From Opitutia bacterium (lineage in GTDB: Bacteria > Verrucomicrobiota > Verrucomicrobiia > Opitutales > UBA953): a stretch of 64,000 nt of DNA. A model generated the notes under the pieces. It worked only from the letters and a program-made list of their open reading frames with translations. It was not told the DNA's origin and did not search any database. Position numbers and translations under genes: made by a program. Of this stretch, positions 1 through 64,000 are shown in pieces; the stretch's first letter is position 1, and every line of letters starts with the position of its first letter. The stretch is from contig BGOM01000019.1 in NCBI GenBank assembly GCA_003569245.1, positions 1 to 64,000 on the forward strand, written 5' to 3'.

Positions 1-599
1 TCGACCTCACCCGGGATCCCGGCCAGACCGAGCCGCTCCAGTCCCGGCTGCCTGAATTAGCCCGGGAACTGACCGCTGCGGTGACCGCCTGGCGTCTGGA
101 GATGAATCTCGGCACGGGCAACAAGGGCAAGGGGACCGGCCCCGGCGGGGTCGACCCGCGTCCCTTGGGGATCGGCTACCGGGAATTCCCGATCACGATG
201 CTGCCCGCCCGCGACGGGGCGCCCCTGGGCGAGATGCGACGCAGCGCCCAAGCCCCGAATTGCTCCTACTTCGTGAACTGGCGGAAGACCTCCGACGCCG
301 CCGTCTGGAATGTCGAGGTGATGACGGCGGGTACCTATGTCGTGACGCTCGATTACACCTGCCCGGCGGCCGATGTCGGGTCGACGCTCGAACTTCGCGT
401 CGGCGAGCGGGTGCTGCGCGGCAAGGTCACCGAAGCCTGGGACCCCGCCCTGCTCACCGATCAGGACGTCGTCCCGCGGACGACTCATGGCGAATCGCTG
501 ATGAAGCCGTTCCGGACGATGACCCTGGGCGAGATCGAGCTCGAACCTGGCCGCGCCACGCTGCAGCTCAGCGCCCCCGAGATCCCGGGAAGAGCGTGA
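1..599 (+). CDS. Sulfatase, C-terminal part (5' end outside window; probable frameshift at the end)
   Basis: The frame is open from the first bases and runs to the TGA at 597-599, so the start lies upstream of the window. The first visible residues (DPGQTEPLQSRLPELARELT) are the usual tail of a secreted sulfatase, where the released-product summary loop is followed by a helix. After that comes a region of about 150 residues rich in beta strands (YVVTLDYTCPA, LELRVGERVLRG, LGEIELEPGRATLQL), resembling the carbohydrate-binding-like module that ends many PVC sulfatases. The catalytic cysteine domain is not in the window. The frame stops after APEIPGRA, but the next frame continues as GKSVMDLRRVTITLK to a stop at 634. 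That is the ending expected for this family, so one G is probably missing from the run at 587-589. Substrate unknown. Confidence 0.75.
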   Translation, partial: DLTRDPGQTEPLQSRLPELARELTAAVTAWRLEMNLGTGNKGKGTGPGGVDPRPLGIGYREFPITMLPARDGAPLGEMRRSAQAPNCSYFVNWRKTSDAAVWNVEVMTAGTYVVTLDYTCPAADVGSTLELRVGERVLRGKVTEAWDPALLTDQDVVPRTTHGESLMKPFRTMTLGEIELEPGRATLQLSAPEIPGRA

Positions 600-662
600 T
601 GGACCTGCGCCGCGTGACGATCACCCTGAAGTAGGCCGTCGCCCGCCTGGCCCGGGCACAAA

Positions 663-686
663 AAAGCCCCCGAGGCCGGGGGCTTT
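663..686. terminator. Bidirectional intrinsic terminator
   Basis: Perfect 9-bp inverted repeat AAAGCCCCC / GGGGGCTTT with a 6-base loop lies between two converging genes. Read on the minus strand the stem is followed by a run of six T, a textbook terminator for the DoxX-like gene. On the plus strand it can stop transcription of the sulfatase. Confidence 0.85.
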
Positions 687-704
687 CGACGGACGGAGGT
701 TGGC

Positions 705-1184
705 TTACTTGCCGCCGCAGCAACCTCCAGTCGGGGCCGACTGGTCCGAGGAGCAGCAGCCGGAACCTTCCTTGCTGCAGCAACAGGAACCGCAACGACC
801 GGAGCCGCAGCACGCGAGACAGCAGAAGCCCTTGCGACCGGCCCAGGCGAGGAAGACGGTGGCAACAATCATGCCAATGACGGCCGGATCCTTGATGCCG
901 CCGAAGAAGAACTGATGAACACAGGCGATATTAACGGTGATGGCGCCGGTGACGACCAACCCCCAGTTACGCACACACGGAACGACGAGCAGGAGGCCGC
1001 CGACAATCTCAAGGATCTTGATGAACTTAAGATAACCGGAGCCTTTCATCGCGTCGATGAAGTTAGCAGCCGGAGTGCCGGCCGGGGGCGGAGGAATCGG
1101 CTGCCACTCGAAGAAGAAGTTCAGGCCAGCGAAGACGAAGAAGAGACCTAGGAGGGCCCCGACGATATTGGTGAGGAGTTTCAT
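705..1184 (-). CDS. DoxX-like membrane protein with cysteine-rich C-terminal tail
   Basis: A protein of 159 residues with four predicted membrane segments (about 4-25, 51-70, 74-94 and 101-117), the layout of the small DoxX/DoxD-like inner-membrane family linked to redox and thiol chemistry. The unusual part is the tail after the last membrane segment: residues 119-159 hold twelve cysteines, mostly in pairs or a triplet (121/122, 125/126, 131, 134-136, 143/144, 155/156), with Gly and Ser between them. This could bind metal or serve as a thiol reservoir; I know no standard DoxX domain with it. It is the last gene of a leftward group after pirin and the CDGSH protein, and ends just before a strong terminator. 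Function is inferred only at family level. Confidence 0.8.
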   Translation of the reverse strand: MKLLTNIVGALLGLFFVFAGLNFFFEWQPIPPPPAGTPAANFIDAMKGSGYLKFIKILEIVGGLLLVVPCVRNWGLVVTGAITVNIACVHQFFFGGIKDPAVIGMIVATVFLAWAGRKGFCCLACCGSGRCGSCCCSKEGSGCCSSDQSAPTGGCCGGK

Positions 1185-1230
1185 AGCACCAATAGATTAG
1201 CCCAAATGACGGGACTTGAAAGGGCTAACT

Positions 1231-1470
1231 TCAGAGGGCCTTGTGGCCTCCATCGCAGAGCGCGCCCTTCTTGGAGTGCTTGCAGGCGCAGAAATAGACC
1301 ATGCCGGCGGCTTCGGCCTTGTAGGGCACCGGCGTAAAGGCGGAACCCTTGTGGGCGCCGTCGCAGAACGGCTGGGTTTTGCTGTGGCCGCAGGAGCACC
1401 AGTAATAGGTCTTTCCGGCTTCGACGAGGACGGGGAGCGGGGATTTCTGAGGGATGTGGGGGGTGGGCAT
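1231..1470 (-). CDS. Double CDGSH-type iron-sulfur protein
   Basis: A small soluble protein of 79 residues with two CDGSH iron-sulfur motifs: C25-S-C27...PFCDGAH (C36, H40) and C61-A-C63...ALCDGGH (C72, H76). Each 3Cys-1His set is the known ligand set of a redox-active, labile [2Fe-2S] cluster, so this should carry two clusters on one chain. No signal peptide, so it is cytoplasmic. It lies between the pirin gene and the DoxX-like gene on the same strand, with only 46 bases to DoxX, suggesting a shared redox or iron-related transcript. Family assignment is firm; the partner protein is unknown. Confidence 0.92.
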   Translation of the reverse strand: MPTPHIPQKSPLPVLVEAGKTYYWCSCGHSKTQPFCDGAHKGSAFTPVPYKAEAAGMVYFCACKHSKKGALCDGGHKAL

Positions 1471-1501
1471 GAGGATAGAAGATGAAAGTGCAGGGATGAC
1501 T

Positions 1502-1529
1502 GAGTACCGATTACGGAGTACTGATTAAA
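1502..1529. repeat. Four-copy heptamer tandem repeat
   Basis: Four consecutive 7-base units follow the pattern G-A-(G/T)-T-A-C-N: gagtacc, gattacg, gagtact and gattaaa (the last degenerate). The repeat lies in the AT-richer gap between the pirin stop and the CDGSH start and would fall in the leader of the minus-strand CDGSH gene. It resembles the short heptameric tandem repeats that are scattered between genes in some bacterial genomes. Confidence 0.6.
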
Positions 1530-1572
1530 AATAGCAGCAATTAGGGATTGAGCAGCGGGTGAAAGGGAAAGG

Positions 1573-2274
1573 TCAGGCGAGGTCGAAGAGCAGGGCTTCG
1601 ACGGGGCCGGCGGACTTGAACTCGAAGACGCCGGCGTCCTCGGAACTGACCGCATCGCCCGGGGCGAGCGCGACGTCACCGACGCGGACGTCGCCTTCGA
1701 TCAGCTGGAACCAAAGGCCGCGACCGGCGGCGAGGGTGTGCGCGACGCGCGTGGCGGCCGGCGCCTTGACCCGGTAGACGGAGGCGTCCTGACTGATGTG
1801 CGCGGAGCCTTCGCGACCATCCTGGGAGACGATCAGGACCTTGGTGGCATCGCGCTGGTCCGGCGAGGGCGTCCACTCGGCGTAGCGCGGCTTGAGGCCG
1901 CCGCGATCCGGAAGGATCCAGACTTGCAGAAGGTGGAGCGGTTCGGTCGCCGAGGGATTGACCTCGCTATGCCGGACGCCGGTGCCGGCGCTCATCACCT
2001 GGATCTGCCCGGGGCGGACCTGGGCGTGATTGCCGAGGCTGTCCCGATGCTCGATAGCGCCCTTGAGCACATAACTGAAGATCTCCATGTCCCGATGCGG
2101 GTGCATCGGAAAACCAACCCCGGGGGCGATGATGTCCTGGTTGATCACCCGCAGGGAACGGAAGCCCATGTGCCTCGGGTCATGGTAGTCGGCGAAGCTG
2201 AAGGAATGCCAGGTGCGCAGCCAGCCATGGTCGGCATGGCCGCGTTCGTGGGAGCGGCGGACGGTCAAGTTCAC
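1573..2274 (-). CDS. Pirin family protein
   Basis: Bicupin pirin of 234 residues from a GTG start at 2274-2272. This start is preferred because the protein then begins MNLTVRRSHERGHADHG, which matches the N-terminus of the family; an in-frame extension to 2346 exists but is not conserved-looking. The N-terminal cupin has the metal ligands expected for pirin, H58 and H60 (MHPHRD), H102 and E104 (RHSE). Many bacterial pirins are iron-dependent and some have quercetinase activity; others act in redox regulation, so the reaction here is not assigned. It is the first gene of a leftward group with the CDGSH and DoxX-like genes, with a 102-base gap before CDGSH. Confidence 0.9.
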   Translation of the reverse strand: MNLTVRRSHERGHADHGWLRTWHSFSFADYHDPRHMGFRSLRVINQDIIAPGVGFPMHPHRDMEIFSYVLKGAIEHRDSLGNHAQVRPGQIQVMSAGTGVRHSEVNPSATEPLHLLQVWILPDRGGLKPRYAEWTPSPDQRDATKVLIVSQDGREGSAHISQDASVYRVKAPAATRVAHTLAAGRGLWFQLIEGDVRVGDVALAPGDAVSSEDAGVFEFKSAGPVEALLFDLA

Positions 2275-2393
2275 GCCATGCAGGATGGCCCCGAATGACC
2301 ATAAGTCCAATTTTTGCCCCAAAAAGCACTTCCCGGCCCCGAGCAATTTGGGTTGAACTCCGGCGTCGGATTGGTTCTGCTCAAATCTCGTGT

Positions 2394-2470
2394 CGGGCTG
2401 TGGCTCAATCTGGTAGAGCGCTGCTTTCGGGTAGCAGAGGCTGAGAGTTCAAATCTCTCCAGCCCGACCA
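2394..2470 (+). tRNA. tRNA-Pro (anticodon CGG)
   Basis: Full cloverleaf of 77 bases. Acceptor arm CGGGCTG pairs with CAGCCCG; D arm GCTC/GAGC with AATCTGGTA loop; anticodon stem CTGCT/AGCAG enclosing TTCGGGT, giving anticodon CGG; T arm GAGAG/CTCTC with TTCAAAT loop. Discriminator A and an encoded CCA at 2468-2470. It sits at the junction between the leftward redox genes and the long rightward glycan locus. Confidence 0.96.
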
Positions 2471-2478
2471 ATTTAAAA

Positions 2479-2509
2479 GACCCCGGGGCGATTCATTCGC
2501 CCCGGGGTC
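2479..2509 (+). terminator. Hairpin downstream of tRNA-Pro, probable terminator
   Basis: Perfect 13-bp stem (GACCCCGGGGCGA / TCGCCCCGGGGTC) with loop TTCAT begins 9 bases after the tRNA CCA end. There is no T run after it, so termination is inferred from position and stability. Confidence 0.65.
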
Positions 2510-2587
2510 CCTGATTTACCACCGGTCTCGCCGGGAGAAACGGTTTGTCAGCCCGACCCCGTTCGGCGGTAATGCGCCCTACCCCCG

Positions 2588-5047
2588 ATGCGCCTGCTCT
2601 TACTGCTTTGCACCTTGGTCGGCCTACAGGCCGCGCCCCCGGACATCGACTTCGCCGGACCCGCCCCCGGCCAGGCTAAGTCCCGCGCGCAAGGCGACCT
2701 CTTCTTGCTGGAGAACGAGGTGCTCTCGGCCTCCTGGGAGCTCCGCCGCGGGCGTCTCCACCCGATGAAAATCGCGGACAAAATCAGCGGCACCCAGGTC
2801 GACCAGCGCGGCGCCGAGCTCTTCCGCCTGTCGACGACCCCGGTGGCGACGGGCGACGGCACCTACCAGGTAGAGATCGATCTCGAGGATACCCGCGTGG
2901 TCGTCCGCGCCGGCCCTAACGGGAAATCCCTGCAGGAGATCGCCTCCTTTCCCCGCGCTGATTTCCCGGGTGACCCCAAGTTGCTCCGGGTGGGCAAGAT
3001 GAACCTCAAGGCCCAGGCCAAGGATCACTCCGGCGAGGCCGGCGCCGTGGGTGAAGGTCGCATCCTCGAAATCAACCCGGCGCCCGCGGGCAAGACGAGC
3101 TTCGGCTTCCAAGGGCCCGCCCACCGGGCCGTCGTCAGCGAACTGCCCTGGCCCCAAGGAGTCCGCAGCCTTTCCGCGCGCATCGATCGCGGCACCGACT
3201 CCGCCCTGTCGTGGTCGCCGGCCGTGGCCCTCGTCTGGGATGACGGTAAGACCTTCCTGCTGATCGGCGTCCGCGACAAGCGGGGGACGTTTAACGTGAC
3301 GACCGCGGCGGGCGAACGCATGACCTCGCCGAAGTTCACGCCGTTCCCCGCGGGCGACCTGCCGGCTTCCGCTTTCAGCGTCGTGGGCGAGGTGCGCCGA
3401 CTTCCCCTCAAGGACGGTCAGGCCTTGGAGGCCGATCTCGCCTCGGGACGCGGCGTGAAGGCCCGCTGGCGGGCCGAATTGCGCGACGGGTCCCACTACT
3501 TCCGGCAGACGATCCTCCTGGCGGCCGAAGGCCAGACCTATGAGCTCCATGGCGTCGAGTTCGCCGATGTACGTGCGCCGGGCCTGAAACAGGTCGGCTC
3601 CTGTCCGGGCAGCCCGCTCGCCGGTGCCGGCCTCTTCGCGGGGGTCGAGATGCCCGGATCGGCCAACCTCGTCACCCCGGCCGGCGGCCGGTCCGCCTTC
3701 AGTTGTTCGCTGACGCTCTCCGCGGAGCAGTCCTACGACTTCGGCACGGTCACCGGCCTCGCCCCGGCCGGCCAGCTCCGGCGCTCGTTCCTGCGCTACC
3801 TCGAGCGCGAGCGCGCCCGCCCCAGCAGCCCCTTCCTGCATTACAACTGCTGGTATGACCTCGGGTTCGGCGTCGACGAACCGCGGATGCTCGACGTGGT
3901 CCGGGCCTTCGACACGGAGCTCGTGAAGAAACGGGGCGTACCCGTGCTCTCCTACCTCGTCGACGATGGCTGGGACCAGCCCTCCAAGGGCCTCTGGGTG
4001 GAGCACGAAAAGAAATTCCCCGGCGGCTTCGCCGCGACCAAGGCCAAGATGGATGCGCTGGGCGCCCACCTGGGCATCTGGATCTCGCCGCTGGGCGGTT
4101 ACGGCGGCGACAAGGAACGCACCGCCCAGGCGCAGAAACAGGGGCTCATCCCGGCCGAGGCCAAACTCGACCTCTCCTATCCCAAATACAAGCAATGGTT
4201 CGTCGATCGTTGCCGGCAACTCATGCGCGAGGGCGGCGTCAACGCCTTCAAGTGGGACCGCGCCGGGGACGGCGTGAGCCCGCACTTCATGGCCTTGCTC
4301 GACGTCGCCCGCCAGCTACGCAAGGACGACCCGGCGGTGTTCATCAACGTGACGGTCGGGACCTGGCCCTCGCCTTTCTGGCTCAACCACGTCGACTCGA
4401 CGTGGCGGATGCACAGCGCCGACGTCGGCTGGACCGGTAAGGGCGACGATCGCGAGAAGTGGCTGACGTTCCGCGACGGCTACGCGCACAAGCTCTTCGT
4501 CCAGGCCGCCCCGCTCTACCCGCTCAACTCCGCGATGCACCACGGGGTCGTCCATGGCCGCGCCTTCCAGGGCGACAAGGTGGGCAAGGCGGGCAACGAC
4601 CTGAAGAACGAGGTGCGCTCCTACTTCGCCAACGGCGCCTCGCTCCAGGAGCTCTACCTCACCCCGTCGATGATGACGGCGACGGCCTGGGACCACGTGG
4701 CGGCCGCCGCGAAGTGGGCCCACGCCCACGCCGACGTCCTCCGCGACGCCCACTGGGTCGGCGGCGACCCACTGAAGCTCGAGCCTTACGGCTATGCGGC
4801 CTGGAACCCCCGCCAGGCGACCTTGATGTTGCGCAACCCGGACGACCAGCCGCGGACCATCGAACTGGACGCCGACGAGGTCTTCGACCTGCCGCGGGCC
4901 ACGCGTACGGCGACGCCGGCCTTCGACCTGCGTTCCCCCTACGCCGACCAGCGTTTGCGCGAGCTCAAGCTCGCCGCCGGCACCAAGGCCACCGTGACGC
5001 TGCAGCCCTTCGAGGTGCTGGTCTTCGACACGGATTCCGCCCGCTGA
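2588..5047 (+). CDS. Secreted alpha-galactosidase-like glycoside hydrolase (GH36-type, clan GH-D)
   Basis: A protein of 819 residues with a Sec signal peptide (MRLLLLLCTLVGLQAAPP). The first 400 residues look like the beta-rich domain that precedes the barrel in GH36-type enzymes. The TIM barrel starts near residue 415 (FLHYNCWYDLG) and carries VDDGW at 458-462 and FKWD with D557, which matches the K-(Y/W)-D nucleophile strand of clan GH-D alpha-galactosidases. The general acid was not identified with certainty. A short beta domain follows (TLMLRNPDDQPRTIELD). It should cleave alpha-linked galactose or a related sugar outside the cytoplasm, but related proteins have varied substrates. It heads the long rightward run, and its stop is 4 bases before the TauE-like gene. 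Confidence 0.75.
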   Translation: MRLLLLLCTLVGLQAAPPDIDFAGPAPGQAKSRAQGDLFLLENEVLSASWELRRGRLHPMKIADKISGTQVDQRGAELFRLSTTPVATGDGTYQVEIDLEDTRVVVRAGPNGKSLQEIASFPRADFPGDPKLLRVGKMNLKAQAKDHSGEAGAVGEGRILEINPAPAGKTSFGFQGPAHRAVVSELPWPQGVRSLSARIDRGTDSALSWSPAVALVWDDGKTFLLIGVRDKRGTFNVTTAAGERMTSPKFTPFPAGDLPASAFSVVGEVRRLPLKDGQALEADLASGRGVKARWRAELRDGSHYFRQTILLAAEGQTYELHGVEFADVRAPGLKQVGSCPGSPLAGAGLFAGVEMPGSANLVTPAGGRSAFSCSLTLSAEQSYDFGTVTGLAPAGQLRRSFLRYLERERARPSSPFLHYNCWYDLGFGVDEPRMLDVVRAFDTELVKKRGVPVLSYLVDDGWDQPSKGLWVEHEKKFPGGFAATKAKMDALGAHLGIWISPLGGYGGDKERTAQAQKQGLIPAEAKLDLSYPKYKQWFVDRCRQLMREGGVNAFKWDRAGDGVSPHFMALLDVARQLRKDDPAVFINVTVGTWPSPFWLNHVDSTWRMHSADVGWTGKGDDREKWLTFRDGYAHKLFVQAAPLYPLNSAMHHGVVHGRAFQGDKVGKAGNDLKNEVRSYFANGASLQELYLTPSMMTATAWDHVAAAAKWAHAHADVLRDAHWVGGDPLKLEPYGYAAWNPRQATLMLRNPDDQPRTIELDADEVFDLPRATRTATPAFDLRSPYADQRLRELKLAAGTKATVTLQPFEVLVFDTDSAR

Positions 5048-5051
5048 GACC

Positions 5052-5819
5052 GTGGACTGGCTCGCCGGCCACACCTTGCTGCCCGCCGACGGGTGGATTC
5101 TCCTGCTGGCCTTGCTGGGCGCGGCCTGCATCGGTCTTTCCAAGGCCGGACTAGCGGGGACCGCCACCCTCAACGTGGTCCTCATGGCCAAGATCTTCGG
5201 GGCGAAGGCCTCCGTCGGCCTGGTGCTACCGCTGCTGATCGTGGCCGACCTGCTGGGCTACCTCATCAACCGCCAGGGCGGGAGCTGGCGACGGATCCTC
5301 CCGATGATCCCGCCCGCGATCGCCGGCGTCGTGCTCGGCTGGTGGTTGCTCGACCGCATCGATAATAACGTGGCCCGGGTGACGATCGGTTGGATCATCC
5401 TGAGCCTGCTGGGCTTCAACCTCGTGCTTCGGGCCAAGCGCGCGGAACTGCTCGAACTGACCCGTCATCGGACTTTTTCCTGGGGCATGGGCTTCCTCTC
5501 CGGCACGGTGACGATGCTGGCTAACGCGGCCGGGCCGGTGATGACGGTCTTCCTGCTCTCACAACGGCTCGAGAAGCAGGAACACCTCGGGGTCTTCTGC
5601 CGGTTCTTCCTCTTCATCAACCTCTTCAAACTGCCGTTCAGCCAGAACGCCGGCATCATCACCGCGTCTTCGCTCTGGACGAACCTTGTGCTCCTACCCG
5701 GGGTCCTGCTGGGCGTCCTGCTCGGCTGGCAGATCCTCAAACGCATCAAGCAGGACGCCTTCGAAGGGGTCCTGGCCTGGCTGACGGCCTTCGCAGCGGT
5801 CTGGCTGATCGTCGGTTAA
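5052..5819 (+). CDS. TauE/SafE family anion exporter
   Basis: Integral membrane protein of 255 residues, GTG start 4 bases after the preceding stop. About eight hydrophobic segments are visible in two halves, each opening with the family's Gly-rich signature (AACIGLSKAGLAGTA near residue 25 and GFLSGTVTMLANAAGPVM near residue 150). TauE/SafE proteins move sulfite, sulfoacetate or other organosulfur anions; the substrate cannot be read from sequence. Coupling to a glycoside hydrolase in a region full of sulfatases makes export of a sulfur anion released during glycan breakdown a reasonable inference. Confidence 0.88.
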   Translation: MDWLAGHTLLPADGWILLLALLGAACIGLSKAGLAGTATLNVVLMAKIFGAKASVGLVLPLLIVADLLGYLINRQGGSWRRILPMIPPAIAGVVLGWWLLDRIDNNVARVTIGWIILSLLGFNLVLRAKRAELLELTRHRTFSWGMGFLSGTVTMLANAAGPVMTVFLLSQRLEKQEHLGVFCRFFLFINLFKLPFSQNAGIITASSLWTNLVLLPGVLLGVLLGWQILKRIKQDAFEGVLAWLTAFAAVWLIVG

Positions 5820-5865
5820 GGCAGATTGGGGTGGAACGCGGGCCGTGTTCGGCTATCCCAAGGTC

Positions 5866-6849
5866 ATGCCCCTGAACCCCGCCCGACTCCTGCTGCTCAC
5901 CGCCTGCGGCGCGCTCCTCGCCGCCGAGCCGAACACCCCCAAGGCCAAGCCGTCCGAACCCACGGTCTTCCTGACGGCCGAGGCCGCCGGCCCGGCCTTC
6001 CTGCTCCAAGGCGAGTTCACGACCGCCGGCCACGGGGCGAACATCATCGCCCTCGGCGGCGACCAATACCGCTTGGTCCTTTTCGCGGGCGGTCTGCCCG
6101 GCGACGGCTGGGACCGCTCGCCGCGCGTGGAGATGGAAGGTAAGTCAGACGGCGCCAAGGTGTCTTTCGCCCCGAAGTCCGGCGAGGCCCGCGCCACGCT
6201 GGCCGACGGTACGCTGACCGTGACGCGCCCCGGGGCCGACCCTCTCGCGTTCCGGCGGGTCGTGCGGCACAGCCCGACCGAAGGCGCGCCCCCGCCCGCC
6301 GGCGCCAAGGTGCTCTTCGACGGCAAGGATGCCTCCGCCTGGAAGGACGGCAAGATCGACGAACGCGGCTTCCTGCGTTGCGGGACGACCTCCAAGGAGA
6401 CTTTCCGCGACTACACGTTGCACCTCGAGTTCCTCCTGCCGTTCAAGCCCTATGCCCGCGGCCAGGGCCGCGCCAACAGCGGCGTCTACCACCAGGACCG
6501 CTACGAGGTGCAGGTCCTCGACAGCTTCGGCCTCAAGGGCGAGAACAACGAGTGCGGCGGCATCTACACCATCTCCGCGCCCAAGCTCAACCTGTGCTAC
6601 CCGCCCTTGCAGTGGCAGACCTACGACGTCGAGTTCACCGCGGCGCGCTTCGACGCCCAAGGCCAGCGGACCGCCCCGGCCCGCATCACCGTCCGCCACA
6701 ACGGCGTCCTGATCCAGGACGACGTCGCCCTGCCGCGCACCACCACCAGCAGCGGGATCAAGACGATCACCGACACCCCGGGCCCCTTCCAGCTCCAGGA
6801 GCACGGCAACCCGGTCTATTACCGCAACATCTGGGTCGTCGCGAAGTGA
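5866..6849 (+). CDS. Secreted 3-keto-disaccharide hydrolase domain (DUF1080) protein
   Basis: 327 residues from the ATG at 5866, chosen because MPLNPARLLLLTACGALLAAE is a clean signal peptide; a GTG at 5845 would add seven residues. Residues 25-130 form a small N-terminal beta domain. The DUF1080 (PF06439) domain fills the rest: VLFDGKDASAWKDG near 143, then GRANSGVYHQDRYEVQVLDS and ENNECGGIY, the strands with acidic residues typical of the family's concanavalin-like fold. Members act on 3-keto-glycosides, cleaving the bond after an oxidoreductase has oxidised C3. The stop overlaps the GTG start of the next sulfatase, so the two are translationally coupled. Confidence 0.87.
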   Translation: MPLNPARLLLLTACGALLAAEPNTPKAKPSEPTVFLTAEAAGPAFLLQGEFTTAGHGANIIALGGDQYRLVLFAGGLPGDGWDRSPRVEMEGKSDGAKVSFAPKSGEARATLADGTLTVTRPGADPLAFRRVVRHSPTEGAPPPAGAKVLFDGKDASAWKDGKIDERGFLRCGTTSKETFRDYTLHLEFLLPFKPYARGQGRANSGVYHQDRYEVQVLDSFGLKGENNECGGIYTISAPKLNLCYPPLQWQTYDVEFTAARFDAQGQRTAPARITVRHNGVLIQDDVALPRTTTSSGIKTITDTPGPFQLQEHGNPVYYRNIWVVAK

Positions 6850-8402
6850 GCCGCCGGCTCCTGAACCTCGCCGCGATCCTGCTGGCCGCGGCGCTGACCG
6901 CGGCGCCCGCGCCGCGTCGGCCCAATATCGTCGTGATCCTGGCCGATGACCTCGGCTACGGCGACGTCGGGTGCTACAACCCGCGGTCGAAGATCCCGAC
7001 GCCGAACCTCGACCGGCTGGCCCGGGAAGGTCTCCGCTTCACCGACGCGCACTCCGCCGCGACGGTCTGCACGCCCTCGCGTTATAGCCTCCTCACGGGA
7101 CGGATGTGTTTCCGCACCGGCTACCGCGGCGGCGTCTTCACGGGAGTCGGCGGACCGAGCCTGATCGAGGCGGGTCGGCTGACCTTGCCCGAGATGCTGC
7201 GGCGCCAGGGCTACGCCACCGCCGCCGTGGGCAAGTGGCACGTCGGCCTCACCTTCCAGACCGCGGCCGGCACGCCGATCCACCAGACGAAGCCTCCCGC
7301 CGACGTCCCGGGCCCGGAGCGGGAACTGGCGCGCATCCGCATGGTCGATTTCTCCAAGCCGATCACCGACGGGCCCATCCACCGGGGTTTCGACCATTTC
7401 TTCGGCACGGCGTGCTGCCCGACGACGGACTGGCTCTACGCCTACATCGAGAACGACCGCGTGCCGGTCCCGCCGACGACCCCGCTCGACGCCGCGAAGC
7501 TACCGCGGCACCCTTACGCGAACGATTGCCGCCGCGGGCTGGTCGCCCCGGGCTTCGAACATGAGCAAGTCGACCTGGTCTTCCTGGAGCGGAGCCGGGC
7601 ATGGTTGAAGACCCAGGTGAAGCGAGCACCCGACCAGCCGTTCTTCCTCTACCATGCGACGCAGGCCCCGCACCTGCCCTCCTTCGCCGCTCCTCGTTTC
7701 CAAGGCGCAACCCAGGCCGGCCCGCACGGCGACTTCATCGCCGAGCTCGACCATGTCGTCGGCGAGCTGCTGGCGACCCTCGAGCAGCTCGGCGTCGCCG
7801 ACAACACGTTGATCCTCTTCAGCAGCGACAACGGCCCCGAGACCACGGCGGTCGCGCACATGCGGACGGACCATGACCATGACCCGGCGGCGCCTTGGCG
7901 CGGCATGAAGCGCGATGCGTGGGAAGGTGGCCATCGCGTGCCGTTCATCGCGCGCTGGCCCGCCCAGGTGCGCCCGGGTGTCGCGACGGCGACCGTCTCG
8001 CAATGCGACCTGCTCGCGACCTGCGCCGCCTTGCTGGGCGTCACCCTGCCCAAGGACGCGGGGGAGGATAGTTTCAGTTTCCTCCCCGTGCTGACCGGCG
8101 CCGAGGACGGCCGACCGCGCCGGACCTTCACGTTGCAGCAGGATTTCCGCTCCGGAGTCTCGATCCGCCGCGGCGACTGGAAATACCTCGACCATCAGGG
8201 CTCCGGCGGCAACGGCTACGGGCAAGGCGAGCTCGCCCGCTACGCCCTCCCCGACAGCGCCCCGACGGCCCCGGGACAGCTGTATGACCTGAGGAACGAT
8301 CCCGGCGAACGGCGCAACCTCTGCCTGGAGCGCCCCGAAATCGTCCGGGAACTCAAGGGGCTGCTGGAACAGAGCAAAGCCCGCGGACGGAGCGCACCCT
8401 GA
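6846..8402 (+). CDS. Secreted sulfatase (type I, formylglycine-dependent)
   Basis: 518 residues. The start is the GTG at 6846, overlapping the previous stop and giving MSRRLLNLAAILLAAALTAA as signal peptide; the same frame is open further upstream but there it only mirrors the DUF1080 gene. Metal ligands DD at 34-35 (ILADDLGYGD), formylglycine site C75 in CTPSR, VGKWHVG helix, and SSDNGPE later in the chain are all present, as in arylsulfatase A-type S1 enzymes. It hydrolyses sulfate esters, probably from glycans. A 58-base gap separates it from the next operon. Confidence 0.92.
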   Translation: MSRRLLNLAAILLAAALTAAPAPRRPNIVVILADDLGYGDVGCYNPRSKIPTPNLDRLAREGLRFTDAHSAATVCTPSRYSLLTGRMCFRTGYRGGVFTGVGGPSLIEAGRLTLPEMLRRQGYATAAVGKWHVGLTFQTAAGTPIHQTKPPADVPGPERELARIRMVDFSKPITDGPIHRGFDHFFGTACCPTTDWLYAYIENDRVPVPPTTPLDAAKLPRHPYANDCRRGLVAPGFEHEQVDLVFLERSRAWLKTQVKRAPDQPFFLYHATQAPHLPSFAAPRFQGATQAGPHGDFIAELDHVVGELLATLEQLGVADNTLILFSSDNGPETTAVAHMRTDHDHDPAAPWRGMKRDAWEGGHRVPFIARWPAQVRPGVATATVSQCDLLATCAALLGVTLPKDAGEDSFSFLPVLTGAEDGRPRRTFTLQQDFRSGVSIRRGDWKYLDHQGSGGNGYGQGELARYALPDSAPTAPGQLYDLRNDPGERRNLCLERPEIVRELKGLLEQSKARGRSAP

Positions 8403-8460
8403 GCCGAGACGGACAAGCGGCTTGGAATGGGCGGCGGACCGCCTTTAATGCGTCCACCCC

Positions 8461-11400
8461 ATGGCCCGCCCCCTAGCCATCGCTTCGATGCTGTTCATCG
8501 CGACCTCCCTGGGCGCGGCAGTGGATTTCGACGCCGAGATCCGCCCCCTGCTGCAGGAGCGTTGCGTGGAATGTCACGGAGCGAAGAAGGCGAAGGCGGA
8601 CCTGCGACTCGACGCCCGCTCGCACGCCTTCAAAGGCGGCGAATCCGGCCCGGCGTTCGTCGCCGGCGATCCCGCCAAGTCCGCGCTCATCGACCGGGTC
8701 ACCTCCGCCGACGAAGATAAGAAGATGCCCCCGAAGGGCGACCCGCTCACGCCCGCGCAGGTCGCGAAGCTCCGAGCGTGGATCGCGGAAGGGGCGCTCT
8801 GGCCCGAGAACGCCGCCGACCGCGCCGCGCTCCGGGACCCGCGGCTCGACCACTGGGCTTATCAGCCCGTCCGCCGAGCGTCCACCGGCGCCAGCATCGA
8901 CGACTTCATCGAGGCCGGACTCCGAGCGAGAGGTCTGCAGCGATCGGACCCCGCCGAACCGCGCACGCTCATCCGCCGCGCCTATCACGATGTCATCGGC
9001 CTGCCGCCCACGCCCGCGGAAGTCGCGGCGTTCGTCGCCGACCCTTCGGACCAGGCCTATGCGGCGATGATCGACCGGCTGCTGACCTCGCCGCGGTTCG
9101 GCGAGAAATGGGCCCGCCATTGGCTGGACGTGGCGCGCTTCGCCGAGTCCGATGGTTTCGAGACCAACCTCGCCCGCCCCAACGCCTGGCCGTACCGCGA
9201 CTACGTCATCCAAGCGTTCAACGCCGACCTGCCCTACGACCGGTTCATCCGCGATCAGCTCGCCGGCGATCAGTTCGGCGCGGACGCCGCGACCGGCTTC
9301 CTCGTCGGTGGTCCGTGGGATCGCGTGAAATCTCCCGACCCGGTGCTGACGGCCAACCAGCGGGCCGACGAGCTGCACGACATGATCGGGACCACGGCCT
9401 CCGCCTTCCTCGGCACGACGCTCGCGTGCGCCCGCTGCCACGACCATAAGTTCGACCCGATCCCGGCGACCGACTACTACGGCTTCATGGCCTTGCTGCA
9501 GGGCGTGCGGCATGGCGAGCGCGAGCTCCGGGCCGCGGACGGGCCGGCCGAGCAGGGTCTGGCCGAGCTGCGCGCAAAGCTGGCCGAGCTCGAGAATCGT
9601 TTGCGGGGCTTCCGGCCCAAGGCCTACCTCGGGACCGTCCGCCTCGCCGACGACGCCGACATCCGCTTCACGCAACAGGTCGAGCTGCCGGACAACGGCA
9701 ACCCGATCATGTACGACAAGGGCGTGGCGAAGGGCCTCGCCCAGGACCCCGGGGACGCGCTCCGGCTGCCGAACCTCGGGGAGAGCTACCGCTGGTGGCG
9801 CGCCGATGTCCCCGGGCGCGACTTCTTCCTGTGGAAACCGGCGATGAGCGGCGAGGTGCGGGTCTGGCTCTCGTGGGGCGCCTGGACCACGCATGCGCCG
9901 GATGCGCGCTACGTGCTCGACCTCGACGGCGACCTCTCGACCCGCGGCGACCAGACCGAGATCGCCGTCGTCGACCAACGGCGCTTCGCCGATGGCACCC
10001 CCGCCGTGAAGGACCAGCGCCGCTGGAGCGGCCTGCGCTCCGCCGGGGTCCACCGGCTGAACGCCCGGAGCGTCGTCATCCTGCGCGCCGGAACGCAGGG
10101 CGGACCGACCGCGGCGGACGTCGCCGTCTTCGAGGAGGTCCGGGGCGGCGTCGAGCCGCCGCGGCCCCACCTGCGCGCCCCGGTCACGCACCTGGCGAAC
10201 GAGGAGGATTTCGCCCCGACCTTGGCCCGGTTCGTCCGTTTTACCGTGACCGCTTCCAGTCCGGAGGCCTGCCTGGACGAGCTGGAGGTGTTCGACCCGG
10301 CCGGCCGGAACATCGCCCTGGGCGCGAAGGTCGCGGTCTCCGGTCTGTACGCGGGCGGCAAGAGCATCCACCAGACGCGCTTCCTCAACGACGGGAAATA
10401 CGGCAACGCCAGCAGCTGGATCTCCGCCGAGAAAGGCGCCGGCTGGGCCCAGTTGGAATTCGCCGAGGCGACGACGATCCACCGCGTGGTCTGGAGCCGT
10501 AACCGCGACCTCGCCGACCAACGTTTCAAGGATCGGCTGGCCACCGGCTACCGTATCGAGACCTCGCTCGACGGCATCCGGTGGACCCTCGTGGCCACGG
10601 GGGACGACCGCCTCCCCGCTGCCTTCAAGGATCGGCTCACCTCCCTGCCCACCTTGGGCGACGTCCCGGCCGAGCAAGCCGCGGAGGTCGCCGCGCTCGC
10701 CCGCCGACGGGACGAGGGGCTTGCCGAACTGGCCCGGCGCACGACCCGGCCGCGCGGTTACGTCGGCAAGTTCGAGCAACCCGGCCCTACCCTGCGCAAG
10801 CACCGCGGCGACCCGATGCTGCCGCGCGAAGCCGTCGCCCCCGGCGGGCTGACCTTCGTCGGCCCACGGCTCACCCTGCCCACCGACGCCCCCGAGGCCG
10901 AGCGCCGCAAAGCCCTCGCCGGCTGGATCGCCTCCAAGGAACATCCGCTGACCGCCCGCGTCATCGTCAACCGCCTCTGGCATCACCATTTCGGGGCCGG
11001 CCTCGTGGACACGCCGAGCGACTTCGGCCTCAACGGCTCCCGGCCCACGCACCCGGAGCTGCTCGATTTCCTCGCCGCCGAACTCATGGATCACGGCTGG
11101 TCGCTGAAGCATGTCCATCGGCTGATCCTCAACTCCCGGAGCTACCGCCAAGCTTCGCGGTTCGTGGCGAGCGCCGCCGCGGTCGACGCCGAGGCCAGGT
11201 ACCTCTGGCGCTACCCGCCGCGCCGCCTCGAGGCCGAGATGCTGCGCGATGCCATGCTGGCCACCGCCGGCGAACTCGACCTGACCATGGGCGGCCCGGG
11301 GTTCGACCTGTTCGAACCGATGAACAACTACGTGAAGGTCTACGTGACCAAGCAGGCCTTCCAGCCCGGCGACTTCCGCCGCATGGTCTACCAGACCAAG

Positions 11401-11736
11401 CCGCGCGCGATGCTCGACGACTTCTTCGGGGCGTTCGACTGCCCCGACGCCGGCCAACCTCAGCCGAAGCGCACCGCGTCGATCACGCCGCTGCAATCGC
11501 TCAACTTGCTCAACGGACGGTTCTCCCTCCAACGGGCGGACGCCCTCGCCGCGCGACTGCGCCGCGAGGCCGGCGATGACCCGGCGCGGCAGGCCGCCCA
11601 CGCCTTCGAGCTGCTGTTCCAGCGCCCGGCCGCCGCCGCGGAAATCGCCGAGTCCGCCCGCTTCATCACCGCGCAGGGCCTGCCCGCCTTCGCCCGCGCG
11701 CTGTATAACTCCAACGAATTCCTCCGCCTCGAATGA
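8461..11736 (+). CDS. Exported PSCyt1-DUF1549-DUF1553 cytochrome with discoidin-like insert
   Basis: 1091 residues with signal peptide ([20 protein letters not shown]). Domain order: PSCyt1 with heme motif C35-VE-C38-H39; DUF1549 from about 145, with a second CxxCH ([11 protein letters not shown], about residue 323); an inserted beta-rich region from about 385 to 725 whose second half ([20 protein letters not shown], then [13 protein letters not shown] and [13 protein letters not shown]) matches an F5/8-type C discoidin module; then DUF1553 from about 815 ([19 protein letters not shown]). The two heme sites suggest periplasmic electron transfer; the reaction is not established for this family. 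It overlaps the DUF1501 gene by 4 bases (ATGA). First member of the first cytochrome-DUF1501-FAD triad. Confidence 0.9.
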
Positions 11737-13181
11737 GCCACCTCCTCGATCGGCGCGGCTTCCTCGGCCGCACGCTTTCCGGCCTCAGCAGCATCGCGCT
11801 GGCGCACCTGCTCGCGCAAGACCGCCTCCTGGCCGCCTCCCCCCTGCGGCCGCCCATCGACCCGGCGCATCCCTACGCGCCCCGCCCGCCGCACTTCGAA
11901 CCCAAGGCCAGGCGCGTCCTCGTCATCTTCTGCTCGGGGGCGCTGAGCCACGTCGACACCTTCGACTACAAGCCGGAACTGATCAAGCGGCACGACACGC
12001 CGATGCCGGGCTCCGAGGGGCTGGTCACCTTCCAAGGCGCCAACGGCAACCTCATCAAGCCCATCGCGGCGTTCCGACCGCGGGGCCAGTCGGGTAAGAT
12101 GGTGAGCGACCTGCTCCCGCACCTCGCGGACCTGGCCGACGAGATGTGCTTCATCCACTCGATGACAGGGAAGTCGAACACGCATGGCCCGGCGGAGAGC
12201 CAGATGGGCACGGGCTTCACCCTCGATGGGTTCCCGAGCATGGGCGCCTGGGTGACCTACGCGCTGGGCAGCGAGAACCAGAACCTGCCGGCGTTCGTGG
12301 CCATCCCCGACCCGCGCGGAGTCCCCCAGAACGGCCCGCGTCATTGGAACAGCGCCTTCCTGCCTGCGTCCTTCCAAGGGACCGCGTTCAGCGCCCAGCG
12401 CGCCATCCCCAACCTGGCCCGTCCGGCCGGAATCTCGGCGGAATCCGACCAGGCCACCCGTGAGTTCCTGCGCCGCCTCAACGACCGCCACCTGGAGCGC
12501 AATCCGGGCGACGCCGACCTTTCCGCGCGGATCTCCTCCTACGAGCTGGCGGCGCGCATGCAGCTGGAGGCGGCCGCGCTGTCCGACCTTTCCGGCGAGT
12601 CGCCCGCGACGCGCGCGCTATACGGCGCGGACGACACCAACGCGACCAAGGCGGGCTTCGCCCGGAACTGCATCCTCGCCCGGCGACTGCTGGAGAAAGG
12701 GGTCCGCTTCGTCCAACTCTTCAACGGTTCCTACGCCATGGGCGAAGGGGTCGGCAACTGGGACGGCCACAAGCGCATCGCCGACCAGTACGCCGTCCAT
12801 GCGCCGATCCTGGACCAGCCCGCCGCCGCGCTGCTCAAGGATCTCAAGGGCCGCGGCCTGCTCAAGGACACGCTCGTCGCCTTCGTCACCGAGTTCGGAC
12901 GCATGCCCACCTTCCAGCGCGGGGCCAACGGCCGCGACCACAACCCGAAGGGCTTCACCGTCTGGCTGGCGGGCGCCGGCGTGAAACGCGCCTACAGCCA
13001 CGGCGCGACCGACGAGTTCGGCCACCTGGCCGTCCAGGACGTCACGACCATCTACGACCTGCACGCCACCATCCTGCACCTGCTGGGCCTGGACCATGAA
13101 CGTCTGAGTTTCTATAACAACGGGGCGGAGCGCCGCCTGACCGACGTGCACGGCCGGGTGATCCGCCCGATCCTGTCCTGA
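11733..13181 (+). CDS. Tat-exported DUF1501 protein
   Basis: 482 residues. N-terminus [20 protein letters not shown] is a twin-arginine signal (R7, R8). The body is DUF1501 (PF07394), a family placed in the alkaline phosphatase/sulfatase fold: [20 protein letters not shown] near 65, [11 protein letters not shown] near 385, and [20 protein letters not shown] after it. It has no formylglycine motif, so it should not be an active type I sulfatase. Start codon overlaps the cytochrome stop, so the products are made together; DUF1501 is known as the usual partner of DUF1553 cytochromes. Role unknown. Confidence 0.92.
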
Positions 13182-13228
13182 CCCGCCAGAAGTTTTGACT
13201 CCGCGCGGGCGCGCGCCAGCGTCGCGAC

Positions 13229-14862
13229 ATGCCCCTGCCCGCCCGCCTCCGCCCCCTGTTGCTCCTGCTCGGCGCCGTCACCGGACTGCGCGCCGCGGGC
13301 GAGCCCTACGACATCGTCGTCTACGGCGACTCCGCCGCGGCGGTCGCCGCCGCCGTGCAGGCGAAACGCCAGGCTCGAAGGTGGTGCTGGTGAACACGAC
13401 GAAGTTCCTCGGGGGGATGACCTGCAGCGGGCTTTCCGCCAGCGACATCTTCCACCGCGAGGCGGTCGGCGGCGTGGCGCGCGAGATCTACGGCCGGATC
13501 GGGCAGCACTACGGCAAACCTTACGTGGACTACTTCGAGCCGCACGTGGCCCAGGCCGCGGTCGACGGCCTGGTCAAGGACAGCGGTCTGGAGGTCGTGC
13601 GGGGGGAGCAACTCGATCGGAGCCCCGGCGGCGTCACCAAGCAAGGCAACCGGATCGTCTCCTTCCGCACCCTTTCCGGCCAGGTCTTCGCCGCCAAGGT
13701 CTTCATCGACGCGAGCTACGTGGGCGACCTCATGGCCGCCGCGGGGGTGAGCTACGCGGTCGGCCGCGAGCCCAACGCGCTTCACGGCGAGACGCTCAAC
13801 GGCATGCAACGCGGCGACGACAAGCCCCGCCGACATTACACGCAGAAGGACAAGGACCACTTCATCAAGGACGTCGACCCGTACGTGAAGCCCGGCGAAA
13901 AGAGCAGCGGTCTCCTGCCGTTCGTCTTCGCCGAGGACCCGAAACCCGGCGAGGGGGACCACCGCATCCAGGCCTACAACTATCGTCTCTGCGTCACGAC
14001 GGATCCGGCCAACCGCCTGCCCTTCGAGAAGCCCGCGGGCTACCGCGAGCTGGACCACGAGATGCTGCTTCGCAACCTCGAGGCCGGCGACCTGCGTCTG
14101 CCGGCCCTGATCCACAAGTTGCCCAACAACAAGGCCGACTGGAACTCGATGCACGCCGTCGGCACGGATTACGTCGGCGCCAACTGGGACTACCCCGAGG
14201 CCTCCTATGCCCGCCGCCGGGAGATCGAGCAGGCGCATGAGCTCTACATCCGCGGCCACCTCTGGACGCTCGCCCACCACCCGCGGGTGCCCGCCGCGAT
14301 CCGCGAGCAGACCGCCCGCTACGGCCTCTGCAAAGACGAGTTCACCGAACTCGGCGGCTTCTCCCCGATGATCTACATCCGGGAGGCCCGTCGCCTCGCC
14401 GGCGAGTACGTGATGACGGAACTCGACTGCAAAGGGAAGCGGACGCCCCCGGAACCGGTCGCGCTCGCGAGCTTCGGCCTCGATTCCCATGCGGTGCGCT
14501 ATTTCGTCACGGCCCGCGGCACGGTCGAACGCGACGGCGTGATCTGGAACGTCCCGCCGCGTCCCTACGGCGTCTCCTACCGGAGCCTGATACCCAAGGC
14601 CGCGGAGTGCGCCAACCTCCTCGTGCCGGTCTGCCTGAGCGCCACGCACGCCGCCCATGGTTCGATCCGCATGGAGCCGGTCTTCATGCAGCTCGGGCAG
14701 GCCGCGGCCATGGCGGCTGGCATCGCCGCCCAGGAGGGGCTGGACGTCCAAGCCGTGCCCTACGCGCGGGTCCGCGACCTGCTGAAAGCGGCCAATCTCC
14801 CGGTGGAATGGTCAGCGGCGGCCGCCCCGCCCAAGCCCAAGGCCAAGCCGGCCGCCAAGTAA
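13229..14862 (+). CDS. Secreted FAD-dependent oxidoreductase (frameshifted)
   Basis: The natural start is ATG 13229: MPLPARLRPLLLLLGAVTGL is a signal peptide and EPYDIVVYGDSAAAVAAAVQ is the dinucleotide-binding N-terminus of FAD_oxidored proteins (PF12831). That frame breaks at about 13372; the next frame goes on as GSKVVLVNTTKFLGGMTCSG and is intact to 14862. One extra G at 13372-13373 joins them into about 545 residues. Visible family features are LGGMTCSGLSASD, FIDASYVGDLMAAAGVSY, and the C-terminal flavin-contact region SATHAAHGSIRMEPVFMQLG. It follows a cytochrome and DUF1501 gene, so oxidation of a sugar or alcohol with electrons passed to the cytochrome is plausible inference. The same trio recurs at 30.1-36.7 kb. 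Confidence 0.82.
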
Positions 14863-14903
14863 TCCGATGATGGGCCAACCGCTCCCGGGAATCTTTTCAA
14901 TAA

Positions 14904-14934
14904 TTTTGACAAAGTCTAAAACTATACCTTGTTA
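14904..14934 (+). promoter_or_regulatory. Promoter and operator-like palindrome of furA-katG
   Basis: An AT-rich island in otherwise GC-rich DNA. TTTTGAC-AAA-GTC-T-AAAA (14904-14921) is a near-perfect inverted repeat of the size of a Fur-family operator. It contains TTGACA (14906-14911), a consensus -35 box; 17 bases later is TTGTTA (14929-14934) as a weak -10. Transcription from it would start at about the GTG of furA, giving a leaderless message that FurA could shut off by binding over the -35. Confidence 0.5.
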
Positions 14935-14940
14935 AGCCCT

Positions 14941-17705
<2,765 letters not shown>

Positions 17706-17728
17706 GCCGGTCGGTTCCAGCGACCCTC

Positions 17729-17757
17729 AAGGCCCGCCCTCAACGGCGGGCCTTTTT
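17729..17757 (+). terminator. Intrinsic terminator after katG
   Basis: Stem GGCCCGCC / GGCGGGCC (extended by AA/TT) with loop CTCAAC, followed by five T, beginning 24 bases after the katG stop. This closes the furA-katG operon. Confidence 0.92.
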
Positions 17758-17817
17758 GTTGCGCCGGGCTCCGCCCAAGGGGTTGCAAAACGCCAGAGGA
17801 GGACTTGATTGGTCGCG

Positions 17818-20122
17818 ATGGTCCGCCCCGCCCTATTGCTCGTGCTCGCCTGTTCCGCGACCGCCGCCGCCAAGGTCTCCTTCAACCGGGAAGTCCGCCC
17901 GATCTTGGCGGAACAGTGCTTCTCGTGCCACGGCTTCGACGCCAAGCACCGCAAGGCCGACCTGCGCCTCGACAACCGCGAGGGCGCCCTCGCCGAGAAT
18001 GATGGAGTCCGGGCGATCGTCCCCGGCGACCCCGCGAAGTCCGAACTCTGGAAGCGTCTGCTGTCCGCCGACCCGGACGAAGTGATGCCGCCCCCCGAGG
18101 CGCATAAGCCCAAGCTGACGGCGAAGCAGCAGGCGACGCTCCGCCGATGGATCGAGGAAGGAGCCCCCTATGAGCCGCACTGGGCCTTCACCGCCCCGCG
18201 CCGCCCCGCTGTCGCCGCGCAAGGTCCGGCCGCCATCGACGAACTCATCGACCACGGGCTCAAGGAAGCCGGGCTGGCCGCCTCCGCCGAAGCTCCCCCG
18301 GAAAAACTGCTGCGGCGGCTCTCGCTCGACCTGACCGGATTGCCGCCCACGCCGGCCGAGCTCGACGGCTTCCTGCGGGCCCGCGCCAAGGACCCGCAAG
18401 GCGCCTTCGCCGCCGAGGTCGACCGGCTCCTGGCTTCGCCCGCCTATGGCGAACGCTGGGGCCGCTGGTGGCTGGACCAGGCCCGCTACGCCGACAGCAA
18501 CGGCTACTCGGTCGACGCGCCGCGCAGCATCTGGAAATACCGCGACTGGGTCGTGGGCGCGCTCAACGCCGACCTGCCCTTCGACCGCTTCACCGTGGAG
18601 CAGCTGGCGGGCGACCTGCTCCCCGACGCCGGCGAAAGCCAGCGCATCGCGACCGGCTTTCACCGCAACACGCCCCTCAACCAGGAAGGCGGCATCGACG
18701 TCGAGCAATTCCGGGTCGACAGCGTCTTCGATCGGGTCGGGACCACCGGCACGGTCTGGCTCGGCCTGACCGTGGGTTGCGCGCAGTGCCACGACCATAA
18801 GTTCGACCCGATCACGCAGAAGGAATTCTACCGGATGTTCGCGTTCTTCAACAACCAGGAGGAGCCGACGATGAAGGTGTCCGAACCGACCCGCGACGAA
18901 GCCAGGCTCGCCGCCGCGGCCCAGGAGGCCGAGCGCGCCCTCGCCACCTGGCTCGATCAGCGGGTCGCGGAGGCGCGGCAGTGGGAAGCAGGCCTGAGCA
19001 AGGAGATGACCGCCCAACTCTCCGGTCCGGCCAAGGCCGCCCTGCGCAAGCCCGCCGCGAAACGTAGCGTCGCGGAGCGAGCCCTCCTCTTCGCCGCCGG
19101 CCCTGGCGCCGCGGACCGGGAGTTCATGGCGCTGCAGCGCCGCCTCAAGGAGACCGCCGACCGGCGCGAGGCCGCGCCGACGACGCTCGTTCTCAAGGAA
19201 CTCGCCAAGCCCCGCAAGACACACCTGCTCACCGCGGGCGACTTCACGCGGCCGGCCGAGGAGGTCGCGCCGGGGGTCCTCGCGACCCTGCACGCGTTCA
19301 AACCCGACCCGGGGCCGGTCAACCGACTCGACCTCGCCCGCTGGATCGTCGCCAAGGAGAACCCGCTCACCGCCCGCGTCATCGCCAACCGTGTCTGGCA
19401 GGCCTACTTCGGCCGCGGCCTCGTCGAGACCGAGAACGATTTCGGTTCGCAAGGCACCCCGCCCTCCCACCCGGAGCTCCTCGATTGGCTCGCGGTGGAG
19501 TTCGTCGAACGCGGCTGGAGCCTGAAGTCCTTGCATCGGTCGATCGTGCTCACGCGCGCCTACCGACGGGATTCCGCCGTCCGCGCCGACCTGGCGGACA
19601 AGGACCCCGACAATCGCCTGCTGGCCCGGCAGACCCGCCTGCGGCTCGATGCCGAGCTCGTGCGCGACTCCGCCCTCGTCGCCAGCGGCCTGCTCACCCG
19701 GAAGGTCGGCGGCCCGCCCGTCTTCCCGCCCATCCCAGATGGGGTGATGTCCCTCGGCCAGGTGAAGCGCGCCTGGAACACCAGCCAAGGCCCTGACCGC
19801 ACCCGTCGCGGCCTCTACACGTTCACGTACCGCGTGACCCCGCCGCCGGCTTCCGCGGTCTTCGACGCTCCGGACGGGCTCTCCACGTGCACCCGCCGCA
19901 ACCGCAGCAACACCCCGCTGCAGGCCCTGACGCTCCTCAACGATCCCGCCTTCTTCGAGGCCGCGCAGGCGTTGGCCGGGGTGATCGAGAAGGAAGGTCT
20001 GCCGGCCGCCTTCCGCCGCTGCACCTCCCGGCTCCCGGCGCCCGCCGAACTCGCCGTGCTCGGCAAGCTCGACCGCCTCTCGGCCGCCCGGACGCTCCTC
20101 AACCTCGACGAGACCATCACCC

Positions 20123-20130
<8 letters not shown>
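17818..20130 (+). CDS. Exported PSCyt1-DUF1549-DUF1553 cytochrome (short form)
   Basis: 770 residues from ATG 17818. A strong AGAGGAGGA site at 17796-17803 is 14 bases away but only 5 from an in-frame TTG at 17809, so MVAMVRPAL... is a real alternative. Signal peptide ends near ACSATAAA. PSCyt1 heme motif in EQCFSCHGFD (about residue 37), DUF1549 with second heme motif [12 protein letters not shown], then DUF1553 (ENPLTARVIANRVWQAYFG) with no carbohydrate-binding insert between them, unlike the 8.5-kb and 30-kb homologues. It ends LLNLDETITRD, a normal family ending, and overlaps DUF1501 by 8 bases. Presumed periplasmic electron-transfer protein. Confidence 0.9.
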
Positions 20131-21559
<1,429 letters not shown>

Positions 21560-21730
21560 GGAGAGGAGCGCCTTCTTCCCGGGGAACCCGGACCCCGGCG
21601 ACCTGTCGAAAAATACCGCCCCCCTCGCACCCCGTCCGATCACCCCCTCCGGACCCTGCCCACGACCAAGGAAAGGCTCGCAACCGGGAGTCCCGCCGCC
21701 GCAAGATACCTGACCCCCGCGCCCCCTCGC

Positions 21731-23002
21731 ATGCATCGTCGCCGCTTCATCCTCCGCTCCCTGGGAGCCTCGCTCGCCCTCCCGGGGCTATGCTCGCTCA
21801 GCGCGAAGGCCCTCAGCGGCAACCCCACCGTGCAGACGTCCAAGGGGGCCGGCATCGGCGCCCGCCGCTTCGTGGCGATCGGCAACCTGCTCGGCTACCA
21901 GACCAAGCAGCTCTTCCCGAAGACCGCCGGACGCGATTACGAAAAGACGACCTTGCTGGAGCCGGTCTGGGAGCAGCGCGAACGGATGACCGTCTTCCGC
22001 GGACTCGACCACGGGATCAAAGGCGGCCACTTCGCGGTGCACTCCTTCCTCTCCGGCGTGCTCAATTCCGAGGCGCAGAACCGTCCGGACGGCAACGTCT
22101 CGCTCGACCAGTTCCTGGCCGAGGAGATCGGCCACCAGACCCGCTTCCCGTCGCTCACCGTCGGTTCCGAAGGCGGTATCCACGGCGGCTGCCAGATCGC
22201 CTGGACCAAGGCCGGCGTGCGCGTCCCGCCGATCACCAACCCGGCCGAACTCTTCGACAAGCTCTTCGTCAGCGACTCCGCGGAGCGCCGCAAGCGCCGC
22301 GAACAGGACAACCGCGTGCAGGCCTCGATCCTCGACTCCGTGCGCGAGGAAGCGAAACGCCTGTCCGGCCAGGTCAACCAGGAGGACAAGGCCAAGCTCG
22401 ACGAATACTTCACCTCGGTCCGCGACGTGGAGAAGCGCCTCGAACTGCGCCAGCGCTGGACCCACCTCCCGAAGCCGACGGCGCCCTTCGGCAAGCCGGC
22501 CAACCGCAACCCGGTCGACGACCTGCCGCTGATGTACGAGCTGATCGCGCTCGCCCTGCAGACCGACAGCACCCGCATCGCCACGCTGGAGATCGGCGGC
22601 GACTTCCTGCCCCAGCATCTCGGCATCAAGAAGGACTACCACGGCCTCTCGCACCACGGCAACGATCCCGAGTCGATCGCCCACCTGATCAGCCTCGAGC
22701 GCTACCAGATCGCGCAGTATGGCAAGTTCGTGGGTCGCCTTGCGCAGCTGAACGACGGCGACGGCACCCTGCTCGACTCCACCACCGTGCTGTTCGGCAG
22801 CGGCATGGGCGACGCCAACTCGCACCGGAACTCCGACCTGCCGATCTTCCTCGCCGGCGGCGGCTACAAGCACGGCTCCTTCCGCGAAGTCTCGCGCGAG
22901 GTGAAGCACAAGGTGCCGCTCTGCAACCTCTACGTCGACATCGCCCAGAGGATGGGCGTCGAGACGGCGGCCTTCGGCAGCAGCACGGGGCGTTTCGCCT
23001 GA
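21731..23002 (+). CDS. Tat-exported DUF1552 protein
   Basis: 423 residues; MHRRRFILRSLGASLALPGL is a Tat-type leader. The rest is DUF1552 (PF07586), a family resembling DUF1501 in gene context and probably in fold: RFVAIGNLLGYQTKQLFPKT near 40, FRGLDHGIKGGHF near 95, YHGLSHHGNDPES near 300, TVLFGSGMGDANSHRNSDLP near 358. It is followed 18 bases later by a DUF1592-type cytochrome, the partner known for this family. Together they look like a second version of the DUF1501/DUF1553 pair, with the gene order reversed. No reaction is assigned. Confidence 0.9.
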   Translation: MHRRRFILRSLGASLALPGLCSLSAKALSGNPTVQTSKGAGIGARRFVAIGNLLGYQTKQLFPKTAGRDYEKTTLLEPVWEQRERMTVFRGLDHGIKGGHFAVHSFLSGVLNSEAQNRPDGNVSLDQFLAEEIGHQTRFPSLTVGSEGGIHGGCQIAWTKAGVRVPPITNPAELFDKLFVSDSAERRKRREQDNRVQASILDSVREEAKRLSGQVNQEDKAKLDEYFTSVRDVEKRLELRQRWTHLPKPTAPFGKPANRNPVDDLPLMYELIALALQTDSTRIATLEIGGDFLPQHLGIKKDYHGLSHHGNDPESIAHLISLERYQIAQYGKFVGRLAQLNDGDGTLLDSTTVLFGSGMGDANSHRNSDLPIFLAGGGYKHGSFREVSREVKHKVPLCNLYVDIAQRMGVETAAFGSSTGRFA

Positions 23003-23020
23003 GCCCGGCGCCCCGCGGTC

Positions 23021-25531
23021 GTGAGCCTGCTTCCGGCATTCCGCACCTGGGCGTCCCGCCGGCCGACCTGGCTGGCCGGGTCCGCGCTCCTGCTGGCCGG
23101 CTCCCTGCCCGCCGCCGAGACGCCCGCCAAACAGGTCGAGCAATTCCTCAGCCGCTACTGCCTGGAATGCCACGACGCCAAGGTCCATAAGGGCGACCGC
23201 AGTTTCGAACAGTTCGCGCTGCCGTTGAAGACCTTGCCGGCGGTGATCGAGGCGCGTGACATCATCGACCAGCTGACCCTGCGCGAGATGCCGCCCAAGA
23301 AGGCTGATCAGCCCACCGATGACGAACGCCTCGCCGCCATCCGCACCCTGCGCGCCGGCACCGCCGCGGCCGAGGTTTCGCTCCGGAGCACCGGCTCGCG
23401 GACGGTCCTCCGCCGGTTGTCCAACCGCGAGTACGAGAACACCCTCGCGACCTTGTTCGGCCGCCGCGTGGACACCCTGGGACTGACCGCCGACTTCCCG
23501 AAGGAAAAGACCGTCCGCCACCTGGACACGATCGGGCAGTCGCTGGTGACCTCCGGCTTCCTGGTCGACCAGTATTTCCTGGCTGCCAACCGCCTCGTCG
23601 AAACCCGCCTCGGCAAGCCGGCCACCGCGCCGCAGACCTGGCGGTTCAACAAGAATTTCATCCAGTACGAGGAGCTGCAAGGCTCGCACAAGAGCGCTTT
23701 CAACTTCCGCTACCTCAACCTTTACGAACAGCCGAACACCGACACCCGCCAGGGCGGCTACGGACACATCGAGGACTTCCGGCAGGGCGTACCGGTCTCC
23801 GGCCTCTACGACCTCGAGGTCGAGGCGACGGCCATGCATCGTGATACCCATTACGACCCCGCCATCTTCGGCATCGACCTCTCCGAGCCTTTCATCCTCG
23901 GCGTCGTGCCGGGCGATATCACCAAGGGCCACATCCATTACCCGCAGGCCATCGAACCCTTGCTCGCGAGCAGCGTGGTGCCCGACAACACGCCCACCCG
24001 CCTCAAGTTCCGCGTCTGGCTGGAGGCCGGCCAGACCCCGCGCTTCATCTTCCCGAACGGGCCGTACGAATCGCGCGCCTCGGTGATCACCATCAACAAG
24101 CGCTACGAGAAGGAGTTCTCGACGCCGGTCGGCTCCTCCGGCGTCGGCCGCTCGCACATCCTCCGGGAAGGCAAGCTGCCGCATATCCGCATCAGCGAGA
24201 TCGTCGTCCAAGGCCCCGTGGCCGAGCCGGCAGGCGGGGCCGAGGAGGTCGCTGTCTTCGGCCCGGAAGGCTTCCAGGCGGGGCGCGCCCTCGACCAGTT
24301 GTTCGCCTTCGCGACCAAGGCCTTCCGTCGCCCGCTGCAGGAGGCCGATCGCGCGCCCATCCGCAAGATGTACGCACAGCGGCTCGCCGAGCAAGCCAGC
24401 CCGCGACAGGCGGCGCTCGACGCGGTGAAACTCATCCTCTGCTCCCCTTCCTTCCTTTACCTGAGCGAGGTCACCCGGGAGGACGACCGTCGCCTGCGCC
24501 CGCATGACCTCGCCACGCGCCTCGCCTACGCCCTCTGGGCCACGCCCCCCGACGAGGCCCTCTTCGCCTCGGCGACCTCGGGCAAACTCACCGAGGACGC
24601 GGAGCTGAAAAGGCAAATCGACCGCCTGCTGGCCGACGCCAGGCTGGACGGCTTCATCGACGGCTTCCTGGATAGCTGGCTGAACCTTCGTGAGCTCGGC
24701 GGCATGCCGCCGCCCCGGGAGACGAACCGGGCCTACTATGCCGAGGACCTGCCGGCGTCGATGAAGACCGAGGTGCGCCTGTTCTTCCGTGACCTGCTCG
24801 CGTCGAACCGGCCGGTGACCCAGTTCCTGCGCGCGGACCACACCTTCGTCGACAAGAAACTCGCGAAGCTCTACGACCTGCCCGAACAGAAGACCCTGCG
24901 TCTGGCCGACGGTTTCCGGAAAGTCAGCCTCCAGGGCGACCCGCATCGCGGCGGCCTGCTCGGCATGGCAGCGGTGCTGACGGTCAGCGCCAACGGCGTC
25001 GAGACCTCGCCCGTCACCCGCGGCGCGTGGGTCAGCGAGAACATCCTCGGCATCAAGCCCCCGCCCCCGCCGGACGTCGTCCCGGCCATCGAACCGGACG
25101 TCAGCGGCGCGACCACGATCCGCGAGCGCCTCGCCAAACACCGCAACGACCGGGCCTGCGCCGAGTGCCATCGCAAGATCGACCCCCTCGGCTTCAGCCT
25201 GGAGTCCTTCGACCCGGTCGGTCGCTGGCGCGTGAATTACGCGAAGCCGAAGAAGGGCCCCGCGCCGAAGATCGACTCCTCGGGCGAGTTCGCCTCCGGC
25301 GAGACCTACCGGGACTTCGCCGGCTTCCGCGACATCCTGCACGACAAGCGCGAGGAGATGTTCACGCGCCACCTGATCCGCTCGCTCCTCGCCTACGGTA
25401 CGGGTCGCCTGATGGAGCCGGCCGACGAGTTCGCCGTCGACCGCATCTACGCGAAGGCGAAGGAAAAGGACCTCGGCCTGCGCGACATCGTGGTCGAATG
25501 CCTGACCAGCGACGTCTTCCGTTCCCGCTGA
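23021..25531 (+). CDS. Exported DUF1587/1595/1592/1588/1585 cytochrome
   Basis: 836 residues from a GTG start, leader WLAGSALLLAGSLPAAE. N-terminal heme motif in RYCLECHDAKVHKGD (about residue 47). Then DUF1587 (RRLSNREYENTLATLFGRRV), a beta-rich middle part, DUF1595/DUF1592 (AFRRPLQEADRAPIRKMYAQ and later FFRDLLASNRPVTQFL), DUF1588 (RGAWVSENILGIKPPPPPDV) with a second heme motif RACAECHRKIDPLG, and DUF1585 (RHLIRSLLAYGTGRLMEPAD). This is the full normal set. Two hemes and export imply electron transfer outside the cytoplasm, with the DUF1552 protein as partner. Confidence 0.91.
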   Translation: MSLLPAFRTWASRRPTWLAGSALLLAGSLPAAETPAKQVEQFLSRYCLECHDAKVHKGDRSFEQFALPLKTLPAVIEARDIIDQLTLREMPPKKADQPTDDERLAAIRTLRAGTAAAEVSLRSTGSRTVLRRLSNREYENTLATLFGRRVDTLGLTADFPKEKTVRHLDTIGQSLVTSGFLVDQYFLAANRLVETRLGKPATAPQTWRFNKNFIQYEELQGSHKSAFNFRYLNLYEQPNTDTRQGGYGHIEDFRQGVPVSGLYDLEVEATAMHRDTHYDPAIFGIDLSEPFILGVVPGDITKGHIHYPQAIEPLLASSVVPDNTPTRLKFRVWLEAGQTPRFIFPNGPYESRASVITINKRYEKEFSTPVGSSGVGRSHILREGKLPHIRISEIVVQGPVAEPAGGAEEVAVFGPEGFQAGRALDQLFAFATKAFRRPLQEADRAPIRKMYAQRLAEQASPRQAALDAVKLILCSPSFLYLSEVTREDDRRLRPHDLATRLAYALWATPPDEALFASATSGKLTEDAELKRQIDRLLADARLDGFIDGFLDSWLNLRELGGMPPPRETNRAYYAEDLPASMKTEVRLFFRDLLASNRPVTQFLRADHTFVDKKLAKLYDLPEQKTLRLADGFRKVSLQGDPHRGGLLGMAAVLTVSANGVETSPVTRGAWVSENILGIKPPPPPDVVPAIEPDVSGATTIRERLAKHRNDRACAECHRKIDPLGFSLESFDPVGRWRVNYAKPKKGPAPKIDSSGEFASGETYRDFAGFRDILHDKREEMFTRHLIRSLLAYGTGRLMEPADEFAVDRIYAKAKEKDLGLRDIVVECLTSDVFRSR

Positions 25532-25654
25532 GGGCGACGCACTGGCCGACCCCTTGGGGCCGGCAGGCTTCACCGAAGGACCCATCCTGACCGCAAGCAG
25601 GCCCGAAAGCGGCCTTGAGGCCCCATCGACCCCTCGCTAAACAGACAGCACCCC

Positions 25655-27299
25655 ATGAAGTCGCCCTTATCCCTCGGTCTCGCCCTGCTGCTGCTCACGC
25701 TAACCGCAGACGCCCGGCCCCCGAACGTGATCTTCATCCTGACCGACGACCAAGGCTGGGGTGACGCCAAGTTCGCCGGGCACCCCTACGTGAAGACCCC
25801 GAACCTGGATCGGCTGGCCAAGGAGGGAACGTGGTTGCGCCAGTTCTACGTCGCCGCGACGGTCTGCTCGCCCAGCCGGGCCGCTTTCCTGACCGGGCAG
25901 GTCCCGGCCCGCTTCGGCATCCATGGGCACTTCGCCGACCACGCCCAGAACGCCGCCCGCTCCATGCCGAACTGGCTGGACCCCGCGGTCACCACCCTGC
26001 CCGACCTTCTGAAACAAGCCGGCTACGCCACCGCGCACTTCGGCAAATGGCACCTCGGCCATGGGACCGGCGCACCCGCGCCCGAGGCCTACGGGATCGA
26101 CGTCTCCAAGACACAGAACTCGTCCGGCACGCCGCTGGGCGACGAGGGTAAGGAGCCCTATTTCCGCGCCAGGTCCACCGCGCTGATGGTCGACGAGACG
26201 ATCAAATTCGCCAAAGCGAACAAGGAGAAGCCCTTCTATGTGAACCTCTGGACGCTCGTGCCGCACGCCGCGCTGAAACCCACCCCGGAACAGCTCGCGG
26301 TCTACGCCGACCTCCGACCCAAGGCCGATGATCCCGCCTTCGGCGAGTGGACCCGCCAGTATTACGCCAACGCCAAGGACCTGCGGTCACAGATGCAGGT
26401 CTTCTGCGCCTCGCTCACCGACCTCGACACCCAGATCGGACGTCTGCTCGATGCCCTCGACCAGCTCGGGCTGACCAACGACACCCTGATTTTCTTCTCC
26501 AGCGACAACGGCCCCGAGGACTATCGCGTCAGCAACGCCGCCAACGCCGGGGTCGGGAGCGCCGGTCCCCTGCGCGCCCGCAAGCGCAGCATGCACGAGG
26601 GCGGGATCCGCACCTTCGGCCTCGTCCGCTGGCCGGGCAAGGTCCCCGCCGGGCGGGTCGAGGAGAACGCCGTGGTCGGCGGCGTCGACTTCCTGCCCAC
26701 CATCGCCACCTTGGCCGGCGTCAAACTTCCCGCCGACCTCGCCACGGACGGCGAGGATCGCTCGGCCCTCTGGCTGGGCGGCCAGGCCGCCCCCCGCCGG
26801 GCGCCCTTGTATTGGGAATGGCTCTCCGGGGTCCAAGGCCCGCAGGATGGCTACCAGCCGCCGCCCCTCTGCGTACGCGACGGCGATTGGAAGCTCTTCG
26901 TCGACCATTCGGGCAAGAACGCCCAGCTCTTCGACATCCCCAAGGACCCCGGCGAACAGCGTGATGTCGCCGCCCGGCATCCCGATGTGGTCAAGACGCT
27001 GACCGAGAAGGCACTCGCCTGGGCCAAGACCTTGCCCGCCAGTCCGGCGCGCGATAAGTTCATCGCCAACGGGCACCCAAGCCAAGCCGTCGAAGTCCGC
27101 GCCCGCCAAGGCCAAGAAGACGCTGGATCGGCCGAAGATCTTCGACGGGTGGGACAAGGATAAGGACGGCTTCCTCGCCAAGGACGAATTCATCCCGCAC
27201 ATGGCCGACCAGGCCGACGCCCCTGCCCGCTTCATCCGTTTCGATCTGGACAAAGACGGAAGGCTTTCGAAGGAGGAGTTTGTCCGCGCCGGCAACTGA
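25655..27299 (+). CDS. Secreted sulfatase with C-terminal EF-hand pair (frameshifted)
   Basis: Signal peptide MKSPLSLGLALLLLTLTADA, metal ligands D31/D32, formylglycine site C71 in CSPSR, FGKWHLGHG, SSDNGPEDY and the usual C-terminal summary all lie in the first frame, which ends at 27163 after a low-quality Arg/Gly-rich tail. From about 27072 the next frame encodes a Lys/Ala-rich linker and two EF hands, DKDKDGFLAKDEF and DLDKDGRLSKEEF, ending at 27299. Removing one base at GGG 27071-27073 fuses them into about 547 residues. Sulfatases with calcium-binding EF-hand tails are known in this phylum. It begins an operon 123 bases after the previous gene. Confidence 0.88.
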
Positions 27300-27306
27300 A
27301 CGTCCC

Positions 27307-27993
27307 ATGGTCGCCGCCACCCGCCTCCTGCGCCTCGCCGCCGCCGCCACCGCCTGGGCTCTCGTCGGCTGCGCGACGCCGGAGACCTTCTCGGTCCGCG
27401 AGGACTTCGGGCCGGGCTTCGACGCGAAGAAGTTCCTGACGCCGCTCCCGAACAAGAACACGTCGGTCCGCGACGGCGTGATGTGGACACGCGGATCCAG
27501 CGGCGGCAAATACCCGCCGATGGTCTACCTGGCGCTGGCCGGCAAGGACCTCACGCTATCCTTCCGCTACCGCCACCTCGAGAACGGCGGCATGCTCTGG
27601 CTCTTCGTCGACGGCGACGACGGCTATGGCTCGGTCGACCACATGCTCCGCGTCCGCCTCAACCGCGACTCGGTCGTGCTCGAGGTCGACGCCCACACCC
27701 TCGACCCGAAGCACCCGCTGCGCCAGAACACCCGCGAGGCCGATCCGGTGAGCAAGGCCTACCGCACCAACGAACACTTCCCCTCCGAGAAGGTCGACCT
27801 GTCGGCCAACGCCTGGCGCACGGTGCGGCTCGCCTTCAAGGGCGACAGCGTGGACATGTCCGTGGACGGCCAGTGGGCCCGCACGCTCAGGCGCCCGAAC
27901 TTCGACGCCCCCAAACGCAAGTTGCTCTGGATGCAGAACGGCGGGGCCGCCGGTATCGAGATCGACGATGTCGTCGTGCATCCGACCCCCTGA
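27307..27993 (+). CDS. Lipoprotein with concanavalin-like fold, function unknown
   Basis: 228 residues from ATG 27307, just 7 bases after the sulfatase stop. AAAATAWALVGCATPE is a lipoprotein leader with lipobox LVG-C. The mature part is beta-rich (LTLSFRYRHLENGGMLWLFV, then NAWRTVRLAFKGDSVDMSVD) and resembles DUF1080/LamG-type jelly rolls, but no diagnostic active residues were recognised. It may be an anchored glycan-binding or lyase-like protein working with the flanking sulfatases. Only the lipoprotein call is firm. Confidence 0.72.
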   Translation: MVAATRLLRLAAAATAWALVGCATPETFSVREDFGPGFDAKKFLTPLPNKNTSVRDGVMWTRGSSGGKYPPMVYLALAGKDLTLSFRYRHLENGGMLWLFVDGDDGYGSVDHMLRVRLNRDSVVLEVDAHTLDPKHPLRQNTREADPVSKAYRTNEHFPSEKVDLSANAWRTVRLAFKGDSVDMSVDGQWARTLRRPNFDAPKRKLLWMQNGGAAGIEIDDVVVHPTP

Positions 27994-28026
27994 GCCAGGC
28001 CGCGCCGAACTTTCCCCGCCCACCCG

Positions 28027-29943
28027 ATGGCACCCCACCGAATCCTCCCCCTCCTCGCCGGCCTGCTCGCGCTGGCGCCGCTCGGCGCCGCCGACAAGCC
28101 GAACATCATCCTGATCCTCGCCGACGACCTGGGCGGGCGCGACCTTGCCTGCTTCGGCAGCAAGTATCACGAGACACCCAACCTCGACCGACTGGCCGCC
28201 CGCGGCGTCCGCCTGACGCAGGCTTATTCGGCCAGTCCGCTCTGCTCTCCGACCCGCTCGAGCATCCTCGTCGGCCAATACCCGGCGCGCACCGGCATCA
28301 CCGCGCCCGTCTGCCACCTCCCGGCCGTGCAGTTCGAAAAGCAGCTGGAACCCGGCAACGTCAACAGCCGCCTGGTTGTCGCCCAATCGGTGACGCGCCT
28401 CAAGCCCGACTACCATACGCTGGCCGAGGCGCTCAAGGCCTCGGGCTACGCGACGGCGCACTTCGGCAAATGGCACTTGGGCCACAACCTGAAGGCGGGC
28501 GACGCCTACGAGCCGCGCGACCAAGGGTTCGACCTCGACTGGCCGCATACGCCCAAGGCGCCGGGCCCCGGCGGGGGCTACCTCGCCCCCTGGAAGTTCA
28601 TCGGCGATCCGGAGATCAAGGACGCCGCCGGCCGGCACGTTGACGAGCGCATGGCCGACGAGGCCGGCCAGTTCATCCGCGCCAGCAAGGGCCGGCCGTT
28701 CTTCGTCAACTTCTGGCTCTTCTCCGTGCACTCGCCGTGGAACGCCCGCCAGGACTACATCGAGCACTTCAAGCAGAAGACCGACCCCGCGAACCCGCAG
28801 AAGAACCCGCTGTACGCCGCGATGGTGAAGAGCCTCGACGATTCGGTAGGCCGGCTGCTGAAGCATCTCGACGACTCCGGCGAGGCGGACAACACGATCA
28901 TCGTCTTCTGGTCCGATAACGGCGGCTACGCCTACCCACCCAAGCAGACCGATCCCGCGGGGTTCGCCGAGATCCCCGCGACGAGCAACCTGCCTTACCG
29001 CAGCGGCAAGGCCTCGCTCTACGAGGGCGGCACCCGCGAGCCCGGCATCGTCGTGTGGCCGGGCAAGGTGAAGCCCGGCACCACCGCCGACTTCCTGATG
29101 CAGTCCGTGGATCTCTACCCCACGCTCATCCGCGCCGGCGGCGCCTCCCCGCGACCCGACCAGAAGGTGGACGGCCTCGACCAGACGGAAGCGCTCCTCG
29201 GCGGCGCCTCGCCCCGCGACCGCGTCTTCTGCCACTTCCCGCACGGCAACGCCGCCCGCGACTCCGTCATGGACGGTTTTTACGCGGGGACCTATGTGCG
29301 CAAGGGTGACTGGAAGCTGATCCGCTTCTACGCCCGCAACGCGGACGGGACCGACGAGCTCGAGCTCTACGACCTGAAGAGCGATCTCGGCGAACGCCGT
29401 AACCTCGCGAAGGAGCAACCGGGACGCGCCCAGGAACTCAACGGGCTCATCGATGGCTTCCTGAAGGACACCGAGGCGGTGATTCCGAAGACGAATCCTA
29501 ATTTCGGAAAGGCCGCGCCCAAGACTCCCGCCAAGAAGACAGCCTTGGCGCCCGACGACCTTCCCGGCGGCTGGAAGAACCGCGCCGGTCCGGCCGCGGT
29601 GCGCGAAGGGGCGCTCCACGTCGAGTCCAAGGGGGCCGGCTCCTTCCTCGGCGTCGGGGCCGGTCTCCCCGCCGGCCCGGCCAAGTTCACCTTCCGGATC
29701 CGGGCCCCGCAGGCCGGCGAAGGCCGGATCGCCCTCCTGGGTGCGGCGGGCGGAGCCGAAATCCTCTCCGTGCCCTACCGGACCTCCGGCGAAGCCGTCT
29801 GGCAGACCATCACCGTGGAGCTGAACGCCAAGCAGGACGCCGCCATCCTCCGGCTTTACTTACCCGCGGGCTCCGCCGCGGTCGACCTGGATGACCTCGT
29901 CCTGACCGCCGGCCAAGGCAAGCCGCGGCGCTGGGAATTCTAG
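28027..29943 (+). CDS. Secreted sulfatase with C-terminal beta-sandwich module
   Basis: 638 residues. Leader MAPHRILPLLAGLLALAPLG, D33/D34 in ILADDLGGRD, formylglycine site C73 in CSPTR, FGKWHLGHN, FFVNFWLFSVHSPW, and FWSDNGGYAY complete the S1 sulfatase core (to about 490). After a Lys/Pro-rich linker, residues 515-638 form an extra module (GGWKNRAGPAAVREGALHVE, KFTFRIRAPQAGEGRIALLG) of the jelly-roll type, probably for glycan binding. It removes sulfate from a glycan outside the cytoplasm. The following gap contains stacked hairpins before the second triad. Confidence 0.92.
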   Translation: MAPHRILPLLAGLLALAPLGAADKPNIILILADDLGGRDLACFGSKYHETPNLDRLAARGVRLTQAYSASPLCSPTRSSILVGQYPARTGITAPVCHLPAVQFEKQLEPGNVNSRLVVAQSVTRLKPDYHTLAEALKASGYATAHFGKWHLGHNLKAGDAYEPRDQGFDLDWPHTPKAPGPGGGYLAPWKFIGDPEIKDAAGRHVDERMADEAGQFIRASKGRPFFVNFWLFSVHSPWNARQDYIEHFKQKTDPANPQKNPLYAAMVKSLDDSVGRLLKHLDDSGEADNTIIVFWSDNGGYAYPPKQTDPAGFAEIPATSNLPYRSGKASLYEGGTREPGIVVWPGKVKPGTTADFLMQSVDLYPTLIRAGGASPRPDQKVDGLDQTEALLGGASPRDRVFCHFPHGNAARDSVMDGFYAGTYVRKGDWKLIRFYARNADGTDELELYDLKSDLGERRNLAKEQPGRAQELNGLIDGFLKDTEAVIPKTNPNFGKAAPKTPAKKTALAPDDLPGGWKNRAGPAAVREGALHVESKGAGSFLGVGAGLPAGPAKFTFRIRAPQAGEGRIALLGAAGGAEILSVPYRTSGEAVWQTITVELNAKQDAAILRLYLPAGSAAVDLDDLVLTAGQGKPRRWEF

Positions 29944-29949
29944 GTCGGA

Positions 29950-30000
29950 CCCGGGTCGGCGAGGCGAACCGCGACCCGGGCGGAACATCCGTCCGCCTTT
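29950..30000 (+). promoter_or_regulatory. Overlapping hairpins upstream of second triad
   Basis: Two stems share bases and exclude one another: CCCGGGTCG/CGACCCGGG (29950-29958 with 29972-29980) and GGCGGA/TCCGCC (29979-29984 with 29992-29997), the second followed by TTT. The arrangement suits either a terminator for the sulfatase or an antiterminator/terminator switch. A third small hairpin (GGAG/CTCC) follows near 30013. No known riboswitch was recognised. Confidence 0.4.
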
Positions 30001-30080
30001 GGCCATCCCAAGGGAGGTAATCTCCGAATCCGGCTTCCCCTCGGCCGATTCCCCCCTTTATTTCGCTACTACCCCTTCCC

Positions 30081-33000
30081 ATGCGTAAGCCCTGCCTGGC
30101 GCTCCTGCCTTTCCTGATGAACTCGGCCTTCGCCGCCGACTCGTCGAGTTCAACCGCGACATCCGTCCGGTGCTCGCGGACAACTGCTTCCACTGCCACG
30201 GTCCCGACCCCGGCACCCGCAAGGCGGGCCTGCGGCTCGACACCGAGGCCGGCTTCTTCGCCGCGCGCAAGGACAAGGACGGCAAGGAGGAGCCGCCGAC
30301 GATCATCAAGGGCAAGCCGGACCAGAGCACGCTTTACCGCCGCCTGCTCTCCAAGGACGAGGATGAGGTCATGCCGCCGCCGGAGACGCATAAGAAACTG
30401 AAGCCGGAACAGATCGCCCAGATCAGGAGTTGGATCGAACAAGGCGCCCCTTGGCAGCCGCACTGGTCCTTGCTGCCCCCCGTCGCGGTTACCCCGCCCA
30501 CGCCCAAGAACGCCGGCTGGGCCAAGAACCCGATCGACCGGTTCGTACTCGCCCGGCTCGAAAAGGCCGGCCTCGCGCCCGCGCCCGAGGCGGATGCCCG
30601 CACCTTGATCCGACGCCTGTCCCTCGATGTGACGGGCCTGCCGCCCTCCCCAGAACTGCTGGCGAAGCATCTGCCCAAGGACGGCGAGAGGCTCTCCGAC
30701 GGCCAGGTCGGCGCCTTGGTCGATGAGCTGATGGCCTCGGCGGCCTACGGCGAGCACCGCGCCCGCTACTGGCTCGACGCCGCCCGCTACGCGGACTCGC
30801 ACGGCCTCCACTTCGACAACCCCCGCGAGATGTGGCCTTACCGCGACTGGGTCGTGAAGGCCTTCAACGCCAACCAGCCGTTCGACCAGTTCACGGTCGA
30901 GCAGATCGCGGGCGACCTGCTGCCGAACCCGACCGAGTCGCAGCTGATCGCCACCGGCCTCCAGCGTTGCAACGTCACCACCAACGAGGGCGGCACGATC
31001 GTCGAGGAGAACCTCGCCAACTACGCGGCCGACCGCGTGCAGACGATGGGCTGGGTCTACTTCGGGCTCACGACCAACTGCGCGCAGTGTCACGACCACA
31101 AGTTCGACCCCATCACGACAAAGGACTTCTACTCGCTGGCGGCCTTCTTCCGCAACACCACGCAACCAGGGCTCGATGGCAACGTGAAGGATGGCCGCGG
31201 CCCGGTCATCTACCTGCCCTCGGACGCCGACCGGCCCCGCTTCAAGGCCCTGCCGGCCGAGATCGAGACGGCCAAGAAGTCGGCCCAGGAGACCCGCGCC
31301 CTCGCCCAGAAGGATTTCGACGGCTGGCTGGCCAAACTCAAGCCGGCCGACCTCGAGCAGGACATCCCGACCAAGGGACTGCTGGGCCGCTTCGCCCTCA
31401 ACGAAGGCAACGGCACCCCCGCCCAGACCCGGGCGACCGGCCCGCTCACCTGGACCAAGGACGGACAGCTCGGCCCGGCGCTCGCGCTGAAGAAGGGCGC
31501 CAACCTCGAGCTCGGGGAGGCCGGCAACTTCGACACCAAGAAGCCCTTCACCGTCGGCGGGTGGTTCCGTCCGGCCAGGTTGCAGGGCACCCAGGCGCTC
31601 GTCGCCCGCATGGACGACCCCAAGGCCGCGCAAGGCTGGTCCCTGTTCCTCGCCAACGCCAACTACGGCTTCTACCTGATCAGCCAGTGGCCCGACGACG
31701 CCATCAAGGTGACGACCGCGAAGCCCCTGGCCAAGAAGGACACCTGGCAGCACGTGCTCCTGACCTATGACGGCAGCGGCAAGGCCGAGGGTATCCGTCT
31801 TTACGTGGACGGCGCGATGGTCCCCCTCAACCTCGAGGTCAACAAGCTCCGGACCGCCAGCCAGTCGAAGACTCCCACCCGCCTCGGCCAGCGCAGCGCC
31901 AGCGAGTTCTTCGAAGGCTCCGCGCAGGAGGTCCGCTTCTATGGGCGCGACCTGAGCGGTGCCGAGGCCTTCGCCCTCGCCAAGGTCGACGGGGTTCGCG
32001 CGAAGGTCGCCGGTAAGCTCGCCGGCAAGGACCGGGCCGCCGTGCTGGACTACTACCTGGGGGTGCGCCGGCCTGACGTGCTGGCGATCGCGAATCGCCA
32101 GACCACCCTCGAGGCGGAGTTCAAGGCGATCCAGGCGCGCAGCCCGCTCACGCATATCCAGGAGGAGCGCAAGGACATGATGCCGATGGCCAGCATCCTG
32201 CTGCGCGGCGCTTACGACAAGCCAGGCGAGAAGGTGGCCGCCGAGATCCCCGCGGCCCTCGGCAAGCTGCCCGCCGACGCCCCGAAGAACCGCCTGGGGC
32301 TCGCCCGCTGGCTGGTCAGCGAGCAGAACACCTTGACCGCGCGCGTCACCGTCAATCGCCTCTGGCAGGAAGTGTTCGGCCAGGGCCTCGTGAAGACCTC
32401 CGAGGACCTCGGCATCATGGGGATGCCGCCGACGCACCCCGAGCTGCTCGACTGGCTCGCCGTCGAGTTCCGCCGGACCGGCTGGAACGTCAAAGGCTTC
32501 CTGCGCCTGGTCCTGACCTCGGCGACCTACCGCCAAGCGGCGATCCAGACCAAGGAAAAGATCGAGAAGGACCGCGATAACAGCCTGCTGAGCCGCGGCC
32601 CTCGCTTCCGCATGGATGCCGAGATGATCCGCGACCAGGCCCTGGCGGCCAGCGGCCTGCTCGCCACCCGCATGGGCGGACCCGGCACCAAGCCCTATCA
32701 GCCCGAGAACATCTGGGAAGTCGTCGGCGTCGGCATCCAGGCCTACCGGCCCGACAAGGGCGAGAACCTCTACCGGCGCTCGCTTTACAACTACTGGCGG
32801 CGCATGGCCCCGCCCGCCAGCCTCGACCTGTTCAACGCGCCGTCGCGCGAGGTGAGCTGCGTGCGCCGCGACCGCACCAACACCCCGCTTCAGGCGCTCG
32901 TGACGCTCAACGACCCGCAATACGTCGAGGCCGCGCGCCTCCTGGCCCAGCGCACCCTGCTCGGGGCCAAGGACGATGGCTCCCGTCTCCAGACCGCGGC

Positions 33001-33223
33001 CCTGCGCGTGCTGGCCCGCCCGCTGAAGCCCGCCGAGCTCGGTATCCTGCAGGCCAGCCTCGCCCAGCTCCGCGCCCACTATGCCAAGCAGGTCGCCGAC
33101 GCCGACGCCCTGCTCAAGGTCGGCGACACCCCGCCCGACCCCGCCCTGCCCAAGCCGGAGCTCGCCGCCTGGACGATGCTCTGCAACCAACTCCTCAACC
33201 TGGACGAAGTCCTCAACAAATAA
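30081..33223 (+). CDS. Exported PSCyt1-DUF1549-LamG-DUF1553 cytochrome (frameshifted near start)
   Basis: Signal peptide MRKPCLALLPFLMNSAFAAD starts at ATG 30081, but that frame fails after about 30142. The next frame carries VEFNRDIRPVLADNCFHCHG, which is the expected PSCyt1 start, and runs intact to 33223. One missing base near 30142 explains it; without it, translation could only start at internal codons lacking a signal. Total about 1047 residues: heme motif CFHCH, DUF1549 with [11 protein letters not shown], a LamG-type concanavalin domain (about nt 31380-31980, KKPFTVGGWFRPARLQGTQA), then DUF1553. Second triad with DUF1501 and FAD oxidoreductase; 4 bases to DUF1501. Confidence 0.88.
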
Positions 33224-33227
33224 GCCC

Positions 33228-34673
33228 ATGTCCATCCTCCACGAGTGGAACAACCTCCAGACCCGCCGCCGCTTCCTCGGTCGCGGAGCCAACGTCCTCG
33301 GCGCCGCGGCTCTGACGTCGCTGCTCGGACGCTCGCTGGCCCACGCGGCCCCGGGGGCCATGAGCACCCAGCACCTCCCCAAGGCCAAGCGCGTCATCTA
33401 CCTCCACATGGTGGGCGGCCCCGCCCAGATGGACCTGTTCGACCATAAGCCCGGCATGCAGGCGATGTTCGACAAGGACCTGCCGCCCAGCATCCGCAAC
33501 GGCCAGCGGCTCACGACGATGACCAGCGGCCAGGCCCGCTTCCCGATCGCCCCGTCCAAGTATAAGTTCAGCCCGGCCGGCAAGTGCGGGATGTGGATGA
33601 ACACCGAACTCCTGCCGAACCTCGCGAAGAGCGCCGATGACATCTGCTGGATGCGCTCCCTCAACACCGAGGCGATCAACCACGAGCCGGCCATCTGCGC
33701 CATGCAGACGGGCAATCAGATCGCCGGCCGACCCTGCCTGGGCTCCTGGGCCTCTTACGGGCTGGGCTCGGGCAACGACAACCTGCCCTCCTTCGTGGTG
33801 CTGATCGCCACGCCGACGAACCGCGACCAGGAACAGGCGATCTCCAGCCGCCTCTGGTCCAGCGGCTACCTGCCGGGCGAGCACGCCGGGGTCTCCTTCC
33901 GCAGCAAGGGCGACCCGATCCTGTTCATCAACAACCCGCCCGGCGTGCCCGACGACCTGCGCAAGCAGACCATCGACGGCATCAACCAGCTCAACCGGCT
34001 CAACTACGAGGCGGTGGGCGACCCCGAGACGCACACGCGCATCAAGCAGTACGAGATGGCGTTCCGCATGCAGGCGAGCGTGCCCGAACTGACCGACCTG
34101 GCCAAGGAGCCGGAGCATGTCTTCAAGCTCTACGGCGAGGAGGCCCGCAAGCGCGGGAGCTTCGCCAACAGCGTGCTGATGGCCCGCCGGCTCGTCGAGC
34201 GCGGCGTCCGCTTCGTCCAGATCTACCATAACAACTGGGACCACCATTCCAACGTCAACGGCCGCATGCCCAGCCAGTGCCGCGACGTCGACCAACCCTG
34301 CCATGCGCTCATCGAGGACCTCAAGCAGCGCGGCATGTTCGACGACACGCTCATCATCTGGGGCGGCGAGTTCGGCCGCACCATCTACAGCCAGGGCGGT
34401 CTCTCCAAGGACAACTACGGCCGTGACCACCACCCGCGCTGCTTCTCCATGTGGATGGCCGGCGGCGGCGCCAAGGGCGGCCAGATCTACGGGGAGACCG
34501 ACGAGTTCAGCTACAACATCGTCAAGGACCCGCTGCCGATCCGCGACCTGCACGCGACCGTCCTCCACCTGCTCGGCTACGACCACGAGCGCTTCACCTA
34601 CAAGTACCAGGGGCTCGACCAAAAGCTGACCGGCGTCCTCCCCTCCAAGGTCGTCAAGGCCCTCGTCGCCTGA
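33228..34673 (+). CDS. Tat-exported DUF1501 protein
   Basis: 481 residues from ATG 33228, chosen because the frame upstream mirrors the cytochrome. Leader NNLQTRRRFLGRGANVLGAA has the Tat motif RRRFL. DUF1501 signatures AKRVIYLHMVGGPAQMDLFD, YHNNWDHHSNV, IIWGGEFGRTIYS and GRDHHPRCFSMWMAGGGAKG are all present. No formylglycine site. It sits between cytochrome and FAD oxidoreductase with gaps of 4 and 5 bases, so the three are certainly co-transcribed. Confidence 0.93.
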   Translation: MSILHEWNNLQTRRRFLGRGANVLGAAALTSLLGRSLAHAAPGAMSTQHLPKAKRVIYLHMVGGPAQMDLFDHKPGMQAMFDKDLPPSIRNGQRLTTMTSGQARFPIAPSKYKFSPAGKCGMWMNTELLPNLAKSADDICWMRSLNTEAINHEPAICAMQTGNQIAGRPCLGSWASYGLGSGNDNLPSFVVLIATPTNRDQEQAISSRLWSSGYLPGEHAGVSFRSKGDPILFINNPPGVPDDLRKQTIDGINQLNRLNYEAVGDPETHTRIKQYEMAFRMQASVPELTDLAKEPEHVFKLYGEEARKRGSFANSVLMARRLVERGVRFVQIYHNNWDHHSNVNGRMPSQCRDVDQPCHALIEDLKQRGMFDDTLIIWGGEFGRTIYSQGGLSKDNYGRDHHPRCFSMWMAGGGAKGGQIYGETDEFSYNIVKDPLPIRDLHATVLHLLGYDHERFTYKYQGLDQKLTGVLPSKVVKALVA

Positions 34674-34678
34674 GCCTG

Positions 34679-36736
34679 ATGTGGCGCGCGTGCTGCCTCG
34701 CCCTCCTGGCCGTCCTCCCGCGACCGGCCCGGGCCGGGGAGGCCGACGTCATCGTCTACGGCGCGACGCCCGGGGGCTTCTGCGCCGCCATCGCGGCGGC
34801 CCGGGAAGGCGCCAAGGTCATCCTGCTCGAGCCGACCGCGCATCTCGGCGGACTCAGCACCGGCGGGCTCAGCCACTGCGATTCCAACCAGATGCGCCGG
34901 GAAACCCTCACGGGCCTCTTCGAGGAATGGCATGCGCGGATCGCGCAGGACTATGTCGCCCGCGGCCGACCGGCCCCGTACGACCCGAAGGACAAGACCC
35001 CCGGGATCCGTTGGGTCTTCGAACCGAGCGTCGCGAGCCGCGTCACCCGGGGGATGCTTAAGGAGGCCGGCGTCACCGTCATCACCGGTTGCTCCCTGCG
35101 GACGGTGGAAAAATCCGGGCCCCGGATCACCGCGCTGCGGACGACCCAAGGCTCCTTCGCGGCCCGGGTCTTCGTCGACGGCACCTACGAGGGCGACCTG
35201 ATGGCCGCCGCCGGCGTCTCTTGGGTCATCGGGCGAGAGAGCCGCGCGGAGCACGGTGAGTCCCTCGCCGGCAAACAGTACCCTAAGCCGGCGATGAAGG
35301 TAAACGGACTCGACGCGGCGGGCCGGCCGCTGCCGCTGATCACCGGCACGGACGCGGGCCCCGACGCGGCGGGCGACGGTCATGTGATGACTTTCAGTTT
35401 CCGGCTCTGCCTCACCCGCGACCCGGCCAACCGGGTGCCGATCCCTGAGCCGAAGAACTACGACCCGGCGAGATTCGAACTGGCCCGTCGTGCGCTCCAG
35501 GCCGGCATCCGCGGAGTCGGCTTCGACCTGTACCCGCTACCCGGCAACAAGCTTGACGGTAACAACTCCATCCACGGTCAGGTCTCGCTGGGACTCGTGG
35601 GCGGAAGCGACTCGTGGCACAGCGCGGACGAGACGGAACGCGCCCGGATCTGGGAGGAGCACCGGCAGTACACCCTCGAATTCCTCCGCTTCCTGCGGAC
35701 CGACCCGGCCGTGCCCGCCAAACTGCGGGCCGACTACGCCTCGCTGGGGTTCTGCCAGGATGAGTTCACCGAGACCGGACACTTCCCGCCGGCGCTCTAC
35801 GTCCGCGAATCCCGGCGCCTGCAGGGCCTCTATGTCCTGACACAGAAAGACATCCTCGAGTCACCGCGCAAGGAAGACCCGGTTGCGATTTCCTCCTTCC
35901 CGATCGACTCACACGATTGCCAGCGCGTGGTCCGGCCCGACGGCAGCGTCATCAATGAGGGTACCATCCTGCCCGTCCGGGTGCCGCAGACCGGCGTCGG
36001 CTACGCTTACCAAGTGCCTTACCGCGCCCTCTTGCCCAAGCCCGGGCAGTGCGCCAACCTCCTCGTACCGGTCGCGCTCGGCAGCACGCACGTCGCCATG
36101 TCCTCCCTGCGCATCGAAGGCGCCTGGATGGCCATTGGGCAGGCCGCGGGGGTCGCCGCCGCCCTTACCGCCCGCGGCGACCGCCCCGTGCAGGACCTGC
36201 CTTACGCCGAGTTGCGCGCGCGGCTGCTCGCCCAAGGGCAGACGCTGGAACTGCCGGCCGCGCCCGCCCGCAAGCCGACCCCGCCGGCCGGCCCCAAGGC
36301 TCCCGCGACGGCTTCCACGAACCTCACCTTGGACGACCAGGACGCTGAACTCACGGGCCGCTGGACCCGCTCCACGACCTTCAAGCCGCATGTCGGCCAG
36401 GGCTACCTACATGATGAGCGGCACGCGGACGGAAAATCCCGGGCCGTCTTCCGTTTCAAAGCACCGGCGGACGGCGAGTTCGACCTGCGCATGGCCTACT
36501 CCGCCCACCCCACGCGTGCGCAACGCCTGCCCGTGACCGTGAGCGGCGAAGGTACCGAGCAGCGCTTAGTCGTCGACCAGACCCTCCCCCTGCCCGGCGG
36601 CGAGACCTTCCGCAGCATCGGTCGGCTCCGCCTGCGCCAAGGCGCCGACTACGTGCTCACCGTCGTCAACGACGGCGGGCCGGGCTTCACCATCCTCGAC
36701 GCCTTCGAGCTGCGACCGGCACCCGCCGGCCGCTGA
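34679..36736 (+). CDS. Secreted FAD-dependent oxidoreductase with golvesin-like C-terminal domain
   Basis: 685 residues from ATG 34679, 5 bases after DUF1501. MWRACCLALLAVLPRPARA is a signal peptide. The FAD_oxidored core begins ADVIVYGATPGGFCAAIAAA, continues with HLGGLSTGGLSHCDSNQ, FVDGTYEGDLMAAAGVSW, and ends with LGSTHVAMSSLRIEGAWMAI and GQAAGVAAAL, the flavin-binding cap near the C-terminus of the core. After a Pro/Ala linker, residues 550-685 form a beta-sandwich like the golvesin or CBM-like tail of xanthan-lyase-type proteins. It should oxidise a carbohydrate; electrons may go to the neighbouring cytochrome. Homologous to the frameshifted gene at 13.2 kb. Confidence 0.88.
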   Translation: MWRACCLALLAVLPRPARAGEADVIVYGATPGGFCAAIAAAREGAKVILLEPTAHLGGLSTGGLSHCDSNQMRRETLTGLFEEWHARIAQDYVARGRPAPYDPKDKTPGIRWVFEPSVASRVTRGMLKEAGVTVITGCSLRTVEKSGPRITALRTTQGSFAARVFVDGTYEGDLMAAAGVSWVIGRESRAEHGESLAGKQYPKPAMKVNGLDAAGRPLPLITGTDAGPDAAGDGHVMTFSFRLCLTRDPANRVPIPEPKNYDPARFELARRALQAGIRGVGFDLYPLPGNKLDGNNSIHGQVSLGLVGGSDSWHSADETERARIWEEHRQYTLEFLRFLRTDPAVPAKLRADYASLGFCQDEFTETGHFPPALYVRESRRLQGLYVLTQKDILESPRKEDPVAISSFPIDSHDCQRVVRPDGSVINEGTILPVRVPQTGVGYAYQVPYRALLPKPGQCANLLVPVALGSTHVAMSSLRIEGAWMAIGQAAGVAAALTARGDRPVQDLPYAELRARLLAQGQTLELPAAPARKPTPPAGPKAPATASTNLTLDDQDAELTGRWTRSTTFKPHVGQGYLHDERHADGKSRAVFRFKAPADGEFDLRMAYSAHPTRAQRLPVTVSGEGTEQRLVVDQTLPLPGGETFRSIGRLRLRQGADYVLTVVNDGGPGFTILDAFELRPAPAGR

Positions 36737-36745
36737 GGCGATGCG

Positions 36746-37504
36746 TCACTTCGGCGGCGGCAGGTAACGCGCCAGATCACGCATCGCGATCACCTGGCAA
36801 CCGGCCTCCTTAAGCGCCGCCACGTAAGCCTCGAACTTGGCCGGGTCGGTATTGACCCAAGGATGACGGATATCCGGCACCCCGTGGAAGGTGATCACGG
36901 CGACCTTACCGTCGCGCGCCTGGGCGATGGCCGCCTTGAACTGCGCCAAGGTGCTGTCCGGCTTACCATCGAACACCTGCGGCAAGGTCAACGGGTCGTC
37001 CTTCGCCGGGTCGAAGACCCGTGCCCCGCCCGCCCGGGCGAAACGGTAACCCCGCTCGCGGAGCACCACCGTTGCCGCCGGGCTGGTCGCATAACCCGGA
37101 TAAGAAAACGTCGTCGGCTTCGGGATGCCATGCTCGGCGCAACGTTGCTCGATGTGCGCGAGGTCCGCCGCGATCTCCGCCGGCTTCTGGCCATTCACGC
37201 CTTTATGGGCCCGCGTGTGGTTACCGATCTCAAAGCCTGCCTCATGCATCGCCTTGATCTGGGCCCAGGTCAGGTAGTGCGTCTTGTCCTGCAGGAACTC
37301 GAAGCCCTCGGTGATGTAGAAGGTCGCCCCGAAACCATGCTTCTTCAGCAAAGGGGCCACGAACGTCGCGTGACTGGCCACGGAGTCATCGAAGGTCAGG
37401 ACCACGAGCCCGTCGGGAATCCGGGCGGCCGGGGCGGCCTCCGTGGCCGGCAGAACCGAGGTCCCAAGGGCAAGGAGGGCCAGGCAAAGCGGGGGGAGGC
37501 GCAT
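36746..37504 (-). CDS. Secreted polysaccharide deacetylase (NodB, CE4-type)
   Basis: 252 residues with leader MRLPPLCLALLALGTSVLPA. NodB motifs: VVLTFDDS (catalytic base and metal Asp), EIGNHTRAHKG (metal His pair), FSYPGYATS (motif 3) and VITFHGVPD near the C-terminus. It removes N- or O-acetyl groups from polysaccharide outside the cytoplasm. It is the only leftward gene in the long rightward run, converging on the FAD oxidoreductase with a 9-base gap and diverging from the next cytochrome across a 105-base region. Confidence 0.88.
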   Translation of the reverse strand: MRLPPLCLALLALGTSVLPATEAAPAARIPDGLVVLTFDDSVASHATFVAPLLKKHGFGATFYITEGFEFLQDKTHYLTWAQIKAMHEAGFEIGNHTRAHKGVNGQKPAEIAADLAHIEQRCAEHGIPKPTTFSYPGYATSPAATVVLRERGYRFARAGGARVFDPAKDDPLTLPQVFDGKPDSTLAQFKAAIAQARDGKVAVITFHGVPDIRHPWVNTDPAKFEAYVAALKEAGCQVIAMRDLARYLPPPK

Positions 37505-37609
37505 GGGACGATGGTTATAAGCGAGGGACGAGGCCCGACAAGCCGGATAGACCGGCGAAATGGCGTTGCGGAACGTCGGACGGAACCAAACCTAGGGTCG
37601 CCCCGTCCA

Positions 37610-40069
37610 ATGCCCATGCGCCTGCGTCCCGAACTCCTTGCCCTCCTCGCGCTCCCCTTGGCTTCGGCCCAGGAGACGGTCGATTTCGGCCGGCAGATCC
37701 GCCCCATCCTATCCGAGAACTGCATCGCCTGCCACGGACCCGACGAGAAAGCCCGCAAGGCCAAGCTGCGCCTGGACGACGAGGCCTCCGCCAAGTCCGA
37801 CCGAAAGGGCGATATCGCGATCGTCCCGGGCAAGCCCGAGGCCAGCTCGCTCATCCAACGCATCGAGTCCAAGGACCCCGAGGAGGTCATGCCGCCGCCC
37901 AAGCAGCACAAGACGATCGCGCCCGAACAGCTCGCGCTGCTGAAGACCTGGATTCGCCAGGGGGCGAAATGGGGCAAGCATTGGTCCTACGAGCCGGTGG
38001 CCGCGGTCAAGGTCCCCGCGAACGGCGAAGCCAACCCGATCGACGCCTTCCTGCTCGAGCGTCTCCGGCGCGAGAAACTCGCCTTCTCCGCCCGCGCCGA
38101 CCAAGCCCTCCTGATCCGCCGCACGGCCCTCGACCTGACCGGACTGCCGCCGACCCCGGCGGAACTCGAGCGTTTCGCCCGCGCCCCGCAAGCGCAGGTG
38201 GTCGACCACTACCTGGCGCAGCCGGCTTTCGGTGAGCACTGGGCTCGTGGCTGGCTGGACCTCGCCCGCTACGCCGATAGCGCCGGCTACCCTAGCGACC
38301 CGGGCCGCTCGATCTGGGCCTACCGCGACTGGGTCATCCGCGCCTACAACGCCAACCTGCCCTTCGACCGCTTCACCATCGAGCAGCTGGCCGGCGACCT
38401 GCTGCCGGAACCCACCCAGGACCAGCTCATCGCCACGGCCTTCCACCGCAACACGATGACACAGAACGAGGGTGGCACCAGCGACGAGGAATTCCGCACG
38501 GCCGCCGTCATCGACCGCGTCAACACCACGTACGCGGTCTGGATGGGCACCACGATGGCTTGCGCCCAGTGCCACACGCACAAGTACGACCCGATCACCA
38601 TCACCGAATACTTCCGCTCCTACGCCTTCCTGAACCAGACGGCCGACTCCGACAAGGGCGACGAACGCCCGACGATGGAGATCCTCACGCCCGAGCAGAA
38701 GGCGGCCCGCGCGGACCTGCAGAAGCGCGCCGCCGCCGCGGAGACCGCCTTGGCCACCGTGCGTCCGGAATGGCTGAAGGGCTTCGACGCCTGGCTCGCG
38801 ACCAAGGCCAACATCGCCGAGAAGAAGGTCGCGGCGATTTTCGCTCTCCCGAAGGAGAAGCGCAACGCGGGCCAGACCAGGCAGCTCCAGGACTATTACG
38901 TGCGCAACGTCGCGCCGGAGACCAAGGCCGAGCGCGAGGCCGCGGCCCAGCTCAAGCAGCAGCTGGCCGCGCTGAAGCCTCCGACCGTACCGGTCCTGCA
39001 GGAACTCCCCGCGGCCCAGCGACGCAAGACGTTCGTCCAACTGCGCGGCAACTGGCAGGCCCTCGGCGAGGAGGTCAGCGCGGCCGTGCCCGCCGCCTGG
39101 CACTCCTTCCCCGAGAAGGCCCCCGTCAATCGCCTCGGCTTCGCCCAGTGGTTGGTCAGCCCGCGCAACCCCTTGACCGCCCGCGTGCAGGTCAACCGCC
39201 TCTGGGAGACCGTCTTCGGCGTGGGCATCGTCCGGAGCAGCGAGGAGTTCGGCAGCCAAGGCGACCTCCCCGTGCACCCTGAGCTGCTCGACTGGCTGGC
39301 CGGGGAGTTCGTCCGCAGCGGCTGGGACACGAAGCACATGCTTCGGCTGATGTTCACGAGCCGGGCCTACCAGCAGACGTCCGCCAGCGATCCCGCCCTC
39401 AACGAGCGCGACCCGGACAACCGCCTCCTGGCCCGCGGCCCGCGTTTCCGCCCATCCGGTGAACTGCTGCGCGACCAGGCCCTCGCCGTCGCCGGACTGC
39501 TCAGCAGCAAGATGTACGGGCCGCCCGTGCGCCCGATGCGCCCGGCCTCGGGCCTGACCGCGGCTTTCGGCGGCAGCAACGACTGGACGACGAGCCCCGG
39601 CGAGGATGCCCGCCGGCGCAGCGTCTACACGGACACGCGCCGCAACAGCCCCTACCCGAGCTTCACGACGTTCGACGCCCCGAACCGGGAGACATGCACG
39701 CTCCGCCGCGGTCGCTCCAACACGCCGCTGCAGGCCTTCGTTACCTTGAACGACCCCGTCTTCGTCGAGGCCAGCCAGGGCCTCGCTCGTCGCGTGCTCA
39801 AGGAAGGCCCGAAGGATACCGCCGGTCGCCTACAGCTGGCCTACCGTCTCTGCGTCGCCCGCGGAGCCGACCCGCAGGAGCTCAAGGCTTTGGAGACCTT
39901 GCTGCAACGCTCCCTGACCACCTACCGAGCCGACCCCGCCCTGGCCGCCAAGATGGCGACCCAGCCGATCGGAGCCGCCGACAAAGGCGCCGACCTCGCC
40001 GAGCTGGCCGCGTGGACGGCGGTCGCGAGCGTGGTGATGAACCTCGATGAATTCCTGATGCGTCGCTGA
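37610..40069 (+). CDS. Exported PSCyt1-DUF1549-DUF1553 cytochrome
   Basis: 819 residues from ATG 37610 (a second ATG at 37616 gives an equally good leader, MRLRPELLALLALPLASAQ). PSCyt1 heme motif ENCIACHGPDEKARKAKLRL, DUF1549 with ACAQCHTHKYDP as second heme motif (Thr-His instead of the usual Asp-His after the CxxCH), a short helical linker, and DUF1553 (RNPLTARVQVNRLWETVFG). There is no carbohydrate-binding insert. Its own promoter probably lies in the region shared with the divergent deacetylase. It is followed after 2 bases by DUF1501. Confidence 0.91.
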   Translation: MPMRLRPELLALLALPLASAQETVDFGRQIRPILSENCIACHGPDEKARKAKLRLDDEASAKSDRKGDIAIVPGKPEASSLIQRIESKDPEEVMPPPKQHKTIAPEQLALLKTWIRQGAKWGKHWSYEPVAAVKVPANGEANPIDAFLLERLRREKLAFSARADQALLIRRTALDLTGLPPTPAELERFARAPQAQVVDHYLAQPAFGEHWARGWLDLARYADSAGYPSDPGRSIWAYRDWVIRAYNANLPFDRFTIEQLAGDLLPEPTQDQLIATAFHRNTMTQNEGGTSDEEFRTAAVIDRVNTTYAVWMGTTMACAQCHTHKYDPITITEYFRSYAFLNQTADSDKGDERPTMEILTPEQKAARADLQKRAAAAETALATVRPEWLKGFDAWLATKANIAEKKVAAIFALPKEKRNAGQTRQLQDYYVRNVAPETKAEREAAAQLKQQLAALKPPTVPVLQELPAAQRRKTFVQLRGNWQALGEEVSAAVPAAWHSFPEKAPVNRLGFAQWLVSPRNPLTARVQVNRLWETVFGVGIVRSSEEFGSQGDLPVHPELLDWLAGEFVRSGWDTKHMLRLMFTSRAYQQTSASDPALNERDPDNRLLARGPRFRPSGELLRDQALAVAGLLSSKMYGPPVRPMRPASGLTAAFGGSNDWTTSPGEDARRRSVYTDTRRNSPYPSFTTFDAPNRETCTLRRGRSNTPLQAFVTLNDPVFVEASQGLARRVLKEGPKDTAGRLQLAYRLCVARGADPQELKALETLLQRSLTTYRADPALAAKMATQPIGAADKGADLAELAAWTAVASVVMNLDEFLMRR

Positions 40070-40071
40070 CC

Positions 40072-41541
40072 ATGAGCCACCCCCACCTTCATCCGGTCCG
40101 CGAGGCGCAACTGCGCCTCCAGACGCGCCGCCAATTCCTGAGCAGCGCCGGCCAGTTCAGCCTCGGCGCCATCGCCCTGCAGGCGCTCTCGGGCGACACG
40201 CTCGCGGCCGCCACCCAACCCGAGAATCCCCTCGCCCCGCGACGCCCCCCGCTCAAGGCCCGGGCCAAGCGCGTCATCTACCTGCACATGTCGGGCGGCC
40301 CGCCCAACCTCGACATCTTCGACCCGAAACCGGCCTTGGTGCAGCACAACGGCCAGCCCTGCCCGGACTCCTTCCTGAAGGGCCGGACCTTCGCCTTCAC
40401 GAGCGGCGTGCCCAAGCTCATGGGCTCGCCGCGCACCTACAAGCAGTACGGCAAGGGCGGGCTGTGGATGAGCGACGCGGTGCCGAATTTCCAGACGGTG
40501 GCCGACGACGTGACGCTCCTGCGCGCGATGCATACGGACCAGTTCAACCACGCGCCGGCCGAGCTGCTGCTCTTCACGGGCCACGCCCGCCAAGGTCGCC
40601 CCTCGCTGGGCTCCTGGGCCACCTACGGCCTGGGCACGGAGAACCAGGACCTCCCCGGCTTCGTCACCCTGATCTCCAGCGGCACCCAGCCCAGCGGCGG
40701 TCAAGGTTGCTGGGGCAGCGGCTTCCTGCCCTCGGTGTACCAGGGCGTGCAGTGCCGCAGCAAGGGCGACCCGGTCCTCTTCGCCAACGATCCGCCTGGC
40801 ATGACCCGCGACCTGCGCCGGGCCACGCTCGACGCGCTCAAGGACCTCAACCAGCGCCAGCAGGACGAATTGGGGCATGCCGAGACCGTCACCCGCATCG
40901 CCCAGTACGAGCTGGCATTCCGCATGCAGACGAGCGTGCCCGACGTCATGGACATCTCCAAGGAGTCCGCCGCGACGCTCGAGGCCTACGGCGCCAAGCC
41001 GGGCGAGGCGAGCTTCGCCAACAACTGCCTGCTGGCCCGCCGCCTCGTCGAGAAAGGCGTCCGCTTCGTCCACCTGTTCGACTGGGGCTGGGACTTCCAC
41101 GGGACCAACCCGCGCGAGGACATCCGCGATGGCCTCACCAAGAAGATGGCCGCGACGGACAAGCCCGCGGCGGCCCTCATCAAGGACCTCAAGCAGCGCG
41201 GCCTCCTCGATGACACCCTCATCGTCTGGGGCGGGGAATTCGGCCGGACGCCGTTCCGCGAGGGCCGCACTTCCGGCGGTTCGGTGCTGGGGCGCGACCA
41301 CTACCCGGACTGCTTCTCGATCATGCTGGCGGGCGGCGGGGTGAAGGGCGGCTTCTCCTTCGGGGAGACCGACGAGATGGGCTTCGCGGGCGTGAAGGAC
41401 AAGGTGCACGTGCACGACCTGCAGGCGACGATCCTCCACCTGCTCGGCTTCGACCACGAACGCCTGACCTACCGGTTCCAAGGACGCGATTACCGTCTGA
41501 CCGACGTCCATGGCGAGGTCGTCAAGGCCGTCCTGGCCTGA
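40072..41541 (+). CDS. Tat-exported DUF1501 protein
   Basis: 489 residues, ATG 2 bases after the cytochrome stop. Leader LRLQTRRQFLSSAGQFSLGA carries the Tat motif. DUF1501 hallmarks: AKRVIYLHMSGGPPNLDIFD, FDWGWDFHGTNP, IVWGGEFGRTPFR, GRDHYPDCFSIMLAGGGVKG. No sulfatase cysteine. As at 20.1 kb, no FAD oxidoreductase follows; instead an FG-GAP repeat protein comes after a 68-base gap. Confidence 0.93.
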   Translation: MSHPHLHPVREAQLRLQTRRQFLSSAGQFSLGAIALQALSGDTLAAATQPENPLAPRRPPLKARAKRVIYLHMSGGPPNLDIFDPKPALVQHNGQPCPDSFLKGRTFAFTSGVPKLMGSPRTYKQYGKGGLWMSDAVPNFQTVADDVTLLRAMHTDQFNHAPAELLLFTGHARQGRPSLGSWATYGLGTENQDLPGFVTLISSGTQPSGGQGCWGSGFLPSVYQGVQCRSKGDPVLFANDPPGMTRDLRRATLDALKDLNQRQQDELGHAETVTRIAQYELAFRMQTSVPDVMDISKESAATLEAYGAKPGEASFANNCLLARRLVEKGVRFVHLFDWGWDFHGTNPREDIRDGLTKKMAATDKPAAALIKDLKQRGLLDDTLIVWGGEFGRTPFREGRTSGGSVLGRDHYPDCFSIMLAGGGVKGGFSFGETDEMGFAGVKDKVHVHDLQATILHLLGFDHERLTYRFQGRDYRLTDVHGEVVKAVLA

Positions 41542-41553
41542 CCCGGCCGCCAT

Positions 41554-41599
41554 TTGCCTCGCAACCCGGGGCGGGCGGGCTTGTCTACGAGGCAAGCCC
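41554..41599 (+). promoter_or_regulatory. Nested inverted repeats upstream of FG-GAP gene
   Basis: TTGCCTCG (41554-41561) and CGAGGCAA (41588-41595) are perfect inverted repeats 26 bases apart. Within the same stretch GGGCTTG (41577-41583) pairs with CAAGCCC (41593-41599). The end is 10 bases before the ATG. The left arm belongs to a CCTCGCAACC motif also seen before other operons. Confidence 0.45.
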
Positions 41600-41609
41600 C
41601 ACCCCGCCC

Positions 41610-42854
41610 ATGCGCCCCGCCCTCGCCTGCCTCGCCTCGGTCACCGCCCTCGCGGCCGCCGAGGTCACGTTCACCAAACAGACCATCACCAAGGACTTCG
41701 TCGCCGAAGGCTGCGCGGTGGCCGACTTCAACCATGACGGCCAGCTCGACGTGGCCGCGGGGCGCTTCCTCTGGCTCGGGCCGGACTTCAAGGAGAAGGT
41801 CGCCTACGCGCCGGAGCGCAACAACGCGGGCGGTCCGAGCAAGACGCCGTACAACCCGGCGACGGGGTACTCGGACTACTTCATCCAGTTCGCCTACGAC
41901 TTCACCGGCGACGGCTGGATGGACCTGCTGGTCTTCGGCCTGCCGGGCGAGCCCGCCTTCGTCTTCGTGAACCCGGCCGGCAAGGGCGGCGACTGGGCCC
42001 GGCATAACATCTTCGACGTGGCCGACGGCGAGTCGCCGGCATTCGTCGACGTCAACGGCGACGGCAAGCCCGAGCTGCTCTGCCACACCAGCGACCTCGT
42101 GAAGCCGAAGACGGCCAAGGGCGGCAAGTCCGGCGGTCAGTTCGGCTACGCCGAGATCGACTGGAACAACCCGCTGGGCAAGGCGCGCTTCCGACCGATC
42201 ACGCCCAAGACCCCGGCGAACGACCAGAAGATCTTCAAGTACACCCACGGCTACGGTGCCGGCGACGTCAACGGCGACGGTCGCGTCGACATCCTCGAGA
42301 AGGATGGCTGGTATGAACAGCCGAAGGATACCTCCAAGGACACGGACTGGGTCTTCCACCCGGCGAAATTCGGCCAGGGCGGCGCGCAGATGTACGTGCT
42401 CGACGTCAACGGCGACGGGCGCAACGACGTCATCACGAGCCTCAAGGCCCACGGTTACGGCCTCTCGTGGTTCGAACAGAACGCCGACGGCTCCTTCACG
42501 GAGCGCAAGATCATGGGCGCGACGCCGGCCGAGAACCCGCAGGGCGTGGTCTTCAGCCAGCTGCACGCGATCCAGCTGGCCGATGTCAACGGCGACGGGC
42601 TGCCCGACATCGTCACGGGCAAGCGGCGCTGGGCCCACGGCCCCAAGGGCGACGACGAGCCCATGGCCGACCCGGTGGTCTACTGGTTCGAGCTCAAGCG
42701 CGACGGCAAAGGCGGCGCGAGCTACGTCACCCATCAGGTCGACCGCGACAGCGGCATCGGCACGCAGTTCTGGACCGGTCCGCTCACGCCGCAGGCCAAG
42801 CCCGCGATCGTGACCGCGAACAAGCACGGCGTCTTCGTCTTCACCCAGAAGTAA
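41610..42854 (+). CDS. Secreted FG-GAP/VCBS repeat protein
   Basis: 414 residues, leader MRPALACLASVTALAAAE. Six calcium-binding loops of the D-x-(N/T)-x-D-G-x-x-D type recur along the chain: DFNHDGQLD, DFTGDGWMD, DVNGDGKPE, DVNGDGRVD, DVNGDGRND and DVNGDGLPD. They mark the blades of an integrin-like beta-propeller. Proteins of this kind bind glycans or act as scaffolds; no enzymatic residues were recognised. Probable monocistronic unit with a palindromic element after it. Confidence 0.87.
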   Translation: MRPALACLASVTALAAAEVTFTKQTITKDFVAEGCAVADFNHDGQLDVAAGRFLWLGPDFKEKVAYAPERNNAGGPSKTPYNPATGYSDYFIQFAYDFTGDGWMDLLVFGLPGEPAFVFVNPAGKGGDWARHNIFDVADGESPAFVDVNGDGKPELLCHTSDLVKPKTAKGGKSGGQFGYAEIDWNNPLGKARFRPITPKTPANDQKIFKYTHGYGAGDVNGDGRVDILEKDGWYEQPKDTSKDTDWVFHPAKFGQGGAQMYVLDVNGDGRNDVITSLKAHGYGLSWFEQNADGSFTERKIMGATPAENPQGVVFSQLHAIQLADVNGDGLPDIVTGKRRWAHGPKGDDEPMADPVVYWFELKRDGKGGASYVTHQVDRDSGIGTQFWTGPLTPQAKPAIVTANKHGVFVFTQK

Positions 42855-42874
42855 GCCTCCGCACATACCCGACA

Positions 42875-42906
42875 GGGGTCAGACCCTATTACTGGGGACT
42901 GACCCC
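42875..42906. repeat. GGGGTCAG/CTGACCCC palindromic element
   Basis: GGGGTCAG (42875-42882) and CTGACCCC (42899-42906) are perfect inverted repeats. The stem continues inward past one mismatch as CCC/GGG around a TATTACT-type loop, and a TTTTT run follows at 42909-42915. It resembles the widespread GGGGTCAGACCCC repeats found between genes and near REP-associated transposases. Here it may end transcription of the FG-GAP gene. Confidence 0.6.
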
Positions 42907-42954
42907 ATTGTTTTTGCACCAGGGGGATTATACGCCCAACTTACCCACGACCCC

Positions 42955-44160
42955 ATGCGCTCCCTGCTCTGCCTGCTTGCGCTCTGCGCTACCCTCTTCG
43001 CCGAGACCATCGCCGACCGTAAAGTGGTGCTGGGACTCATGGACACCTGCGCTCAGGCCCCCAAGACCTACGAAGCCGAGGGCTTCAAGGCGGATGGCCC
43101 GATCCGCGCGATCTTCTTCGACTCCCTGCCCCACCAAGGGAAACCCACCCGCGTCTTCGCCTGGATCGGCCTCCCTGCCAAGCGCGAGGGCAAGGTCCCC
43201 GGCATCGTCCTCGTCCACGGAGGCGGCGGCACGGCTTACAAGGAATGGGTCCGGAAATGGAACGCCCAAGGCTTCGCGGCCATCAGCATCGCGGTCGAGG
43301 GCCAGACGGACGAGGAGGAAAAGCCGGCCGGCAAAGGCCGTAGCGGCTGGGCCCGCCACGCCTTCGCCGGCCCCGCCCGCGATGGCATCTTCGCCGACAC
43401 CAAGCTGCCGCTGAGGGAACAATGGATGTACCACGCCCTCGCCGACACGATGCTGGCGAACTCGTTGCTCCGCTCCTTGCCCGAAGTCGACGCCACGAAG
43501 ATCGGCGTGATGGGTGTCTCCTGGGGCGGGGTGATCACGAGCACGGTCCTCGGGCTCGACGACCGCTTCGCCTTCGGCATCCCGACCTACGGCTGCGGCC
43601 ATCTCTTCGACGCCGAGAACCACTGGGGCCGGGCACTGCATGACAACGAGGGCTACCGGCAGGTCTGGGACGGACTGAACTACGCCGACCGCGTGAAGAT
43701 GCCGGTGCTCTGGCTCTCCTGGCCGCAGGACGCCCACTTCCCGCTCGGCTGCCAGGCCGAACACTACCGTAAGGCCCCCGGACCGCGCATGGTCTCGCTC
43801 ATCACGAAGATGGGCCACAGCCACCCCGCCGGCTGGAACCCGCCCGACAGCTACGCCTTCGCGAAGAGCGTCGTCGAGACCGGCAAACCCTGGGGCAGCT
43901 CGCCTTCGGCCAGGACCCAGGACGGCACGGCCATCGCCGTCTTCCATTCCTCCAAACCGCTCACGCGTGCCGTGCTCGTCTCGACGACCGACAAGGGCTT
44001 CACCGGCACGCGTAAATGGGTCGAGACGCCGGCCATGGCCGCGAGCGGCGGCGGCGGGACGACCGCCTCCGCCCCCCTGCCTCCCGGGACGACCGCCTGG
44101 TATATCAACGCCTACGCCGGCGACCTGACGCTCACCTCCGATTACCAGGAAACCCGATGA
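42955..44160 (+). CDS. Secreted alpha/beta hydrolase (acetylxylan-esterase-like)
   Basis: 401 residues, leader MRSLLCLLALCATLFAET. Alpha/beta hydrolase core: oxyanion region VLVHGGGGTAYKEW (about 86-99), nucleophile elbow GVSWGG with S189, probable acid in WPQDAHF (D259) and catalytic His in MGHSH (H288). The overall look is that of acetyl- and glucuronoyl-type carbohydrate esterases or dienelactone-hydrolase relatives. It would remove acyl groups from a glycan. Its stop codon overlaps the start of the following sulfatase (ATGA), so the two are coupled. Confidence 0.8.
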   Translation: MRSLLCLLALCATLFAETIADRKVVLGLMDTCAQAPKTYEAEGFKADGPIRAIFFDSLPHQGKPTRVFAWIGLPAKREGKVPGIVLVHGGGGTAYKEWVRKWNAQGFAAISIAVEGQTDEEEKPAGKGRSGWARHAFAGPARDGIFADTKLPLREQWMYHALADTMLANSLLRSLPEVDATKIGVMGVSWGGVITSTVLGLDDRFAFGIPTYGCGHLFDAENHWGRALHDNEGYRQVWDGLNYADRVKMPVLWLSWPQDAHFPLGCQAEHYRKAPGPRMVSLITKMGHSHPAGWNPPDSYAFAKSVVETGKPWGSSPSARTQDGTAIAVFHSSKPLTRAVLVSTTDKGFTGTRKWVETPAMAASGGGGTTASAPLPPGTTAWYINAYAGDLTLTSDYQETR

Positions 44161-45700
44161 AGCCATCCCTGCGCCATCTCCTCGCCCTCTTGCTCCTACC
44201 CGTCGCCCTGGGCGCCGCCGAACCGACCAAGCCCAATATCCTCGTCATCCTGGCCGATGACCTGGGCTACGGGGATATCCGCGCCTACAACCCGACCCGC
44301 GGCAAGATCCCGACGCCGCACCTGGACCGGCTGGCCGCCGAAGGCATGCGTTTCACGGACGCGCACTCGTCCTCCGGCGTCTGCTCACCCTCGCGCTACG
44401 CCCTGCTGACGGGTCGTTACCATTGGCGGACGCGTCTCCAGAACGGCATCGTCGGGGTCTTCGGCGAGCCGCTCATCGCCCCCGACCGTTTGACCATCGC
44501 CAGCCTCGCCAAGCAGCACGGCTACCGGACCGCGGCCATCGGCAAATGGCACCTCGGCTGGGATTGGCCGATCGCCGAGGGCGACCGGGCGCTGTTCCGC
44601 GGCACGAAGGAAAACGACGCCGCCGCACCGGAAACGAATCGTGCGGCTTGGGCGAAGGTGTTCGGCCAACGGATCGCAGGCGGACCGACGACCCGGGGCT
44701 TCGACCGCTACTTCGGGACCGACGTACCGAACTGGCCGCCGTACTGCTTCATCGAGGATGACCGCACCGTCGGTATCCCGAGCGAATTCCTGCCCAAGGA
44801 ATACTTCCGCGACCACCTCGCCAGCCTGCCCGGCCCCGCCCTGCCGGCCTGGAAGTTCGAGCGCATCCTCCCGACGCTGACCGAACGGGCGTGCGCATTC
44901 GTCACCGAATCCGCCCGCGCCTCGCAACCCTGGCTGCTCTACCTCCCGCTGACCACGCCCCACACGCCGCTGGCGGTCAACGCCGAGTGGCAAGGCAAGA
45001 GCGGCCTGAACAACGCCGCGGCCGACCTGATCATGGAGACCGACGCCGCGATCGGCAAGGTGCTCGCCGCGCTCGAAGCCAGCGGTGCGGCCAAGGACAC
45101 GTTGATCATCTTCACGAGCGACAACGGTTTCGCGTCCTACGTCGGCGTCAAGGACCTCGAGAGGCAAGGCCACTTCCCCAGCGGCCCGCTGCGCGATTAT
45201 AAATCCTCGGTGCACGAAGGGGTCACCGCGAGCCTTTCATCGTGCGCTGGCCCGGCAAGGTCGCCGCGGGTGCGACCTGCGGGCAGCTGGTCCATCAGGC
45301 CGACGTCCTGGCGACCTTGGCCGAGATCTTCGGCGTGACGCTGCCGCCGAACGCCGGCGAGGATAGCTTCAGCTTCCTGCCCCTGCTCAAGGGCGCGAAC
45401 CAACCGACCCGGACGCAGGCGATCAGCTGCGCCGCGTCCGGCGTGCCCGGTCTCCGGGTCGGCGACTGGAAGTACATCGCCACGCAGCCGGCCCAGCTAT
45501 ACGACCTCGCCACCGACCTCGGGGAGACCCGCAACCTGGCGACGCAGGAGCCTGGACGGGTGGCCGAGATGCAGGCGCTGCTCGAGAAGTTGATCGCGGA
45601 CGGCCGCTCCACCCCGGGGGAGCCGCAGAAAAACGACGTCCGGGTCGTCCGCTTCCCCCGCGAGCCGGGTGCGAAAGCACCCAAAAAGAAGGGCTCCTAA
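44157..45700 (+). CDS. Secreted sulfatase (frameshifted)
   Basis: ATG 44157 overlaps the previous stop. Leader MKPSLRHLLALLLLPVALGA, ILADDLGYGD, formylglycine site C76 in CSPSR, IGKWHLGWD and TSDNGF lie in the first frame, which ends in unrelated residues at 45338. The continuation, EPFIVRWPGKVAAGATCGQL through FSFLPLLKG and the usual summary tail, is in another frame to 45700. Adding one G to the run at 45219-45222 restores VHEGGHREPFIVRWPGK and a protein of about 514 residues. So the gene is likely intact in the organism. Closest in layout to the sulfatase at 6.8 kb. Confidence 0.88.
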
Positions 45701-45746
45701 GCCACGGCTTGACCCCTCCACCCTCCTTGCGAACTTAACCTTAACC

Positions 45747-46664
45747 ATGAAAGCCCTGCCCTCCGCCCTCCTCGCCGTCCTCGTCCTCGTCGGCTGCCAG
45801 ACCCGCGAACCGCTGCCTCGCAAGTTGGCTGTCGGCGCCAACCCCGAAAGCGTCACCCGTGGCTTCGACGGCGACTTGTTCGTCTCGATCATGGGTCCGT
45901 CCCGCAAGGCCGGCGACGGCGACGGCAAGGTCGTCCGCGTCCACGGCGAGACCGTGACCGACTTCACCACCGGCCTGAACGACCCGAAAGGTATCGTCTT
46001 CGCCGGCGGCAAGCTGATCACGGCGGACTTCGATACGGTCTGGCAGATCGACGCCCAAGGCAACAAGACCATCCTCGCCGGACCTAAGGACTTTCCCCAA
46101 CCGCCCGCATTCCTCAACGACGTCGAGGTCATGCCTGACGGCAAATCCGTACTCGTGACCGACATGGGCGACGTCGCGAAGATGCGTGACGCCAACAACC
46201 AGCTCTGGGCCCGCAACAGCGCCCAGGCCAAGGAGATCAAGGTGATCGCCCGGGTCTACCGGATCAACCTCGCCCCCAAGGTCACCGACCGCGTCAGCGA
46301 GGTCATCCCGCCCAACGAGCGCATGCTCAACCCGAACGGGGTCGACGTGCTCAAGGACGGCCGCATCCGTGTGGCCGAGTTCTTCAGCGGCGACGTCCTG
46401 GAATGGAACAAGGGCAAGTGGAAAGCCATCGCCAAGGGCCACCGCTCCGGCGACGGCATCGTCCATGACTCCAAGGGTAACTTCTACATCTCCGAGGTGA
46501 TGTTCGGCAAGGTGACCCGCTACGAGCCGGGCTCCAAGAACCCCAGGCTCCTCTCCGAAGGCCTCGGCCTCAAATCGGCCGCGGACATCTGCGTCGACGA
46601 AGCCCACGGCCAGCTGATCATCCCCGACAGCAAGGCCGGCGAGCTGGTGTTCATCGCGCTCTGA
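45747..46664 (+). CDS. NHL/SMP-30-like beta-propeller lipoprotein
   Basis: 305 residues from ATG 45747. Leader LPSALLAVLVLVGCQTRE with lipobox LVG-C marks a lipoprotein. The body shows repeated strands with GLNDPKGIVFAGGKLITADF, AFLNDVEVMPDGKSVLVTDM, NPNGVDVLKDGRIRVAEFFS and GDGIVHDSKGNFYISEVMFG. The asparagine/aspartate turns are those of SMP-30/gluconolactonase-type six-blade propellers. A lactonase role would fit downstream of a sugar oxidoreductase, but this is inference. It is 8 bases upstream of a DUF1080 gene. Confidence 0.8.
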   Translation: MKALPSALLAVLVLVGCQTREPLPRKLAVGANPESVTRGFDGDLFVSIMGPSRKAGDGDGKVVRVHGETVTDFTTGLNDPKGIVFAGGKLITADFDTVWQIDAQGNKTILAGPKDFPQPPAFLNDVEVMPDGKSVLVTDMGDVAKMRDANNQLWARNSAQAKEIKVIARVYRINLAPKVTDRVSEVIPPNERMLNPNGVDVLKDGRIRVAEFFSGDVLEWNKGKWKAIAKGHRSGDGIVHDSKGNFYISEVMFGKVTRYEPGSKNPRLLSEGLGLKSAADICVDEAHGQLIIPDSKAGELVFIAL

Positions 46665-46672
46665 ACCGACCG

Positions 46673-47461
46673 ATGCGCCCCCTGCTGCCCCTCCTGGCCG
46701 TCGTGCTCTCCCTGCCCGTCTTCGCCCAGGACGGCTTCACGCCGCTCTTCAACGGCAAGGACCTCTCGGGCTGGGACGGCGAGCCCGGTCTCTGGAAAGT
46801 CGAGGAAGGCGTGATCGTCGGCACGAGCGAGGTCGGCAAACCGAAGACAAACTCCTTTCTCATCTGGAACGGCAAGGTGAAGGACTTCGAGCTGCGCGCC
46901 ACGATCAAGGTCGTCGGTGACAACAACTCCGGCGTGCAATACCGCAGCCGCCGCCTGCCGGAGGTGACGCCTTGGACCATCCTCGGCTACCAATGCGACG
47001 TCCATCCGACCGACGTCCATACGGCGATGACCTACGAGGAACGCGGCCGCGGCATCTTCGGCTACAACGGCGTCGACGTGGTCATGGATCCGTCGGGCCA
47101 GCGCTGGCAGGTCGGCGAACGCCCGCGCGTGCAGGCCGACATCGCCCACTACAACGAGTTCACGGTCATCGCCCGCGGCAATCGGCTCGAGCACAAGGTC
47201 AACGGCCAGACGACCTCGGTCTTCATCGACCACGACGAGAAGAACCGCGCCCTCGAAGGCCTCATCGCCATCCAGCTTCACGCCGGCAACCCGCATAAGA
47301 CTTACGTGAAGCAGGTCCTGCTCAAGGTCCTCGAAGACGGGCCGGTCCTGCCCTTCGACCAGGCCACCCTCCCCGCGGGCTCCAGGAAAATCGACAAGCC
47401 CAAGGTCGTCAGCGCCCAGGGCAAGAACCCGCCCGCCAAGAAGGCTCCGGCCACGAAGTGA
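46673..47461 (+). CDS. Secreted 3-keto-disaccharide hydrolase domain (DUF1080) protein
   Basis: 262 residues, leader MRPLLPLLAVVLSLPVFAQ. The DUF1080 fold occupies nearly all of it: FTPLFNGKDLSGWDGEPGLW at the start, KDFELRATIKVVGDNNSGVQ, YQCDVHPTDVH, HYNEFTVIARGNRLEHKVNG and ALEGLIAIQLHAGNPHKTYV. This is the single-domain short form of the family, which hydrolyses 3-keto-glycosides. A Lys/Pro/Ala tail ends it. It sits between the propeller lipoprotein and a sulfatase with gaps of 8 and 4 bases. Confidence 0.91.
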   Translation: MRPLLPLLAVVLSLPVFAQDGFTPLFNGKDLSGWDGEPGLWKVEEGVIVGTSEVGKPKTNSFLIWNGKVKDFELRATIKVVGDNNSGVQYRSRRLPEVTPWTILGYQCDVHPTDVHTAMTYEERGRGIFGYNGVDVVMDPSGQRWQVGERPRVQADIAHYNEFTVIARGNRLEHKVNGQTTSVFIDHDEKNRALEGLIAIQLHAGNPHKTYVKQVLLKVLEDGPVLPFDQATLPAGSRKIDKPKVVSAQGKNPPAKKAPATK

Positions 47462-47465
47462 GCCC

Positions 47466-48893
47466 ATGCGGGCCTTCTTTTTGCTGCTCTCGGCCTGCTT
47501 CGCCGCGCAACTCCCGGCGGCGCGACCGAACATCCTGCATATCCACGCGGACGACCACCGGGCCGACGGCCTGGGCGCGCTCGGCGCGCCGGGACTGCTC
47601 ACCCCGCACCTCGACACCCTCGTCGCCCGGGGCTTCACCTTCACCCGCGCCTACACCCAAGGTTCGATGATCGGGGCGGTCTGCACGCCGAGCCGGACGA
47701 TGATGCTCACCGGCCGCTCCTGGCAGCGGATCCCTGGCGCGCCGGGCGCGCGCGCCGACGCCGGCGATCCGACGACCTTCCTGCCCGGCGTGCTGGGGGC
47801 GGCCGGCTACCGCACCTGGCACATGGGCAAAGGCGGCAACGCCTTCACCGCCGGACTGCGCGCTTTCCAGACAAGCATCGTCGACGACGGGAAAAAGGAA
47901 GGCGATCCCGCGACCGACCGCGCGCACGCCAGCGCCCGTCTCGCCGACCGCGCGATCGCTTTCCTGAAAGAACATGCCGCCCGCCAGGACGCCGCGCCTT
48001 TCTACGCCTACCTCGCCCCACCCGTCCCGCATGACCCTCGCTCGGCCGAACCTCGGTTCCACGCGCTGTACGAGCCCAAGAACCTTCCCCTCTCGCCGGC
48101 CTTCCTCCCGCAGCACCCGTGGGACAACGGCGAGATGACCGTCCGGGACGAACGCCTCGCCCCTTGGCCGCGCACCCCGGAGGACACCCGCCGACAGACC
48201 GCGGACTATTACGCCTGCGTGAGCGGGCTCGACCATCACGTCGGCCGGATCTTCGCGACGCTCAAGGAGACCGGCCAGTGGGAGAACACCATCATCATCT
48301 TCTCCGGGGACAACGGCCTTTCGCTCGGCGAGCATGGCCTCTTCGGGAAGCAGAACCTCTACGAATTCGGCGGCATGCACGTGCCGCTGGTGATCGCCGG
48401 CCCCGGCATCCCCCATGGTCGCAGCGCGGCGTTCGCTTACCTGATGGACCTGCTGCCGACCCTCGCGACGCTCGCCGGAGCGAAGGCACCCGCGTCCATC
48501 GATGGACGCGACCTCACCCCGATCCTCCGGGGCGAGCAGGCGGGCGTCCGGGATGTCGCCTACCTCGGCTACCGCGACTGCATGCGTTCCATCAGCGATG
48601 GCCGCTGGAAGCTCATCCGCTACCCGCTGGTGGACCGTACCCAGCTTTTCGACCTGGCCAAGGATCCGCGCGAACTGGCCAATCTGGCGGACCTTCCCGA
48701 ACACGACGCGACGTTGCGACGGCTCACGGGGCTCCTGCAAGCGGAGATGAAGGCCTATGGCGACACATTTCCCCTGCAGGTGGCCGCTCCGGCCCGGGCG
48801 GATTGGAGCCCTCCGCCCGCTCAGTCCGATGGCGCCCAAGGGAAAACCCAACCCGCCCGCAAGCGAAAGTCGGCCGAACCAGCCCCCAAGTAA
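47466..48893 (+). CDS. Secreted sulfatase
   Basis: 475 residues, leader MRAFFLLLSACFAAQLPAAR. HADDHR (D29/D30) takes the place of the usual ADDLG; formylglycine site C73 in CTPSR; WHMGKGG; FYAYLAPPVPHDPR; FSGDNGLSLGEHGLFGKQNL. The ADDHR and GLSLGEHGLFGKQN motifs point to the choline-sulfatase/iduronate-sulfatase-like branch of S1 rather than the arylsulfatase branch. A basic Lys/Arg/Pro-rich tail is present. Starts 4 bases after the DUF1080 stop, so it belongs to the same operon. Confidence 0.91.
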   Translation: MRAFFLLLSACFAAQLPAARPNILHIHADDHRADGLGALGAPGLLTPHLDTLVARGFTFTRAYTQGSMIGAVCTPSRTMMLTGRSWQRIPGAPGARADAGDPTTFLPGVLGAAGYRTWHMGKGGNAFTAGLRAFQTSIVDDGKKEGDPATDRAHASARLADRAIAFLKEHAARQDAAPFYAYLAPPVPHDPRSAEPRFHALYEPKNLPLSPAFLPQHPWDNGEMTVRDERLAPWPRTPEDTRRQTADYYACVSGLDHHVGRIFATLKETGQWENTIIIFSGDNGLSLGEHGLFGKQNLYEFGGMHVPLVIAGPGIPHGRSAAFAYLMDLLPTLATLAGAKAPASIDGRDLTPILRGEQAGVRDVAYLGYRDCMRSISDGRWKLIRYPLVDRTQLFDLAKDPRELANLADLPEHDATLRRLTGLLQAEMKAYGDTFPLQVAAPARADWSPPPAQSDGAQGKTQPARKRKSAEPAPK

Positions 48894-48982
48894 GCTCGAC
48901 CGACCCCGGACCGAGGCCCCGGGACCCTGATCTATTTCGTGATTTGCAGGCAGGCGGGTTTGCCTCGTAATCGGCTTACCAC

Positions 48983-50614
48983 ATGCGCCCCCTGCTCCCC
49001 TTTCTGTTGGCCGCCCTGGCGACCGTCGCCGCCCACGCGGCGCCGGCCAAGCCCAACATCCTCCTGATCATGGCCGATGACCTCGGCTACTCCGATCTGG
49101 GGTGCTACGGCGGCGAGATCGCCACGCCGAACCTCGACGCGCTGGCGAAGCAGGGCCTGCGTTTCACGCAGTTCTACAACACGGCGCGCTGCTGGCCCTC
49201 GCGCAGCGCCCTGCTCTCCGGCTACTACGCGCAGCAGATCCACCGCGACGCCCTCCCGGGTCTCGGCGGCGGCGCCCAAGGGGTCCGCCCGTCCTGGGCG
49301 CGCTTGGTGCCGGAGTTCCTCCGTACCGCCGGCTACCGCAACTACCACAGCGGCAAGTGGCACGTCGACGGCAAGATCCTCCCCACCGGCTTCGACCGTT
49401 CCCTGAACATGCAGAACCAGGGCAACTTCTTCACGGCCCGCGGCAACTCGATCGACGACCAGCCGGTGAAGGTCCCCGCGGACGAGCAGGGCTACTACGC
49501 CACGACCGCCACCACCGACCATGCGCTGGACTGCCTGAAGGACCACGCCGCCAACCACGCAGGCAAACCGTTCTTCCACTACCTGGCCTACATCGCGCCG
49601 CACTTCCCGCTCCACGCGCTACCCGAGGATATCGCGAAATACCGCGACCGCTACCTGGACGGCTGGGACGCGATGCGCACGGCTCGGTTCGCCCGCCAGC
49701 AGGCGATGGGTCTGACCAAGACGACGCTCTCGCCACTCGAGCGCGAGGTCGGCCCTCCTTACGCCTTCCCCGCGGCCATCGAGAAACTCGGCCCGGGCGA
49801 GGTCAACCGACCGCTGCCCTGGGGCGAACTGACCCCGGAGCAGCGCCGCTTCCAGGCCACGAAGATGGCCATCCACGCCGCGATGGTCGACCGGATGGAC
49901 CAGGATATCGGCCGCGTCATCGCCCAGCTCAAGGCCATGGGCGCCTACGAGAACACGCTCATCCTCTTCGCCTCCGACAACGGCGCGAGCGCCGAGATCA
50001 TGGTGCGCGACGGTGGTCACGACCCGCAGGCCCCGATGGGCAGCGCCGCGAGCTACCTCTGCCTCGGGCCCGGCTTCTCCAGCGCCGCCAACACCCCGCA
50101 CCGCCTTCACAAGACCTGGGTGCACGAGGGTGGCATCAGCACGCCCCTGATCGCCCACTGGCCCGCCGGCATCGCCGCCCGCGGCGAACTCCGCCAAACC
50201 CCGGCCCACCTCGTCGACATCGTCCCCACCCTGCTCGAACTCGCGGGAGCGTCGAAGCCGAAGGAATGGCAAGGCCAGCCCATCCCGCCGGCCCCCGGCA
50301 AGAGCCTCGTGCCCGCCTTGGCGCAGGATACCGTCATCGAGCGCGAAAGCCTCTGGTGGCTGCACGAGGGCAACCGCGCCCTGCGCGTCGGCGATTGGAA
50401 ACTCGTCGCCGCCAAGGACCAGCCATGGGCCCTTTACGACCTGCGCACCGACCGCGCCGAGCAACACGACCTCTCCGCGAAGTTCCCGGACAAGGCGAAG
50501 GAACTGGCGGACCTGTGGCAGAAGCAGACCGATGAGACCATCGCCCTGGCCAAGCTGACGCAGGACGAGCAACCGCGCGCCAAGGCGAAGACCGCCGCGA
50601 AGAAGGCCAAGTGA
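48983..50614 (+). CDS. Secreted arylsulfatase-type sulfatase
   Basis: 543 residues, leader MRPLLPFLLAALATVAAHAA. D32/D33 in IMADDLGYSD, formylglycine site C70 in CWPSR (Trp in the variable position), HSGKWHVDGK, FHYLAYIAPHFPLHA, long mid insert, FASDNGASAEIM and VHEGGISTPLIAHWPAGI. This is the arylsulfatase A-like group with the extended C-terminal half (HDLSAKFPDKAKELADLWQK). A Lys/Ala tail ends it. Candidate promoter sequences TTGCAG and TAATCG, 18 bases apart, lie 30-60 bases upstream. Confidence 0.91.
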   Translation: MRPLLPFLLAALATVAAHAAPAKPNILLIMADDLGYSDLGCYGGEIATPNLDALAKQGLRFTQFYNTARCWPSRSALLSGYYAQQIHRDALPGLGGGAQGVRPSWARLVPEFLRTAGYRNYHSGKWHVDGKILPTGFDRSLNMQNQGNFFTARGNSIDDQPVKVPADEQGYYATTATTDHALDCLKDHAANHAGKPFFHYLAYIAPHFPLHALPEDIAKYRDRYLDGWDAMRTARFARQQAMGLTKTTLSPLEREVGPPYAFPAAIEKLGPGEVNRPLPWGELTPEQRRFQATKMAIHAAMVDRMDQDIGRVIAQLKAMGAYENTLILFASDNGASAEIMVRDGGHDPQAPMGSAASYLCLGPGFSSAANTPHRLHKTWVHEGGISTPLIAHWPAGIAARGELRQTPAHLVDIVPTLLELAGASKPKEWQGQPIPPAPGKSLVPALAQDTVIERESLWWLHEGNRALRVGDWKLVAAKDQPWALYDLRTDRAEQHDLSAKFPDKAKELADLWQKQTDETIALAKLTQDEQPRAKAKTAAKKAK

Positions 50615-50619
50615 CCCGG

Positions 50620-51654
50620 ATGCGCCTCGCCCTGCCGCTCCTGGGCGCCCTCCTGCTGGCGCTCGCCGCCCCGTCCCGGGCGGCCGAGGCCCCCGCCGTC
50701 GTCTTCGACGCCCGCGCCTATGGGGCCGTCGGCGACGATGCCACCGACAACACCGCGGCCTTCTCCCGCTGCCTCGCCGACCTCGTCGCGGCCGGCGGGG
50801 GCCGCATGACCATTCCCGCCGGGGTCTTCCGGGGGCGGATCATCGTGCCGCCCGTCGGACGCCCTGCACCCAGTTGGATCTCGGTCGAGATCGTCGGCGC
50901 GAAAGAGCCGGTCCCGGTCTTCGGCACGATCGGAGACTTCCCCTTGCGCAACCACGGGACCATCATCAAGTGCCTCGCGGAAACCGGACCCGCGGTCATC
51001 TCGGCGCCGCGCCCGGCCGCGCCGCTCTATGGCGGCTTCTCCGCCGTCTTCGTCACCCTCCGCGACCTCGAGATCCGTACCACCGACGATCCCGGCATCG
51101 ACGGGGTCGACCTGCGGCTGGCGATGCAGGCTAAACTGGAGAACGTCTTCATCAATACCGGCGTCTACAACGTGCGGGCTTCCCGGCCGACCCACGGGAC
51201 CCGAGGTCTCGTCACCCCCGCCTGCAACAACGCCGCCCTGACCATCCTTCGGCAGGTCGTCGTAACCGGTTACCACACCGGCATCGTCATCAACGAGCAT
51301 ACGGACGCCGACAACCTGGTCGTCGGGAGTAACCTCCGCGGGCTGGAGTTCGCGCAAGCGCACCACGCCTCCCGGCTGGGTCGCGTCGGCGCCTACCGTA
51401 ACACCTGCCACGTCGCCGTCACGGGGGCGTGCGGCTTCTCCATCGCGCAACTAAACACCGAGTTCCCCGGCCAGGGCCAGACCGACGAGCGCAACGCCTG
51501 GCAGACGCTGGTGTGCGACGTCGAGGACCCCCGGAACCTCGCGAAAGCCGACATCGACTTCTGGGCCGTCCAAGGCGGCCTCGGCGCGGTGCCCACGTTC
51601 ATCGTGCAAGGCGGCGCCAATATCCGAGCCCGCCGCCTCGGCTCGGCCAGATGA
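50620..51654 (+). CDS. Secreted pectate-lyase-3-like right-handed beta-helix protein
   Basis: 344 residues from ATG 50620; a GTG at 50611 overlapping the previous stop would add three residues. Leader MRLALPLLGALLLALAAPSR. The opening VFDARAYGAVGDDATDNTAA followed by GGGRMTIPAGVF is the classic start of Pectate_lyase_3/GH28-like beta helices. Successive coils are visible as ISAPRPAAPLYGGFSAVFVT, LENVFINTGVYNVRAS and AALTILRQVVVTGYHTGIVI. The catalytic residues were not identified, so lyase, hydrolase or binding roles are all possible. Coupled to the next gene by a 4-base overlap if that starts at 51651. Confidence 0.78.
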   Translation: MRLALPLLGALLLALAAPSRAAEAPAVVFDARAYGAVGDDATDNTAAFSRCLADLVAAGGGRMTIPAGVFRGRIIVPPVGRPAPSWISVEIVGAKEPVPVFGTIGDFPLRNHGTIIKCLAETGPAVISAPRPAAPLYGGFSAVFVTLRDLEIRTTDDPGIDGVDLRLAMQAKLENVFINTGVYNVRASRPTHGTRGLVTPACNNAALTILRQVVVTGYHTGIVINEHTDADNLVVGSNLRGLEFAQAHHASRLGRVGAYRNTCHVAVTGACGFSIAQLNTEFPGQGQTDERNAWQTLVCDVEDPRNLAKADIDFWAVQGGLGAVPTFIVQGGANIRARRLGSAR

Positions 51655-51668
51655 CTTTCCCTCCCCCT

Positions 51669-53207
51669 ATGCGCTCCCCACGCCTCCTCACCCTCCTGGC
51701 CTGCCTCACCCTCGGGGCTTCCCTGCTGGCGGCCGACCTTCGCCTCGCCGCCCCGCTGTCCGACCACATGGTGCTCCAACGGGAAAAGCCGGTGGCCATC
51801 TGGGGCTGGGCCGACGCAGGCGAAGCCGTGACCGTGAGCTTCGCTGGCCAGACCAAGACCGCGACCGCCGGCGCCGACGGCAAGTGGACGCTCCGACTCG
51901 ACGCCTTGTCCGCCTCCGCCGAACCGCGCACGCTCGTCGTCTCCGGCAAAGACGGACGCAGGATCGCCCTGGAGGACGTGCTCGTCGGCGAGGTCTGGCT
52001 CGGTTCGGGCCAGTCCAACATGGCGATGAGCGTGCAAAGCTCCAAGGACTTCGAGGCCGAGAAAGCCGCGGCGAAATACCCGCTGATCCGTCACTACCAG
52101 GAAGCTTCCGGTCCCGCCGACCAACCCCAGGCCGAAGGCAAGGGGCAGTGGCGGACCTGCGCGCCGGAGACCGTCGGGAGCTTCTCGGCCACGCTCTACT
52201 TCTTCGGCCGGGAAATCCACCGGGAGATCGGCGTGCCCGTCGGCCTCATCAACACATCCGTCGGCGGCACGCCGATCGAGTCGTGGGTCGCCGCGGAGGT
52301 CCAGAACTCCGCGCCCGCGACGCGCGCGAACTTCGAGGCGAAGACCAAGGCCCACCTCGACTTCGACGCCGCCAAGGCGGCGGCCACCTTCGAGAAACTG
52401 GTCGCGGCCTGGAAGGTCGCGAGCGAGAAAGCCAAGGCCGCCGGGAAGGAAATGCCGCGCAAGCCGATCGATCCGGTCGCCAGCCGCAAGTTCAAGGGCG
52501 GACCGGCCGCCCTCTACAACGGCAAGGTCGTGAACCTCGCCCCCTACACGCTGCGCGGCATGCTCTGGTACCAGGGCGAAGGCAACGCCGGCAACCCCGG
52601 CCTCTATGAGCTGCAGCTCACGCAGCTTGTCACCAGCTGGCGCACGCTCTGGCAGGACGAGGTCCCGTTCGCCTGGGTCCAGTTGCCCAATTACCGCGAC
52701 TCCGCCTCCGAGAGCTGGCCGCGCGTGCGCGAATCGATGATGAAGGTGCTCGCGCTCCCCAAGACCGGCATGGCCATCACGATCGATATCGGCGACCCCA
52801 AGGACATCCACCCGAAGAACAAGCAGGACGTCGGCAAGCGCCTGTCCTACTGGGCCCTCGCCACGGTCTATGACCGCAAGGTGCCCGCGATCAGCGGTCC
52901 CCTGCCCGCCGCCCATCACGTGGAAGGCGCCACGATCCGCGTCACACTGCGGCACGCCGACGGCCTCAGGACCCGCGACGGCGCCGCCCCGCGCGGCTTC
53001 CAGATCGCCGGCGCCGACAAGGTCTGGAAGCCCGCCTCCGCCCGCCTCGACGGCGCCGCGGTCCTGATCAGCAGCCCCGACGTGCCCGCGCCCGTGGCAG
53101 CCCGCTACGCCTGGGCCGAAAACCCGGACGGCAACCTCGTGAACGGCGCCGGTCTGCCCGCGACGAGCTTCCGCACGGACACCTGGCCCGACCCCGCCGC
53201 GAAGTAG
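51669..53207 (+). CDS. Secreted sialate O-acetylesterase-like SGNH esterase
   Basis: 512 residues from ATG 51669 (MRSPRLLTLLACLTLGASLL as leader); an in-frame ATG at 51651 overlapping the previous stop is an alternative. Domain layout is that of sialate O-acetylesterases: N-terminal beta part (LSDHMVLQREKPVAIWGWAD), catalytic Ser in GSGQSNM near residue 113, GLINTSVGGTPIESW, MLWYQGEGNAGNPG, and the Asp-x-His pair in GDPKDIHPKNKQDVG, then a C-terminal beta domain. It removes O-acetyl groups from sugars; despite the name, the family acts on many glycans. Confidence 0.9.
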   Translation: MRSPRLLTLLACLTLGASLLAADLRLAAPLSDHMVLQREKPVAIWGWADAGEAVTVSFAGQTKTATAGADGKWTLRLDALSASAEPRTLVVSGKDGRRIALEDVLVGEVWLGSGQSNMAMSVQSSKDFEAEKAAAKYPLIRHYQEASGPADQPQAEGKGQWRTCAPETVGSFSATLYFFGREIHREIGVPVGLINTSVGGTPIESWVAAEVQNSAPATRANFEAKTKAHLDFDAAKAAATFEKLVAAWKVASEKAKAAGKEMPRKPIDPVASRKFKGGPAALYNGKVVNLAPYTLRGMLWYQGEGNAGNPGLYELQLTQLVTSWRTLWQDEVPFAWVQLPNYRDSASESWPRVRESMMKVLALPKTGMAITIDIGDPKDIHPKNKQDVGKRLSYWALATVYDRKVPAISGPLPAAHHVEGATIRVTLRHADGLRTRDGAAPRGFQIAGADKVWKPASARLDGAAVLISSPDVPAPVAARYAWAENPDGNLVNGAGLPATSFRTDTWPDPAAK

Positions 53208-53226
53208 TCCGACGTCGGCGATTTCC

Positions 53227-53271
53227 CCTCGCAACCGAGCGGGTTTCGGGCTGTCTTAAGCCTCTTAAGAC
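53227..53271 (+). promoter_or_regulatory. CCTCGCAACC motif and CTTAAG palindrome
   Basis: CCTCGCAACC at 53227-53236 recurs before other operons at a similar distance from the ATG. GTCTTAAG-CCT-CTTAAGAC (53253-53271) is a perfect 8-bp inverted repeat made of two CTTAAG blocks, ending 4 bases before the ATG of the heme protein. CTTAAG is rare in such GC-rich DNA; a similar double block precedes the gene at 57737. Candidate operator. Confidence 0.45.
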
Positions 53272-53275
53272 CCCC

Positions 53276-55792
53276 ATGAAAGCCCTGGCCCTACCGTTGG
53301 CGCTGCTGCTCGGCGCCGCCGCCTTCGCCTTGAACAAGGGCAACGCGGGGCCGGACGAGGTCGAGATCAAGTTCGACCTCCCGCCGCCGAAGCCGCTGTC
53401 CCCGGCGGAGGAGCTGGCGACGTTCCGGCTGGAGAAGGGCTTCCGCATCGAGCTGGTGGCCAGCGAGCCGATGATCGAGACGCCGGTGGCGATCAGCTTC
53501 GACGACCAAGGCCGGATGTTCGTGGTCGAGATGCGCGGCTACATGCGTGACCTCACGGGCTCGACCGAGAAGGAACCTTCCGGACGGGTCTCGTTGCTGA
53601 CCGACACCGACGGGGACGGCCGGATGGACCGGGCGACCCCTTTCGTCGACCAGGTGGTGATGCCGCGCTCGGTGCTGGCCGTGAACGGCGGGGCGCTGAT
53701 CGCGGTGCCGCCCGAACTCATCCTCTGCCGCGATACCCGGGGCACCGGCCGGGCCGACAGCCGCACCGTGGTGGCCTCCGACTTCGGGACGGCGGGCGGA
53801 CAGCCCGAGCACATGGCCAACACGCCGGTGTGGGCGCTGGACAACACCGTCTACGCCGCGGGCTACGGCACCGGCCTGCGCCTCAAGGCGGGAGCCTGGC
53901 AGCGCGGTCCCGGACTGGGCCGCGGCCAATGGGGCCTGTGCCAGGACGACTTCGGTCGTCTGTTCTTCAATTACAACTCGGACCTGCTCCGCGCGGACCT
54001 GCTGCCGGCCCCCGCCTACGCGCGCAACCCGCTCCTGCGCAACGCGGCGGGCCTGAACCATCAGGTGATGATCGACCAGACGGTCTACCCTTCCCACCCG
54101 ACCCCCGGCGTCAACCGTGGCTACGACCCGAAGACGCTGCGCGCGGATGGCACGCTGGCCAAGGCGACCGCGACGTGCGGGGCGGCCATCTACCGCGGCG
54201 ACGCCTACCCCGCCGACTACCGCGGCAACGCCTTCGTGCCCGAGCCGTCGGTGAACCTGATCAAGCGTCTGCTGCTGACCGAGCAGGACGGGGTGATCAA
54301 GGCGACGGATGGCGCCAAGAACCGCGAGTTCCTGACCTCGACCGACGAGCGCTTCCGCCCGGTGCAGGTCGTCAACGGTCCCGATGGCTGCCTGTACGTC
54401 GTGGACATGTATCGCGGCGTCGTCCAGCACTCGGCCTTCCTCACGCACTACCTGGTCGCCAACATCAAGGCGCGCCAGCTGGAGCAACCGGTGAACCAAG
54501 GCCGCATCTGGCGCATCGTGCCCGAAGGCGGCCGCAAGGTGGGCCGGACGACGATCCCGGCCGACGCCGCCGGGCGCGTGAAGCTGCTCGCGCATGCCGA
54601 TGGCTGGGTGCGCGACACCGCCCAGCGCCTGCTGGTGGAAACCGGCGACACCGCCGTCGGTCCCGCCCTGCGGACGCTCGCGACCGATGCCCAAGCCCCC
54701 GCCCTCGGCCGTCTCCACGCGCTTTGGACGCTGGATGGTCTCGGCCTGGTCGACGCCGCGCTCATCCGGGCGACCCTGCGCGACGCGCACCCGCAGGTGC
54801 GCGCGGCCGCCGCCCGCCTTGCCCCGCCCGACGCCCTGCCTGACCTCGCGACGCTGACGCAGGAGAAAGACCAACTGGTGCTCACGCACGTCGCGATGCG
54901 TCTCTCGGCGATGAACCAGCCGGCGGCCGACGCGGCGCTGGCCGACCTGCTGACCCGTCACGGTGACGCGGCGTTGCTGCGCGAAGCGGCCCTGACCGGG
55001 ATCCGCGGCCGGGAGACGGCATTGGCCAAGGCGATCGCAAGCCGCGCCGCCGACGCTCCCGCGCAGGCCGCCCTGGAGTCGCTCGCGACGCTGATCGCAG
55101 CCGCCAACAAAGCCGGTCCTTTCGAGGAGATGCTCGCCCTTGCGGCGTCGCTCGGGGCGAACCGCGACGCCCAAGCCGCCTTACTGCGGGGCCTCGCCTC
55201 CGACGGCAACACTGGCAAGGGTAAGAACGCGAAGGCGGCCGCCCCGAAACTGCTCTGGCTGGCCAAGGAGCCCGCCGCGCTCGCCGCGCTGCCAAACCAG
55301 AAGATGCTCGCCGCGGTCACCGCGCGCCTCGCCTGGCCGGGCAAGCCCGGCGCCCCCGCCCAACCGAAGGTCGCCGCCTTGAGCCCCGCCCAGACTGCGC
55401 TCGCCGCCAAGGGCAAGGTCACGTTCGACACCCTGTGCGCCGCCTGCCACCAGCCGCACGGCTTCGGCCTCGATGGCCTCGCCCCGCCCTTGGTCGACAG
55501 CGACTGGGTGCTGGGCAAACCCGATGCCCTGGTGCGTATCGTCGCCCAGGGGCTTGGCGGCCCGGTGAAGGTCTCGGGACGCACCTGGGACCTCACCATG
55601 CCCCCGCTGCCGCAGCTGAGCGACGAGGACATCGCGGGCGTGCTGACCTATATCCGGCGCGAGTGGGAGCACACCGCCTCCCCGGTCGACCCCAAGTTCG
55701 TCCATGACATCCGCGCCCAGGACGCCGGCCGCACCCACGGTTGGACGGCCGACGAGCTGCGCCCGCCGACGCGCATCACCACCAAGAAGTGA
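53276..55792 (+). CDS. PVC-type heme-binding protein (beta-propeller, HEAT repeats, cytochrome c)
   Basis: 838 residues with leader MKALALPLALLLGAAAFALN. Residues 45-430 form a beta-propeller like soluble glucose/sorbosone dehydrogenases (FDDQGRMFVVEMRGYMRDLT, DGDGRMDRATPF, GPDGCLYVVDMYRGVVQHSA). Residues 440-690 are Ala-rich HEAT-like helices (RDTAQRLLVETGDTAVGPAL). A C-terminal cytochrome c domain has heme motif C721-AA-C-H and a Met-containing loop (WDLTMPPLPQLSDEDIAGVL). This is the known PVC 'membrane-bound dehydrogenase' architecture. It may oxidise a sugar and pass electrons to its own heme; substrate unknown. Confidence 0.9.
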   Translation: MKALALPLALLLGAAAFALNKGNAGPDEVEIKFDLPPPKPLSPAEELATFRLEKGFRIELVASEPMIETPVAISFDDQGRMFVVEMRGYMRDLTGSTEKEPSGRVSLLTDTDGDGRMDRATPFVDQVVMPRSVLAVNGGALIAVPPELILCRDTRGTGRADSRTVVASDFGTAGGQPEHMANTPVWALDNTVYAAGYGTGLRLKAGAWQRGPGLGRGQWGLCQDDFGRLFFNYNSDLLRADLLPAPAYARNPLLRNAAGLNHQVMIDQTVYPSHPTPGVNRGYDPKTLRADGTLAKATATCGAAIYRGDAYPADYRGNAFVPEPSVNLIKRLLLTEQDGVIKATDGAKNREFLTSTDERFRPVQVVNGPDGCLYVVDMYRGVVQHSAFLTHYLVANIKARQLEQPVNQGRIWRIVPEGGRKVGRTTIPADAAGRVKLLAHADGWVRDTAQRLLVETGDTAVGPALRTLATDAQAPALGRLHALWTLDGLGLVDAALIRATLRDAHPQVRAAAARLAPPDALPDLATLTQEKDQLVLTHVAMRLSAMNQPAADAALADLLTRHGDAALLREAALTGIRGRETALAKAIASRAADAPAQAALESLATLIAAANKAGPFEEMLALAASLGANRDAQAALLRGLASDGNTGKGKNAKAAAPKLLWLAKEPAALAALPNQKMLAAVTARLAWPGKPGAPAQPKVAALSPAQTALAAKGKVTFDTLCAACHQPHGFGLDGLAPPLVDSDWVLGKPDALVRIVAQGLGGPVKVSGRTWDLTMPPLPQLSDEDIAGVLTYIRREWEHTASPVDPKFVHDIRAQDAGRTHGWTADELRPPTRITTKK

Positions 55793-55823
55793 AGCCGTGC
55801 GCGCCCTCGCCGCTTTTCCCGCC

Positions 55824-57620
55824 ATGCGCCCCCTGCTCGCCTGCCTGCTCGCCCCGCTCGCCCTGCTGGCGGCGGAGACCGCGCGCCCGCCGAACGTCAT
55901 CCTGCTCTTCGTGGATGACCTCGGGTACGCCGACATCGGCCCCTTCGGCAACCAGACCCTGCGCACCCCGCACCTGGACCGCTTCGCCCGGGAAGGCATG
56001 CGCTTCACGAGCTTCTACGCGACCCCGGTGTGCTCGATGTCCCGCGCGAGCCTGCTGACCGGTTGCTACAGCGCCCGCGTGAGCATGCCCGGCGTGCTCT
56101 TCCCGCCGAACCGGGTCGGCCTGCACCCGGACGAGATCACGCTGGCCGAGGTGGCGAAATCCCGCGGCTACGCCACGATGATGATCGGCAAGTGGCACGT
56201 CGGGCATCTGCCGGAATTCCTGCCGACCCGCCAGGGCTTCGACCATTACTTCGGCCTGCCTTACAGCAACGATATGCACCAAGGCCGCCAGGGTTTCCCG
56301 CCGCTCCCGCTCTACCGCGATGCGCAGGTCATCGAGACCGAACCGGACCAATCGCAGCTGACGAAACGCTACACGGAGGAGGCCGTCAAATTCCTGCGCG
56401 CGCAACGCGACCAGCCGTTCTTCCTCTACCTGCCTTACACGATGATCCACGCCCCCGTGGCGGCCTCGGCCGACTTCAAGGGCAAGAGCGCCCAAGGCGT
56501 GCTCGGCGACTCCGTGGAGGAGGTCGACTGGTCCGTGGGCCAGATCATGGCGACCTTGCGGGAGCTGGGCCTGGATGAGCGGACGCTGGTGATCTTCACC
56601 TCCGACAACGGGCCGGCCGGACGTCCCGCCCCGCCGTTCTCCGGCAGCAAAGGGACGAACCTCGAGGGCGGGGTCCGCGAGCCGTGCCTGATGCGCTGGC
56701 CCGGACGGATCCCGGCCGGCACGACCTGCGACCGCATCGCGGGCAACATCGACGTGCTCCCGACCTTGGCCAAGGTGATCGGGGCGGAACCGCCGAAGGA
56801 CCGCGTGCTGGACGGGCGCGACCTCTCACCGCTGCTGGCCGACCCTTCCGGCCCGCCCGTGCGCGACACGCACCTCTACGTCACGGCGGGGCAGAAACTG
56901 GAGGCGATCCGCCAAGGCAAATGGAAACTCTTCCTGATGGAGCCCGCCAAGCGCAAGGAGGAGCCCCGCCCGGCCGGAGCCTTGTACGACCTGTCGGCGG
57001 ACCCGGCGGAGCTCAAGGACTTGGCGGCGAAGAACCCGGACGTGGTCGCGACACTGCGCCAGGAAGCGGCGACCCGCTGGGCGGAACTGGAGGCGCATCG
57101 CCGTCCGCTCGGTCAAGGCGCGGAGGCTCCGAACCCGCCGGCGGCGCCCACGAAAGCAGCGCCTACCCGGTTGGCCGAGCTCAAACCGGGCGACCGGTTG
57201 AAGTCGAACCTGGCTCCCGCGATCGGCGGGCGGGCCTTCACCCTGAGCTGCACGGTGATGACGAAACAGGCGAACACCATCCTGGTCTCCCATGGCGGCG
57301 CCTCCCTCGGCTATGCGCTGCACATCCGCGAAGGCCGGCTGACTTTCTCGGTCCGCCGCGCCCCAGGTGAGGACTCCGAGGTATCCCTGCCCGCCGCCTT
57401 GGGCGATGGTCCGCATGCGGTCGTCGCGAGCCTGGGCAAGGATGGACGACTGTCCCTGCAGGCCGACGGGCAACCGGCGGTGACGGCGCCCGGGGGCGGA
57501 CTGATCGGCAAGCAGCCGGCCGAGGACTTCTGCGTGGGGCACGACGCGGCCAACCCCGCGGCCCGCTACGTCTCGCCCGCGCCCTTCCAGGGCACGCTGA
57601 GCGACCTGCAGGTTCGCTGA
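55824..57620 (+). CDS. Secreted sulfatase with atypical CSMSR site and LamG-like tail
   Basis: 598 residues from ATG 55824, leader MRPLLACLLAPLALLAAETA. Metal ligands D31/D32 (LFVDDLGYAD), IGKWHVGHLPEF, LPYTMIHAPV and TSDNGPAGRP are normal. The cysteine that becomes formylglycine, C70, is in CSMSR, with Met where nearly all sulfatases have Pro or Ala. Modification by a standard formylglycine-generating enzyme may be weaker or need a tolerant enzyme. Residues 460-598 are a concanavalin-like module (AFTLSCTVMTKQANTILVSH, FQGTLSDLQVR). Otherwise an intact S1 sulfatase. Confidence 0.9.
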   Translation: MRPLLACLLAPLALLAAETARPPNVILLFVDDLGYADIGPFGNQTLRTPHLDRFAREGMRFTSFYATPVCSMSRASLLTGCYSARVSMPGVLFPPNRVGLHPDEITLAEVAKSRGYATMMIGKWHVGHLPEFLPTRQGFDHYFGLPYSNDMHQGRQGFPPLPLYRDAQVIETEPDQSQLTKRYTEEAVKFLRAQRDQPFFLYLPYTMIHAPVAASADFKGKSAQGVLGDSVEEVDWSVGQIMATLRELGLDERTLVIFTSDNGPAGRPAPPFSGSKGTNLEGGVREPCLMRWPGRIPAGTTCDRIAGNIDVLPTLAKVIGAEPPKDRVLDGRDLSPLLADPSGPPVRDTHLYVTAGQKLEAIRQGKWKLFLMEPAKRKEEPRPAGALYDLSADPAELKDLAAKNPDVVATLRQEAATRWAELEAHRRPLGQGAEAPNPPAAPTKAAPTRLAELKPGDRLKSNLAPAIGGRAFTLSCTVMTKQANTILVSHGGASLGYALHIREGRLTFSVRRAPGEDSEVSLPAALGDGPHAVVASLGKDGRLSLQADGQPAVTAPGGGLIGKQPAEDFCVGHDAANPAARYVSPAPFQGTLSDLQVR

Positions 57621-57630
57621 GGTCGCCGAC

Positions 57631-57648
57631 CCTTAAGCCCGCTTAAGG
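57631..57648 (+). promoter_or_regulatory. CCTTAAG palindrome upstream of membrane protein gene
   Basis: CCTTAAG-CCCG-CTTAAGG is a perfect 7-bp inverted repeat containing two CTTAAG blocks, close kin to the one at 53253-53271. It lies in the 116-base gap between the sulfatase stop and the fused membrane gene; it could be an operator or a weak terminator. Confidence 0.4.
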
Positions 57649-57736
57649 CACGGCCGTCTTGGTGGTTGAGCCTAGGCGGAGGCCGTCTTAACTCCGCGCA
57701 TGGCTCCCCACCACCCCGCGGCCCCGCGCGCCTGAC

Positions 57737-59902
57737 ATGTTCGCCTCCGGCCTGGCCATCTTCTGGGGAGCGCTGCTGCTGTTCCTCGTCCAACCCCTGA
57801 TCGCGCGTTTCATCCTGCCCTGGTTCGGCGGCGGTCCCGCGGTCTGGACAACGTGCATGCTGTTTTTCCAGGTGCTGCTGCTCGGCGGCTACGCCTACGC
57901 TCACTTCAGCATCCGCCGCCTGCGCCCGCGGACCCAGGTCGTCACGCACCTCGGTCTGCTGCTGGTGGCGCTCTGCCTGCTGCCGATCACCCCGGCGGAG
58001 GCGTGGAAACCGACCGACGCCGACGCGCCGACGGCCCATATCCTCGGGCTGCTGCTCCGTTGCCTGGGTCTGCCCTACCTGATGCTCTCCGCGACCGGAC
58101 CTCTCCTGCAGGCCTGGTTCAGCCGCGCCCACCCGGGCGTCTCCCCTTATCGCCTCTACGCGCTCTCGAACGTCGGCTCCCTGCTCGCGCTGCTGGGCTA
58201 CCCGTTCCTCGTCGAACCAAACCTCACGCGCCACCAGCAGGCGGCGGCCTGGTCGTGGGGGCTGGCAGGCTTCGTCGCCTTGGCGGCCTGGTGCGGGGCG
58301 CAGGTCTGGCGAACCGCGGCGACGACCACCGCTCCGACCGAGGCGACGCCGGCGCCGACCGACGACGCCGGCCCCGCGGGGCGACGCTGGTTCTGGTTCC
58401 TGCTGCCGGCGTGCGCGGTGGTCCTGCTGCTCGCGACGACGAACACGCTCTGCCAGGATATCGCGGTGATCCCGTTCCTCTGGATCCTGCCGCTCAGCCT
58501 CTACCTGCTGAGCTTCATCGTGTGCTTCGACAGCCCGCGCTGGTACCGACGTCGGTTCTGGCTACCGTTGCTCGCGCTGGCGCTGACGGCGAGCGCCGGC
58601 GCGCTGCTGGGCCATCATCAGGCGGCGCTGTCCGGCTGCTGGCCGCCGATCCCGTGGCTGGCGGGGCTGACCGCCGACCTCACGATGTACCAGGAGCTGG
58701 GCATCCACCTCGCCACCCTCTTCATCTGCTGCATGGCCTGTCACGGCGAGGTCTACCGGCTGCGACCCGCCGCGGACGGACTCACCGGCTTCTACCTCTC
58801 GCTGTCCGCCGGCGGCGCCTGCGGCGGCCTGTTCGTCGCCATCGGCGCGCCGCTCCTGCTCGATCAGCATGGCGAATTCCAAGCGGCCTTGCTCCTGACC
58901 GCCGTGCTGGTCCTCGGGGTGCTCGCGATCGACGCCGGCAGCCCCCTGCACCATGGCCGTCGGCCCTGGGCGTGGGCGACGCTGGCGCTGGGGACGGCCC
59001 TGCTCGCCGCCGGGCTCGGGTATGACCTGCACCGGTCAACCCAAGGGGCCTACGCCCTCTCGCGCAACTTCTACGGGGTGCTGAAGGTGACAGAGCATCA
59101 CGTGGGTGACCCTTCCGAGCACCGGCTGATCCTCCAGCACGGTGGCACGACCCACGGTCTGCAGTACACCGACCCGAACCTGCGGCACCTGCCGGCGACC
59201 TATTACACCGCGACCAGCGGCGTGGGCAGGTTGTTCCAGGCGGACCGGCCGGAAGGCGGCCGCAAGGTGGCGGTGGTGGGATTGGGTACCGGCAGCCTCT
59301 CGGCGTGGGGACGGAAGGGCGACCTCTTCCGTTTCTACGAGATCAACGACGATATCGTGAAGCTGGCCCGTGGGACGTTCACATTCCTGCGCGACACCCG
59401 GGCCCAGGTGGAGATCGCGATGGGCGACGCGCGCCTGAGCCTCGAACGCGAGGCTGACCAAGGCTACGACATCATCGTGCTCGACGCCTTCAGCAGCGAC
59501 GCGATCCCGGTCCACCTGCTGACGGACGAGGCGGTGTCGACCTACCTGCGCCACCTGGCGCCGGGCGGCACGCTGGCCGTGCATATCTCCAACCGCTCCC
59601 TGAACCTCGAACCGGTGGTGATGTTGCTGGCCCGGAAGCATGGGCTGCAGGCCGCGATCGTCCATGACAGCGACGAGACGGCGGACAACGGCAACCTCGA
59701 GACGCTCGGCATCTACGCGTCGGACTGGGTGCTGCTGAGCCGCGACCGCCGCGTGCTCGATCGCCCGACCATCGAGTCGGCCGGGTCGCATGCCCAGCCC
59801 ATCCCGCCCCGGGTCAGGCTCTGGACGGACGAACAAAGCGACCTCCTGAGCATCCTCCTCACCGAGCCCGGCACCTTCCTGCACTGGTTGAAGAACCTTT
59901 GA
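57737..59902 (+). CDS. Fused membrane / spermidine-synthase-like protein
   Basis: 721 residues. The first 450 hold about ten membrane segments (IFWGALLLFLVQPLIARFIL, WFWFLLPACAVVLLLATTN, WAWATLALGTALLAAGLGYD). Residues 470-700 resemble the SAM-binding domain of spermidine synthase: VAVVGLGTGSLSAWG, FYEINDDIVKLA, DARLSLEREADQGYDIIVLD and FSSDAIPVHLLT. This membrane-fused form is widespread but its product is not established; an aminopropyl transferase role cannot be assumed. It is followed 5 bases later by the DUF2341-LamG-esterase gene. Confidence 0.85.
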   Translation: MFASGLAIFWGALLLFLVQPLIARFILPWFGGGPAVWTTCMLFFQVLLLGGYAYAHFSIRRLRPRTQVVTHLGLLLVALCLLPITPAEAWKPTDADAPTAHILGLLLRCLGLPYLMLSATGPLLQAWFSRAHPGVSPYRLYALSNVGSLLALLGYPFLVEPNLTRHQQAAAWSWGLAGFVALAAWCGAQVWRTAATTTAPTEATPAPTDDAGPAGRRWFWFLLPACAVVLLLATTNTLCQDIAVIPFLWILPLSLYLLSFIVCFDSPRWYRRRFWLPLLALALTASAGALLGHHQAALSGCWPPIPWLAGLTADLTMYQELGIHLATLFICCMACHGEVYRLRPAADGLTGFYLSLSAGGACGGLFVAIGAPLLLDQHGEFQAALLLTAVLVLGVLAIDAGSPLHHGRRPWAWATLALGTALLAAGLGYDLHRSTQGAYALSRNFYGVLKVTEHHVGDPSEHRLILQHGGTTHGLQYTDPNLRHLPATYYTATSGVGRLFQADRPEGGRKVAVVGLGTGSLSAWGRKGDLFRFYEINDDIVKLARGTFTFLRDTRAQVEIAMGDARLSLEREADQGYDIIVLDAFSSDAIPVHLLTDEAVSTYLRHLAPGGTLAVHISNRSLNLEPVVMLLARKHGLQAAIVHDSDETADNGNLETLGIYASDWVLLSRDRRVLDRPTIESAGSHAQPIPPRVRLWTDEQSDLLSILLTEPGTFLHWLKNL

Positions 59903-59907
59903 ACCCC

Positions 59908-62871
59908 ATGCGACCGTCCCTCCTCTCCACCCTCCTCCTGACCTGCGCCGCCGCGCTGTTCGCCGCGGAGAGCGCCGGCCCGTTCGCGGCCTGGAGCCGC
60001 CACGGCTCGTTGCCGATCCTGACCGACGCCGCCGGGGTCGACCTGCCGGCGACGGAATCGGTCGATGACTTCCCCTTGCTGGTCCGTCTGCACGGCGACT
60101 GGTTCCCCTTCGCCGAGGCGAAGGGCCAGGGCGAAGACCTGCGGTTCACGGACAGCCAAGGCCGCGTCTTGCCGCACCAGATCGAGGCCTGGGACGCCGC
60201 GGGCGGTACGGCGGCGATCTGGGTACGCATCCCGCGCATCACGGGCCAGCAACGGCAAGCCTTGCGCCTGCACTGGGGCAAGGCCGACGCGACGGACGCC
60301 TCCGACGGCGCCGCGGTCTTCAACGAGAGCAACGGTTACCTGACGGTCTGGCACCTCGGTGACCCGACGGCCGACGCCACGGGCCGGCTCCGCGGCAAGG
60401 ATACGGGCACCCGGGCCACCCCCGGGGTCATCGGCGCCGCCCGCGCGTTCCCCGGCAAGGCCGGCATCTTCGCGGGCGACAAGATCGCGGGATTTCCCAC
60501 GGGCGACCAGCCGCACTCGACCGAGGTCTGGTTCCGGGCGGCGCAACCCAACGCCAGCGTGGTGGGCTGGGGCAACGAACAGCGCCAGGGCAAGGTCGTG
60601 CTGCAATACCGCAGTCCCTCGCACGTGCGCACGGATTGCTACTTCTCCGCCGGCAACGTCCAGAGCCGCCCCTTTCCCGCGGGCGAGTGGGTGCACGTGA
60701 TGCACGTCTACGCGGGTGACCGCGCGCAGGTCTACGTGAACGGCGAGCCCGCCGGGATACCGGCAGGACGCTCGGGTCCGATGAATCTGACGAGTCCGGC
60801 GCGGCTGTGGATCGGCGGCTGGTATAACAATTACGAGTATGTCGGCGAGATCGACGAGGTGCGCGTGTCGAAGGTCGCGAGGTCGGCGGCCTGGGCGAAG
60901 CTCAGCCACGCCAACCAAAGACCGCGCCAGACCCTGCACGGCCTCCTGTCGCCGACCGGGACGGGGGCGCCGACCCTGGTTCCCGCCGTGGCCGACGTGC
61001 CGGAAGGCGGGCAGGTCCCGCTCACCCTGTCCGCCCCCGGGGCGCAGCGCATCACCTGGTTGCTCGTCCGCGACGGACAGGAAACGGTGCTCGCGACGAA
61101 CGAGCTGCGCCACGCCTTCGCCGCCGGCCGCACGCAAGGCGACGCCGGCCCGGTGAAAGTCGTGGCCCGCGTGGTCACCGCGGAACGCACCTTTGACGCG
61201 ACGGCGACCTTGACCGTGCGCGAGGCGATCCCCGAGCCCCGCGTCCGCCTGCAAGCCCCGGGCCGCTGGGACGGCGTCAGCCCGCTGGAGGTCGCCCTGC
61301 TCACGGAGAACGCCGCCGCGCTCGCGCAGGCGGGGGCCGGCCGGATCGACGTCCGCTGGCAGGCCGACACCTTCGCCGTGACCCAGGAGGTGCGCGGCAC
61401 GACGCTGCGCCTGCTGCGCGCCCAACGCGACGGCGAACTCGTCGTCCGGGCGCTGGTCGACAACGGCGGCGCGGCGGTGACGGCGGAGACGAGGATCCAA
61501 GTGGTCCGGCCGACCGCTCTGCCGCGCGCGGAACGGGCGACGGAGGCCGAGGAACGGCCGATGGACCACCAGTTCTACGGACGGGGGGCCGATGGGCTGG
61601 GCTGGCTGCGCTGCGCCGGCAAGACCGACCGGGCCGGGGCCAAGATCACGCTGACCGTGACAGCCGACGGTCGGCCTTATGCGGAGGAATCCGCCGCGGG
61701 CGAAACCTATGCCTTCCGGGTCGGCCTGCGCCCGGGCTTCGTCCGTTACCGCGCGAAACTGACTTCGGAACAGTCGGGGCAGAAAGTCACCTTGCACGAG
61801 GCGGACGACCTGGTGGCGGGCCGCGCGTTCGTCATCGTGGGACAGTCCAACGCGGTGGCGACGGATTGGGGCAAGGGCGAAGGAACCTACAGGAGCGACT
61901 GGATCCGGACTTTCGGGAGCCCGTCGGCCGGCGGCAAGGAACCGCCGACCTGGGGCGTGGCGACCCATCGCGCCCCGGGAGGCAAGCTCCAGGTCGGCTA
62001 CTGGGCGATGGAACTCGGCCAACGGATCGTCGAACAGGAAAAGTCGCCGGTCTGCTTCATCAACGGGGCCGTCGGCGGAACGCGCATCGATCAGCACCAG
62101 CGCAACGAGGCGGACCCGACCGACGCCGCGACGATCTACGGCCGGCTCCTCTCCCGCGTCCGCGGCGCCCGGCTGACCCACGAGGTCGACGCGATCTTCT
62201 GGCACCAGGGCGAGAACGACCAAGGCGCCGACGGACCGGGCGGCTTCGGCTACGAACGCTACCGTGACTACTTCCACCGGCTGGCGGGCTCATGGAGCCT
62301 CGACTACCCGAATGTAAGCCACCTGTACGTCTTCCAGATCTGGCCGAAGTCCTGCGCGATGGGCATCGACGGGTCCGACAATCGTCTGCGGGAGGTGCAA
62401 CGGCGTTTGCCGGAGGACTTCGCCTGCCTGACGATCCAGTCGACCTTGGGCATCGAACCTCCCGGGGGCTGCCACTACCCGCCCGAGGGATATGCGGAGA
62501 TGGCCCGCCAACTCTACCCGGTCGTGGCCCGGACGGAATTTGGCGCGAAGTTCCCGGACCCGGTGACGGCCCCGAACCTGCGGCAGGCGACGCTCGACGC
62601 CTCCGGGACCAAGGTGACCTTGGCGTTCGACCAACCGATGCGGTGGGACGACTCCCTCTGCGGACAATTCTGGATCGACGGCATCGGCGGTCTCGTGACG
62701 GGCGGCCAGGTCGACGGCGCGACCATCACGCTTCGCCTGAAGGAACCCCGGCCGCCCGGCGTCGGCGTGATCACCTACCTCGACAGCAAGGCCTGGAGCC
62801 AGAAAACCCTGCTGCGCGGCGTCAATGGCCTTGCGGCGCTGACCTTCTGCGAGGTACCTCTGAGCCGCTGA
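59908..62871 (+). CDS. Secreted DUF2341-LamG-SGNH esterase multidomain protein
   Basis: 987 residues from ATG 59908 (an in-frame TTG at 59899 is less likely). Leader MRPSLLSTLLLTCAAALFAA. Domain order: DUF2341 (DDFPLLVRLHGDWFPFAEAK, about 50-130); LamG-type concanavalin domain (about 145-340, WHLGDPTADATGRL to YVGEIDEVRVSKVARSAAWA); an Ig-like beta region to about 520; then an SGNH esterase domain related to sialate O-acetylesterases, with VGQSNAVATDWG (Ser near 646), GAVGGTRIDQH, WHQGENDQG and CHYPPEGYAEM carrying the His; and a short C-terminal beta domain. A glycan-binding esterase acting outside the cytoplasm is the likely role. Confidence 0.87.
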   Translation: MRPSLLSTLLLTCAAALFAAESAGPFAAWSRHGSLPILTDAAGVDLPATESVDDFPLLVRLHGDWFPFAEAKGQGEDLRFTDSQGRVLPHQIEAWDAAGGTAAIWVRIPRITGQQRQALRLHWGKADATDASDGAAVFNESNGYLTVWHLGDPTADATGRLRGKDTGTRATPGVIGAARAFPGKAGIFAGDKIAGFPTGDQPHSTEVWFRAAQPNASVVGWGNEQRQGKVVLQYRSPSHVRTDCYFSAGNVQSRPFPAGEWVHVMHVYAGDRAQVYVNGEPAGIPAGRSGPMNLTSPARLWIGGWYNNYEYVGEIDEVRVSKVARSAAWAKLSHANQRPRQTLHGLLSPTGTGAPTLVPAVADVPEGGQVPLTLSAPGAQRITWLLVRDGQETVLATNELRHAFAAGRTQGDAGPVKVVARVVTAERTFDATATLTVREAIPEPRVRLQAPGRWDGVSPLEVALLTENAAALAQAGAGRIDVRWQADTFAVTQEVRGTTLRLLRAQRDGELVVRALVDNGGAAVTAETRIQVVRPTALPRAERATEAEERPMDHQFYGRGADGLGWLRCAGKTDRAGAKITLTVTADGRPYAEESAAGETYAFRVGLRPGFVRYRAKLTSEQSGQKVTLHEADDLVAGRAFVIVGQSNAVATDWGKGEGTYRSDWIRTFGSPSAGGKEPPTWGVATHRAPGGKLQVGYWAMELGQRIVEQEKSPVCFINGAVGGTRIDQHQRNEADPTDAATIYGRLLSRVRGARLTHEVDAIFWHQGENDQGADGPGGFGYERYRDYFHRLAGSWSLDYPNVSHLYVFQIWPKSCAMGIDGSDNRLREVQRRLPEDFACLTIQSTLGIEPPGGCHYPPEGYAEMARQLYPVVARTEFGAKFPDPVTAPNLRQATLDASGTKVTLAFDQPMRWDDSLCGQFWIDGIGGLVTGGQVDGATITLRLKEPRPPGVGVITYLDSKAWSQKTLLRGVNGLAALTFCEVPLSR

Positions 62872-62878
62872 CCCCGCC

Positions 62879-63646
62879 ATGCGCCCCGCCCTCTGCCTGC
62901 TCCTCACCCTCGCCGCCGGCGTCCGCGCCAATTACGCCGAGGAAGCCTACGCGGCGACCTTCAAGCTGCATAATATCGCCCTGAACGGTACCTGCTCGCT
63001 GTATCGCCGCCCCGCTCCGGACGAAGCCATCTACCTGGTGACAACCCAGCACCAGATGGAGGGGGCGAAGGGCGACACCTGCGTGATCGTCCTGCGTGAA
63101 CCGCAACCCGACGGCTCCTACAAGCGCAACGACTTCCCGATTGTCATCCGCAAGGACGGCCAGCCGGCCTGGGTCCGCCACCCGAAGCTCGACCTCGCCG
63201 TGCTGAAGCTGACGACCCCGCCGAAAGGCACCTACGCGACCTTGCCGACGAGCGAGATCGCCGATGATGCCCGCCTAGCCGCGGCGAAACCGACCATCGG
63301 CTCGCCGTTCCTGCTGCTTTCGTTCCCGCACGGGGTCGAATCCGTACGCGCGGGCTTCCCGGTCGCCCGCCAGGCGATCTTCGCCGCCCCTCCCCGGCTC
63401 TCCTCGACCGCCTACCCGACCTTCTTCGCGGACGTCCACGCGAGCGCGGGCGACAGCGGCGGACCCGGTTTCATCGAGGGCGCGAACGGACGCCCGCTCA
63501 TCGTCGGGATGTGCTTCGAGCGGGAGAACCATGACGAGCGGGTGAAGACCGAGCTGACCAACGGCATCATCAAGCACCCGCTCTACCTGGCCAACTTCAT
63601 CCACGGCCGCTACCTGCTCGAGACGATCGAGGCCGCCGCCCACTGA
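62879..63646 (+). CDS. Secreted trypsin-like serine protease
   Basis: 255 residues, leader MRPALCLLLTLAAGVRA. A single trypsin/HtrA-like domain: His in LVTTQHQM (H58), Asp in HPKLDLAVLKL (D105) and Ser in SAGDSGGPGF (S192) line up as the catalytic triad. The region round the His (TTQH) differs from the common TAAH, so activity is likely but not certain. There is no PDZ domain. Start is 7 bases after the esterase stop. It may mature or clear secreted enzymes of the locus. Confidence 0.82.
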   Translation: MRPALCLLLTLAAGVRANYAEEAYAATFKLHNIALNGTCSLYRRPAPDEAIYLVTTQHQMEGAKGDTCVIVLREPQPDGSYKRNDFPIVIRKDGQPAWVRHPKLDLAVLKLTTPPKGTYATLPTSEIADDARLAAAKPTIGSPFLLLSFPHGVESVRAGFPVARQAIFAAPPRLSSTAYPTFFADVHASAGDSGGPGFIEGANGRPLIVGMCFERENHDERVKTELTNGIIKHPLYLANFIHGRYLLETIEAAAH

Positions 63647-63658
63647 CCCTTTGCGCCG

Positions 63659-64000
63659 ATGCGTCCCCCGCCCCTGCTGATCCTCGCGCTAACGCTCATC
63701 GCGGCTGGCCCTATGGCCTGGTCCGCCGACGCCCCGCGCACGCCCAACTTCGTCTACGTCTTCACGGACGACCAACGCTGGGACGCGCTCGGGGTGGTGC
63801 AACGCGAACAGGGCGAACGCGGTCGTTTCCCCTGGTTGCGAACGCCGAACCTCGACCGTCTCGCCGCCGAGGGCGTGCGGTTCCGGAACGCCTTCGTGGT
63901 GAACTCCCTCTGTGCGCCGTCGCGGGCCTCGCTCGTGACGGGCCAGTACGGGCATGTCAACGGCGTGACCAACAACCACACACCGCACCCCGCGGGCAAC
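63659..64000 (+). CDS. Secreted sulfatase, N-terminal part (3' end outside window)
   Basis: 114 residues are visible from ATG 63659, 12 bases after the protease stop. Leader MRPPPLLILALTLIAAGPMA. Metal ligands D37/D38 in FTDDQRWDALG, a longer-than-usual loop (VVQREQGERGRFPWLR), TPNLDRLAAEGVRF, and formylglycine site C85 in CAPSR followed by ASLVTGQYGHVNGVTNN. The FTDDQRWD form and the GHVNGV turn are those of the S1 branch with heparan- and mucin-type desulfating members. The rest of the gene lies beyond the window. Confidence 0.92.
   Translation, partial: MRPPPLLILALTLIAAGPMAWSADAPRTPNFVYVFTDDQRWDALGVVQREQGERGRFPWLRTPNLDRLAAEGVRFRNAFVVNSLCAPSRASLVTGQYGHVNGVTNNHTPHPAGN

Follow-up and report, generated by a model that had tools for sequence, protein, structure and literature searches.

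Secreted PF12831 flavoproteins as recurrent neighbours of cytochrome-DUF1501 gene pairs in an Opitutia bacterium and its genus

The host of the DNA described here is a polysaccharide-degrading Opitutia bacterium, and the window examined is the whole stretch of 64,000 nt. It carries two gene triads on the + strand, at 8461-14862 (triad 1) and 30081-36736 (triad 2), in which a diheme PSCyt1/DUF1549/DUF1553 cytochrome is followed by a Tat-type DUF1501 protein and then by a secreted flavoprotein of the PF12831 family. Pfam confirmed the first-pass annotation in that the same three genes recur in the same order. Two further cytochrome-DUF1501 pairs (17818-21559 and 37610-41541) have no flavoprotein behind them; the second of these is separated from the triad 2 flavoprotein by about 0.9 kb, in which an opposite-strand gene lies. 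The features are as follows:

5845-6849, + strand: DUF1080 protein (3-keto-disaccharide hydrolase family; PF06439), upstream of triad 1
8461-11736, + strand: triad 1 cytochrome with PSCyt1, PSCyt2 (DUF1549), an F5/8 type C insert and PSD1 (DUF1553) (Pfam)
11733-13181, + strand: triad 1 DUF1501 protein with N-terminal RR of Tat type (Pfam, E 4.5e-141; sequence)
13229-14862, + strand: triad 1 secreted FAD-dependent oxidoreductase (PF12831), without Golvesin domain (Pfam)
14941-15363, + strand: Fur-family regulator after the triad 1 flavoprotein (gene call; assigned to Fur through the L136 relative, PF01475, and matched in the window)
15399-17705, + strand: catalase/peroxidase KatG behind triad 1 (PF00141; NCBIfam PRK15061 and cat_per_HPI over cut-off)
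17818-20130, + strand: third cytochrome (PSCyt1/PSCyt2/PSD1) of a pair without flavoprotein (Pfam; two CXXCH)
20123-21559, + strand: DUF1501 partner of the third cytochrome (Pfam)
21731-23002, + strand: DUF1552 protein, member of a second kind of pair and DUF1501 homologue (Pfam; profile comparison)
23021-25531, + strand: PSCyt3-type cytochrome (DUF1587/1592/1588/1585/1595), partner of DUF1552 (Pfam; two CXXCH)
30081-33223, + strand: triad 2 cytochrome with PSCyt1, PSCyt2, Laminin_G_3 and PSD1 (Pfam)
33228-34673, + strand: triad 2 DUF1501 protein with RR (Tat-type) N-terminus, modelled fold sulfatase-like (Pfam; sequence; model; Foldseek)
34679-36736, + strand: triad 2 secreted FAD-dependent oxidoreductase (PF12831) with C-terminal Golvesin domain (Pfam; translation)
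36746-37504, − strand: polysaccharide-deacetylase-like gene between the triad 2 flavoprotein and the fourth pair (gene call; NCBIfam HfsH/PdaB-type matches below cut-off)
37610-40069, + strand: fourth cytochrome, of a pair without flavoprotein behind it (Pfam; gene call; two CXXCH)
40072-41541, + strand: DUF1501 partner of the fourth cytochrome (Pfam)
46673-47461, + strand: second DUF1080 protein (PF06439)

The genes had been described as overlapping or separated by a few bases, which holds for the 4-base overlap between the triad 1 cytochrome and DUF1501 genes and for the tightly packed triad 2, but the gap between DUF1501 and the flavoprotein in triad 1 amounts to 47 bases when ATG 13229 is taken as the start codon. 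A one-base frame change near 13375 separates this ATG from the later frame of the triad 1 flavoprotein gene. The protein matches PF12831 over the Pfam cut-off with 288 bits (profile 22-416, the start being in another frame), and L136, a relative 99% identical, is unbroken. The triad 2 flavoprotein also exceeds the cut-off (353 bits, profile 1-416). In the triad 2 cytochrome a one-base frame change lies between the signal peptide (ATG 30081) and the main frame from 30170; its relatives L091 and L148 have an unbroken frame. The accessory domains differ as claimed, with F5/8 type C in one cytochrome and Laminin_G_3 in the other, and with a Golvesin domain only in flavoprotein 2, where it is related to the end of the xanthan lyase 6f2p (PDB sequence match). 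The sugar context of the triads is real: sulfatases and DUF1080 proteins are present, cytochromes and flavoprotein 2 carry sugar-binding-type domains, and an operon of the genus includes DUF1080.

Cytochrome and DUF1501 genes are directly adjacent in 4/4 pairs of the window. Two CXXCH motifs, one each for PSCyt1 and PSCyt2, are present in all four PSCyt2-type window cytochromes (at residues 35 and 323 in triad 1) and in 21/21 members of alignment A3, and an RR motif lies close to the start of the triad DUF1501 proteins. Genome-wide, each of the 21 DUF1501 genes has a same-strand PSCyt2 match no more than 5 kb away, the cytochrome coming first in 19 cases; on C7 another gene sits between the two. 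The distance matrices of cytochromes and DUF1501 proteins co-vary (Mantel r 0.79 for 16 pairs, with 0 of 5000 permutations as high). Comparison at the gene level thereby establishes the known two-gene cytochrome-DUF1501 module as the conserved, co-evolving core. NCBIfam gave no match for DUF1501, the cytochrome or flavoprotein 1, and for flavoprotein 2 short FAD-binding stretches alone, far below the cut-offs. Rhodopirellula baltica has 41 copies of each PSCyt/PSD-type domain according to part of PMC2754498. A similar pair in Verrucomicrobia, a PSCyt/PSD cytochrome with a constant neighbour of unknown family and with CBM-type domains and sulfatases nearby, is described by He et al. 2017 (PMC5615132), where the passages covered mention no flavoprotein as third gene and the main text does not contain the term FAD.

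The DUF1501 protein is not wholly the uncharacterised partner it had been taken for, since its model appears sulfatase-like. With the triad 2 model (pLDDT 72.9), Foldseek reached a best E of 1.9e-5 with probability 1.00, and among the best 50 of 78 matches (E 0.001) all 50 belong to the alkaline phosphatase/sulfatase superfamily by their title or known classification. An alkaline phosphatase/sulfatase fold is thus supported by a model of moderate quality, the TM-scores being low (~0.35). Profile alignment places the DUF1501 stretch D..LKqRGllddTlvIwggEFGR along the sulfatase D-H-G stretch, where the SDHG metal motif of sulfatases reads GEFG; residues E381-F382, invariant in 22/22 sequences, fall at the sulfatase D-H positions, and the conserved Asp-His/Asn metal ligands of the SDHG-type motif were not found in these 22 DUF1501 sequences. 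DUF1552 is homologous to DUF1501 (profile comparison, probability 94%). The PSCyt3 cytochrome-DUF1552 pair has the same two-part build as the PSCyt2-DUF1501 pair but differs in the domains of its cytochrome, and a member of the PF12831 family follows it in 5 loci of the genus, which by gene content amounts to a parallel triad.

Between the triads the DUF1501 proteins are 37% and the cytochromes 29% identical, and in trees of the own genome each triad's pair groups with another pair that lacks a flavoprotein. A recent duplication had been discounted, and these data agree; the triads are not sisters and were therefore assembled separately. Within the one genus, three separate flavoprotein lineages lie beside cytochrome-DUF1501 pairs and one beside a DUF1552 pair. 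Several acquisitions of a secreted PF12831 flavoprotein by the cytochrome-DUF1501 module would be the best reading of these trees and neighbourhoods.

One of these arrangements is a genus operon with the order cytochrome-DUF1501-esterase-flavoprotein-cytochrome-DUF1501-DUF1080. It is kept in 15/15 loci whose flanks extend at least 5 kb upstream and 6 kb downstream. The stated order holds in 14 of them, five of which have an additional beta-lactamase-like gene ahead of the flavoprotein. All 15 loci with enough flank contain a DUF1080 match. The operon flavoproteins form one clade with a support of 100 (quick IQ-TREE, 49 rows). FastTree had given two non-sister clades, as if two different flavoproteins had replaced each other in the operon slot, an idea that was dropped because of the IQ-TREE result. 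Eight of the 12 triad 2 relatives have a gene of 248-262 aa upstream of the flavoprotein, and in all five loci showing both it is found between DUF1501 and the flavoprotein. This gene has no Pfam match, and its assignment as a distant DUF1080 was dropped (profile comparison probability 6%); DUF1080 does not occur directly beside triad 2.

How often does a flavoprotein join a pair? In the own genome one lies within 1.5 kb of 5 of the 21 pairs, being the next gene in three, and 16 pairs are without. Seen from the other side, three of the six strong PF12831 genes are within 1.5 kb of a pair on the same strand and the remaining three are not near one. The first-pass annotation had proposed that the three genes form one fixed functional unit, which these numbers contradict, since the genes are not always together (5/21 pairs, 5/112 outside rows). 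For comparison, the rate near a pair (≤1.5 kb, own genome) is 1.2% for random places, 4/36 for sulfatases and 3/23 for DUF1080 matches, so that the enrichment of flavoproteins has p 0.048 against sulfatases and p 0.083 against DUF1080. Among 59 flavoprotein rows of the genus, a count covering 60 of the best 61 of 111 places, 31 are beside cytochrome-DUF1501, 5 beside a DUF1552 pair, 15 beside neither and 8 unclassifiable; three of the 31 (L088, L103 and L104) reach the pair only across an opposite-strand gene. Adjacency thus exceeds chance in the own genome, but outside the genus it drops to 5 of 112 classifiable rows. The phylum draw contributes 1/51 (about 0.09 expected over 57 places) and the genome-contig set 4/61, with p 0.0009 to 0.045 at assumed rates of 0.7 and 2.2%. 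The latter figure may be little above chance because the genomes concerned hold many DUF1501 genes, and the Planctomycetota base rates are bounds only, at most 36 candidates per genome having been scored. Flavoprotein-bearing genomes lack a DUF1501 match in 5/32 cases at 1e-20 and in 1/39 at 1e-60. As far as sequences can tell, the link between flavoprotein and pair within the genus is real, and the earlier interpretation as a whole is partly supported.

We tentatively favour a reading, with less than full conviction, in which an optional flavin-dependent sugar dehydrogenase docks on the cytochrome-DUF1501 pair and works like LacABC plus DUF1080. The module would consist of the exported two-heme cytochrome and the Tat-exported DUF1501 protein of alkaline phosphatase/sulfatase fold, and the flavoprotein would be its optional client. 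The secreted PF12831 protein would most likely act outside the cytoplasm and oxidise a glycan or glycoside, presumably at C3; for the conserved operon, the DUF1080 protein whose gene follows the second pair would then split the keto product. From the flavin, electrons could reach the module cytochrome and, through it, the respiratory chain; matches to cytochrome oxidase and to haem c assembly are present in the genome.

In the LacABC system electrons likewise go to the respiratory chain, and the catalytic subunit belongs to the GMC family; the window flavoproteins are PF12831, with no GMC-family match among the Pfam results. DUF1080 has been linked both with 3-keto sugars and with the LacABC dehydrogenase, the lactose 3-dehydrogenase of Caulobacter (PMC9007349, in part). 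Common to both would be extracytoplasmic sugar oxidation with DUF1080 encoded nearby, proposed here from genes alone, while the candidate catalytic protein and the PSCyt-type cytochrome are different and DUF1501 goes unmentioned in that part of the paper. DUF1080 accompanies the putative dehydrogenase in every operon locus with enough flank and upstream of triad 1. In flavocytochrome c3 the haems are on the same chain as the flavin, whereas in the triads the haem is on a separate protein, and neither flavoprotein of the window has a cytochrome domain in Pfam. For its FAD-binding start, the flavoprotein has the fumarate reductases of this type (1qjd, 1y0p and others) among its closest solved relatives, and these also place a flavin next to a c-type haem. 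However, the similarity covers ~58 residues only and the enzyme is a reductase, not a sugar dehydrogenase. Most of the sequence match to solved relatives falls in the FAD-binding start and in the C-terminal domain.

Pairs and flavoproteins might also be co-located without any coupling, both being common in sulfatase/DUF1080 islands where rearrangement would make neighbours and inheritance within the genus would keep their order. This we hold to be rather doubtful. It would be compatible with the 16 pairs that have no flavoprotein within 1.5 kb, with sulfatases and DUF1080 genes also occurring beside pairs, with the low adjacency outside the genus, with the single origin of the operon and with the 248-262 aa gene upstream of the flavoprotein in triad 2 relatives; the presence of four flavoprotein-pair associations in one genus, three with cytochrome-DUF1501 and one with DUF1552, and the random expectation in the own genome argue against it. 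That the flavoprotein is instead an O2-using oxidase producing hydrogen peroxide, which is handled by the adjacent Fur/KatG and with the cytochrome not acting as acceptor, seems unlikely. Of the loci in the triad 1 lineage, 7/7 do have a Fur and/or KatG match downstream, whereas the pair is upstream in 3/6 loci with enough flank, the downstream genes being the more constant neighbours. The window KatG has a possible signal peptide, but the frame starts at MSDISK in L142 and L136, the two relatives checked, where the N-terminal extension is absent, and periplasmic KatG as a sign of extracellular peroxide is weakened. A cytoplasmic KatG would therefore not meet peroxide made outside. Moreover, comparison of the neighbourhoods revealed no Fur/KatG beside the genus-operon or triad 2 lineages.

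More improbable still is that the pair itself acts on polysaccharides, for example by peroxidase-like or oxidative cleavage, and that the flavoprotein merely processes the released sugars or supplies electrons. We know of no activity of the pair, and the cytochrome model (pLDDT 80.1) yielded neither a PDB match at E ≤0.001 nor a recognised enzyme fold. In its favour are the sugar-binding-type domains that Pfam places between DUF1549 and DUF1553 in two window cytochromes, the majority of pairs without flavoprotein, and the PSCyt gene density inverse to that of glycoside hydrolases in freshwater Verrucomicrobia genomes (main text of PMC5615132).

The pair is already known but unexplained, and the repeated joining of a flavoprotein within one genus is a new aspect; in the literature searched, main texts mostly outside subscription journals, no flavoprotein joined to PSCyt-DUF1501 or DUF1552 pairs was found. 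It suggests a concrete idea, namely that the pairs take electrons from extracellular sugar oxidation. In a wider and admittedly speculative reading, which we think improbable as it stands, PSCyt2-DUF1501 and PSCyt3-DUF1552 would serve the secreted enzymes of Planctomycetes and Verrucomicrobia as general electron-accepting docks. The Tat partner, a sulfatase fold with a rebuilt metal site, would link the haems with the client enzyme or with its glycan, and PF12831 would be one class of clients, a new family of extracytoplasmic sugar dehydrogenases feeding DUF1080 cleavage. The homology of DUF1501 and DUF1552 together with the sulfatase likeness and the altered metal motif can serve as a guide for experimenters. 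Planctomycetes and Verrucomicrobia carry up to tens of such cytochromes per genome (21 pairs here), without a proven function in the portion of the literature covered. If the dock reading is true, it would account for these tens of pairs. A flavoprotein beside a pair may in itself point to sugar oxidation outside the cell.

The window (positions 1-64000 of contig C19) belongs to a draft genome of 2.45 Mb in 24 contigs (91.3% complete). From position 2588 to the end of the window every called gene lies on the + strand except that at 36746-37504, and most of these genes have signal-peptide-like starts. According to Pfam, the island encodes sulfatases, DUF1080 proteins (a 3-keto-disaccharide hydrolase family), esterases and a Pect-lyase-like gene. 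Gene calls and Pfam confirmed both of the triads reported in the first-pass annotation, in the order claimed, i.e. a diheme PSCyt1/PSCyt2/PSD1 cytochrome (DUF1549/DUF1553) and a Tat-type DUF1501 protein (together the pair), followed by a secreted PF12831 flavoprotein:

8461-11736, + strand: triad 1 cytochrome, two CXXCH motifs, F5/8 type C as accessory domain
11733-13181, + strand: triad 1 DUF1501 protein, RR-type start
ending at 14862, + strand: triad 1 flavoprotein, without Golvesin domain
ending at 33223, + strand: triad 2 cytochrome, two CXXCH motifs, Laminin_G_3 as accessory domain
33228-34673, + strand: triad 2 DUF1501 protein, RR-type start
34679-36736, + strand: triad 2 flavoprotein, with Golvesin domain

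In translation, the triad 2 flavoprotein shows a hydrophobic N-terminal start and then an FAD-binding stretch. One-base frame changes interrupt the triad 2 cytochrome after the signal peptide at 30081 (window 30081-30170) and the triad 1 flavoprotein near 13375 (window 13229-13400), and unbroken forms of both genes exist in relatives (loci L136 and L091 of other genomes). Since PSCyt2 matches are also split elsewhere in the genome (two pieces each on contigs C2, C11 and C23), assembly error is as likely a cause of these frame changes as gene decay. Equal-score match pairs were also seen on different contigs (C12:4655-5857/C5:110518-111720, C18:2201-2806/C23:73796-74401 and C13:1525-2427/C24:182983-183885); these could be true repeats or duplicates introduced in assembling the draft genome.

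The genome contains 24 DUF1501 matches, 21 of them above the cut-off, and 26 PSCyt2 matches. A separate PSCyt2 match accompanies each of these 21 DUF1501 genes, no more than 5 kb away on the same strand, the cytochrome coming first in 19; the two members of the pair on C7 are separated by another gene. For 16 pairs whose long matches lie near each other, to which the test was limited, the distance matrices of the partners correlate with r 0.79, a value reached in none of 5000 permutations. The partner trees agree on the placement of the triad pairs: that of triad 1 groups with the pair at C6:22268 and that of triad 2 with the pair at C11:72377, both of which are without a flavoprotein. The triads thus arose by separate assembly rather than by copying of one triad, which bears out the earlier statement that they do not stem from a recent duplication.

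The notion of one fixed three-gene unit fails, since a flavoprotein lies within 1.5 kb of only 5 of the 21 pairs, being the next gene in three cases. These are the two triad pairs, the fourth pair of the window (with a gene on the opposite strand in between) and two pairs on C11 with a single flavoprotein lying between them. Seen from the other side, the genome yields 13 PF12831 matches. Six of these are strong (at least 184 bits), and three of the strong ones have a same-strand pair no more than 1.5 kb away, compared with 4 of 36 sulfatases, 3 of 23 DUF1080 matches (partial rows, two of 38 and one of 24, respectively, being left out) and 1.2% of random places. Fisher's test gives p 0.048 for the comparison with sulfatases and 0.083 for that with DUF1080; with such small numbers the enrichment within this genome does not settle the question alone.

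Across the phylum, 32 of 144 genomes drawn contain a protein related to the triad 2 flavoprotein (1e-30). The 61 rows outside our genome were all covered by 57 loci holding 60 flavoprotein rows, of which 2 are beside a pair, 50 are not and 8 are not classifiable, about 0.09 adjacencies being expected from DUF1501 density. Of the two rows beside a pair, one is from a genome of our genus; in the other, L052, the flavoprotein has a cytochrome match alone next to it. Named genomes, counted as outside the genus with kinship not given for them, contributed 76 new rows from the best 80 of 577 loci: 4 are beside a pair, 57 are not and 15 are not classifiable, with two of the remainder near DUF1552 or PSCyt3 genes. 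The four adjacencies may be close to chance because DUF1501 genes are so many in these genomes (present in 38 of 39 tested, mostly with at least 36 per genome). No pair was found alongside the flavoprotein loci of Pedobacter, Micromonospora and Emticicia.

Within the genus, 61 genomes searched gave 117 rows (5 our own, one already covered), and loci were obtained for 60 of the best 61 among the other 111. In the resulting 59 rows, many of them close relatives of each other, 31 flavoproteins have a cytochrome-DUF1501 pair as neighbour, 5 have a DUF1552 gene and 15 have neither, with 8 not classifiable, a share biased upward by the choice of best-scoring rows. In three of the 31 (L088, L103 and L104) a gene on the opposite strand separates the flavoprotein from the pair.

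One of the flavoprotein lineages in the genus is part of a conserved operon: cytochrome, DUF1501, alpha/beta hydrolase (in L102 a PF07859/BD-FAE match), flavoprotein, cytochrome, DUF1501, DUF1080. Among loci with an upstream flank of 5 kb or more and a downstream flank of 6 kb or more, all of these genes are present in 15 of 15 and in the stated order in 14, the exception being L130 with the DUF1080 gene ahead of the second pair; five loci carry, in addition, a beta-lactamase-like gene ahead of the flavoprotein. The same order recurs on C11 of our genome, with the hydrolase gene apparently broken. The operon flavoproteins form one clade with a support of 100 (IQ-TREE), which overrules their split in a FastTree tree. 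DUF7133 matches were observed, divergent, in front of the operon in 11 loci, and the window itself encodes a DUF7133 protein with one CXXCH at 53276-55792.

The relatives of the two triads have different surroundings. For triad 1, a Fur and/or KatG match follows the flavoprotein in all seven loci, while a pair or DUF1501 is upstream in three, absent in three (6.6 to 7.6 kb of flank) and not classifiable in one. The KatG of the window (15399-17705) has an in-frame N-terminal extension resembling a signal peptide; this extension is absent from those of L142 and L136, which start at MSDISK. Of the 12 genus loci with triad 2 relatives (L088-L099), 8 carry, upstream of the flavoprotein, a gene for a secreted protein of 248-262 aa without Pfam match (e.g. 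L091:4675-5460, + strand, and L095:13046-13789, - strand); it lies between DUF1501 and flavoprotein in all five loci showing both. It is absent from this position in the window, so the 5-base spacing of triad 2 is a local state. In one branch of triad 2 type (L094-L099), all 6 loci have a gene for a lipoprotein-like product of 400 aa with no Pfam match (L095:5577-6776, - strand) behind the flavoprotein and ahead of an FG-GAP protein.

A second kind of triad exists in five genus loci (L118, L119, L120, L125 and L128), where the flavoprotein follows DUF1552, preceded by a PSCyt3-type cytochrome in four, i.e. wherever this is visible. The window has such a DUF1552/PSCyt3 pair at 21731-25531, without a flavoprotein and in reversed gene order. 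Profile comparison indicates that DUF1501 and DUF1552 are homologous (probability 94%, E 1.3e-7, 363 columns, with the signal region included and one alignment of only five rows). Both families are indexed three times each for one paper, yet DUF1501 is absent from the main text as far as available (PMC5615132).

The AlphaFold2 model of DUF1501 (22 sequences; pLDDT 72.9, pTM 0.75) gave 78 matches to solved structures at E 0.001 or better (best E 1.9e-5), with TM-scores of only about 0.35. Judged by title or classification, all 50 of those listed belong to the sulfatases, the phosphonate or phosphate ester enzymes or other kin in that superfamily. The sequence profile points weakly to the same superfamily (best E 0.002), in which Pfam presumably also places DUF1501. 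A plain sulfatase is unlikely, however, as the D-H-G motif of sulfatases is aligned with the invariant E381-F382-G383. D338, H340 and H401 are conserved as well and, with E381, might form a rebuilt metal site. The model of the cytochrome (pLDDT 80.1) is almost all helical and had no recognised relative among solved structures at E 0.001 or better.

As to function, the observations at hand are the order of the genes, their domains and export-type starts, the co-evolution of the two pair members and the repeated joining in one genus. The best of several readings, which we hold tentatively, is that the flavoprotein is a sugar-oxidising client of the cytochrome pair. Outside the cytoplasm it would draw electrons from a glycan or glycoside and pass them to the cytochrome of the pair, and the chain would finish at a cytochrome oxidase; COX1 and haem c assembly matches are present in the genome. 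DUF1080 proteins might then cleave the keto product, as has been proposed in connection with LacABC, the lactose 3-dehydrogenase system of Caulobacter (PMC9007349). Flavocytochrome c fumarate reductases are among the closest structures to the flavin start, over about 58 residues, a likeness uninformative on the substrate. At its C-terminus the triad 2 flavoprotein has a domain resembling the end of xanthan lyase 6f2p (E 1.1e-7), a hint that it could bind polysaccharide. The pair itself is a known, unexplained core unit, and the triads are a lineage-bound association built on it.
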